Assembly: GCA_911728455.2 (NCBI GenBank)
Contig: OU452234.1
Coordinates: 11,866,031-11,930,030 of the forward strand
Origin: Marthasterias glacialis
Taxonomy: Eukaryota; Echinodermata; Asteroidea; Forcipulatida; Asteriidae
Direction of reading: 5' to 3'
DNA: 64,000 nt
Made by a program: the position numbers and the translations under genes. This document shows, piece by piece, positions 1-64,000 of this stretch (positions are counted from its first letter, which is position 1; each line of letters begins with the position of its first letter). A model generated the notes under the pieces. The model was not told the DNA's origin, ran no database searches, and was given only the letters and a program-made list of their open reading frames with translations.

Positions 1-32
1 GCGGCTCTTCCGAGACGTGTCCAACAAACTAG

Positions 33-61
33 AGCTCCCAACTTGCAGTATTTCGGGAGCT
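33..61. repeat. Potential hairpin AGCTCCC / GGGAGCT, one per monomer
   Basis: AGCTCCC at 33-39 and its reverse complement GGGAGCT at 55-61 flank a 15-base loop. With a 2-base bulge the stem can grow by CT/AG. The arms share the core of the 22-bp palindrome further along the monomer, so alternative pairings between the two elements are possible in single-stranded DNA or RNA. Confidence 0.7.
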
Positions 62-85
62 AGCGAGCTTTTTCGGCCATCTTGA

Positions 86-93
86 TGACGTCA
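86..93. promoter_or_regulatory. Perfect CRE/bZIP consensus TGACGTCA, one per monomer
   Basis: TGACGTCA is the full palindromic cAMP-response element bound by CREB/ATF-type bZIP dimers. It sits 4 bases after the anchor in every monomer I inspected, giving about 203 copies in this window, all unbroken. The match is seen directly. Binding is an inference, because an 8-bp palindrome can arise by chance and would then be multiplied passively with the monomer. Confidence 0.55.
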
Positions 94-140
94 GAATTGA
101 CCCAATTTTTGCCACTTGCCCAAATATTGCGAATTGACCC
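94..140. repeat. Short internal direct repeat GAATTGACCC
   Basis: GAATTGACCC occurs at 94-103 and again at 131-140, 37 bp apart, in each monomer. The stretch between them contains a further partial duplication (TTGCCACTTGCCC). This suggests small duplications shaped the ancestral unit before it was amplified. Confidence 0.7.
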
Positions 141-204
141 CTTCCCCGCACACAAACCCTCTTCAGTGATGTCTACTCTATCATTTTCTATCATAAAATC
201 GCAT

Positions 205-224
205 AAAAAAAATTTTGATCAAAA
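205..224. repeat. A8T4 tract overlapping palindrome TTTTGATCAAAA
   Basis: Eight A then four T run into TTTTGATCAAAA (213-224), a perfect 12-bp palindrome. The A run is the commonest site of length change in the array: A9 in the 314-bp copies, A10 in the 315-bp copies, and T3 or T5 in the copies at 7281 and 7593. Replication slippage at the homopolymer is the simple explanation. Phased repeats of such A-tracts usually disfavour nucleosomes or bend DNA. Confidence 0.85.
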
Positions 225-233
225 GTGCCGGTG

Positions 234-255
234 CTCACAGGGAGCTCCCTGTGAG
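234..255. repeat. Perfect 22-bp palindrome, one per monomer
   Basis: The arm CTCACAGGGAG is followed at once by its reverse complement CTCCCTGTGAG with no spacer, centred on a GAGCTC site. It is the strongest symmetry in the monomer. Both larger deletions in the array strike it: GGAG in the seven D copies and one whole 11-bp arm at 11502-11512. Read from its centre, the monomer has perfect 11-bp terminal inverted repeats; similarity between the ends does not continue further inward. Confidence 0.95.
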
Positions 256-279
256 AAATTTTAATTTTCGGACCCAACT

Positions 280-295
280 TGAAAAGTGCTTTTCA
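280..295. repeat. Inverted repeat TGAAAAG-TG-CTTTTCA, one per monomer
   Basis: Two 7-bp arms are separated by two bases. It lies 24 bases after the 22-bp palindrome, adding a further dyad element to this part of the unit. Confidence 0.85.
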
Positions 296-3200
296 TGGAA
301 TCAGTGGATGCGGGCGGCTCTTCCGAGACGTGTCCAACAAACTAGAGCTCCCAACTTGCAGTATTTCGGGAGCTAGCGAGCTTTTTCGGCCATCTTGATG
401 ACGTCAGAATTGACCCAATTTTTGCCACTTGCCCAAATATTGCGAATTGACCCCTTCCCCGCACACAAACCCTCTTCAGTGATGTCTACTCTATCATTTT
501 CTATCATAAAATCGCATAAAAAAAATTTTGATCAAAAGTGCCGGTGCTCACAGGGAGCTCCCTGTGAGAAATTTTAATTTTCGGACCCAACTTGAAAAGT
601 GCTTTTCATGGAATCAGTGGATGCGGGCGGCTCTTCCGAAACGTGTCCAACAAACTAGAGCTCCCAACTTGCAGTATTTCGGGAGCTAGCGAGCTTTTTC
701 GGCCATCTTGATGACGTCAGAATTGACCCAATTTTTGCCACTTGCCCAAATATTGCGAATTGACCCCTTCCCCGCACACAAACCCTCTTCAGTGATGTCT
801 ACTCTATCATTTTCTATCATAAAATCGCATAAAAAAAATTTTGATCAAAAGTGCCGGTGCTCACAGGGAGCTCCCTGTGAAAAATTTTAATTTTCGGACC
901 CAACTTGAAAAGTGCTTTTCATGGAATCAGTGGATGCGGGCGGCTCTTCAGAGACGTGTCCAACAAACTAGAGCTCCCAACTTGCAGTATTTCGGGAGCT
1001 AGCGAGCTTTTTCGGCCATCTTGATGACGTCAGAATTGACCCAATTTTTGCCACTTGCCCAAATATTGCGAATTGACCCCTTCCCCGCACACAAACCCTC
1101 TTCAGTGATGTCTACTCTATCATTTTCTATCATAAAATCGCATAAAAAAAATTTTGATCAAAAGTGCCGGTGCTCACAGGGAGCTCCCTGTGAGAAATTT
1201 TAATTTTCGGACCCAACTTGAAAAGTGCTTTTCATGAAATCAGTGGATGCGGGCGGCTCTTCCGAGACGTGTCCAACAAACTAGAGCTCCCAACTTGCAG
1301 TATTTCGGGAGCTAGCGAGCTTTTTCGGCCATCTTGATGACGTCAGAATTGACCCAATTTTTGCCACTTGCCCAAATATTGCGAATTGACCCCTTCCCCG
1401 CACACAAACCCTCTTCAGTGATGTCTACTCTATCATTTTCTATCATAAAATCGCATAAAAAAAATTTTGTTCAAAAGTGCCGGTGCTCACAGGGAGCTCC
1501 CTGTGAGAAATTTTAATTTTCGGACCCAACTTGAAAAGTGCTTTTCATGGAATCAGTGGATGCGGGCGGCTCTTCCGAGACGTGTCCAACAAACTAGAGC
1601 TCCCAACTTGCAGTATTTCGGGAGCTAGCGAGCTTTTTCGGCCATCTTGATGACGTCAGAATTGACCCAATTTTTGCCACTTGCCCAAATATTGCGAATT
1701 GACCCCTTCCCCGCACACAAACCCTCTTCAGTGATGTCTACTCTATCATTTTCTATCATAAAATCGCATAAAAAAAATTTTGATCAAAAGTGCCGGTGCT
1801 CACAGGGAGCTCCCTGTGAGAAATTTTAATTTTCGGACCCAACTTGAAAAGTGCTTTTCATGGAATCAGTGGATGCGGGCGGCTCTTCCGAGACGTGTCC
1901 AACAAACTAGAGCTCCCAACTTGCAGTATTTCGGGAGCTAGCGAGCTTTTTCGGCCATCTTGATGACGTCAGAATTGACCCAAATTTTGCCACTTGCCCA
2001 AATATTGCGAATTGATCCCTTCACCGCACACAAACCCTCTTCAGTGATGTCTACTCTATCATTTTCTATCATAAAATCGCATAAAAAAATTTTTGATCAA
2101 AAGTGCCGGTGCTCACAGGGAGCTCCCTGTGAGAAATTTTAATTTTCGGACCCAACTTGAAAAGTGCTTTTCATGGAATCAGTGGATGCAGGCGGCTCTT
2201 CCGAGACGTGTCCAACAAACTAGAGCTCCCAACCTGCAGTATTTCGGGAGCTAGCGAGCTTTTTCGGCCATCTTGATGACGTCAGAATTGACCCAATTTT
2301 TGCCACTTGCCCAAATATTGCGAATTGACCCCTTCCCCGCACACAAACCCTCTTCGGTGATGTCTACTCTATCATTTTCTATCATAAAATCGCATAAAAA
2401 AAATTTTGATCAAAAGTGCCGGTGCTCACAGGGAGCTCCCTGTGAGAAATTTTAATTTTCGGACCCAACTTGAAAAGTGCTTTTCATGGAATCAGTGGAT
2501 GCGGGCGGCTCTTCCGAGACGTGTCCAACAAACTAGAGCTCCCAACTTGCAGTATTTCGGGAGCTAGCGAGCTTTTTCGGCCATCTTGATGACGTCAGAA
2601 TTGACCCAATTTTTGCCACTTGCCCAAATATTGCGAATTGACCCCTTCCCCGCACACAAACCCTCTTCAGTGATGTCTACTCTATCATTTTCAATCATAA
2701 AATCGCATAAAAAATTTTTTGATCAAAAGTGCCGGTGCTCACAGGGAGCTCCCTGTGAGAAATTTTAATTTTCGGACCCAACTTGAAAAGTGCTTTTCAT
2801 GGAATCAGTGGATGCGGGCGGCTCTTCCGAGACGTGTCCAACAAACTAGAGCTCCCAACTTGCAGTATTTCGGGAGCTAGCGAGCTTTTTCGGCCATCTT
2901 GATGACGTCAGAATTGACCCAATTTTTGCCACTTGCCCAAATATTGCGAATTGACCCCTTCCCCGCACACAAACCCTCTTCAGTGATGTCTACTCTATCA
3001 TTTTCTATCATAAAATCGCATAAAAAAAATTTTGATCAAAAGTGCCGGTGCTCACAGGGAGCTCCCTGTGAGAAATTTTAATTTTCGGACCCAACTTGAA
3101 AAGTGCTTTTCATGGAATCAGTGGATGCGGGCGGCTCTTCCGAGACGTGTCCAACAAACTAGAGCTCCCAACTTGCAGTATTTCGGGAGCTAGCGAGCTT

Positions 3201-4341
3201 TTTCGGCCATCTTGATGACGTCAGAATTGACCCAATTTTTGCCACTTGCCCAAATATTGCGAATTGACCCCTTCCCCGCACACAAACCCTCTTCAGTGAT
3301 GTCTACTCTATCCTTTTCTATCATAAAATCGCATAAAAAAAATTTTGATCAAAAGTGCCGGTGCTCACAGGGAGCTCCCTGTGAGAAATTTTAATTTTCG
3401 GACCCAACTTGAAAAGTGCTTTTCATGGAATCAGTGGATGCGGGCGGCTCTTCCGAGACGTGTCCAACAAACTAGAGCTCCCAACTTGCAGTATTTCGGG
3501 AGCTAGCGAGCTTTTTCGGCCATCTTGATGACGTCAGAATTGACCCAATTTTTGCCACTTGCCCAAATATTGCGAATTGACCCCTTCCCCGCACACAAAC
3601 CCTCTTCAGTGATGTCTACTCTATCATTTTCTATCATAAAATCGCATAAAAAAAATTTTGATCAAAAGTGCCGGTGCTCACAGGGAGCTCCCTGTGAGAA
3701 ATTTTAATTTTCGGACCCAACTTGAAAAGTGCTTTTCATGGAATCAGTGGATGCGGGCGGCTCTTCCGAGACGTGTCCAACAAACTAGAGCTCCCAACGT
3801 GCAGTATTTCTGGAGCTAGCGAGCTTTTTCGGCCATCTTGATGACGTCAGAATTGACCCAATTTTTGCCACTTGCCCAAATATTGCGAATTGACCCCTTC
3901 CCCGCACACAAACCCTCTTCAGTGATGTCTACTCTATCATTTTCTATCATAAAATCGCATAAAAAAAATTTTGATCAAAAGTGCCGGTGCTCACAGGGAG
4001 CTCCCTGTGAGAAATTTTAATTTTCGGACCCAACTTGAAAAGTGCTTTTCATGGAATCAGTGGATGCGGGCGGCTCTTCCGAGACGTGTCCAACAAACTA
4101 GAGCTCCCAACTTGCAGTATTTCGGGAGCTAGCGAGCTTTTTCGGCCATCTTGATGACGTCAGAATTGACCCAATTTTTGCCACTTGCCCAAATATTGCG
4201 AATTGACCCCTTCCCCGCACACAAACCCTCTTCAGTGATGTCTACTCTATCATTTTCTATCATAAAATCGCATAAAAAAAATTTTGATCAAAAGTGCCGG
4301 TGCTCACAGGGAGCTCCCTGTGAGAAATTTTAATTTTCGGA

Positions 4342-5910
4342 CCCCACTTGAAAAGTGCTTTTCATGGAATCAGTGGATGCGGGCGGCTCTTCCGAGACGT
4401 GTCCAACAAACTAGAGCTCCCATCTTGCAGTATTTCGGGAGCTAGCGAGCTTTTTCGGCCATCTTGATGACGTCAGAATTGACCCAATTTTTGCCACTTG
4501 CCCAAATATTGCGAATTGACCCCTTCCCCGCACACAAACCCTCTTCAGTGATGTCTACTCTATCATTTTCTATCATAAAATCGCATAAAAAAAATTTTGA
4601 TCAAAAGTGCCGGTGCTCACAGGGAGCTCCCTGTGAGAAATTTTAATTTTCGGACCCAACTTGAAAAGTGCTTTTCATGGAATCAGTGGATGCGGGCGGC
4701 TCTTCCGAGACGTGTCCAACAAACTAGAGCTCCCAACTTGCAGTATTTCGGGAGCTAGCGAGCTTTTTCGGCCATCTTGATGACGTCAGAATTGACCCAA
4801 TTTTTGCCACTTGCCCAAATATTGCGAATTGACCCCTTCCCCGCACACAAACCCTCTTCAGTGATGTCTACTCTATCATTTTCTATCATAAAATCGCATA
4901 AAAAAAATTTTGATCAAAAGTGCCGGTGCTCACAGGGAACTCCCTGTGAGAAATTTTAATTTTCGGACCCAACTTGAAAAGTGCTTTTCATGGAATCAGT
5001 GGATGCGGGCGGCTCTTCCGAGACGTGTCCAACAAACTAGAGCTCCCAACTTGCAGTATTTCGGGAGCTAGCGAGCTTTTTCGGCCGACTTGATGACGTC
5101 AGAATTGACCCAATTTTTGCCACTTGCCCAAATATTGCGAATTGACCCCTTCCCCGCACACAAACCCTCTTCAGTGATGTCTACTCTATCATTTTCTATC
5201 ATAAAATCGCATAAAAAAAATTTTGATCAAAAGTGCCGGTGCTCACAGGGAGCTCCCTGTGAGAAATTTTAATTTTCGGACCCCACTTGAAAAGTGCTTT
5301 TCATGGAATCAGTGGATGCGGGCGGCTCTTCCGAGACGTGTCCAACAAACTAGAGCTCCCATCTTGCAGTATTTCGGGAGCTAGCGAGCTTTTTCGGCCA
5401 TCTTGATGACGTCAGAATTGACCCAATTTTTGCCACTTGCCCAAATATTGCGAATTGACCCCTTCCCCGCACACAAACCCTCTTCAGTGATGTCTACTCT
5501 ATCATTTTCTGTCATAAAATCGCATAAAAAAAATTTTGATCAAAAGTGCCGGTGCTCACAGGGAGCTCCCTGTGAGAAATTTTAATTTTCGGACCCAACT
5601 TGAAAAGTGCTTTTCATGGAATCAGTGGATGCGGGCGGCTCTTCCGAGACGTGTCCAACAAACTAGAGCTCCCAACTTGCAGTATTTCGGGAGCTAGCGA
5701 GCTTTTTCGGCCATCTTGATGACGTCAGAATTGACCCAATTTTTGCCACTTGCCCAAATATTGCGAATTGACCCCTTCCCCGCACACAAACCCTCTTCAG
5801 TGATGTCTACTCTATCATTTTCTATCATAAAATCGCATAAAAAAAATTTTGATCAAAAGTGCCGGTGCTCACAGGGAGCTCCCTGTGAGAAATTTTAATT
5901 TTCGGACCCC
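4342..5910. repeat. Segmental duplication within the array, left copy
   Basis: Seven marker variants recur exactly 3443 bp (11 monomers) to the right: CCCC in GGACCCCACTT (4342, 5281, 5907), CATCTTGC (4421, about 5360), a G-to-A change in the palindrome centre (4939) and TCTGTCAT (5511). Outside the block the markers no longer match at this offset. The left copy also has a private GGCCGACTT near 5085, acquired since duplication or lost from the other copy. Confidence 0.8.
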
Positions 5911-7280
5911 ACTTGAAAAGTGCTTTTCATGGAATCAGTGGATGCGGGCGGCTCTTCCGAGACGTGTCCAACAAACTAGAGCTCCCATCTTGCAGTATTT
6001 CGGGAGCTAGCGAGCTTTTTCGGCCATCTTGATGACGTCAGAATTGACCCAATTTTTGCCACTTGCCCAAATATTGCGAATTGACCCCTTCCCCGCACAC
6101 AAACCCTCTTCAGTGATGTCTACTCTATCATTTTCTATCATAAAATCGCATAAAAAAAATTTTGATCAAAAGTGCCGGTGCTCACAGGGAGCTCCCTGTG
6201 AGAAATTTTAATTTTCGGACCCAACTTGAAAAGTGCTTTTCATGGAATCAGTGGATGCGGGCGGCTCTTCCGAGACGTGTCCAACAAACTAGAGCTCCCA
6301 ACTTGCAGTATTTCGGGAGCTAGCGAGCTTTTTCGGCCATCTTGATGACGTCAGAATTGACCCAATTTTTGCCACTTGCCCAAATATTGCGAATTGACCC
6401 CTTCCCCGCACACAAACCCTCTTCAGTGATGTCTACTCTATCATTTTCTATCATAAAATCGCATAAAAAAAATTTTGATCAAAAGTGCCGGTGCTCACAG
6501 GGAGCTCCCTGTGAGAAATTTTAATTTTCGGACCCAACTTGAAAAGTGCTTTTCATGGAATCAGTGGATGCGGGCGGCTCTTCCGAGACGTGTCCAACAA
6601 ACTAGAGCTCCCAACTTGCAGTATTTCGGGAGCTAGCGAGTTTTTTCGGCCATCTTGATGACGTCAGAATTGACCCAATTTTTGCCACTTGCCCAAATAT
6701 TGCGAATTGACCCCTTCCCCGCACACAAACCCTCTTCAGTGATGTCTACTCTATCATTTTCTATCATAAAATCGCATGAAAAAAATTTTGATCAAAAGTG
6801 CCGGTGCTCACAGGGAGCTCCCTGTGAGAAATTTTAATTTTCGGACCCAACTTGAAAAGTGCTTTTCATGGAATCAGTGGATGCGGGCGGCTCTTCCGAG
6901 ACGTGTCCAACAAACTAGAGCTCCCAACTTGCAGTATTTCGGGAGCTAGCGAGCATTTTCGGCCATCTTGATGACGTCAGAATTGACCCAATTTTTGCCA
7001 CTTGCCCAAATATTGCGAATTGACCCCTTCCCCGCACATAAACCCTCTTCAGTGATGTCTACTCTATCATTTTCTATCATAAAATCGCATAAAAAAAATT
7101 TTGATCAAAAGTGCCGGTGCTCACAGGGAGCTCCCTGTGAGAAATTTTAATTTTCGGACCCAACTTGAAAAGTGCTTTTCATGGAATCAGTGGATGCGGG
7201 CGGCTCTTCCGAGACGTGTCCAACAAACTAGAGCTCCCAACTTGCAGTATTTCGGGAGCTAGCGAGCTTTTTCGGCCATC

Positions 7281-7906
7281 TTGATGACGTCAGAATTGAC
7301 CCAATTTTTGCCACTTGCCCAAATATTGCGAATTGACCCCTTCCCCGCACACAAACCCTCTTCAGTGATGTCTACTCTATCATTTTCTATCATAAAATCG
7401 CATAAAAAAAATTTGATCAAAAGTGCCGGTGCTCACAGGGAGCTCCCTGTGAGAAATTTTAATTTTCGGACCCAACTTGAAAAGTGCTTTTCATGGAATC
7501 AGTGGATGCGGGCGGCTCTTCCGAGACGTGTCCAACAAACTAGAGCTCCCAACTTGCAGTATTTCGGGAGCTAGCGAGCTTTTTCGGCCATCTTGATGAC
7601 GTCAGAATTGACCAAATTTTTGCCACTTGCCCAAATATTGCGAATTGACCCCTTCCCCGCACACAAACCCTCTTCAGTGATGTCTACTCTATCATTTTCT
7701 ATCATAAAATCGCATAAAAAAAATTTTTGATCAAAAGTGCCGGTGCTCACAGGGAGCTCCCTTTGAGAAATTTTAATTTTCGGACCCCACTTGAAAAGTG
7801 CTTTTCATGGAATCAGTGGATGCGGGCGGCTCTTCCGAGACGTGTCCAACAAACTAGAGCTCCCATCTTGCAGTATTTCGGGAGCTAGCGAGCTTTTTCG
7901 GCCATC
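7281..7906. repeat. Compensating 312-bp and 314-bp monomer pair
   Basis: The copy anchored at 7281 has A8T3 and is 312 bp; the next, at 7593, has A8T5 and is 314 bp. Their sum is exactly two monomers. The second also carries GACCAAATTT and CCCTTTGAG. The pair could result from an exchange offset by one T, or be two homopolymer sequencing errors. Confidence 0.8.
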
Positions 7907-9353
7907 TTGATGACGTCAGAATTGACCCAATTTTTGCCACTTGCCCAAATATTGCGAATTGACCCCTTCCCCGCACACAAACCCTCTTCAGTGATGTCTA
8001 CTCTATCATTTTCTATCCTAAAATCGCATAAAAAAAATTTTGATCAAAAGTGCCGGTGCTCACAGGGAGCTCCCTGTGAGAAATTTTAATTTTCGGACCC
8101 AACTTGAAAAGTGCTTTTCATGGAATCAGTGGATGCGGGCGGCTCTTCCGAGACGTGTCCAACAAACTAGAGCTCCCAACTTGCAGTATTTCGGGAGCTA
8201 GCGAGCTTTTTCGGCCATCTTGATGACGTCAGAATTGACCCAATTTTTGCCACTTGCCCAAATATTGCGAATTGACCCCTTCCCCGCACACAAACCCTCT
8301 TCAGTGATGTCTACTCTATCATTTTCTATCATAAAATCGCATAAAAAAAATTTTGATCAAAAGTGCCGGTGCTCACAGGGAACTCCCTGTGAGAAATTTT
8401 AATTTTCGGACCCAACTTGAAAAGTGCTTTTCATGGAATCAGTGGATGCGGGCGGCTCTTCCGAGACGTGTCCAACAAACTAGAGCTCCCAACTTGCAGT
8501 ATTTCGGGAGCTAGCGAGCTTTTTCGGCCATCTTGATGACGTCAGAATTGACCCAATTTTTGCCACTTGCCCAAATATTGCGAATTGACCCCTTCCCCGC
8601 ACACAAACCCTCTTCAGTGATGTCTACTCTATCATTTTCTATCATAAAATCGCATAAAAAAAATTTTGATCAAAAGTGCCGGTGCTCACAGGGAGCTCCC
8701 TGTGAGAAATTTTAATTTTCGGACCCCACTTGAAAAGTGCTTTTCATGGAATCAGTGGATGCGGGCGGCTCTTCCGAGACGTGTCCAACAAACTAGAGCT
8801 CCCATCTTGCAGTATTTCGGGAGCTAGCGAGCTTTTTCGGCCATCTTGATGACGTCAGAATTGACCCAATTTTTGCCACTTGCCCAAATATTGCGAATTG
8901 ACCCCTTCCCCGCACACAAACCCTCTTCAGTGATGTCTACTCTATCATTTTCTGTCATAAAATCGCATAAAAAAAATTTTGATCAAAAGTGCCGGTGCTC
9001 ACAGGGAGCTCCCTTTGAGAAATTTTAATTTTCGGACCCAACTTGAAAAGTGCTTTTCATGGAATCAGTGGATGCGGGCGGCTCTTCCGAGACGTGTCCA
9101 ACAAACTAGAGCTCCCAACTTGCAGTATTTCGGGAGCTAGCGAGCTTTTTCGGCCATCTTGATGACGTCAGAATTGACCCAATTTTTGCCACTTGCCCAA
9201 ATATTGCGAATTGACCCCTTCCCCGCACACAAACCCTCTTCAGTGATGTCTACTCTATCATTTTCTATCATAAAATCGCATAAAAAAAATTTTGATCAAA
9301 AGTGCCGGTGCTCACAGGGAGCTCCCTGTGAGAAATTTTAATTTTCGGACCCC
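7785..9353. repeat. Segmental duplication within the array, right copy
   Basis: This is the partner of the block at 4342-5910 at an offset of 11 monomers. The same markers appear at 7785, 7864, 8382, 8724, 8803, 8954 and 9350. Private differences include TATCCTAAAA at 8018 and CCCTTTGAG near 9013, so the two copies have diverged slightly since they separated. Confidence 0.8.
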
Positions 9354-11349
9354 ACTTGAAAAGTGCTTTTCATGGAATCAGTGGATGCGGGCGGCTCTTC
9401 CGAGACGTGTCCAACAAACTAGAGCTCCCAACTTGCAGTATTTCGGGAGCTAGCGAGCTTTTTCGGCCATCTTGATGACGTCAGAATTGACCCAATTTTT
9501 GCCACTTGCCCAAATATTGCGAATTGACCCCTTCCCCGCACACAAACCCTCTTCAGTGATGTCTACTCTATCATTTTCTATCATAAAATCGCATAAAAAA
9601 AATTTTGATCAAAAGTGCCGGTGCTCACAGGGAGCTCCCTGTGAGAAATTTTAATTTTCGGACCCAACTTGAAAAGTGCTTTTCATGGAATCAGTGGATG
9701 CGGGCGGCTCTTCCGAGACGTGTCCAACAAACTAGAGCTCCCAACTTGCAGTATTTCGGGAGCTAGCGAGCTTTTTCGGCCATCTTGATGACGTCAGAAT
9801 TGACCCAATTCTTGCCACTTGCCCAAATATTGCGAATTGACCCCTTCCCCGCACACAAACCCTCTTCAGTGATGTCTACTCTATCATTTTCTATCATAAA
9901 ATCGCATAAAAAAAATTTTGATCAAAAGTGCCGGTGCTCACAGGGAGCTCCCTGTGAGAAATTTTAATTTTCGGACCCCACTTGAAAAGTGCTTTTCATG
10001 GAATCAGTGGATGCGGGCGGCTCTTCCGAGACGTGTCCAACAAACTAGAGCTCCCAACTTGCAGTATTTCGGGAGCTAGCGAGCTTTTTCGGCCATCTTG
10101 ATGACGTCAGAATTGACCCAATTTTTGCCACTTGCCCAAATATTGCGAATTGACCCCTTCCCCGCACACAAACCCTCTTCAGTGATGTCTACTCTATCAT
10201 TTTCTATCATAAAATCGCATAAAAAAAATTTTGATCAAAAGTGCCGGTGCTCACAGGGAGCTCCCTGTGAGAAATTTTAATTTTCGGACCCAACTTGAAA
10301 AGTGCTTTTCATGGAATCAGTGGATGCGGGCGGCTCTTCCGAGACGTGTCCAACAAACTAGAGCTCCCAACTTGCAGTATTTCGGGAGCTAGCGAGCTTT
10401 TTCGGCCATCTTGATGACGTCAGAATTGACCCAATTTTTGCCACTTGCCCAAATATTGCGAATTGACCCCTTCCCCGCACACAAACCCTCTTCAGTGATG
10501 TCTACTCTATCATTTTCTATCCTAAAATCGCATAAAAAAAATTTTGATCAAAAGTGCCGGTGCTCACAGGGAGCTCCCTGTGAGAAATTTTAATTTTCGG
10601 ACCCAACTTGAAAAGTGCTTTTCATGGAATCAGTGGATGCGGGCGGCTCTTCCGAGACGTGTCCAACAAACTAGAGCTCCCAACTTGCAGTATTTCGGGA
10701 GCTAGCGAGTTTTTTCGGCCATCTTGATGACGTCAGAATTGACCCAATTTTTGCCACTTGCCCAAATATTGCGAATTGACCCCTTCCCCGCACACAAACC
10801 CTCTTCAGTGATGTCTACTCTATCATTTTCTATCATAAAATCGCATGAAAAAAATTTTGATCAAAAGTGCCGGTGCTCACAGGGAGCTCCCTGTGAGAAA
10901 TTTTAATTTTCGGACCCAACTTGAAAAGTGCTTTTCATGGAATCAGTGGATGCGGGCGGCTCTTCCGAGACGTGTCCAACAAACTAGAGCTCCCAACTTG
11001 CAATATTTCGGGAGCTAGCGAGCTTTTTCGGCCATCTTGATGACGTCAGAATTGACCCAATTTTTGCCACTTGCCCAAATATTGCGAATTGACCCCTTCC
11101 CCGCACACAAACCCTCTTCAGTGATGTCTACTCTATCATTTTCTATCCTAAAATCGCATAAAAAAAATTTTGATCAAAAGTGCCGGTGCTCACAGGGAGC
11201 TCCCTGTGAGAAATTTTAATTTTCGGACCAAACTTGAAAAGTGCTTTTCATGGAATCAGTGGATGCGGGCGGCTCTTCCGAGACGTGTCCAACAAACTAG
11301 AGCTCCCAACTTGCAGTATTTCGGGAGCTAGCGAGCTTTTTCGGCCATC

Positions 11350-11651
11350 TTGATGACGTCAGAATTGACCCAATTTTTGCCACTTGCCCAAATATTGCGA
11401 ATTGACCCCTTCCCCGCACACAAACCCTCTTCAGTGATGTCTACTCTATCATTTTCTATCATAAAATCGCATCAAAAAAATTTTGATCAAAAGTGCCGGT
11501 GCTCACAGGGAGAAATTTTAATTTTCGGACCCAACTTGAAAAGTGCTTTTCATGGAATCAGTGGATGCGGGCGGCTCTTCCGAGACGTGTCCAACAAACT
11601 AGAGCTCCCAACTTGCAGTATTTCGGGAGCTAGCGAGCTTTTTCGGCCATC
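11350..11651. repeat. 302-bp monomer lacking one palindrome arm
   Basis: CTCACAGGGAG at 11502-11512 is followed directly by AAATTTT, so exactly the second 11-bp arm (CTCCCTGTGAG) is missing. The deletion is flanked by GAG on both sides, as expected of slippage across a hairpin or microhomology-mediated repair. The same copy has CATCAAAAAAA in place of CATAAAAAAAA. It is the only copy of this type in the window. Confidence 0.9.
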
Positions 11652-12903
11652 TTGATGACGTCAGAATTGACCCAATTTTTGCCACTTGCCCAAATATTGC
11701 GAATTGACCCCTTCCCCGCACACAAACCCTCTTCAGTGATGTCTACTCTATCATTTTCTATCATAAAATCGCATAAAAAATTTTTTGATCAAAAGTGCCG
11801 GTGCTCACAGGGAGCTCCCTGTGAGAAATTTTAATTTTCGGACCCAACTTGAAAAGTGCTTTTCATGGAATCAGTGGATGCGGGCGGCTCTTCCAAGACG
11901 TGTCCAACAAACTAGAGCTCCCAACTTGCAGTATTTCGGGAGCTAGCGAGCTTTTTCGGCCATCTTGATGACGTCAGAATTGACCCAATTTTTGCCACTT
12001 GCCCAAATATTGCGAATTGACCCCTTCCCCGCACACAAACCCTCTTCAGTGATGTCTACTCTATCATTTTCTATCATAAAATCGCATAAAAAAAATTTTG
12101 ATCAAAAGTGCCGGTGCTCACAGGGAGCTCCCTGTGAGAAATTTTAATTTTCGGACCCAACTTGAAAAGTGCTTTTCATGGAATCAGTGGATGCGGGCGG
12201 CTCTTCCGAGACGTGTCCAACAAACTAGAGCTCCCAACTTGCAGTATTTCGGGAGCTAGCGAGCTTTTTCGGCCATCTTGATGACGTCAGAATTGACCCA
12301 ATTTTTGCCACTTGCCCAAATATTGCGAATTGACCCCTTCCCCGCACACAAACCCTCTTCAGTGGTGTCTACTCTATCATTTTCTATCATAAAATCGCAT
12401 AAAAAAAATTTTGATCAAAAGTGCCGGTGCTCACAGGGAGCTCCCTGTGAGAAATTTTAATTTTCGGACCCAACTTGAAAAGTGCTTTTCATGGAATCAG
12501 TGGATGCGGGCGGCTCTTCCGAGACGTGTCCAACAAACTAGAGCTCCCAACTTGCAGTATTTCGGGAGCTAGCGAGCTTTTTCGGCCATCTTGATGACGT
12601 CAGAATTGACCCAATTTTTGCCACTTGCCCAAATATTGCGAATTGACCCCTTCCCCGCACACAAACCCTCTTCAGTGATGTCTACTCTATCATTTTCTAT
12701 CATAAAATCGCATAAAAAAAATTTTGATCAAAAGTGCCGGTGCTCACAGGGAGCTCCCTGTGAGAAATTTTAATTTTCGGACCCAACTTGAAAAGTGCTT
12801 TTCATGGAATCAGTGGATGCGGGCGGCTCTTCCGAGACGTGTCCAACAAACTAGAGCTCCCAACTTGCAGTATTTCGGGAGCTAGCGAGCTTTTTCGGCC
12901 ATC

Positions 12904-13217
12904 TTGATGACGTCAGAATTGACCCAATTTTTGCCACTTGCCCAAATATTGCGAATTGACCCCTTCCCCGCACACAAACCCTCTTCAGTGATGTCTACTC
13001 TATCATTTTCTATCATAAAATCGCATAAAAAAAAATTTTGATCAAAAGTGCCGGTGCTCACAGGGAGCTCCCTGTGAGAAATTTTAATTTTCGGACCCAA
13101 CTTGAAAAGTGCTTTTCATGGAATCAGTGGATGCGGGCGGCTCTTCCGAGACGTGTCCAACAAACTAGAGCTCCCACCTTGCAGTATTTCGGGAGCTAGC
13201 GAGCTTTTTCGGCTATC
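12904..13217. repeat. Isolated 314-bp (A9) monomer in the left segment
   Basis: The A-tract has nine A, as in the A class of the right segment. The next copy begins with GGCTATCTTG just before its anchor at 13218. The same combination, an A9 monomer followed by GGCTATCTTG, recurs at 46167/46481, 106 monomers away. Confidence 0.85.
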
Positions 13218-16200
13218 TTGATGACGTCAGAATTGACCCAATTTTTGCCACTTGCCCAAATATTGCGAATTGACCCCTTCCCCGCACACAAACCCTCTTC
13301 AGTGATGTCTACTCTATCATTTTCTATCATAAAATCGCATAAAAAAAATTTTGATCAAAAGTGCCGGTGCTCACAGGGAGCTCCCTGTGAGAAATTTTAA
13401 TTTTCGGACCCAACTTGAAAAGTGCTTTTCATGGAATCAGTGGATGCGGGCGGCTCTTCCGAGACGTGTCCAACAAACTAGAGCTCCCAACTTGCAGTAT
13501 TTCGGGAGCTAGCGAGCTTTTTCGGCCATCTTGATGACGTCAGAATTGACCCAATTTTTGCCACTTGCCCAAATATTGCGAATTGACCCCTTCCCCGCAC
13601 ACAAACCCTCTTCAGTGATGTCTACTCTATCATTTTCTATCATAAAATCGCATAAAAAAAATTTTGATCAAAAGTGCCGGTGCTCACAGGGAGCTCCCTG
13701 TGAGAAATTTTAATTTTCGGACCCAACTTGAAAAGTGCTTTTCATGGAATCAGTGGATGCGGGCGGCTCTTCCGAGACGTGTCCAACAAACTAGAGCTCC
13801 CAACTTGCAGTATTTCGGGAGCTAGCGAGCTTTTTCGGCCATCTTGATGACGTCAGAATTGACCCAATTTTTGCCACTTGCCCAAATATTGCGAATTGAC
13901 CCCTTCCCCGCACACAAACCCTCTTCAGTGATGTCTACTCTATCATTTTCTATCATAAAATCGCATAAAAAAAATTTTGATCAAAAGTGCCGGTGCTCAC
14001 AGGGAGCTCCCTGTGAGAAATTTTAATTTTCGGACCCAACTTGAAAAGTGCTTTTCATGGAATCAGTGGATGCGGGCGGCTCTTCCGAGACGTGTCCAAC
14101 AAACTAGAGCTCCCAACTTGCAGTATTTCGGGAGCTAGCGAGCTTTTTCGGCCATCTTGATGACGTCAGAATTGACCCAATTTTTGCCACTTGCCCAAAT
14201 ATTGCGAATTGACCCCTTCCCCGCACACAAACCCTCTTCAGTGATGTCTACTCTATCATTTTCTATCATAAAATCGCATAAAAAAAATTTTGATCAAAAG
14301 TGCCGGTGCTCACAGGGAGCTCCCTGTGAGAAATTTTAATTTTCGGACCCAACTTGAAAAGTGCTTTTCATGGAATCAGTGGATGCGGGCGGCTCTTCCG
14401 AGACGTGTCCAACAAACTAGAGCTCCCAACTTGCAGTATTTCGGGAGCTAGCGAGCTTTTTCGGCCATCTTGATGACGTCAGAATTGACCCAATTTTTGC
14501 CACTTGCCCAAATATTGCGAATTGACCCCTTCCCCGCACACAAACCCTCTTCAGTGATGTCTACTCTATCATTTTCTATCATAAAATCGCATAAAAAAAA
14601 TTTTGATCAAAAGTGCCGGTGCTCACAGGGAGCTCCCTGTGAGAAATTTTAATTTTCGGACCCAACTTGAAAAGTGCTTTTCATGGAATCAGTGGATGCG
14701 GGCGGCTCTTCCGAGACGTGTCCAACAAACTAGAGCTCCCAACTTGCAGTATTTCGGGAGCTAGCGAGCTTTTTCGGCCATCTTGATGACGTCAGAATTG
14801 ACCCAATTTTTGCCACTTGCCCAAATATTGCGAATTGACCCCTTCCCCGCACACAAACCCTCTTCAGTGATGTCTACTCTATCATTTTCTATCATAAAAT
14901 CGCATAAAAAAAATTTTGATCAAAAGTGCCGGTGCTCACAGGGAGCTCCCTGTGAGAAATTTTAATTTTCGGACCCAACTTGAAAAGTGCTTTTCATGGA
15001 ATCAGTGGATGCGGGCGGCTCTTCCGAGACGTGTCCAACAAACTAGAGCTCCCAACTTGCAGTATTTCGGGAGCTAGCGAGCTTTTTCGGCCATCTTGAT
15101 GACGTCAGAATTGACCCCATTTTTGCCACTTGCCCAAATATTGCGAATTGACCCCTTCCCCGCACACAAACCCTCTTCAGTGATGTCTACTCTATCATTT
15201 TCTATCATAAAATCGCATAAAAAAAATTTTGATCAAAAGTGCCGGTGCTCACAGGGAGCTCCCTGTGAGAAATTTTAATTTTCGGACCCAACTTGAAAAG
15301 TGCTTTTCATGGAATCAGTGGATGCGGGCGGCTCTTCCGAGACGTGTCCAACAAACTAGAGCTCCCAACTTGCAGTATTTCGGGAGCTAGCGAGCTTTTT
15401 CGGCCATCTTGATGACGTCAGAATTGACCCAATTTTTGCCACTTGCCCAAATATTGCGAATTGACCCCTTCCCCGCACACAAACCCTCTTCAGTGATGTC
15501 TACTCTATCATTTTCTATCATAAAATCGCATAAAAAAAATTTTGATCAAAAGTGCCGGTGCTCACAGGGAGCTCCCTGTGAGAAATTTTAATTTTCGGAC
15601 CCAACTTGAAAAGTGCTTTTCATGGAATCAGTGGATGCGGGCGGCTCTTCCGAGACGTGTCCAACAAACTAGAGCTCCCAACTTGCAGTATTTCGGGAGC
15701 TAGCGAGCTTTTTCGGCCATCTTGATGACGTCAGAATTGACCCAATTTTTGCCACTTGCCCAAATATTGCGAATTGACCCCTTCCCCGCACACAAACCCT
15801 CTTCAGTGATGTCTACTCTATCATTTTCTATCATAAAATCGCATAAAAAAAATTTTGATCAAAAGTGCCGGTGCTCACAGGGAGCTCCCTGTGAGAAATT
15901 TTAATTTTCGGACCCAACTTGAAAAGTGCTTTTCATGGAATCAGTGGATGCGGGCGGCTCTTCCGAGACGTGTCCAACAAACTAGAGCTCCCAACTTGCA
16001 GTATTTCGGGAGCTAGCGAGCTTTTTCGGCCATCTTGATGACGTCAGAATTGACCCAATTTTTGCCACTTGCCCAAATATTGCGAATTGACCCCTTCCCC
16101 GCACACAAACCCTCTTCAGTGATGTCTACTCTATCATTTTCTATCATAAAATCGCATAAAAAAAATTTTGATCAAAAGTGCCGGTGCTCACAGGGAGCTC

Positions 16201-19200
16201 CCTGTGAGAAATTTTAATTTTCGGACCCAACTTGAAAAGTGCTTTTCATGGAATCAGTGGATGCGGGCGGCTCTTCCGAGACGTGTCCAACAAACTAGAG
16301 CTCCCAACTTGCAGTATTTCGGGAGCTAGCGAGCTTTTTCGGCCATCTTGATGACGTCAGAATTGACCCAATTTTTGCCACTTGCCCAAATATTGCGAAT
16401 TGACCCCTTCCCCGCACACAAACCCTCTTCAGTGATGTCTACTCTATCATTTTCTATCATAAAATCGCATAAAAAAAATTTTGATCAAAAGTGCCGGTGC
16501 TCACAGGGAGCTCCCTGTGAGAAATTTTAATTTTCGGACCCAACTTGAAAAGTGCTTTTCATGGAATCAGTGGATGCGGGCGGCTCTTCCGAGACGTGTC
16601 CAACAAACTAGAGCTCCCAACTTGCAGTATTTCGGGAGCTAGCGAGCTTTTTCGGCCATCTTGATGACGTCAGAATTGACCCAATTTTTGCCACTTGCCC
16701 AAATATTGCGAATTGACCCCTTCCCCGCACACAAACCCTCTTCAGTGATGTCTACTCTATCATTTTCTATCATAAAATCGCATAAAAAAAATTTTGATCA
16801 AAAGTGCCGGTGCTCACAGGGAGCTCCCTGTGAGAAATTTTAATTTTCGGACCCAACTTGAAAAGTGCTTTTCATGGAATCAGTGGATGCGGGCGGCTCT
16901 TCCGAGACGTGTCCAACAAACTAGAGCTCCCAACTTGCAGTATTTCGGGAGCTAGCGAGCTTTTTCGGCCATCTTGATGACGTCAGAATTGACCCAATTT
17001 TTGCCACTTGCCCAAATATTGCGAATTGACCCCTTCCCCGCACACAAACCCTCTTCAGTGATGTCTACTCTATCATTTTCTATCATAAAATCGCATAAAA
17101 AAAATTTTGATCAAAAGTGCCGGTGCTCACAGGGAGCTCCCTGTGAGAAATTTTAATTTTCGGACCCAACTTGAAAAGTGCTTTTCATGGAATCAGTGGA
17201 TGCGGGCGGCTCTTCCGAGACGTGTCCAACAAACTAGAGCTCCCAACTTGCAGTATTTCGGGAGCTAGCGAGCTTTTTCGGCCATCTTGATGACGTCAGA
17301 ATTGACCCAATTTTTGCCACTTGCCCAAATATTGCGAATTGACCCCTTCCCCGCACACAAACCCTCTTCAGTGATGTCTACTCTATCATTTTCTATCATA
17401 AAATCGCATAAAAAAAATTTTGATCAAAAGTGCCGGTGCTCACAGGGAGCTCCCTGTGAGAAATTTTAATTTTCGGACCCAACTTGAAAAGTGCTTTTCA
17501 TGGAATCAGTGGATGCGGGCGGCTCTTCCGAGACGTGTCCAACAAACTAGAGCTCCCAACTTGCAGTATTTCGGGAGCTAGCGAGCTTTTTCGGCCATCT
17601 TGATGACGTCAGAATTGACCCAATTTTTGCCACTTGCCCAAATATTGCGAATTGACCCCTTCCCCGCACACAAACCCTCTTCAGTGATGTCTACTCTATC
17701 ATTTTCTATCATAAAATCGCATAAAAAAAATTTTGATCAAAAGTGCCGGTGCTCACAGGGAGCTCCCTGTGAGAAATTTTAATTTTCGGACCCAACTTGA
17801 AAAGTGCTTTTCATGGAATCAGTGGATGCGGGCGGCTCTTCCGAGACGTGTCCAACAAACTAGAGCTCCCAACTTGCAGTATTTCGGGAGCTAGCGAGCT
17901 TTTTCGGCCATCTTGATGACGTCAGAATTGACCCAATTTTTGCCACTTGCCCAAATATTGCGAATTGACCCCTTCCCCGCACACAAACCCTCTTCAGTGA
18001 TGTCTACTCTATCATTTTCTATCATAAAATCGCATAAAAAAAATTTTGATCAAAAGTGCCGGTGCTCACAGGGAGCTCCCTGTGAGAAATTTTAATTTTC
18101 GGACCCAACTTGAAAAGTGCTTTTCATGGAATCAGTGGATGCGGGCGGCTCTTCCGAGACGTGTCCAACAAACTAGAGCTCCCAACTTGCAGTATTTCGG
18201 GAGCTAGCGAGCTTTTTCGGCCATCTTGATGACGTCAGAATTGACCCAATTTTTGCCACTTGCCCAAATATTGCGAATTGACCCCTTCCCCGCACACAAA
18301 CCCTCTTCAGTGATGTCTACTCTATCATTTTCTATCATAAAATCGCATAAAAAAAATTTTGATCAAAAGTGCCGGTGCTCACAGGGAGCTCCCTGTGAGA
18401 AATTTTAATTTTCGGACCCAACTTGAAAAGTGCTTTTCATGGAATCAGTGGATGCGGGCGGCTCTTCCGAGACGTGTCCAACAAACTAGAGCTCCCAACT
18501 TGCAGTATTTCGGGAGCTAGCGAGCTTTTTCGGCCATCTTGATGACGTCAGAATTGACCCAATTTTTGCCACTTGCCCAAATATTGCGAATTGACCCCTT
18601 CCCCGCACACAAACCCTCTTCAGTGATGTCTACTCTATCATTTTCTATCATAAAATCGCATAAAAAAAATTTTGATCAAAAGTGCCGGTGCTCACAGGGA
18701 GCTCCCTGTGAGAAATTTTAATTTTCGGACCCAACTTGAAAAGTGCTTTTCATGGAATCAGTGGATGCGGGCGGCTCTTCCGAGACGTGTCCAACAAACT
18801 AGAGCTCCCAACTTGCAGTATTTCGGGAGCTAGCGAGCTTTTTCGGCCATCTTGATGACGTCAGAATTGACCCAATTTTTGCCACTTGCCCAAATATTGC
18901 GAATTGACCCCTTCCCCGCACACAAACCCTCTTCAGTGATGTCTACTCTATCATTTTCTATCATAAAATCGCATAAAAAAAATTTTGATCAAAAGTGCCG
19001 GTGCTCACAGGGAGCTCCCTGTGAGAAATTTTAATTTTCGGACCCAACTTGAAAAGTGCTTTTCATGGAATCAGTGGATGCGGGCGGCTCTTCCGAGACG
19101 TGTCCAACAAACTAGAGCTCCCAACTTGCAGTATTTCGGGAGCTAGCGAGCTTTTTCGGCCATCTTGATGACGTCAGAATTGACCCAATTTTTGCCACTT

Positions 19201-22200
19201 GCCCAAATATTGCGAATTGACCCCTTCCCCGCACACAAACCCTCTTCAGTGATGTCTACTCTATCATTTTCTATCATAAAATCGCATAAAAAAAATTTTG
19301 ATCAAAAGTGCCGGTGCTCACAGGGAGCTCCCTGTGAGAAATTTTAATTTTCGGACCCAACTTGAAAAGTGCTTTTCATGGAATCAGTGGATGCGGGCGG
19401 CTCTTCCGAGACGTGTCCAACAAACTAGAGCTCCCAACTTGCAGTATTTCGGGAGCTAGCGAGCTTTTTCGGCCATCTTGATGACGTCAGAATTGACCCA
19501 ATTTTTGCCACTTGCCCAAATATTGCGAATTGACCCCTTCCCCGCACACAAACCCTCTTCAGTGATGTCTACTCTATCATTTTCTATCATAAAATCGCAT
19601 AAAAAAAATTTTGATCAAAAGTGCCGGTGCTCACAGGGAGCTCCCTGTGAGAAATTTTAATTTTCGGACCCAACTTGAAAAGTGCTTTTCATGGAATCAG
19701 TGGATGCGGGCGGCTCTTCCGAGACGTGTCCAACAAACTAGAGCTCCCAACTTGCAGTATTTCGGGAGCTAGCGAGCTTTTTCGGCCATCTTGATGACGT
19801 CAGAATTGACCCAATTTTTGCCACTTGCCCAAATATTGCGAATTGACCCCTTCCCCGCACACAAACCCTCTTCAGTGATGTCTACTCTATCATTTTCTAT
19901 CATAAAATCGCATAAAAAAAATTTTGATCAAAAGTGCCGGTGCTCACAGGGAGCTCCCTGTGAGAAATTTTAATTTTCGGACCCAACTTGAAAAGTGCTT
20001 TTCATGGAATCAGTGGATGCGGGCGGCTCTTCCGAGACGTGTCCAACAAACTAGAGCTCCCAACTTGCAGTATTTCGGGAGCTAGCGAGCTTTTTCGGCC
20101 ATCTTGATGACGTCAGAATTGACCCAATTTTTGCCACTTGCCCAAATATTGCGAATTGACCCCTTCCCCGCACACAAACCCTCTTCAGTGATGTCTACTC
20201 TATCATTTTCTATCATAAAATCGCATAAAAAAAATTTTGATCAAAAGTGCCGGTGCTCACAGGGAGCTCCCTGTGAGAAATTTTAATTTTCGGACCCAAC
20301 TTGAAAAGTGCTTTTCATGGAATCAGTGGATGCGGGCGGCTCTTCCGAGACGTGTCCAACAAACTAGAGCTCCCAACTTGCAGTATTTCGGGAGCTAGCG
20401 AGCTTTTTCGGCCATCTTGATGACGTCAGAATTGACCCAATTTTTGCCACTTGCCCAAATATTGCGAATTGACCCCTTCCCCGCACACAAACCCTCTTCA
20501 GTGATGTCTACTCTATCATTTTCTATCATAAAATCGCATAAAAAAAATTTTGATCAAAAGTGCCGGTGCTCACAGGGAGCTCCCTGTGAGAAATTTTAAT
20601 TTTCGGACCCAACTTGAAAAGTGCTTTTCATGGAATCAGTGGATGCGGGCGGCTCTTCCGAGACGTGTCCAACAAACTAGAGCTCCCAACTTGCAGTATT
20701 TCGGGAGCTAGCGAGCTTTTTCGGCCATCTTGATGACGTCAGAATTGACCCAATTTTTGCCACTTGCCCAAATATTGCGAATTGACCCCTTCCCCGCACA
20801 CAAACCCTCTTCAGTGATGTCTACTCTATCATTTTCTATCATAAAATCGCATAAAAAAAATTTTGATCAAAAGTGCCGGTGCTCACAGGGAGCTCCCTGT
20901 GAGAAATTTTAATTTTCGGACCCAACTTGAAAAGTGCTTTTCATGGAATCAGTGGATGCGGGCGGCTCTTCCGAGACGTGTCCAACAAACTAGAGCTCCC
21001 AACTTGCAGTATTTCGGGAGCTAGCGAGCTTTTTCGGCCATCTTGATGACGTCAGAATTGACCCAATTTTTGCCACTTGCCCAAATATTGCGAATTGACC
21101 CCTTCCCCGCACACAAACCCTCTTCAGTGATGTCTACTCTATCATTTTCTATCATAAAATCGCATAAAAAAAATTTTGATCAAAAGTGCCGGTGCTCACA
21201 GGGAGCTCCCTGTGAGAAATTTTAATTTTCGGACCCAACTTGAAAAGTGCTTTTCATGGAATCAGTGGATGCGGGCGGCTCTTCCGAGACGTGTCCAACA
21301 AACTAGAGCTCCCAACTTGCAGTATTTCGGGAGCTAGCGAGCTTTTTCGGCCATCTTGATGACGTCAGAATTGACCCAATTTTTGCCACTTGCCCAAATA
21401 TTGCGAATTGACCCCTTCCCCGCACACAAACCCTCTTCAGTGATGTCTACTCTATCATTTTCTATCATAAAATCGCATAAAAAAAATTTTGATCAAAAGT
21501 GCCGGTGCTCACAGGGAGCTCCCTGTGAGAAATTTTAATTTTCGGACCCAACTTGAAAAGTGCTTTTCATGGAATCAGTGGATGCGGGCGGCTCTTCCGA
21601 GACGTGTCCAACAAACTAGAGCTCCCAACTTGCAGTATTTCGGGAGCTAGCGAGCTTTTTCGGCCATCTTGATGACGTCAGAATTGACCCAATTTTTGCC
21701 ACTTGCCCAAATATTGCGAATTGACCCCTTCCCCGCACACAAACCCTCTTCAGTGATGTCTACTCTATCATTTTCTATCATAAAATCGCATAAAAAAAAT
21801 TTTGATCAAAAGTGCCGGTGCTCACAGGGAGCTCCCTGTGAGAAATTTTAATTTTCGGACCCAACTTGAAAAGTGCTTTTCATGGAATCAGTGGATGCGG
21901 GCGGCTCTTCCGAGACGTGTCCAACAAACTAGAGCTCCCAACTTGCAGTATTTCGGGAGCTAGCGAGCTTTTTCGGCCATCTTGATGACGTCAGAATTGA
22001 CCCAATTTTTGCCACTTGCCCAAATATTGCGAATTGACCCCTTCCCCGCACACAAACCCTCTTCAGTGATGTCTACTCTATCATTTTCTATCATAAAATC
22101 GCATAAAAAAAATTTTGATCAAAAGTGCCGGTGCTCACAGGGAGCTCCCTGTGAGAAATTTTAATTTTCGGACCCAACTTGAAAAGTGCTTTTCATGGAA

Positions 22201-25200
22201 TCAGTGGATGCGGGCGGCTCTTCCGAGACGTGTCCAACAAACTAGAGCTCCCAACTTGCAGTATTTCGGGAGCTAGCGAGCTTTTTCGGCCATCTTGATG
22301 ACGTCAGAATTGACCCAATTTTTGCCACTTGCCCAAATATTGCGAATTGACCCCTTCCCCGCACACAAACCCTCTTCAGTGATGTCTACTCTATCATTTT
22401 CTATCATAAAATCGCATAAAAAAAATTTTGATCAAAAGTGCCGGTGCTCACAGGGAGCTCCCTGTGAGAAATTTTAATTTTCGGACCCAACTTGAAAAGT
22501 GCTTTTCATGGAATCAGTGGATGCGGGCGGCTCTTCCGAGACGTGTCCAACAAACTAGAGCTCCCAACTTGCAGTATTTCGGGAGCTAGCGAGCTTTTTC
22601 GGCCATCTTGATGACGTCAGAATTGACCCAATTTTTGCCACTTGCCCAAATATTGCGAATTGACCCCTTCCCCGCACACAAACCCTCTTCAGTGATGTCT
22701 ACTCTATCATTTTCTATCATAAAATCGCATAAAAAAAATTTTGATCAAAAGTGCCGGTGCTCACAGGGAGCTCCCTGTGAGAAATTTTAATTTTCGGACC
22801 CAACTTGAAAAGTGCTTTTCATGGAATCAGTGGATGCGGGCGGCTCTTCCGAGACGTGTCCAACAAACTAGAGCTCCCAACTTGCAGTATTTCGGGAGCT
22901 AGCGAGCTTTTTCGGCCATCTTGATGACGTCAGAATTGACCCAATTTTTGCCACTTGCCCAAATATTGCGAATTGACCCCTTCCCCGCACACAAACCCTC
23001 TTCAGTGATGTCTACTCTATCATTTTCTATCATAAAATCGCATAAAAAAAATTTTGATCAAAAGTGCCGGTGCTCACAGGGAGCTCCCTGTGAGAAATTT
23101 TAATTTTCGGACCCAACTTGAAAAGTGCTTTTCATGGAATCAGTGGATGCGGGCGGCTCTTCCGAGACGTGTCCAACAAACTAGAGCTCCCAACTTGCAG
23201 TATTTCGGGAGCTAGCGAGCTTTTTCGGCCATCTTGATGACGTCAGAATTGACCCAATTTTTGCCACTTGCCCAAATATTGCGAATTGACCCCTTCCCCG
23301 CACACAAACCCTCTTCAGTGATGTCTACTCTATCATTTTCTATCATAAAATCGCATAAAAAAAATTTTGATCAAAAGTGCCGGTGCTCACAGGGAGCTCC
23401 CTGTGAGAAATTTTAATTTTCGGACCCAACTTGAAAAGTGCTTTTCATGGAATCAGTGGATGCGGGCGGCTCTTCCGAGACGTGTCCAACAAACTAGAGC
23501 TCCCAACTTGCAGTATTTCGGGAGCTAGCGAGCTTTTTCGGCCATCTTGATGACGTCAGAATTGACCCAATTTTTGCCACTTGCCCAAATATTGCGAATT
23601 GACCCCTTCCCCGCACACAAACCCTCTTCAGTGATGTCTACTCTATCATTTTCTATCATAAAATCGCATAAAAAAAATTTTGATCAAAAGTGCCGGTGCT
23701 CACAGGGAGCTCCCTGTGAGAAATTTTAATTTTCGGACCCAACTTGAAAAGTGCTTTTCATGGAATCAGTGGATGCGGGCGGCTCTTCCGAGACGTGTCC
23801 AACAAACTAGAGCTCCCAACTTGCAGTATTTCGGGAGCTAGCGAGCTTTTTCGGCCATCTTGATGACGTCAGAATTGACCCAATTTTTGCCACTTGCCCA
23901 AATATTGCGAATTGACCCCTTCCCCGCACACAAACCCTCTTCAGTGATGTCTACTCTATCATTTTCTATCATAAAATCGCATAAAAAAAATTTTGATCAA
24001 AAGTGCCGGTGCTCACAGGGAGCTCCCTGTGAGAAATTTTAATTTTCGGACCCAACTTGAAAAGTGCTTTTCATGGAATCAGTGGATGCGGGCGGCTCTT
24101 CCGAGACGTGTCCAACAAACTAGAGCTCCCAACTTGCAGTATTTCGGGAGCTAGCGAGCTTTTTCGGCCATCTTGATGACGTCAGAATTGACCCAATTTT
24201 TGCCACTTGCCCAAATATTGCGAATTGACCCCTTCCCCGCACACAAACCCTCTTCAGTGATGTCTACTCTATCATTTTCTATCATAAAATCGCATAAAAA
24301 AAATTTTGATCAAAAGTGCCGGTGCTCACAGGGAGCTCCCTGTGAGAAATTTTAATTTTCGGACCCAACTTGAAAAGTGCTTTTCATGGAATCAGTGGAT
24401 GCGGGCGGCTCTTCCGAGACGTGTCCAACAAACTAGAGCTCCCAACTTGCAGTATTTCGGGAGCTAGCGAGCTTTTTCGGCCATCTTGATGACGTCAGAA
24501 TTGACCCAATTTTTGCCACTTGCCCAAATATTGCGAATTGACCCCTTCCCCGCACACAAACCCTCTTCAGTGATGTCTACTCTATCATTTTCTATCATAA
24601 AATCGCATAAAAAAAATTTTGATCAAAAGTGCCGGTGCTCACAGGGAGCTCCCTGTGAGAAATTTTAATTTTCGGACCCAACTTGAAAAGTGCTTTTCAT
24701 GGAATCAGTGGATGCGGGCGGCTCTTCCGAGACGTGTCCAACAAACTAGAGCTCCCAACTTGCAGTATTTCGGGAGCTAGCGAGCTTTTTCGGCCATCTT
24801 GATGACGTCAGAATTGACCCAATTTTTGCCACTTGCCCAAATATTGCGAATTGACCCCTTCCCCGCACACAAACCCTCTTCAGTGATGTCTACTCTATCA
24901 TTTTCTATCATAAAATCGCATAAAAAAAATTTTGATCAAAAGTGCCGGTGCTCACAGGGAGCTCCCTGTGAGAAATTTTAATTTTCGGACCCAACTTGAA
25001 AAGTGCTTTTCATGGAATCAGTGGATGCGGGCGGCTCTTCCGAGACGTGTCCAACAAACTAGAGCTCCCAACTTGCAGTATTTCGGGAGCTAGCGAGCTT
25101 TTTCGGCCATCTTGATGACGTCAGAATTGACCCAATTTTTGCCACTTGCCCAAATATTGCGAATTGACCCCTTCCCCGCACACAAACCCTCTTCAGTGAT

Positions 25201-26050
25201 GTCTACTCTATCATTTTCTATCATAAAATCGCATAAAAAAAATTTTGATCAAAAGTGCCGGTGCTCACAGGGAGCTCCCTGTGAGAAATTTTAATTTTCG
25301 GACCCAACTTGAAAAGTGCTTTTCATGGAATCAGTGGATGCGGGCGGCTCTTCCGAGACGTGTCCAACAAACTAGAGCTCCCAACTTGCAGTATTTCGGG
25401 AGCTAGCGAGCTTTTTCGGCCATCTTGATGACGTCAGAATTGACCCAATTTTTGCCACTTGCCCAAATATTGCGAATTGACCCCTTCCCCGCACACAAAC
25501 CCTCTTCAGTGATGTCTACTCTATCATTTTCTATCATAAAATCGCATAAAAAAAATTTTGATCAAAAGTGCCGGTGCTCACAGGGAGCTCCCTGTGAGAA
25601 ATTTTAATTTTCGGACCCAACTTGAAAAGTGCTTTTCATGGAATCAGTGGATGCGGGCGGCTCTTCCGAGACGTGTCCAACAAACTAGAGCTCCCAACTT
25701 GCAGTATTTCGGGAGCTAGCGAGCTTTTTCGGCCATCTTGATGACGTCAGAATTGACCCAATTTTTGCCACTTGCCCAAATATTGCGAATTGACCCCTTC
25801 CCCGCACACAAACCCTCTTCAGTGATGTCTACTCTATCATTTTCTATCATAAAATCGCATAAAAAAAATTTTGATCAAAAGTGCCGGTGCTCACAGGGAG
25901 CTCCCTGTGAGAAATTTTAATTTTCGGACCCAACTTGAAAAGTGCTTTTCATGGAATCAGTGGATGCGGGCGGCTCTTCCGAGACGTGTCCAACAAACTA
26001 GAGCTCCCAACTTGCAGTATTTCGGGAGCTAGCGAGCTTTTTCGGCCATC

Positions 26051-26364
26051 TTGATGACGTCAGAATTGACCCAATTTTTGCCACTTGCCCAAATATTGCG
26101 AATTGACCCCTTCCCCGCACACAAACCCCACTTCAGTGATGTCTACTCTATCATTTTCTATCATAAAATCGCATAAAAAAAATTTTGATCAAAAGTGCCG
26201 GTGCTCACAGGGAGCTCCCTGTGAGAAATTTTAATTTTCGGACCCAACTTGAAAAGTGCTTTTCATGGAATCAGTGGATGCGGGCGGCTCTTCCGAGACG
26301 TGTCCAACAAACTAGAGCTCCCAACTTGCAGTATTTCGGGAGCTAGCGAGCTTTTTCGGCCATC
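26051..26364. repeat. 314-bp monomer with CCCCACTT variant
   Basis: AAACCCCACTTCAG near 26125-26138 replaces AAACCCTCTTCAG, adding one base. It is the only copy with this change that I saw, inside an otherwise uniform region. Confidence 0.85.
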
Positions 26365-28612
26365 TTGATGACGTCAGAATTGACCCAATTTTTGCCACTT
26401 GCCCAAATATTGCGAATTGACCCCTTCCCCGCACACAAACCCTCTTCAGTGATGTCTACTCTATCATTTTCTATCATAAAATCGCATAAAAAAAATTTTG
26501 ATCAAAAGTGCCGGTGCTCACAGGGAGCTCCCTGTGAGAAATTTTAATTTTCGGACCCAACTTGAAAAGTGCTTTTCATGGAATCAGTGGATGCGGGCGG
26601 CTCTTCCGAGACGTGTCCAACAAACTAGAGCTCCCAACTTGCAGTATTTCGGGAGCTAGCGAGCTTTTTCGGCCATCTTGATGACGTCAGAATTGACCCA
26701 ATTTTTGCCACTTGCCCAAATATTGCGAATTGACCCCTTCCCCGCACACAAACCCTCTTCAGTGATGTCTACTCTATCATTTTCTATCATAAAATCGCAT
26801 AAAAAAAATTTTGATCAAAAGTGCCGGTGCTCACAGGGAGCTCCCTGTGAGAAATTTTAATTTTCGGACCCAACTTGAAAAGTGCTTTTCATGGAATCAG
26901 TGGATGCGGGCGGCTCTTCCGAGACGTGTCCAACAAACTAGAGCTCCCAACTTGCAGTATTTCGGGAGCTAGCGAGCTTTTTCGGCCATCTTGATGACGT
27001 CAGAATTGACCCAATTTTTGCCACTTGCCCAAATATTGCGAATTGACCCCTTCCCCGCACACAAACCCTCTTCAGTGATGTCTACTCTATCATTTTCTAT
27101 CATAAAATCGCATAAAAAAAATTTTGATCAAAAGTGCCGGTGCTCACAGGGAGCTCCCTGTGAGAAATTTTAATTTTCGGACCCAACTTGAAAAGTGCTT
27201 TTCATGGAATCAGTGGATGCGGGCGGCTCTTCCGAGACGTGTCCAACAAACTAGAGCTCCCAACTTGCAGTATTTCGGGAGCTAGCGAGCTTTTTCGGCC
27301 ATCTTGATGACGTCAGAATTGACCCAATTTTTGCCACTTGCCCAAATATTGCGAATTGACCCCTTCCCCGCACACAAACCCTCTTCAGTGATGTCTACTC
27401 TATCATTTTCTATCATAAAATCGCATAAAAAAAATTTTGATCAAAAGTGCCGGTGCTCACAGGGAGCTCCCTGTGAGAAATTTTAATTTTCGGACCCAAC
27501 TTGAAAAGTGCTTTTCATGGAATCAGTGGATGCGGGCGGCTCTTCCGAGACGTGTCCAACAAACTAGAGCTCCCAACTTGCAGTATTTCGGGAGCTAGCG
27601 AGCTTTTTCGGCCATCTTGATGACGTCAGAATTGACCCAATTTTTGCCACTTGCCCAAATATTGCGAATTGACCCCTTCCCCGCACACAAACCCTCTTCA
27701 GTGATGTCTACTCTATCATTTTCTATCATAAAATCGCATAAAAAAAATTTTGATCAAAAGTGCCGGTGCTCACAGGGAGCTCCCTGTGAGAAATTTTAAT
27801 TTTCGGACCCAACTTGAAAAGTGCTTTTCATGGAATCAGTGGATGCGGGCGGCTCTTCCGAGACGTGTCCAACAAACTAGAGCTCCCAACTTGCAGTATT
27901 TCGGGAGCTAGCGAGCTTTTTCGGCCATCTTGATGACGTCAGAATTGACCCAATTTTTGCCACTTGCCCAAATATTGCGAATTGACCCCTTCCCCGCACA
28001 CAAACCCTCTTCAGTGATGTCTACTCTATCATTTTCTATCATAAAATCGCATAAAAAAAATTTTGATCAAAAGTGCCGGTGCTCACAGGGAGCTCCCTGT
28101 GAGAAATTTTAATTTTCGGACCCAACTTGAAAAGTGCTTTTCATGGAATCAGTGGATGCGGGCGGCTCTTCCGAGACGTGTCCAACAAACTAGAGCTCCC
28201 AGCTTGCAGTATTTCGGGAGCTAGCGAGCTTTTTCGGCCATCTTGATGACGTCAGAATTGACCCAAATTTTGCCACTTGCCCAAATATTGCGAATTGACC
28301 CCTTCCCCGCACACAAACCCTCTTCAGTGATGTCTACTCTATCATTTTCTATCATAAAATCGCATAAAAAAAATTTTGATCAAAAGTGCCGGTGCTCACA
28401 GGGAGCTCCCTGTGAGAAATTTTAATTTTCGGACCCAACTTGAAAAGTGCTTTTCATGGAATCAGTGGATGCGGGCGGCTCTTCCGAGACGTGTCCAACA
28501 AACTAGAGCTCCCAACTTGCAGTATTTCGGGAGCTAGCGAGCTTTTTCGGCCATCTTGATGACGTCAGAATTGACCCAATTTTTGCCACTTGCCCAAATA
28601 TTGCGAATTGAC

Positions 28613-28712
28613 NNNNNNNNNNNNNNNNNNNNNNNNNNNNNNNNNNNNNNNNNNNNNNNNNNNNNNNNNNNNNNNNNNNNNNNNNNNNNNNNNNNNNNNN
28701 NNNNNNNNNNNN
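28613..28712. other. Assembly gap of 100 N
   Basis: Exactly 100 N interrupt one monomer. The left flank stops at GCGAATTGAC and the right flank resumes at AGTGATG. In the consensus these are separated by 26 bp, so the flanks are in register if the true gap is 26 bp plus any whole number of 313-bp copies. One hundred N is a common placeholder for a gap of unknown size, so the array may be longer than shown. Confidence 0.98.
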
Positions 28713-31700
28713 AGTGATGTCTACTCTATCATTTTCTATCATAAAATCGCATAAAAAAAATTTTGATCAAAAGTGCCGGTGCTCACAGGGAGCTCCCTGT
28801 GAGAAATTTTAATTTTCGGACCCAACTTGAAAAGTGCTTTTCATGGAATCAGTGGATGCGGGCGGCTCTTCCGAGACGTGTCCAACAAACTAGAGCTCCC
28901 AACTTGCAGTATTTCGGGAGCTAGCGAGCTTTTTCGGCCATCTTGATGACGTCAGAATTGACCCAATTTTTGCCACTTGCCCAAATATTGCGAATTGACC
29001 CCTTCCCCGCACACAAACCCTCTTCAGTGATGTCTACTCTATCATTTTCTATCATAAAATCGCATAAAAAAAATTTTGATCAAAAGTGCCGGTGCTCACA
29101 GGGAGCTCCCTGTGAGAAATTTTAATTTTCGGACCCAACTTGAAAAGTGCTTTTCATGGAATCAGTGGATGCGGGCGGCTCTTCCGAGACGTGTCCAACA
29201 AACTAGAGCTCCCAACTTGCAGTATTTCGGGAGCTAGCGAGCTTTTTCGGCCATCTTGATGACGTCAGAATTGACCCAATTTTTGCCACTTGCCCAAATA
29301 TTGCGAATTGACCCCTTCCCCGCACACAAACCCTCTTCAGTGATGTCTACTCTATCATTTTCTATCATAAAATCGCATAAAAAAAATTTTGATCAAAAGT
29401 GCCGGTGCTCACAGGGAGCTCCCTGTGAGAAATTTTAATTTTCGGACCCAACTTGAAAAGTGCTTTTCATGGAATCAGTGGATGCGGGCGGCTCTTCCGA
29501 GACGTGTCCAACAAACTAGAGCTCCCAACTTGCAGTATTTCGGGAGCTAGCGAGCTTTTTCGGCCATCTTGATGACGTCAGAATTGACCCAATTTTTGCC
29601 ACTTGCCCAAATATTGCGAATTGACCCCTTCCCCGCACACAAACCCTCTTCAGTGATGTCTACTCTATCATTTTCTATCATAAAATCGCATAAAAAAAAT
29701 TTTGATCAAAAGTGCCGGTGCTCACAGGGAGCTCCCTGTGAGAAATTTTAATTTTCGGACCCAACTTGAAAAGTGCTTTTCATGGAATCAGTGGATGCGG
29801 GCGGCTCTTCCGAGACGTGTCCAACAAACTAGAGCTCCCAACTTGCAGTATTTCGGGAGCTAGCGAGCTTTTTCGGCCATCTTGATGACGTCAGAATTGA
29901 CCCAATTTTTGCCACTTGCCCAAATATTGCGAATTGACCCCTTCCCCGCACACAAACCCTCTTCAGTGATGTCTACTCTATCATTTTCTATCATAAAATC
30001 GCATAAAAAAAATTTTGATCAAAAGTGCCGGTGCTCACAGGGAGCTCCCTGTGAGAAATTTTAATTTTCGGACCCAACTTGAAAAGTGCTTTTCATGGAA
30101 TCAGTGGATGCGGGCGGCTCTTCCGAGACGTGTCCAACAAACTAGAGCTCCCAACTTGCAGTATTTCGGGAGCTAGCGAGCTTTTTCGGCCATCTTGATG
30201 ACGTCAGAATTGACCCAATTTTTGCCACTTGCCCAAATATTGCGAATTGACCCCTTCCCCGCACACAAACCCTCTTCAGTGATGTCTACTCTATCATTTT
30301 CTATCATAAAATCGCATAAAAAAAATTTTGATCAAAAGTGCCGGTGCTCACAGGGAGCTCCCTGTGAGAAATTTTAATTTTCGGACCCAACTTGAAAAGT
30401 GCTTTTCATGGAATCAGTGGATGCGGGCGGCTCTTCCGAGACGTGTCCAACAAACTAGAGCTCCCAACTTGCAGTATTTCGGGAGCTAGCGAGCTTTTTC
30501 GGCCATCTTGATGACGTCAGAATTGACCCAATTTTTGCCACTTGCCCAAATATTGCGAATTGACCCCTTCCCCGCACACAAACCCTCTTCAGTGATGTCT
30601 ACTCTATCATTTTCTATCATAAAATCGCATAAAAAAAATTTTGATCAAAAGTGCCGGTGCTCACAGGGAGCTCCCTGTGAGAAATTTTAATTTTCGGACC
30701 CAACTTGAAAAGTGCTTTTCATGGAATCAGTGGATGCGGGCGGCTCTTCCGAGACGTGTCCAACAAACTAGAGCTCCCAACTTGCAGTATTTCGGGAGCT
30801 AGCGAGCTTTTTCGGCCATCTTGATGACGTCAGAATTGACCCAATTTTTGCCACTTGCCCAAATATTGCGAATTGACCCCTTCCCCGCACACAAACCCTC
30901 TTCAGTGATGTCTACTCTATCATTTTCTATCATAAAATCGCATAAAAAAAATTTTGATCAAAAGTGCCGGTGCTCACAGGGAGCTCCCTGTGAGAAATTT
31001 TAATTTTCGGACCCAACTTGAAAAGTGCTTTTCATGGAATCAGTGGATGCGGGCGGCTCTTCCGAGACGTGTCCAACAAACTAGAGCTCCCAACTTGCAG
31101 TATTTCGGGAGCTAGCGAGCTTTTTCGGCCATCTTGATGACGTCAGAATTGACCCAATTTTTGCCACTTGCCCAAATATTGCGAATTGACCCCTTCCCCG
31201 CACACAAACCCTCTTCAGTGATGTCTACTCTATCATTTTCTATCATAAAATCGCATAAAAAAAATTTTGATCAAAAGTGCCGGTGCTCACAGGGAGCTCC
31301 CTGTGAGAAATTTTAATTTTCGGACCCAACTTGAAAAGTGCTTTTCATGGAATCAGTGGATGCGGGCGGCTCTTCCGAGACGTGTCCAACAAACTAGAGC
31401 TCCCAACTTGCAGTATTTCGGGAGCTAGCGAGCTTTTTCGGCCATCTTGATGACGTCAGAATTGACCCAATTTTTGCCACTTGCCCAAATATTGCGAATT
31501 GACCCCTTCCCCGCACACAAACCCTCTTCAGTGATGTCTACTCTATCATTTTCTATCATAAAATCGCATAAAAAAAATTTTGATCAAAAGTGCCGGTGCT
31601 CACAGGGAGCTCCCTGTGAGAAATTTTAATTTTCGGACCCAACTTGAAAAGTGCTTTTCATGGAATCAGTGGATGCGGGCGGCTCTTCCGAGACGTGTCC

Positions 31701-32698
31701 AACAAACTAGAGCTCCCAACTTGCAGTATTTCGGGAGCTAGCGAGCTTTTTCGGCCATCTTGATGACGTCAGAATTGACCCAATTTTTGCCACTTGCCCA
31801 AATATTGCGAATTGACCCCTTCCCCGCACACAAACCCTCTTCAGTGATGTCTACTCTATCATTTTCTATCATAAAATCGCATAAAAAAAATTTTGATCAA
31901 AAGTGCCGGTGCTCACAGGGAGCTCCCTGTGAGAAATTTTAATTTTCGGACCCAACTTGAAAAGTGCTTTTCATGGAATCAGTGGATGCGGGCGGCTCTT
32001 CCGAGACGTGTCCAACAAACTAGAGCTCCCAACTTGCAGTATTTCGGGAGCTAGCGAGCTTTTTCGGCCATCTTGATGACGTCAGAATTGACCCAATTTT
32101 TGCCACTTGCCCAAATATTGCGAATTGACCCCTTCCCCGCACACAAACCCTCTTCAGTGATGTCTACTCTATCATTTTCTATCATAAAATCGCATAAAAA
32201 AAATTTTGATCAAAAGTGCCGGTGCTCACAGGGAGCTCCCTGTGAGAAATTTTAATTTTCGGACCCAACTTGAAAAGTGCTTTTCATGGAATCAGTGGAT
32301 GCGGGCGGCTCTTCCGAGACGTGTCCAACAAACTAGAGCTCCCAACTTGCAGTATTTCGGGAGCTAGCGAGCTTTTTCGGCCATCTTGATGACGTCAGAA
32401 TTGACCCAATTTTTGCCACTTGCCCAAATATTGCGAATTGACCCCTTCCCCGCACACAAACCCTCTTCAGTGATGTCTACTCTATCATTTTCTATCATAA
32501 AATCGCATAAAAAAAATTTTGATCAAAAGTGCCGGTGCTCACAGGGAGCTCCCTGTGAGAAATTTTAATTTTCGGACCCAACTTGAAAAGTGCTTTTCAT
32601 GGAATCAGTGGATGCGGGCGGCTCTTCCGAGACGTGTCCAACAAACTAGAGCTCCCAACTTGCAGTATTTCGGGAGCTAGCGAGCTTTTTCGGCCATC

Positions 32699-33010
32699 TT
32701 GATGACGTCAGAATTGACCCAATTTTGCCACTTGCCCAAATATTGCGAATTGACCCCTTCCCCGCACACAAACCCTCTTCAGTGATGTCTACTCTATCAT
32801 TTTCTATCATAAAATCGCATAAAAAAAATTTTGATCAAAAGTGCCGGTGCTCACAGGGAGCTCCCTGTGAGAAATTTTAATTTTCGGACCCAACTTGAAA
32901 AGTGCTTTTCATGGAATCAGTGGATGCGGGCGGCTCTTCCGAGACGTGTCCAACAAACTAGAGCTCCCAACTTGCAGTATTTCGGGAGCTAGCGAGCTTT
33001 TTCGGCCATC
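32699..33010. repeat. 312-bp monomer, one T lost
   Basis: CCCAATTTTGCC near 32719-32730 has four T where the consensus has five. It is a single-copy change in the homogenised core. Confidence 0.85.
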
Positions 33011-36000
33011 TTGATGACGTCAGAATTGACCCAATTTTTGCCACTTGCCCAAATATTGCGAATTGACCCCTTCCCCGCACACAAACCCTCTTCAGTGATG
33101 TCTACTCTATCATTTTCTATCATAAAATCGCATAAAAAAAATTTTGATCAAAAGTGCCGGTGCTCACAGGGAGCTCCCTGTGAGAAATTTTAATTTTCGG
33201 ACCCAACTTGAAAAGTGCTTTTCATGGAATCAGTGGATGCGGGCGGCTCTTCCGAGACGTGTCCAACAAACTAGAGCTCCCAACTTGCAGTATTTCGGGA
33301 GCTAGCGAGCTTTTTCGGCCATCTTGATGACGTCAGAATTGACCCAATTTTTGCCACTTGCCCAAATATTGCGAATTGACCCCTTCCCCGCACACAAACC
33401 CTCTTCAGTGATGTCTACTCTATCATTTTCTATCATAAAATCGCATAAAAAAAATTTTGATCAAAAGTGCCGGTGCTCACAGGGAGCTCCCTGTGAGAAA
33501 TTTTAATTTTCGGACCCAACTTGAAAAGTGCTTTTCATGGAATCAGTGGATGCGGGCGGCTCTTCCGAGACGTGTCCAACAAACTAGAGCTCCCAACTTG
33601 CAGTATTTCGGGAGCTAGCGAGCTTTTTCGGCCATCTTGATGACGTCAGAATTGACCCAATTTTTGCCACTTGCCCAAATATTGCGAATTGACCCCTTCC
33701 CCGCACACAAACCCTCTTCAGTGATGTCTACTCTATCATTTTCTATCATAAAATCGCATAAAAAAAATTTTGATCAAAAGTGCCGGTGCTCACAGGGAGC
33801 TCCCTGTGAGAAATTTTAATTTTCGGACCCAACTTGAAAAGTGCTTTTCATGGAATCAGTGGATGCGGGCGGCTCTTCCGAGACGTGTCCAACAAACTAG
33901 AGCTCCCAACTTGCAGTATTTCGGGAGCTAGCGAGCTTTTTCGGCCATCTTGATGACGTCAGAATTGACCCAATTTTTGCCACTTGCCCAAATATTGCGA
34001 ATTGACCCCTTCCCCGCACACAAACCCTCTTCAGTGATGTCTACTCTATCATTTTCTATCATAAAATCGCATAAAAAAAATTTTGATCAAAAGTGCCGGT
34101 GCTCACAGGGAGCTCCCTGTGAGAAATTTTAATTTTCGGACCCAACTTGAAAAGTGCTTTTCATGGAATCAGTGGATGCGGGCGGCTCTTCCGAGACGTG
34201 TCCAACAAACTAGAGCTCCCAACTTGCAGTATTTCGGGAGCTAGCGAGCTTTTTCGGCCATCTTGATGACGTCAGAATTGACCCAATTTTTGCCACTTGC
34301 CCAAATATTGCGAATTGACCCCTTCCCCGCACACAAACCCTCTTCAGTGATGTCTACTCTATCATTTTCTATCATAAAATCGCATAAAAAAAATTTTGAT
34401 CAAAAGTGCCGGTGCTCACAGGGAGCTCCCTGTGAGAAATTTTAATTTTCGGACCCAACTTGAAAAGTGCTTTTCATGGAATCAGTGGATGCGGGCGGCT
34501 CTTCCGAGACGTGTCCAACAAACTAGAGCTCCCAACTTGCAGTATTTCGGGAGCTAGCGAGCTTTTTCGGCCATCTTGATGACGTCAGAATTGACCCAAT
34601 TTTTGCCACTTGCCCAAATATTGCGAATTGACCCCTTCCCCGCACACAAACCCTCTTCAGTGATGTCTACTCTATCATTTTCTATCATAAAATCGCATAA
34701 AAAAAATTTTGATCAAAAGTGCCGGTGCTCACAGGGAGCTCCCTGTGAGAAATTTTAATTTTCGGACCCAACTTGAAAAGTGCTTTTCATGGAATCAGTG
34801 GATGCGGGCGGCTCTTCCGAGACGTGTCCAACAAACTAGAGCTCCCAACTTGCAGTATTTCGGGAGCTAGCGAGCTTTTTCGGCCATCTTGATGACGTCA
34901 GAATTGACCCAATTTTTGCCACTTGCCCAAATATTGCGAATTGACCCCTTCCCCGCACACAAACCCTCTTCAGTGATGTCTACTCTATCATTTTCTATCA
35001 TAAAATCGCATAAAAAAAATTTTGATCAAAAGTGCCGGTGCTCACAGGGAGCTCCCTGTGAGAAATTTTAATTTTCGGACCCAACTTGAAAAGTGCTTTT
35101 CATGGAATCAGTGGATGCGGGCGGCTCTTCCGAGACGTGTCCAACAAACTAGAGCTCCCAACTTGCAGTATTTCGGGAGCTAGCGAGCTTTTTCGGCCAT
35201 CTTGATGACGTCAGAATTGACCCAATTTTTGCCACTTGCCCAAATATTGCGAATTGACCCCTTCCCCGCACACAAACCCTCTTCAGTGATGTCTACTCTA
35301 TCATTTTCTATCATAAAATCGCATAAAAAAAATTTTGATCAAAAGTGCCGGTGCTCACAGGGAGCTCCCTGTGAGAAATTTTAATTTTCGGACCCAACTT
35401 GAAAAGTGCTTTTCATGGAATCAGTGGATGCGGGCGGCTCTTCCGAGACGTGTCCAACAAACTAGAGCTCCCAACTTGCAGTATTTCGGGAGCTAGCGAG
35501 CTTTTTCGGCCATCTTGATGACGTCAGAATTGACCCAATTTTTGCCACTTGCCCAAATATTGCGAATTGACCCCTTCCCCGCACACAAACCCTCTTCAGT
35601 GATGTCTACTCTATCATTTTCTATCATAAAATCGCATAAAAAAAATTTTGATCAAAAGTGCCGGTGCTCACAGGGAGCTCCCTGTGAGAAATTTTAATTT
35701 TCGGACCCAACTTGAAAAGTGCTTTTCATGGAATCAGTGGATGCGGGCGGCTCTTCCGAGACGTGTCCAACAAACTAGAGCTCCCAACTTGCAGTATTTC
35801 GGGAGCTAGCGAGCTTTTTCGGCCATCTTGATGACGTCAGAATTGACCCAATTTTTGCCACTTGCCCAAATATTGCGAATTGACCCCTTCCCCGCACACA
35901 AACCCTCTTCAGTGATGTCTACTCTATCATTTTCTATCATAAAATCGCATAAAAAAAATTTTGATCAAAAGTGCCGGTGCTCACAGGGAGCTCCCTGTGA

Positions 36001-39000
36001 GAAATTTTAATTTTCGGACCCAACTTGAAAAGTGCTTTTCATGGAATCAGTGGATGCGGGCGGCTCTTCCGAGACGTGTCCAACAAACTAGAGCTCCCAA
36101 CTTGCAGTATTTCGGGAGCTAGCGAGCTTTTTCGGCCATCTTGATGACGTCAGAATTGACCCAATTTTTGCCACTTGCCCAAATATTGCGAATTGACCCC
36201 TTCCCCGCACACAAACCCTCTTCAGTGATGTCTACTCTATCATTTTCTATCATAAAATCGCATAAAAAAAATTTTGATCAAAAGTGCCGGTGCTCACAGG
36301 GAGCTCCCTGTGAGAAATTTTAATTTTCGGACCCAACTTGAAAAGTGCTTTTCATGGAATCAGTGGATGCGGGCGGCTCTTCCGAGACGTGTCCAACAAA
36401 CTAGAGCTCCCAACTTGCAGTATTTCGGGAGCTAGCGAGCTTTTTCGGCCATCTTGATGACGTCAGAATTGACCCAATTTTTGCCACTTGCCCAAATATT
36501 GCGAATTGACCCCTTCCCCGCACACAAACCCTCTTCAGTGATGTCTACTCTATCATTTTCTATCATAAAATCGCATAAAAAAAATTTTGATCAAAAGTGC
36601 CGGTGCTCACAGGGAGCTCCCTGTGAGAAATTTTAATTTTCGGACCCAACTTGAAAAGTGCTTTTCATGGAATCAGTGGATGCGGGCGGCTCTTCCGAGA
36701 CGTGTCCAACAAACTAGAGCTCCCAACTTGCAGTATTTCGGGAGCTAGCGAGCTTTTTCGGCCATCTTGATGACGTCAGAATTGACCCAATTTTTGCCAC
36801 TTGCCCAAATATTGCGAATTGACCCCTTCCCCGCACACAAACCCTCTTCAGTGATGTCTACTCTATCATTTTCTATCATAAAATCGCATAAAAAAAATTT
36901 TGATCAAAAGTGCCGGTGCTCACAGGGAGCTCCCTGTGAGAAATTTTAATTTTCGGACCCAACTTGAAAAGTGCTTTTCATGGAATCAGTGGATGCGGGC
37001 GGCTCTTCCGAGACGTGTCCAACAAACTAGAGCTCCCAACTTGCAGTATTTCGGGAGCTAGCGAGCTTTTTCGGCCATCTTGATGACGTCAGAATTGACC
37101 CAATTTTTGCCACTTGCCCAAATATTGCGAATTGACCCCTTCCCCGCACACAAACCCTCTTCAGTGATGTCTACTCTATCATTTTCTATCATAAAATCGC
37201 ATAAAAAAAATTTTGATCAAAAGTGCCGGTGCTCACAGGGAGCTCCCTGTGAGAAATTTTAATTTTCGGACCCAACTTGAAAAGTGCTTTTCATGGAATC
37301 AGTGGATGCGGGCGGCTCTTCCGAGACGTGTCCAACAAACTAGAGCTCCCAACTTGCAGTATTTCGGGAGCTAGCGAGCTTTTTCGGCCATCTTGATGAC
37401 GTCAGAATTGACCCAATTTTTGCCACTTGCCCAAATATTGCGAATTGACCCCTTCCCCGCACACAAACCCTCTTCAGTGATGTCTACTCTATCATTTTCT
37501 ATCATAAAATCGCATAAAAAAAATTTTGATCAAAAGTGCCGGTGCTCACAGGGAGCTCCCTGTGAGAAATTTTAATTTTCGGACCCAACTTGAAAAGTGC
37601 TTTTCATGGAATCAGTGGATGCGGGCGGCTCTTCCGAGACGTGTCCAACAAACTAGAGCTCCCAACTTGCAGTATTTCGGGAGCTAGCGAGCTTTTTCGG
37701 CCATCTTGATGACGTCAGAATTGACCCAATTTTTGCCACTTGCCCAAATATTGCGAATTGACCCCTTCCCCGCACACAAACCCTCTTCAGTGATGTCTAC
37801 TCTATCATTTTCTATCATAAAATCGCATAAAAAAAATTTTGATCAAAAGTGCCGGTGCTCACAGGGAGCTCCCTGTGAGAAATTTTAATTTTCGGACCCA
37901 ACTTGAAAAGTGCTTTTCATGGAATCAGTGGATGCGGGCGGCTCTTCCGAGACGTGTCCAACAAACTAGAGCTCCCAACTTGCAGTATTTCGGGAGCTAG
38001 CGAGCTTTTTCGGCCATCTTGATGACGTCAGAATTGACCCAATTTTTGCCACTTGCCCAAATATTGCGAATTGACCCCTTCCCCGCACACAAACCCTCTT
38101 CAGTGATGTCTACTCTATCATTTTCTATCATAAAATCGCATAAAAAAAATTTTGATCAAAAGTGCCGGTGCTCACAGGGAGCTCCCTGTGAGAAATTTTA
38201 ATTTTCGGACCCAACTTGAAAAGTGCTTTTCATGGAATCAGTGGATGCGGGCGGCTCTTCCGAGACGTGTCCAACAAACTAGAGCTCCCAACTTGCAGTA
38301 TTTCGGGAGCTAGCGAGCTTTTTCGGCCATCTTGATGACGTCAGAATTGACCCAATTTTTGCCACTTGCCCAAATATTGCGAATTGACCCCTTCCCCGCA
38401 CACAAACCCTCTTCAGTGATGTCTACTCTATCATTTTCTATCATAAAATCGCATAAAAAAAATTTTGATCAAAAGTGCCGGTGCTCACAGGGAGCTCCCT
38501 GTGAGAAATTTTAATTTTCGGACCCAACTTGAAAAGTGCTTTTCATGGAATCAGTGGATGCGGGCGGCTCTTCCGAGACGTGTCCAACAAACTAGAGCTC
38601 CCAACTTGCAGTATTTCGGGAGCTAGCGAGCTTTTTCGGCCATCTTGATGACGTCAGAATTGACCCAATTTTTGCCACTTGCCCAAATATTGCGAATTGA
38701 CCCCTTCCCCGCACACAAACCCTCTTCAGTGATGTCTACTCTATCATTTTCTATCATAAAATCGCATAAAAAAAATTTTGATCAAAAGTGCCGGTGCTCA
38801 CAGGGAGCTCCCTGTGAGAAATTTTAATTTTCGGACCCAACTTGAAAAGTGCTTTTCATGGAATCAGTGGATGCGGGCGGCTCTTCCGAGACGTGTCCAA
38901 CAAACTAGAGCTCCCAACTTGCAGTATTTCGGGAGCTAGCGAGCTTTTTCGGCCATCTTGATGACGTCAGAATTGACCCAATTTTTGCCACTTGCCCAAA

Positions 39001-41148
39001 TATTGCGAATTGACCCCTTCCCCGCACACAAACCCTCTTCAGTGATGTCTACTCTATCATTTTCTATCATAAAATCGCATAAAAAAAATTTTGATCAAAA
39101 GTGCCGGTGCTCACAGGGAGCTCCCTGTGAGAAATTTTAATTTTCGGACCCAACTTGAAAAGTGCTTTTCATGGAATCAGTGGATGCGGGCGGCTCTTCC
39201 GAGACGTGTCCAACAAACTAGAGCTCCCAACTTGCAGTATTTCGGGAGCTAGCGAGCTTTTTCGGCCATCTTGATGACGTCAGAATTGACCCAATTTTTG
39301 CCACTTGCCCAAATATTGCGAATTGACCCCTTCCCCGCACACAAACCCTCTTCAGTGATGTCTACTCTATCATTTTCTATCATAAAATCGCATAAAAAAA
39401 ATTTTGATCAAAAGTGCCGGTGCTCACAGGGAGCTCCCTGTGAGAAATTTTAATTTTCGGACCCAACTTGAAAAGTGCTTTTCATGGAATCAGTGGATGC
39501 GGGCGGCTCTTCCGAGACGTGTCCAACAAACTAGAGCTCCCAACTTGCAGTATTTCGGGAGCTAGCGAGCTTTTTCGGCCATCTTGATGACGTCAGAATT
39601 GACCCAATTTTTGCCACTTGCCCAAATATTGCGAATTGACCCCTTCCCCGCACACAAACCCTCTTCAGTGATGTCTACTCTATCATTTTCTATCATAAAA
39701 TCGCATAAAAAAAATTTTGATCAAAAGTGCCGGTGCTCACAGGGAGCTCCCTGTGAGAAATTTTAATTTTCGGACCCAACTTGAAAAGTGCTTTTCATGG
39801 AATCAGTGGATGCGGGCGGCTCTTCCGAGACGTGTCCAACAAACTAGAGCTCCCAACTTGCAGTATTTCGGGAGCTAGCGAGCTTTTTCGGCCATCTTGA
39901 TGACGTCAGAATTGACCCAATTTTTGCCACTTGCCCAAATATTGCGAATTGACCCCTTCCCCGCACACAAACCCTCTTCAGTGATGTCTACTCTATCATT
40001 TTCTATCATAAAATCGCATAAAAAAAATTTTGATCAAAAGTGCCGGTGCTCACAGGGAGCTCCCTGTGAGAAATTTTAATTTTCGGACCCAACTTGAAAA
40101 GTGCTTTTCATGGAATCAGTGGATGCGGGCGGCTCTTCCGAGACGTGTCCAACAAACTAGAGCTCCCAACTTGCAGTATTTCGGGAGCTAGCGAGCTTTT
40201 TCGGCCATCTTGATGACGTCAGAATTGACCCAATTTTTGCCACTTGCCCAAATATTGCGAATTGACCCCTTCCCCGCACACAAACCCTCTTCAGTGATGT
40301 CTACTCTATCATTTTCTATCATAAAATCGCATAAAAAAAATTTTGATCAAAAGTGCCGGTGCTCACAGGGAGCTCCCTGTGAGAAATTTTAATTTTCGGA
40401 CCCAACTTGAAAAGTGCTTTTCATGGAATCAGTGGATGCGGGCGGCTCTTCCGAGACGTGTCCAACAAACTAGAGCTCCCAACTTGCAGTATTTCGGGAG
40501 CTAGCGAGCTTTTTCGGCCATCTTGATGACGTCAGAATTGACCCAATTTTTGCCACTTGCCCAAATATTGCGAATTGACCCCTTCCCCGCACACAAACCC
40601 TCTTCAGTGATGTCTACTCTATCATTTTCTATCATAAAATCGCATAAAAAAAATTTTGATCAAAAGTGCCGGTGCTCACAGGGAGCTCCCTGTGAGAAAT
40701 TTTAATTTTCGGACCCAACTTGAAAAGTGCTTTTCATGGAATCAGTGGATGCGGGCGGCTCTTCCGAGACGTGTCCAACAAACTAGAGCTCCCAACTTGC
40801 AGTATTTCGGGAGCTAGCGAGCTTTTTCGGCCATCTTGATGACGTCAGAATTGACCCAATTTTTGCCACTTGCCCAAATATTGCGAATTGACCCCTTCCC
40901 CGCACACAAACCCTCTTCAGTGATGTCTACTCTATCATTTTCTATCATAAAATCGCATAAAAAAAATTTTGATCAAAAGTGCCGGTGCTCACAGGGAGCT
41001 CCCTGTGAGAAATTTTAATTTTCGGACCCAACTTGAAAAGTGCTTTTCATGGAATCAGTGGATGCGGGCGGCTCTTCCGAGACGTGTCCAACAAACTAGA
41101 GCTCCCAACTTGCAGTATTTCGGGAGCTAGCGAGCTTTTTCGGCCATC

Positions 41149-41463
41149 TTGATGACGTCAGAATTGACCCAATTTTTGCCACTTGCCCAAATATTGCGAA
41201 TTGACCCCTTCCCCGCACACAAACCCTCTTCAGTGATGTCTACTCTATCATTTTCTATCATAAAATCGCATAAAAAAAAAATTTTGATCAAAAGTGCCGG
41301 TGCTCACAGGGAGCTCCCTGTGAGAAATTTTAATTTTCGGACCCAACTTGAAAAGTGCTTTTCATGGAATCAGTGGATGCGGGCGGCTCTTCCGAGACGT
41401 GTCCAACAAACTAGAGCTCCCAACTTGCAGTATTTCGGGAGCTAGCGAGCTTTTTCGGCCATC
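41149..41463. repeat. 315-bp (A10) monomer
   Basis: The A-tract has ten A. The same form recurs at 42090-42404, three monomers to the right, and nowhere else that I saw. Confidence 0.85.
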
Positions 41464-42089
41464 TTGATGACGTCAGAATTGACCCAATTTTTGCCACTTG
41501 CCCAAATATTGCGAATTGACCCCTTCCCCGCACACAAACCCTCTTCAGTGATGTCTACTCTATCATTTTCTATCATAAAATCGCATAAAAAAAATTTTGA
41601 TCAAAAGTGCCGGTGCTCACAGGGAGCTCCCTGTGAGAAATTTTAATTTTCGGACCCAACTTGAAAAGTGCTTTTCATGGAATCAGTGGATGCGGGCGGC
41701 TCTTCCGAGACGTGTCCAACAAACTAGAGCTCCCAACTTGCAGTATTTCGGGAGCTAGCGAGCTTTTTCGGCCATCTTGATGACGTCAGAATTGACCCAA
41801 TTTTTGCCACTTGCCCAAATATTGCGAATTGACCCCTTCCCCGCACACAAACCCTCTTCAGTGATGTCTACTCTATCATTTTCTATCATAAAATCGCATA
41901 AAAAAAATTTTGATCAAAAGTGCCGGTGCTCACAGGGAGCTCCCTGTGAGAAATTTTAATTTTCGGACCCAACTTGAAAAGTGCTTTTCATGGAATCAGT
42001 GGATGCGGGCGGCTCTTCCGAGACGTGTCCAACAAACTAGAGCTCCCAACTTGCAGTATTTCGGGAGCTAGCGAGCTTTTTCGGCCATC

Positions 42090-42404
42090 TTGATGACGTC
42101 AGAATTGACCCAATTTTTGCCACTTGCCCAAATATTGCGAATTGACCCCTTCCCCGCACACAAACCCTCTTCAGTGATGTCTACTCTATCATTTTCTATC
42201 ATAAAATCGCATAAAAAAAAAATTTTGATCAAAAGTGCCGGTGCTCACAGGGAGCTCCCTGTGAGAAATTTTAATTTTCGGACCCAACTTGAAAAGTGCT
42301 TTTCATGGAATCAGTGGATGCGGGCGGCTCTTCCGAGACGTGTCCAACAAACTAGAGCTCCCAACTTGCAGTATTTCGGGAGCTAGCGAGCTTTTTCGGC
42401 CATC
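42090..42404. repeat. 315-bp (A10) monomer, second copy
   Basis: It is identical in type to the copy at 41149. The three-monomer spacing matches the inner rhythm of the higher-order repeat further right. Confidence 0.85.
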
Positions 42405-45400
42405 TTGATGACGTCAGAATTGACCCAATTTTTGCCACTTGCCCAAATATTGCGAATTGACCCCTTCCCCGCACACAAACCCTCTTCAGTGATGTCTACT
42501 CTATCATTTTCTATCATAAAATCGCATAAAAAAAATTTTGATCAAAAGTGCCGGTGCTCACAGGGAGCTCCCTGTGAGAAATTTTAATTTTCGGACCCAA
42601 CTTGAAAAGTGCTTTTCATGGAATCAGTGGATGCGGGCGGCTCTTCCGAGACGTGTCCAACAAACTAGAGCTCCCAACTTGCAGTATTTCGGGAGCTAGC
42701 GAGCTTTTTCGGCCATCTTGATGACGTCAGAATTGACCCAATTTTTGCCACTTGCCCAAATATTGCGAATTGACCCCTTCCCCGCACACAAACCCTCTTC
42801 AGTGATGTCTACTCTATCATTTTCTATCATAAAATCGCATAAAAAAAATTTTGATCAAAAGTGCCGGTGCTCACAGGGAGCTCCCTGTGAGAAATTTTAA
42901 TTTTCGGACCCAACTTGAAAAGTGCTTTTCATGGAATCAGTGGATGCGGGCGGCTCTTCCGAGACGTGTCCAACAAACTAGAGCTCCCAACTTGCAGTAT
43001 TTCGGGAGCTAGCGAGCTTTTTCGGCCATCTTGATGACGTCAGAATTGACCCAATTTTTGCCACTTGCCCAAATATTGCGAATTGACCCCTTCCCCGCAC
43101 ACAAACCCTCTTCAGTGATGTCTACTCTATCATTTTCTATCATAAAATCGCATAAAAAAAATTTTGATCAAAAGTGCCGGTGCTCACAGGGAGCTCCCTG
43201 TGAGAAATTTTAATTTTCGGACCCAACTTGAAAAGTGCTTTTCATGGAATCAGTGGATGCGGGCGGCTCTTCCGAGACGTGTCCAACAAACTAGAGCTCC
43301 CAACTTGCAGTATTTCGGGAGCTAGCGAGCTTTTTCGGCCATCTTGATGACGTCAGAATTGACCCAATTTTTGCCACTTGCCCAAATATTGCGAATTGAC
43401 CCCTTCCCCGCACACAAACCCTCTTCAGTGATGTCTACTCTATCATTTTCTATCATAAAATCGCATAAAAAAAATTTTGATCAAAAGTGCCGGTGCTCAC
43501 AGGGAGCTCCCTGTGAGAAATTTTAATTTTCGGACCCAACTTGAAAAGTGCTTTTCATGGAATCAGTGGATGCGGGCGGCTCTTCCGAGACGTGTCCAAC
43601 AAACTAGAGCTCCCAACTTGCAGTATTTCGGGAGCTAGCGAGCTTTTTCGGCCATCTTGATGACGTCAGAATTGACCCAATTTTTGCCACTTGCCCAAAT
43701 ATTGCGAATTGACCCCTTCCCCGCACACAAACCCTCTTCAGTGATGTCTACTCTATCATTTTCTATCATAAAATCGCATAAAAAAAAATTTTGATCAAAA
43801 GTGCCGGTGCTCACAGGGAGCTCCCTGTGAGAAATTTTAATTTTCGGACCCAACTTGAAAAGTGCTTTTCATGGAATCAGTGGATGCGGGCGGCTCTTCC
43901 GAGACGTGTCCAACAAACTAGAGCTCCCAACTTGCAGTATTTCGGGAGCTAGCGAGCTTTTTCGGCCATCTTGATGACGTCAGAATTGACCCAATTTTTG
44001 CAACTTGCCCAAATATTGCGAATTGACCCCTTCCCCGCACACAAACCCTCTTCAGTGATGTCTACTCTATCATTTTCTATCATAAAATCGCATAAAAAAA
44101 ATTTTGATCAAAAGTGCCGGTGCTCACAGGGAGCTCCCTGTGAGAAATTTTAATTTTCGGACCCAACTTGAAAAGTGCTTTTCATGGAATCAGTGGATGC
44201 GGGCGGCTCTTCCGAGACGTGTCCAACAAACTAGAGCTCCCAACTTGCAGTATTTCGGGAGCTAGCGAGCTTTTTCGGCCATCTTGATGACGTCAGAATT
44301 GACCCAATTTTTGCCACTTGCCCAAATATTGCGAATTGACCCCTTCCCCGCACACAAACCCTCTTCAGTGATGTCTACTCTATCATTTTCTATCATAAAA
44401 TCGCATAAAAAAAATTTTGATCAAAAGTGCCGGTGCTCACAGGGAGCTCCCTGTGAGAAATTTTAATTTTCGGACCCAACTTGAAAAGTGCTTTTCATGG
44501 AATCAGTGGATGCGGGCGGCTCTTCCGAGACGTGTCCAACAAACTAGAGCTCCCAACTTGCAGTATTTCGGGAGCTAGCGAGCTTTTTCGGCCATCTTGA
44601 TGACGTCAGAATTGACCCAATTTTTGCCACTTGCCCAAATATTGCGAATTGACCCCTTCCCCGCACACAAACCCTCTTCAGTGATGTCTACTCTATCATT
44701 TTCTATCATAAAATCGCATAAAAAAAATTTTGATCAAAAGTGCCGGTGCTCACAGGGAGCTCCCTGTGAGAAATTTTAATTTTCGGACCCAACTTGAAAA
44801 GTGCTTTTCATGGAATCAGTGGATGCGGGCGGCTCTTCCGAGACGTGTCCAACAAACTAGAGCTCCCAACTTGCAGTATTTCGGGAGCTAGCGAGCTTTT
44901 TCGGCCATCTTGATGACGTCAGAATTGACCCAATTTTTGCCACTTGCCCAAATATTGCGAATTGACCCCTTCCCCGCACACAAACCCTCTTCAGTGATGT
45001 CTACTCTATCATTTTCTATCATAAAATCGCATAAAAAAAATTTTGATCAAAAGTGCCGGTGCTCACAGGGAGCTCCCTGTGAGAAATTTTAATTTTCGGA
45101 CCCAACTTGAAAAGTGCTTTTCATGGAATCAGTGGATGCGGGCGGCTCTTCCGAGACGTGTCCAACAAACTAGAGCTCCCAACTTGCAGTATTTCGGGAG
45201 CTAGCGAGCTTTTTCGGCCATCTTGATGACGTCAGAATTGACCCAATTTTTGCCACTTGCCCAAATATTGCGAATTGACCCCTTCCCCGCACACAAACCC
45301 TCTTCAGTGATGTCTACTCTATCATTTTCTATCATAAAATCGCATAAAAAAAATTTTGATCAAAAGTGCCGGTGCTCACAGGGAGCTCCCTGTGAGAAAT

Positions 45401-45848
45401 TTTAATTTTCGGACCCAACTTGAAAAGTGCTTTTCATGGAATCAGTGGATGCGGGCGGCTCTTCCGAGACGTGTCCAACAAACTAGAGCTCCCAACTTGC
45501 AGTATTTCGGGAGCTAGCGAGCTTTTTCGGCCATCTTGATGACGTCAGAATTGACCCAATTTTTGCCACTTGCCCAAATATTGCGAATTGACCCCTTCCC
45601 CGCACACAAACCCTCTTCAGTGATGTCTACTCTATCATTTTCTATCATAAAATCGCATAAAAAAAATTTTGATCAAAAGTGCCGGTGCTCACAGGGAGCT
45701 CCCTGTGAGAAATTTTAATTTTCGGACCCAACTTGAAAAGTGCTTTTCATGGAATCAGTGGATGCGGGCGGCTCTTCCGAGACGTGTCCAACAAACTAGA
45801 GCTCCCAACTTGCAGTATTTCGGGAGCTAGCGAGCTTTTTCGGCCATC

Positions 45849-46166
45849 TTGATGACGTCAGAATTGACCCAATTTTTGCCACTTGCCCAAATATTGCGAA
45901 TTGACCCCTTCCCCGCACACAAACCCTCTTCAGTGATGTCTACTCTATCATTAATTTTTCTATCATAAAATCGCATAAAAAAAATTTTGATCAAAAGTGC
46001 CGGTGCTCACAGGGAGCTCCCTGTGAGAAATTTTAATTTTCGGACCCAACTTGAAAAGTGCTTTTCATGGAATCAGTGGATGCGGGCGGCTCTTCCGAGA
46101 CGTGTCCAACAAACTAGAGCTCCCAACTTGCAGTATTTCGGGAGCTAGCGAGCTTTTTCGGCCATC
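45849..46166. repeat. 318-bp monomer with 5-bp insertion
   Basis: Between the two CTATCAT motifs, CTATCATTAATTTTTCTATC replaces the usual spacing, adding five bases around 45953-45957. The added TAATTTT resembles a motif elsewhere in the monomer. It is the only copy of this type seen. Confidence 0.88.
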
Positions 46167-49136
46167 TTGATGACGTCAGAATTGACCCAATTTTTGCCAC
46201 TTGCCCAAATATTGCGAATTGACCCCTTCCCCGCACACAAACCCTCTTCAGTGATGTCTACTCTATCATTTTCTATCATAAAATCGCATAAAAAAAAATT
46301 TTGATCAAAAGTGCCGGTGCTCACAGGGAGCTCCCTGTGAGAAATTTTAATTTTCGGACCCAACTTGAAAAGTGCTTTTCATGGAATCAGTGGATGCGGG
46401 CGGCTCTTCCGAGACGTGTCCAACAAACTAGAGCTCCCAACTTGCAGTATTTCGGGAGCTAGCGAGCTTTTTCGGCTATCTTGATGACGTCAGAATTGAC
46501 CCAATTTTTGCCACTTGCCCAAATATTGCGAATTGACCCCTTCCCCGCACACAAACCCTCTTCAGTGATGTCTACTCTATCATTTTCTATCATAAAATCG
46601 CATAAAAAAAATTTTGATCAAAAGTGCCGGTGCTCACAGGGAGCTCCCTGTGAGAAATTTTAATTTTCGGACCCAACTTGAAAAGTGCTTTTCATGGAAT
46701 CAGTGGATGCGGGCGGCTCTTCCGAGACGTGTCCAACAAACTAGAGCTCCCAACTTGCAGTATTTCGGGAGCTAGCGAGCTTTTTCGGCCATCTTGATGA
46801 CGTCAGAATTGACCCAATTTTTGCCACTTGCCCAAATATTGCGAATTGACCCCTTCCCCGCACACAAACCCTCTTCAGTGATGTCTACTCTATCATTTTC
46901 TATCATAAAATCGCATAAAAAAAATTTTGATCAAAAGTGCCGGTGCTCACAGGGAGCTCCCTGTGAGAAATTTTAATTTTCGGACCCAACTTGAAAAGTG
47001 CTTTTCATGGAATCAGTGGATGCGGGCGGCTCTTCCGAGACGTGTCCAACAAACTAGAGCTCCCAACTTGCAGTATTTCGGGAGCTAGCGAGCTTTTTCG
47101 GCCATCTTGATGACGTCAGAATTGACCCAATTTTTGCCACTTGCCCAAATATTGCGAATTGACCCCTTCCCCGCACACAAACCCTCTTCAGTGATGTCTA
47201 CTCTATCATTTTCTATCATAAAATCGCATAAAAAAAATTTTGATCAAAAGTGCCGGTGCTCACAGGGAGCTCCCTGTGAGAAATTTTAATTTTCGGACCC
47301 AACTTGAAAAGTGCTTTTCATGGAATCAGTGGATGCGGGCGGCTCTTCCGAGACGTGTCCAACAAACTAGAGCTCCCAACTTGCAGTATTTCGGGAGCTA
47401 GCGAGCTTTTTCGGCCATCTTGATGACGTCAGAATTGACCCAATTTTTGCCACTTGCCCAAATATTGCGAATTGACCCCTTCCCCGCACACAAACCCTCT
47501 TCAGTGATGTCTACTCTATCATTTTCTATCATAAAATCGCATAAAAAAAATTTTGATCAAAAGTGCCGGTGCTCACAGGGAGCTCCCTGTGAGAAATTTT
47601 AATTTTCGGACCCAACTTGAAAAGTGCTTTTCATGGAATCAGTGGATGCGGGCGGCTCTTCCGAGACGTGTCCAACAAACTAGAGCTCCCAACTTGCAGT
47701 ATTTCGGGAGCTAGCGAGCTTTTTCGGCCATCTTGATGACGTCAGAATTGACCCAATTTTTGCCACTTGCCCAAATATTGCGAATTGACCCCTTCCCCGC
47801 ACACAAACCCTCTTCAGTGATGTCTACTCTATCATTTTCTATCATAAAATCGCATAAAAAAAATTTTGATCAAAAGTGCCGGTGCTCACAGGGAGCTCCC
47901 TGTGAGAAATTTTAATTTTCGGACCCAACTTGAAAAGTGCTTTTCATGGAATCAGTGGATGCGGGCGGCTCTTCCGAGACGTGTCCAACAAACTAGAGCT
48001 CCCAACTTGCAGTATTTCGGGAGCTAGCGAGCTTTTTCGGCCATCTTGATGACGTCAGAATTGACCCAATTTTTGCCACTTGCCCAAATATTGCGAATTG
48101 ACCCCTTCCCCGCACACAAACCCTCTTCAGTGATGTCTACTCTATCATTTTCTATCATAAAATCGCATAAAAAAAATTTTGATCAAAAGTGCCGGTGCTC
48201 ACAGGGAGCTCCCTGTGAGAAATTTTAATTTTCGGACCCAACTTGAAAAGTGCTTTTCATGGAATCAGTGGATGCGGGCGGCTCTTCCGAGACGTGTCCA
48301 ACAAACTAGAGCTCCCAACTTGCAGTATTTCGGGAGCTAGCGAGCTTTTTCGGCCATCTTGATGACGTCAGAATTGACCCAATTTTTGCCACTTGCCCAA
48401 ATATTGCGAATTGACCCCTTCCCCGCACACAAACCCTCTTCAGTGATGTCTACTCTATCATTTTCTATCATAAAATCGCATAAAAAAAATTTTGATCAAA
48501 AGTGCCGGTGCTCACAGGGAGCTCCCTGTGAGAAATTTTAATTTTCGGACCCAACTTGAAAAGTGCTTTTCATGGAATCAGTGGATGCGGGCGGCTCTTC
48601 CGAGACGTGTCCAACAAACTAGAGCTCCCAACTTGCAGTATTTCGGGAGCTAGCGAGCTTTTTCGGCCATCTTGATGACGTCAGAATTGACCCAATTTTT
48701 GCCACTTGCCCAAATATTGCGAATTGACCCCTTCCCCGCACACAAACCCTCTTCAGTGATGTCTACTCTATCATTTTCTATCATAAAATCGCATAAAAAA
48801 AATTTTGATCAAAAGTGCCGGTGCTCACAGGGAGCTCCCTGTGAGAAATTTTAATTTTCGGACCCAACTTGAAAAGTGCTTTTCATGGAATCAGTGGATG
48901 CGGGCGGCTCTTCCGAGACGTGTCCAACAAACTAGAGCTCCCAACTTGCAGTATTTCGGGAGCTAGCGAGCTTTTTCGGCCATCTTGATGACGTCAGAAT
49001 TGACCCAATTTTTGCCACTTGCCCAAATATTGCGAATTGACCCCTTCCCCGCACACAAACCCTCTTCAGTGATGTCTACTCTATCATTTTCTATCATAAA
49101 ATCGCATAAAAAAAATTTTGATCAAAAGTGCCGGTG

Positions 49137-49154
49137 CTCACAGCTCCCTGTGAG
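49137..49154. repeat. D-type shortened palindrome, copy 1
   Basis: CTCACAG is followed directly by CTCCCTGTGAG, so GGAG has been lost and the monomer is 309 bp. The loss lies between two AG dinucleotides and destroys the central GAGCTC. Identical forms at six other sites imply one deletion that was then copied. Confidence 0.92.
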
Positions 49155-49758
49155 AAATTTTAATTTTCGGACCCAACTTGAAAAGTGCTTTTCATGGAAT
49201 CAGTGGATGCGGGCGGCTCTTCCGAGACGTGTCCAACAAACTAGAGCTCCCAACTTGCAGTATTTCGGGAGCTAGCGAGCTTTTTCGGCCATCTTGATGA
49301 CGTCAGAATTGACCCAATTTTTGCCACTTGCCCAAATATTGCGAATTGACCCCTTCCCCGCACACAAACCCTCTTCAGTGATGTCTACTCTATCATTTTC
49401 TATCATAAAATCGCATAAAAAAAATTTTGATCAAAAGTGCCGGTGCTCACAGGGAGCTCCCTGTGAGAAATTTTAATTTTCGGACCCAACTTGAAAAGTG
49501 CTTTTCATGGAATCAGTGGATGCGGGCGGCTCTTCCGAGACGTGTCCAACAAACTAGAGCTCCCAACTTGCAGTATTTCGGGAGCTAGCGAGCTTTTTCG
49601 GCCATCTTGATGACGTCAGAATTGACCCAATTTTTGCCACTTGCCCAAATATTGCGAATTGACCCCTTCCCCGCACACAAACCCTCTTCAGTGATGTCTA
49701 CTCTATCATTTTCTATCATAAAATCGCATAAAAAAAATTTTGATCAAAAGTGCCGGTG

Positions 49759-49776
49759 CTCACAGCTCCCTGTGAG
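49759..49776. repeat. D-type shortened palindrome, copy 2
   Basis: This is the same 4-bp loss, two monomers after the first, giving a D-N-D motif. Confidence 0.92.
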
Positions 49777-52260
49777 AAATTTTAATTTTCGGACCCAACT
49801 TGAAAAGTGCTTTTCATGGAATCAGTGGATGCGGGCGGCTCTTCCGAGACGTGTCCAACAAACTAGAGCTCCCAACTTGCAGTATTTCGGGAGCTAGCGA
49901 GCTTTTTCGGCCATCTTGATGACGTCAGAATTGACCCAATTTTTGCCACTTGCCCAAATATTGCGAATTGACCCCTTCCCCGCACACAAACCCTCTTCAG
50001 TGATGTCTACTCTATCATTTTCTATCATAAAATCGCATAAAAAAAATTTTGATCAAAAGTGCCGGTGCTCACAGGGAGCTCCCTGTGAGAAATTTTAATT
50101 TTCGGACCCAACTTGAAAAGTGCTTTTCATGGAATCAGTGGATGCGGGCGGCTCTTCCGAGACGTGTCCAACAAACTAGAGCTCCCAACTTGCAGTATTT
50201 CGGGAGCTAGCGAGCTTTTTCGGCCATCTTGATGACGTCAGAATTGACCCAATTTTTGCCACTTGCCCAAATATTGCGAATTGACCCCTTCCCCGCACAC
50301 AAACCCTCTTCAGTGATGTCTACTCTATCATTTTCTATCATAAAATCGCATAAAAAAAAATTTTGATCAAAAGTGCCGGTGCTCACAGGGAGCTCCCTGT
50401 GAGAAATTTTAATTTTCGGACCCAACTTGAAAAGTGCTTTTCATGGAATCAGTGGATGCGGGCGGCTCTTCCGAGACGTGTCCAACAAACTAGAGCTCCC
50501 AACTTGCAGTATTTCGGGAGCTAGCGAGCTTTTTCGGCCATCTTGATGACGTCAGAATTGACCCAATTTTTGCCACTTGCCCAAATATTGCGAATTGACC
50601 CCTTCCCCGCACACAAACCCTCTTCAGTGATGTCTACTCTATCATTTTCTATCATAAAATCGCATAAAAAAAAATTTTGATCAAAAGTGCCGGTGCTCAC
50701 AGGGAGCTCCCTGTGAGAAATTTTAATTTTCGGACCCAACTTGAAAAGTGCTTTTCATGGAATCAGTGGATGCGGGCGGCTCTTCCGAGACGTGTCCAAC
50801 AAACTAGAGCTCCCAACTTGCAGTATTTCGGGAGCTAGCGAGCTTTTTCGGCCATCTTGATGACGTCAGAATTGACCCAATTTTTGCCACTTGCCCAAAT
50901 ATTGCGAATTGACCCCTTCCCCGCACACAAACCCTCTTCAGTGATGTCTACTCTATCATTTTCTATCATAAAATCGCATAAAAAAAATTTTGATCAAAAG
51001 TGCCGGTGCTCACAGGGAGCTCCCTGTGAGAAATTTTAATTTTCGGACCCAACTTGAAAAGTGCTTTTCATGGAATCAGTGGATGCGGGCGGCTCTTCCG
51101 AGACGTGTCCAACAAACTAGAGCTCCCAACTTGCAGTATTTCGGGAGCTAGCGAGCTTTTTCGGCCATCTTGATGACGTCAGAATTGACCCAATTTTTGC
51201 CACTTGCCCAAATATTGCGAATTGACCCCTTCCCCGCACACAAACCCTCTTCAGTGATGTCTACTCTATCATTTTCTATCATAAAATCGCATAAAAAAAA
51301 TTTTGATCAAAAGTGCCGGTGCTCACAGGGAGCTCCCTGTGAGAAATTTTAATTTTCGGACCCAACTTGAAAAGTGCTTTTCATGGAATCAGTGGATGCG
51401 GGCGGCTCTTCCGAGACGTGTCCAACAAACTAGAGCTCCCAACTTGCAGTATTTCGGGAGCTAGCGAGCTTTTTCGGCCATCTTGATGACGTCAGAATTG
51501 ACCCAATTTTTGCCACTTGCCCAAATATTGCGAATTGACCCCTTCCCCGCACACAAACCCTCTTCAGTGATGTCTACTCTATCATTTTCTATCATAAAAT
51601 CGCATAAAAAAAATTTTGATCAAAAGTGCCGGTGCTCACAGGGAGCTCCCTGTGAGAAATTTTAATTTTCGGACCCAACTTGAAAAGTGCTTTTCATGGA
51701 ATCAGTGGATGCGGGCGGCTCTTCCGAGACGTGTCCAACAAACTAGAGCTCCCAACTTGCAGTATTTCGGGAGCTAGCGAGCTTTTTCGGCCATCTTGAT
51801 GACGTCAGAATTGACCCAATTTTTGCCACTTGCCCAAATATTGCGAATTGACCCCTTCCCCGCACACAAACCCTCTTCAGTGATGTCTACTCTATCATTT
51901 TCTATCATAAAATCGCATAAAAAAAATTTTGATCAAAAGTGCCGGTGCTCACAGGGAGCTCCCTGTGAGAAATTTTAATTTTCGGACCCAACTTGAAAAG
52001 TGCTTTTCATGGAATCAGTGGATGCGGGCGGCTCTTCCGAGACGTGTCCAACAAACTAGAGCTCCCAACTTGCAGTATTTCGGGAGCTAGCGAGCTTTTT
52101 CGGCCATCTTGATGACGTCAGAATTGACCCAATTTTTGCCACTTGCCCAAATATTGCGAATTGACCCCTTCCCCGCACACAAACCCTCTTCAGTGATGTC
52201 TACTCTATCATTTTCTATCATAAAATCGCATAAAAAAAATTTTGATTAAAAGTGCCGGTG

Positions 52261-52278
52261 CTCACAGCTCCCTGTGAG
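52261..52278. repeat. D-type shortened palindrome, copy 3
   Basis: This is the same 4-bp loss. The monomer also has a private GATTAAAA at about 52244-52251, which breaks the TTTTGATCAAAA palindrome. Confidence 0.92.
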
Positions 52279-53044
52279 AAATTTTAATTTTCGGACCCAA
52301 CTTGAAAAGTGCTTTTCATGGAATCAGTGGATGCGGGCGGCTCTTCCGAGACGTGTCCAACAAACTAGAGCTCCCAACTTGCAGTATTTCGGGAGCTAGC
52401 GAGCTTTTTCGGCCATCTTGATGACGTCAGAATTGACCCAATTTTTGCCACTTGCCCAAATATTGCGAATTGACCCCTTCCCCGCACACAAACCCTCTTC
52501 AGTGATGTCTACTCTATCATTTTCTATCATAAAATCGCATAAAAAAAATTTTGATCAAAAGTGCCGGTGCTCACAGGGAGCTCCCTGTGAGAAATTTTAA
52601 TTTTCGGACCCAACTTGAAAAGTGCTTTTCATGGAATCAGTGGATGCGGGCGGCTCTTCCGAGACGTGTCCAACAAACTAGAGCTCCCAACTTGCAGTAT
52701 TTCGGGAGCTAGCGAGCTTTTTCGGCCATCTTGATGACGTCAGAATTGACCCAATTTTTGCCACTTGCCCAAATATTGCGAATTGACCCCTTCCCCGCAC
52801 ACAAACCCTCTTCAGTGATGTCTACTCTATCATTTTCTATCATAAAATCGCATAAAAAAAAATTTTGATCAAAAGTGCCGGTGCTCACAGGGAGCTCCCT
52901 GTGAGAAATTTTAATTTTCGGACCCAACTTGAAAAGTGCTTTTCATGGAATCAGTGGATGCGGGCGGCTCTTCCGAGACGTGTCCAACAAACTAGAGCTC
53001 CCAACTTGCAGTATTTCGGGAGCTAGCGAGCTTTTTCGGCCATC

Positions 53045-55548
53045 TTGATGACGTCAGAATTGACCCAATTTTTGCCACTTGCCCAAATATTGCGAATTGA
53101 CCCCTTCCCCGCACACAAACCCTCTTCAGTGATGTCTACTCTATCATTTTCTATCATAAAATCGCATAAAAAAAATTTTGATCAAAAGTGCCGGTGCTCA
53201 CAGGGAGCTCCCTGTGAGAAATTTTAATTTTCGGACCCAACTTGAAAAGTGCTTTTCATGGAATCAGTGGATGCGGGCGGCTCTTCCGAGACGTGTCCAA
53301 CAAACTAGAGCTCCCAACTTGCAGTATTTCGGGAGCTAGCGAGCTTTTTCGGCCATCTTGATGACGTCAGAATTGACCCAATTTTTGCCACTTGCCCAAA
53401 TATTGCGAATTGACCCCTTCCCCGCACACAAACCCTCTTCAGTGATGTCTACTCTATCATTTTCTATCATAAAATCGCATAAAAAAAAATTTTGATCAAA
53501 AGTGCCGGTGCTCACAGGGAGCTCCCTGTGAGAAATTTTAATTTTCGGACCCAACTTGAAAAGTGCTTTTCATGGAATCAGTGGATGCGGGCGGCTCTTC
53601 CGAGACGTGTCCAACAAACTAGAGCTCCCAACTTGCAGTATTTCGGGAGCTAGCGAGCTTTTTCGGCCATCTTGATGACGTCAGAATTGACCCAATTTTT
53701 GCCACTTGCCCAAATATTGCGAATTGACCCCTTCCCCGCACACAAACCCTCTTCAGTGATGTCTACTCTATCATTTTCTATCATAAAATCGCATAAAAAA
53801 AAATTTTGATCAAAAGTGCCGGTGCTCACAGGGAGCTCCCTGTGAGAAATTTTAATTTTCGGACCCAACTTGAAAAGTGCTTTTCATGGAATCAGTGGAT
53901 GCGGGCGGCTCTTCCGAGACGTGTCCAACAAACTAGAGCTCCCAACTTGCAGTATTTCGGGAGCTAGCGAGCTTTTTCGGCCATCTTGATGACGTCAGAA
54001 TTGACCCAATTTTTGCCACTTGCCCAAATATTGCGAATTGACCCCTTCCCCGCACACAAACCCTCTTCAGTGATGTCTACTCTATCATTTTCTATCATAA
54101 AATCGCATAAAAAAAATTTTGATCAAAAGTGCCGGTGCTCACAGGGAGCTCCCTGTGAGAAATTTTAATTTTCGGACCCAACTTGAAAAGTGCTTTTCAT
54201 GGAATCAGTGGATGCGGGCGGCTCTTCCGAGACGTGTCCAACAAACTAGAGCTCCCAACTTGCAGTATTTCGGGAGCTAGCGAGCTTTTTCGGCCATCTT
54301 GATGACGTCAGAATTGACCCAATTTTTGCCACTTGCCCAAATATTGCGAATTGACCCCTTCCCCGCACACAAACCCTCTTCAGTGATGTCTACTCTATCA
54401 TTTTCTATCATAAAATCGCATAAAAAAAAATTTTGATCAAAAGTGCCGGTGCTCACAGGGAGCTCCCTGTGAGAAATTTTAATTTTCGGACCCAACTTGA
54501 AAAGTGCTTTTCATGGAATCAGTGGATGCGGGCGGCTCTTCCGAGACGTGTCCAACAAACTAGAGCTCCCAACTTGCAGTATTTCGGGAGCTAGCGAGCT
54601 TTTTCGGCCATCTTGATGACGTCAGAATTGACCCAATTTTTGCCACTTGCCCAAATATTGCGAATTGACCCCTTCCCCGCACACAAACCCTCTTCAGTGA
54701 TGTCTACTCTATCATTTTCTATCATAAAATCGCATAAAAAAAAATTTTGATCAAAAGTGCCGGTGCTCACAGGGAGCTCCCTGTGAGAAATTTTAATTTT
54801 CGGACCCAACTTGAAAAGTGCTTTTCATGGAATCAGTGGATGCGGGCGGCTCTTCCGAGACGTGTCCAACAAACTAGAGCTCCCAACTTGCAGTATTTCG
54901 GGAGCTAGCGAGCTTTTTCGGCCATCTTGATGACGTCAGAATTGACCCAATTTTTGCCACTTGCCCAAATATTGCGAATTGACCCCTTCCCCGCACACAA
55001 ACCCTCTTCAGTGATGTCTACTCTATCATTTTCTATCATAAAATCGCATAAAAAAAATTTTGATCAAAAGTGCCGGTGCTCACAGGGAGCTCCCTGTGAG
55101 AAATTTTAATTTTCGGACCCAACTTGAAAAGTGCTTTTCATGGAATCAGTGGATGCGGGCGGCTCTTCCGAGACGTGTCCAACAAACTAGAGCTCCCAAC
55201 TTGCAGTATTTCGGGAGCTAGCGAGCTTTTTCGGCCATCTTGATGACGTCAGAATTGACCCAATTTTTGCCACTTGCCCAAATATTGCGAATTGACCCCT
55301 TCCCCGCACACAAACCCTCTTCAGTGATGTCTACTCTATCATTTTCTATCATAAAATCGCATAAAAAAAATTTTGATCAAAAGTGCCGGTGCTCACAGCT
55401 CCCTGTGAGAAATTTTAATTTTCGGACCCAACTTGAAAAGTGCTTTTCATGGAATCAGTGGATGCGGGCGGCTCTTCCGAGACGTGTCCAACAAACTAGA
55501 GCTCCCAACTTGCAGTATTTCGGGAGCTAGCGAGCTTTTTCGGCCATC
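53045..55548. repeat. Higher-order repeat unit, copy 1 (NAANAAND, 2504 bp)
   Basis: Eight monomers anchored at 53045, 53358, 53672, 53986, 54299, 54613, 54927 and 55240 have lengths 313, 314, 314, 313, 314, 314, 313 and 309. The same order returns to the right, so the eight together form a second-level repeat of 2504 bp. It also holds an inner 3-monomer rhythm (N A A N A A). Confidence 0.88.
55392..55409. repeat. D-type shortened palindrome, copy 4
   Basis: This is the same 4-bp loss, at the last position of higher-order unit copy 1. Confidence 0.92.
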
Positions 55549-58365
55549 TTGATGACGTCAGAATTGACCCAATTTTTGCCACTTGCCCAAATATTGCGAA
55601 TTGACCCCTTCCCCGCACACAAACCCTCTTCAGTGATGTCTACTCTATCATTTTCTATCATAAAATCGCATAAAAAAAATTTTGATCAAAAGTGCCGGTG
55701 CTCACAGGGAGCTCCCTGTGAGAAATTTTAATTTTCGGACCCAACTTGAAAAGTGCTTTTCATGGAATCAGTGGATGCGGGCGGCTCTTCCGAGACGTGT
55801 CCAACAAACTAGAGCTCCCAACTTGCAGTATTTCGGGAGCTAGCGAGCTTTTTCGGCCATCTTGATGACGTCAGAATTGACCCAATTTTTGCCACTTGCC
55901 CAAATATTGCGAATTGACCCCTTCCCCGCACACAAACCCTCTTCAGTGATGTCTACTCTATCATTTTCTATCATAAAATCGCATAAAAAAAAATTTTGAT
56001 CAAAAGTGCCGGTGCTCACAGGGAGCTCCCTGTGAGAAATTTTAATTTTCGGACCCAACTTGAAAAGTGCTTTTCATGGAATCAGTGGATGCGGGCGGCT
56101 CTTCCGAGACGTGTCCAACAAACTAGAGCTCCCAACTTGCAGTATTTCGGGAGCTAGCGAGCTTTTTCGGCCATCTTGATGACGTCAGAATTGACCCAAT
56201 TTTTGCCACTTGCCCAAATATTGCGAATTGACCCCTTCCCCGCACACAAACCCTCTTCAGTGATGTCTACTCTATCATTTTCTATCATAAAATCGCATAA
56301 AAAAAAATTTTGATCAAAAGTGCCGGTGCTCACAGGGAGCTCCCTGTGAGAAATTTTAATTTTCGGACCCAACTTGAAAAGTGCTTTTCATGGAATCAGT
56401 GGATGCGGGCGGCTCTTCCGAGACGTGTCCAACAAACTAGAGCTCCCAACTTGCAGTATTTCGGGAGCTAGCGAGCTTTTTCGGCCATCTTGATGACGTC
56501 AGAATTGACCCAATTTTTGCCACTTGCCCAAATATTGCGAATTGACCCCTTCCCCGCACACAAACCCTCTTCAGTGATGTCTACTCTATCATTTTCTATC
56601 ATAAAATCGCATAAAAAAAATTTTGATCAAAAGTGCCGGTGCTCACAGGGAGCTCCCTGTGAGAAATTTTAATTTTCGGACCCAACTTGAAAAGTGCTTT
56701 TCATGGAATCAGTGGATGCGGGCGGCTCTTCCGAGACGTGTCCAACAAACTAGAGCTCCCAACTTGCAGTATTTCGGGAGCTAGCGAGCTTTTTCGGCCA
56801 TCTTGATGACGTCAGAATTGACCCAATTTTTGCCACTTGCCCAAATATTGCGAATTGACCCCTTCCCCGCACACAAACCCTCTTCAGTGATGTCTACTCT
56901 ATCATTTTCTATCATAAAATCGCATAAAAAAAAATTTTGATCAAAAGTGCCGGTGCTCACAGGGAGCTCCCTGTGAGAAATTTTAATTTTCGGACCCAAC
57001 TTGAAAAGTGCTTTTCATGGAATCAGTGGATGCGGGCGGCTCTTCCGAGACGTGTCCAACAAACTAGAGCTCCCAACTTGCAGTATTTCGGGAGCTAGCG
57101 AGCTTTTTCGGCCATCTTGATGACGTCAGAATTGACCCAATTTTTGCCACTTGCCCAAATATTGCGAATTGACCCCTTCCCCGCACACAAACCCTCTTCA
57201 GTGATGTCTACTCTATCATTTTCTATCATAAAATCGCATAAAAAAAAATTTTGATCAAAAGTGCCGGTGCTCACAGGGAGCTCCCTGTGAGAAATTTTAA
57301 TTTTCGGACCCAACTTGAAAAGTGCTTTTCATGGAATCAGTGGATGCGGGCGGCTCTTCCGAGACGTGTCCAACAAACTAGAGCTCCCAACTTGCAGTAT
57401 TTCGGGAGCTAGCGAGCTTTTTCGGCCATCTTGATGACGTCAGAATTGACCCAATTTTTGCCACTTGCCCAAATATTGCGAATTGACCCCTTCCCCGCAC
57501 ACAAACCCTCTTCAGTGATGTCTACTCTATCATTTTCTATCATAAAATCGCATAAAAAAAATTTTGATCAAAAGTGCCGGTGCTCACAGGGAGCTCCCTG
57601 TGAGAAATTTTAATTTTCGGACCCAACTTGAAAAGTGCTTTTCATGGAATCAGTGGATGCGGGCGGCTCTTCCGAGACGTGTCCAACAAACTAGAGCTCC
57701 CAACTTGCAGTATTTCGGGAGCTAGCGAGCTTTTTCGGCCATCTTGATGACGTCAGAATTGACCCAATTTTTGCCACTTGCCCAAATATTGCGAATTGAC
57801 CCCTTCCCCGCACACAAACCCTCTTCAGTGATGTCTACTCTATCATTTTCTATCATAAAATCGCATAAAAAAAATTTTGATCAAAAGTGCCGGTGCTCAC
57901 AGGGAGCTCCCTGTGAGAAATTTTAATTTTCGGACCCAACTTGAAAAGTGCTTTTCATGGAATCAGTGGATGCGGGCGGCTCTTCCGAGACGTGTCCAAC
58001 AAACTAGAGCTCCCAACTTGCAGTATTTCGGGAGCTAGCGAGCTTTTTCGGCCATCTTGATGACGTCAGAATTGACCCAATTTTTGCCACTTGCCCAAAT
58101 ATTGCGAATTGACCCCTTCCCCGCACACAAACCCTCTTCAGTGATGTCTACTCTATCATTTTCTATCATAAAATCGCATAAAAAAAATTTTGATCAAAAG
58201 TGCCGGTGCTCACAGCTCCCTGTGAGAAATTTTAATTTTCGGACCCAACTTGAAAAGTGCTTTTCATGGAATCAGTGGATGCGGGCGGCTCTTCCGAGAC
58301 GTGTCCAACAAACTAGAGCTCCCAACTTGCAGTATTTCGGGAGCTAGCGAGCTTTTTCGGCCATC
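55549..58365. repeat. Higher-order repeat unit, copy 2 with one extra monomer
   Basis: Anchors 55549 to 58057 read N A A N A A N N D. The unit is the 8-mer with one additional 313-bp monomer before the D copy, 2817 bp in all. An out-of-register exchange by a single monomer would explain it. Confidence 0.85.
58209..58226. repeat. D-type shortened palindrome, copy 5
   Basis: This is the same 4-bp loss, at the last position of the 9-monomer higher-order unit. Confidence 0.92.
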
Positions 58366-58987
58366 TTGATGACGTCAGAATTGACCCAATTTTTGCCACT
58401 TGCCCAAATATTGCGAATTGACCCCTTCCCCGCACACAAACCCTCTTCAGTGATGTCTACTCTATCATTTTCTATCATAAAATCGCATAAAAAAAATTTT
58501 GATCAAAAGTGCCGGTGCTCACAGGGAGCTCCCTGTGAGAAATTTTAATTTTCGGACCCAACTTGAAAAGTGCTTTTCATGGAATCAGTGGATGCGGGCG
58601 GCTCTTCCGAGACGTGTCCAACAAACTAGAGCTCCCAACTTGCAGTATTTCGGGAGCTAGCGAGCTTTTTCGGCCATCTTGATGACGTCAGAATTGACCC
58701 AATTTTTGCCACTTGCCCAAATATTGCGAATTGACCCCTTCCCCGCACACAAACCCTCTTCAGTGATGTCTACTCTATCATTTTCTATCATAAAATCGCA
58801 TAAAAAAAATTTTGATCAAAAGTGCCGGTGCTCACAGCTCCCTGTGAGAAATTTTAATTTTCGGACCCAACTTGAAAAGTGCTTTTCATGGAATCAGTGG
58901 ATGCGGGCGGCTCTTCCGAGACGTGTCCAACAAACTAGAGCTCCCAACTTGCAGTATTTCGGGAGCTAGCGAGCTTTTTCGGCCATC
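58366..58987. repeat. Two-monomer N-D insert between higher-order units
   Basis: The copies anchored at 58366 (313 bp) and 58679 (309 bp) form a short N-D pair between two full units. With the D copy at 58057 it makes a D-N-D motif that also occurs at 48985-49915. Confidence 0.85.
58831..58848. repeat. D-type shortened palindrome, copy 6
   Basis: This is the same 4-bp loss, forming a second D-N-D motif with copy 5. Confidence 0.92.
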
Positions 58988-61491
58988 TTGATGACGTCAG
59001 AATTGACCCAATTTTTGCCACTTGCCCAAATATTGCGAATTGACCCCTTCCCCGCACACAAACCCTCTTCAGTGATGTCTACTCTATCATTTTCTATCAT
59101 AAAATCGCATAAAAAAAATTTTGATCAAAAGTGCCGGTGCTCACAGGGAGCTCCCTGTGAGAAATTTTAATTTTCGGACCCAACTTGAAAAGTGCTTTTC
59201 ATGGAATCAGTGGATGCGGGCGGCTCTTCCGAGACGTGTCCAACAAACTAGAGCTCCCAACTTGCAGTATTTCGGGAGCTAGCGAGCTTTTTCGGCCATC
59301 TTGATGACGTCAGAATTGACCCAATTTTTGCCACTTGCCCAAATATTGCGAATTGACCCCTTCCCCGCACACAAACCCTCTTCAGTGATGTCTACTCTAT
59401 CATTTTCTATCATAAAATCGCATAAAAAAAAATTTTGATCAAAAGTGCCGGTGCTCACAGGGAGCTCCCTGTGAGAAATTTTAATTTTCGGACCCAACTT
59501 GAAAAGTGCTTTTCATGGAATCAGTGGATGCGGGCGGCTCTTCCGAGACGTGTCCAACAAACTAGAGCTCCCAACTTGCAGTATTTCGGGAGCTAGCGAG
59601 CTTTTTCGGCCATCTTGATGACGTCAGAATTGACCCAATTTTTGCCACTTGCCCAAATATTGCGAATTGACCCCTTCCCCGCACACAAACCCTCTTCAGT
59701 GATGTCTACTCTATCATTTTCTATCATAAAATCGCATAAAAAAAAATTTTGATCAAAAGTGCCGGTGCTCACAGGGAGCTCCCTGTGAGAAATTTTAATT
59801 TTCGGACCCAACTTGAAAAGTGCTTTTCATGGAATCAGTGGATGCGGGCGGCTCTTCCGAGACGTGTCCAACAAACTAGAGCTCCCAACTTGCAGTATTT
59901 CGGGAGCTAGCGAGCTTTTTCGGCCATCTTGATGACGTCAGAATTGACCCAATTTTTGCCACTTGCCCAAATATTGCGAATTGACCCCTTCCCCGCACAC
60001 AAACCCTCTTCAGTGATGTCTACTCTATCATTTTCTATCATAAAATCGCATAAAAAAAATTTTGATCAAAAGTGCCGGTGCTCACAGGGAGCTCCCTGTG
60101 AGAAATTTTAATTTTCGGACCCAACTTGAAAAGTGCTTTTCATGGAATCAGTGGATGCGGGCGGCTCTTCCGAGACGTGTCCAACAAACTAGAGCTCCCA
60201 ACTTGCAGTATTTCGGGAGCTAGCGAGCTTTTTCGGCCATCTTGATGACGTCAGAATTGACCCAATTTTTGCCACTTGCCCAAATATTGCGAATTGACCC
60301 CTTCCCCGCACACAAACCCTCTTCAGTGATGTCTACTCTATCATTTTCTATCATAAAATCGCATAAAAAAAAATTTTGATCAAAAGTGCCGGTGCTCACA
60401 GGGAGCTCCCTGTGAGAAATTTTAATTTTCGGACCCAACTTGAAAAGTGCTTTTCATGGAATCAGTGGATGCGGGCGGCTCTTCCGAGACGTGTCCAACA
60501 AACTAGAGCTCCCAACTTGCAGTATTTCGGGAGCTAGCGAGCTTTTTCGGCCATCTTGATGACGTCAGAATTGACCCAATTTTTGCCACTTGCCCAAATA
60601 TTGCGAATTGACCCCTTCCCCGCACACAAACCCTCTTCAGTGATGTCTACTCTATCATTTTCTATCATAAAATCGCATAAAAAAAAATTTTGATCAAAAG
60701 TGCCGGTGCTCACAGGGAGCTCCCTGTGAGAAATTTTAATTTTCGGACCCAACTTGAAAAGTGCTTTTCATGGAATCAGTGGATGCGGGCGGCTCTTCCG
60801 AGACGTGTCCAACAAACTAGAGCTCCCAACTTGCAGTATTTCGGGAGCTAGCGAGCTTTTTCGGCCATCTTGATGACGTCAGAATTGACCCAATTTTTGC
60901 CACTTGCCCAAATATTGCGAATTGACCCCTTCCCCGCACACAAACCCTCTTCAGTGATGTCTACTCTATCATTTTCTATCATAAAATCGCATAAAAAAAA
61001 TTTTGATCAAAAGTGCCGGTGCTCACAGGGAGCTCCCTGTGAGAAATTTTAATTTTCGGACCCAACTTGAAAAGTGCTTTTCATGGAATCAGTGGATGCG
61101 GGCGGCTCTTCCGAGACGTGTCCAACAAACTAGAGCTCCCAACTTGCAGTATTTCGGGAGCTAGCGAGCTTTTTCGGCCATCTTGATGACGTCAGAATTG
61201 ACCCAATTTTTGCCACTTGCCCAAATATTGCGAATTGACCCCTTCCCCGCACACAAACCCTCTTCAGTGATGTCTACTCTATCATTTTCTATCATAAAAT
61301 CGCATAAAAAAAATTTTGATCAAAAGTGCCGGTGCTCACAGCTCCCTGTGAGAAATTTTAATTTTCGGACCCAACTTGAAAAGTGCTTTTCATGGAATCA
61401 GTGGATGCGGGCGGCTCTTCCGAGACGTGTCCAACAAACTAGAGCTCCCAACTTGCAGTATTTCGGGAGCTAGCGAGCTTTTTCGGCCATC
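58988..61491. repeat. Higher-order repeat unit, copy 3 (NAANAAND, 2504 bp)
   Basis: Anchors 58988, 59301, 59615, 59929, 60242, 60556, 60870 and 61183 reproduce the lengths and order of copy 1 exactly, and the total of 2504 bp is the same. Confidence 0.88.
61335..61352. repeat. D-type shortened palindrome, copy 7
   Basis: This is the same 4-bp loss, at the last position of higher-order unit copy 3. Confidence 0.92.
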
Positions 61492-63670
61492 TTGATGACG
61501 TCAGAATTGACCCAATTTTTGCCACTTGCCCAAATATTGCGAATTGACCCCTTCCCCGCACACAAACCCTCTTCAGTGATGTCTACTCTATCATTTTCTA
61601 TCATAAAATCGCATAAAAAAAATTTTGATCAAAAGTGCCGGTGCTCACAGGGAGCTCCCTGTGAGAAATTTTAATTTTCGGACCCAACTTGAAAAGTGCT
61701 TTTCATGGAATCAGTGGATGCGGGCGGCTCTTCCGAGACGTGTCCAACAAACTAGAGCTCCCAACTTGCAGTATTTCGGGAGCTAGCGAGCTTTTTCGGC
61801 CATCTTGATGACGTCAGAATTGACCCAATTTTTGCCACTTGCCCAAATATTGCGAATTGACCCCTTCCCCGCACACAAACCCTCTTCAGTGATGTCTACT
61901 CTATCATTTTCTATCATAAAATCGCATAAAAAAAAATTTTGATCAAAAGTGCCGGTGCTCACAGGGAGCTCCCTGTGAGAAATTTTAATTTTCGGACCCA
62001 ACTTGAAAAGTGCTTTTCATGGAATCAGTGGATGCGGGCGGCTCTTCCGAGACGTGTCCAACAAACTAGAGCTCCCAACTTGCAGTATTTCGGGAGCTAG
62101 CGAGCTTTTTCGGCCATCTTGATGACGTCAGAATTGACCCAATTTTTGCCACTTGCCCAAATATTGCGAATTGACCCCTTCCCCGCACACAAACCCTCTT
62201 CAGTGATGTCTACTCTATCATTTTCTATCATAAAATCGCATAAAAAAAAATTTTGATCAAAAGTGCCGGTGCTCACAGGGAGCTCCCTGTGAGAAATTTT
62301 AATTTTCGGACCCAACTTGAAAAGTGCTTTTCATGGAATCAGTGGATGCGGGCGGCTCTTCCGAGACGTGTCCAACAAACTAGAGCTCCCAACTTGCAGT
62401 ATTTCGGGAGCTAGCGAGCTTTTTCGGCCATCTTGATGACGTCAGAATTGACCCAATTTTTGCCACTTGCCCAAATATTGCGAATTGACCCCTTCCCCGC
62501 ACACAAACCCTCTTCAGTGATGTCTACTCTATCATTTTCTATCATAAAATCGCATAAAAAAAATTTTGATCAAAAGTGCCGGTGCTCACAGGGAGCTCCC
62601 TGTGAGAAATTTTAATTTTCGGACCCAACTTGAAAAGTGCTTTTCATGGAATCAGTGGATGCGGGCGGCTCTTCCGAGACGTGTCCAACAAACTAGAGCT
62701 CCCAACTTGCAGTATTTCGGGAGCTAGCGAGCTTTTTCGGCCATCTTGATGACGTCAGAATTGACCCAATTTTTGCCACTTGCCCAAATATTGCGAATTG
62801 ACCCCTTCCCCGCACACAAACCCTCTTCAGTGATGTCTACTCTATCATTTTCTATCATAAAATCGCATAAAAAAAAATTTTGATCAAAAGTGCCGGTGCT
62901 CACAGGGAGCTCCCTGTGAGAAATTTTAATTTTCGGACCCAACTTGAAAAGTGCTTTTCATGGAATCAGTGGATGCGGGCGGCTCTTCCGAGACGTGTCC
63001 AACAAACTAGAGCTCCCAACTTGCAGTATTTCGGGAGCTAGCGAGCTTTTTCGGCCATCTTGATGACGTCAGAATTGACCCAATTTTTGCCACTTGCCCA
63101 AATATTGCGAATTGACCCCTTCCCCGCACACAAACCCTCTTCAGTGATGTCTACTCTATCATTTTCTATCATAAAATCGCATAAAAAAAAATTTTGATCA
63201 AAAGTGCCGGTGCTCACAGGGAGCTCCCTGTGAGAAATTTTAATTTTCGGACCCAACTTGAAAAGTGCTTTTCATGGAATCAGTGGATGCGGGCGGCTCT
63301 TCCGAGACGTGTCCAACAAACTAGAGCTCCCAACTTGCAGTATTTCGGGAGCTAGCGAGCTTTTTCGGCCATCTTGATGACGTCAGAATTGACCCAATTT
63401 TTGCCACTTGCCCAAATATTGCGAATTGACCCCTTCCCCGCACACAAACCCTCTTCAGTGATGTCTACTCTATCATTTTCTATCATAAAATCGCATAAAA
63501 AAAATTTTGATCAAAAGTGCCGGTGCTCACAGGGAGCTCCCTGTGAGAAATTTTAATTTTCGGACCCAACTTGAAAAGTGCTTTTCATGGAATCAGTGGA
63601 TGCGGGCGGCTCTTCCGAGACGTGTCCAACAAACTAGAGCTCCCAACTTGCAGTATTTCGGGAGCTAGCG
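61492..63670. repeat. Higher-order repeat unit, copy 4, truncated at the array end
   Basis: Anchors 61492, 61805, 62119, 62433, 62746, 63060 and 63374 read N A A N A A N, the first seven positions of the 8-mer. The array stops 11 bases short of the anchor where the eighth (D) monomer would begin. Confidence 0.86.
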
Positions 63671-64000
63671 CCTATCTATTTTTTCTCCCTCCAAATGAAA
63701 CACCCCCGCACTTTTGTTGAAGTCCGCGCATCAATCTTGAAAATGTCCCTACACCTCTTGTCAAATAGGACCTCTCTTTGCAGGGCCTAGGTCATCCAAA
63801 ATACTCAAAGTTAGAAGTCAAAAACCCGCAGGTCACAATTGTTCAATGTTTTAACAACCCATCACCCTGTTTTTGGTTCTTAAATCTGTATAGTATTAAA
63901 TATTTTGAGGGCATACAAAATATTCATGAGCCCGTTGCACTTTTCCCTCCCTATTCCGTGTGATGCGCCAATGTGCACAGACAGACATAGTCTTGGATCT
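63671..64000. other. Non-satellite flanking DNA, no supported gene
   Basis: Satellite identity stops after GGAGCTAGCG at 63670, and the following 330 bp share nothing obvious with the monomer. The sequence is AT-leaning with pyrimidine-rich stretches (TTTTTTCTCCCTCC, CCTCTCTTTGCAG). One forward frame is open from about 63769 to the TGA at 63961-63963, but it has no ATG at its start. CTCTCTTTGCAG followed by GG at 63784 could be a 3' splice acceptor preceding a short exon, yet nothing else supports a gene. I recognise no domain in the translation and no RNA gene here. Confidence 0.85.
63899..63924. repeat. Small inverted repeat AATATTTTG / CAAAATATT
   Basis: Two perfect 9-bp arms (63899-63907 and 63916-63924) surround the 8-base spacer AGGGCATA in the flanking DNA. 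It may be chance in AT-rich sequence, or the remnant of a small repeat. There is no T run after it, so it does not look like a terminator. Confidence 0.5.

Follow-up and report, generated by a model that had tools for sequence, protein, structure and literature searches.

An incipient or local higher-order repeat at the edge of a 313-bp satellite array in Marthasterias glacialis

Higher-order repeats (HORs) of satellite monomers have been described in root-knot nematodes of the genus Meloidogyne (PMC3694981), in the mouse minor satellite (PMC10880262) and in poplar, willow (Salicaceae) and Arabidopsis (PMC12046899). They are thus documented well outside the primates, whose alpha satellite had been put forward as their best-known home in an earlier note on the DNA studied here. 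Two routes to HORs have been published, out-of-register sister exchange and break-induced replication (PMC8997354), and RAD52 and PIF1 are needed for arrays to change in human cells (PMC11034957).

The window we have studied is a stretch of 64,000 nt from Marthasterias glacialis (contig OU452234.1, forward strand). About 203 monomers of a satellite are visible in it, and the array runs on past its left end. The array was cut at a fixed anchor and each monomer was aligned to the commonest one, which gives the following layout:

1-63670: 313-bp satellite array (TRF rows 1-28612 and 28713-63670, 99% matches; monomer cut)
1-13449: SNV-rich left zone, 43 monomers with 58 SNVs
13450-48903: near-invariant core, 101 of its 112 readable monomers being identical to the consensus
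28613-28712: assembly gap of 100 N, inside the near-invariant core
48904-63670: indel-marked edge zone, DNDNAANNNNDNANAANAANDNAANAANNDNDNAANAANDNAANAAN plus 65 bp
63671-64000: flanking DNA of 330 bp, not related to the monomer (blastn, Rfam)

At the gap 28613-28712 the two sides of the array are offset in phase by 26 bases plus any number of monomers. The array ends sharply at 63670/63671, where the last complete monomer shows no decay. Comparison of the flank (63671-64000) with the monomer by blastn gave only chance-level matches, and the last monomers together with the flank had no match in Rfam. The 330 bp of visible flank would fit an insertion into the array as well as a true array end. 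The monomer does not behave as an internal dimer, its autocorrelation at half length being not strong. Open reading frames in the array are short and none of them reads on through it. Pieces of the monomer had no match in exact scans of prokaryote genomes and viral contigs, nor in plasmids by blastn. Nothing in the array points to a function other than that of satellite DNA. One monomer of 318 bp (45768-46085) carries TTAAT inserted at monomer position 183, the sole case in the window.

The edge zone contains 47 complete monomers, spanning 48904-63605, in the order DNDNAANNNNDNANAANAANDNAANAANNDNDNAANAANDNAANAAN. In this string N is the consensus monomer of 313 bp. Class A has a tract of nine A's, not eight, at monomer position 205 (314 bp), while class D lacks AGGG at monomer positions 239-242 (309 bp). 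The D monomer at 52028 also carries a private SNV. Two SacI sites (GAGCTC) are present in N monomers, at monomer positions 32 and 242, but only one in D monomers; the predicted fragments are 210 and 103 bp for N and 309 bp for D. These are the two small indels by which the earlier note had defined its units, and both were recovered in the 47 complete monomers.

The D deletion falls within a perfect 22-bp palindrome at monomer positions 234-255, CTCACAGGGAGCTCCCTGTGAG. The same palindrome is affected in a 302-bp monomer at 11269-11570, which has an 11-bp deletion of GAGCTCCCTGT, flanked by GAG. The palindrome appears prone to deletion; both losses would fit slippage aided by a hairpin, with microhomology of 2-3 bp. 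The A mark is concentrated in the edge zone: 19 of its 46 readable monomers have a tract other than A8, versus 5 of the preceding 147 (Fisher p about 1e-9, with 47 monomers counted for the zone). Other homopolymers of 4-5 bases in the monomer hardly vary. Such a concentration next to steady neighbours speaks against a uniform homopolymer error. Random noise in the A8/A9 calls, which the earlier note had named as the possible undoing of its claim, does not fit in so far as it would be uniform, and noise of that uniform kind we have rejected.

The monomer cut and alignment give the following units in the edge zone:

53045-55548: complete unit NAANAAND (monomers of 313, 314, 314, 313, 314, 314, 313 and 309 bp)
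55549-58365: unit NAANAANND, with one extra N
58366-58987: N-D pair between units
58988-61491: complete unit NAANAAND
61492-63670: unit NAANAAN, cut at the array end, its last monomer incomplete

The module N-A-A-N-A-A-N occurs four times in the edge zone. Independent recovery of the monomer classes reproduced exactly all the unit coordinates and monomer lengths reported before, and the units then listed are right; the N-D pair had been left out of that list, and the marked zone starts earlier, at 48904. A recurrence of D every eight monomers, also claimed, is not found: successive D monomers are 2, 8, 10, 9, 2 and 8 monomers apart. As a side observation, an A10 tract is present in two monomers within 41068-42323, which are three monomers apart, the spacing of NAA.

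Longer blocks of the edge zone are repeated without any change:

52893-57727: longest exact repeat, upstream copy, 4835 bp with no difference; period 5943 bp, 19 monomers
58836-63670: longest exact repeat, downstream copy, 4835 bp; it stops at the array end
48591-51300: 2710-bp exact repeat, upstream copy; period 9072 bp, 29 monomers
57663-60372: 2710-bp exact repeat, downstream copy; period 9072 bp, 29 monomers

Altogether the exact repeats have periods of 941, 2504, 5943 and 9072 bp. The shortest corresponds to the three monomers NAA and is nested within the edge-zone repeats. An exact 2504-bp period extends over 52893-57902 (2.0 copies) and over 58214-63670 (2.2 copies). Two exact upstream blocks cover the whole of the terminal 6008 bp of the array. 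The second level of amplification proposed earlier is real. Its description as a 2504-bp HOR holds in part: NAANAAND is found where it had been placed, but never in more than about 2.2 uninterrupted copies, and the longest exact repeat has the 5943-bp period. The structure consists of nested duplications of 3, 8, 19 and 29 monomers and is only loosely a 2504-bp HOR. Blocks of seven to nineteen monomers have thus been duplicated side by side in recent time.

The order of the monomers was compared with chance in 20,000 trials for each model. When the 47-letter string is shuffled, a 15-letter block recurs in 2 trials, and no trial yields four NAANAAN. With a first-order Markov model based on the string, the 15-letter repeat is reached in 110 trials and four NAANAAN in 27. 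We conclude from these results that the order in the edge zone is not random noise. A second-order model matches the observed order often (4833 and 11454 trials, respectively), because N-A-A-N is already encoded in it. Once N-A-A-N is granted, the remaining order is less remarkable.

The edge block agrees in part with the general definition of a HOR. Distinguishable monomers recur in the same order beyond chance, as a 15-monomer exact block and as four NAANAAN. Copies of the units are more alike than neighbouring monomers: they are identical over 2.5-4.8 kb, while neighbours within the units are set apart by the A and D indels. The general definition also implies numerous tandem copies with a constant period, which are not present here, since the 2504-bp period attains 2.0 and 2.2 copies and the spacing of D is uneven. 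The edge block is an incipient or local HOR, not a HOR array. The CENP-B box core TTCGN4AN2CGGG, expected in some monomers of a primate-type centromeric HOR, has no match on either strand. Taken alone, the block is what satellite turnover ordinarily produces. Its interest lies in a youth that leaves the single duplication steps (3, 8, 19 and 29 monomers) still legible, which is rare in mature HORs. Given other individuals or array ends, it could be used as a test of unequal exchange versus break-induced replication.

A second HOR-like structure is present in the left zone, more than 50 kb from the array boundary:

4070-5947: older six-monomer block, first copy (276C, 41T, 244A, 276C, 41T+190G, 276C)
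7512-9390: older six-monomer block, second copy, 11 monomers on (about 3.44 kb), with private differences

The lag-11 order in the left zone has a permutation p of 0.001 (largest-lag p 0.023). This 11-monomer duplication is older and decayed, so that multimonomer duplication is not confined to the boundary but recurrent in the array. The copies in the edge zone are identical and therefore young. A zone younger than the core is a different matter, and is not supported: there is 1 SNV in 47 monomers of the edge zone versus 6 in 112 of the core, a difference which is not significant (Fisher p 0.68). The "very young" amplification of the earlier note is supported by the identity of the copies, but has no support as an age below that of the core.

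We consider it likely that the edge zone represents an early, irregular stage of HOR formation in a young satellite array, by out-of-register block copying of marked monomers. Replication slippage would have added a ninth A to the A8 tract, and the 4-bp deletion would have arisen within the perfect 22-bp palindrome. The marked monomers would then have been copied in multimonomer blocks, either by unequal sister-chromatid exchange or by break-induced replication. What is observed are the marks and the exact repeats with their periods; the route of repair and the sequence of events are what we infer from them. The order may have been an NAA trimer, then the NAANAAND 8-mer and then a block of about 19-29 monomers with a loss of 10 monomers. 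The last step could be a 29-monomer duplication plus the 10-monomer loss, or a separate 19-monomer duplication. Slippage in the A tract can recur, so that the A marks may not all descend from one event, and the D mark might also be recurrent, the palindrome having been deleted at least twice. It also counts against this explanation that the array end is read from the assembly alone, with one gap in the array. When block duplication and deletion were simulated under neutrality, with variants supplied in modest numbers, such modules formed in a large share of the arrays (range 3 to 90%), the parameters being arbitrary. As these HOR-like modules appear in the simulation without any edge effect, the edge need not have a driver of its own.

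Other origins of the edge zone have been considered. Array segments could have been duplicated or mis-joined in the assembly, with the A marks as homopolymer miscalls. Near-identical monomers are hard to assemble, the array does hold a gap of 100 N, and A8/A9 is a homopolymer call. However the A9 tracts are gathered in one zone, in step with an independent 4-bp deletion, homopolymers nearby hardly vary and the edge zone is anchored in a unique-looking flank. Moreover its periods of 2.5-6 kb are shorter than the usual long reads, which also argues against an artefact. We consider this origin unlikely. Even less credit can be given to the idea that the palindrome is a protein-binding site and that selection keeps D alternating with N in order to space it, as with the CENP-B boxes in alpha satellite. 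D does disrupt a perfect 22-bp palindrome, which might plausibly be a protein site or a hairpin, but the CENP-B box core is absent on both strands and D monomers are only 7 of about 200, irregularly spaced. We find such selection hardly believable.

The edge itself could also be the preferential site of re-copying, so that HORs would be born at the junction with non-satellite DNA and not in the centre of the array. The youngest visible block stops exactly at the array end, in contrast with human chromosome 8, whose youngest HOR occupies the centre, with old monomers towards the edges (PMC8997354). If true, the order would be opposite to the layered expansion described in human centromeres. Yet a single visible edge is an anecdote, the older ordered block lies more than 50 kb away, the edge zone is not measurably younger than the core and the neutral simulation works without an edge effect. 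A boundary-driven birth of HORs thus appears very improbable, though less so than selection, and the earlier proposal that amplification began next to the boundary is not supported, in view of the distant 11-monomer duplication and of the simulation. Out-of-register block copying remains our preferred explanation.

Human alpha satellite, with monomers of 171 bp, resembles the edge zone in its ordered multimonomer blocks, which are re-copied in tandem as near-identical copies, and in their nesting. Its HOR monomers are many substitutions apart, whereas here two small indels separate them; its HOR units have very many copies and the 8-mer at most 2.2. The youngest human block is central (chromosome 8, PMC8997354) and the young block found here is at the edge. 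The CENP-B box of alpha satellite has no counterpart in the present array. Meloidogyne has simple and higher-order arrays from one satellite library, outside primates, and its long and short HOR variants are one monomer apart (PMC3694981), as is the case for units in the edge zone. However its neighbouring monomers are 32-86% identical (PMC3694981), here about 99%, and a CENP-B-box-like motif has been reported (PMC3694981), whereas a search here for the strict core pattern gave none. The subtelomeric satellite X43.1 of Silene latifolia (PMC3212565) has the same monomer length, a 313-bp consensus. Identity with it was rejected: the published 50-base probe 12H5 (PMC3212565) shares only 8-base chance matches with the monomer. 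The centromeric and non-centromeric satellites of Arabidopsis (CEN178) and Salicaceae differ from the 313-bp monomer in sequence and length, but their HORs (PMC12046899) are the closest in kind: local, short-range, low-copy blocks, recognized by the order of monomers, in a homogeneous array.
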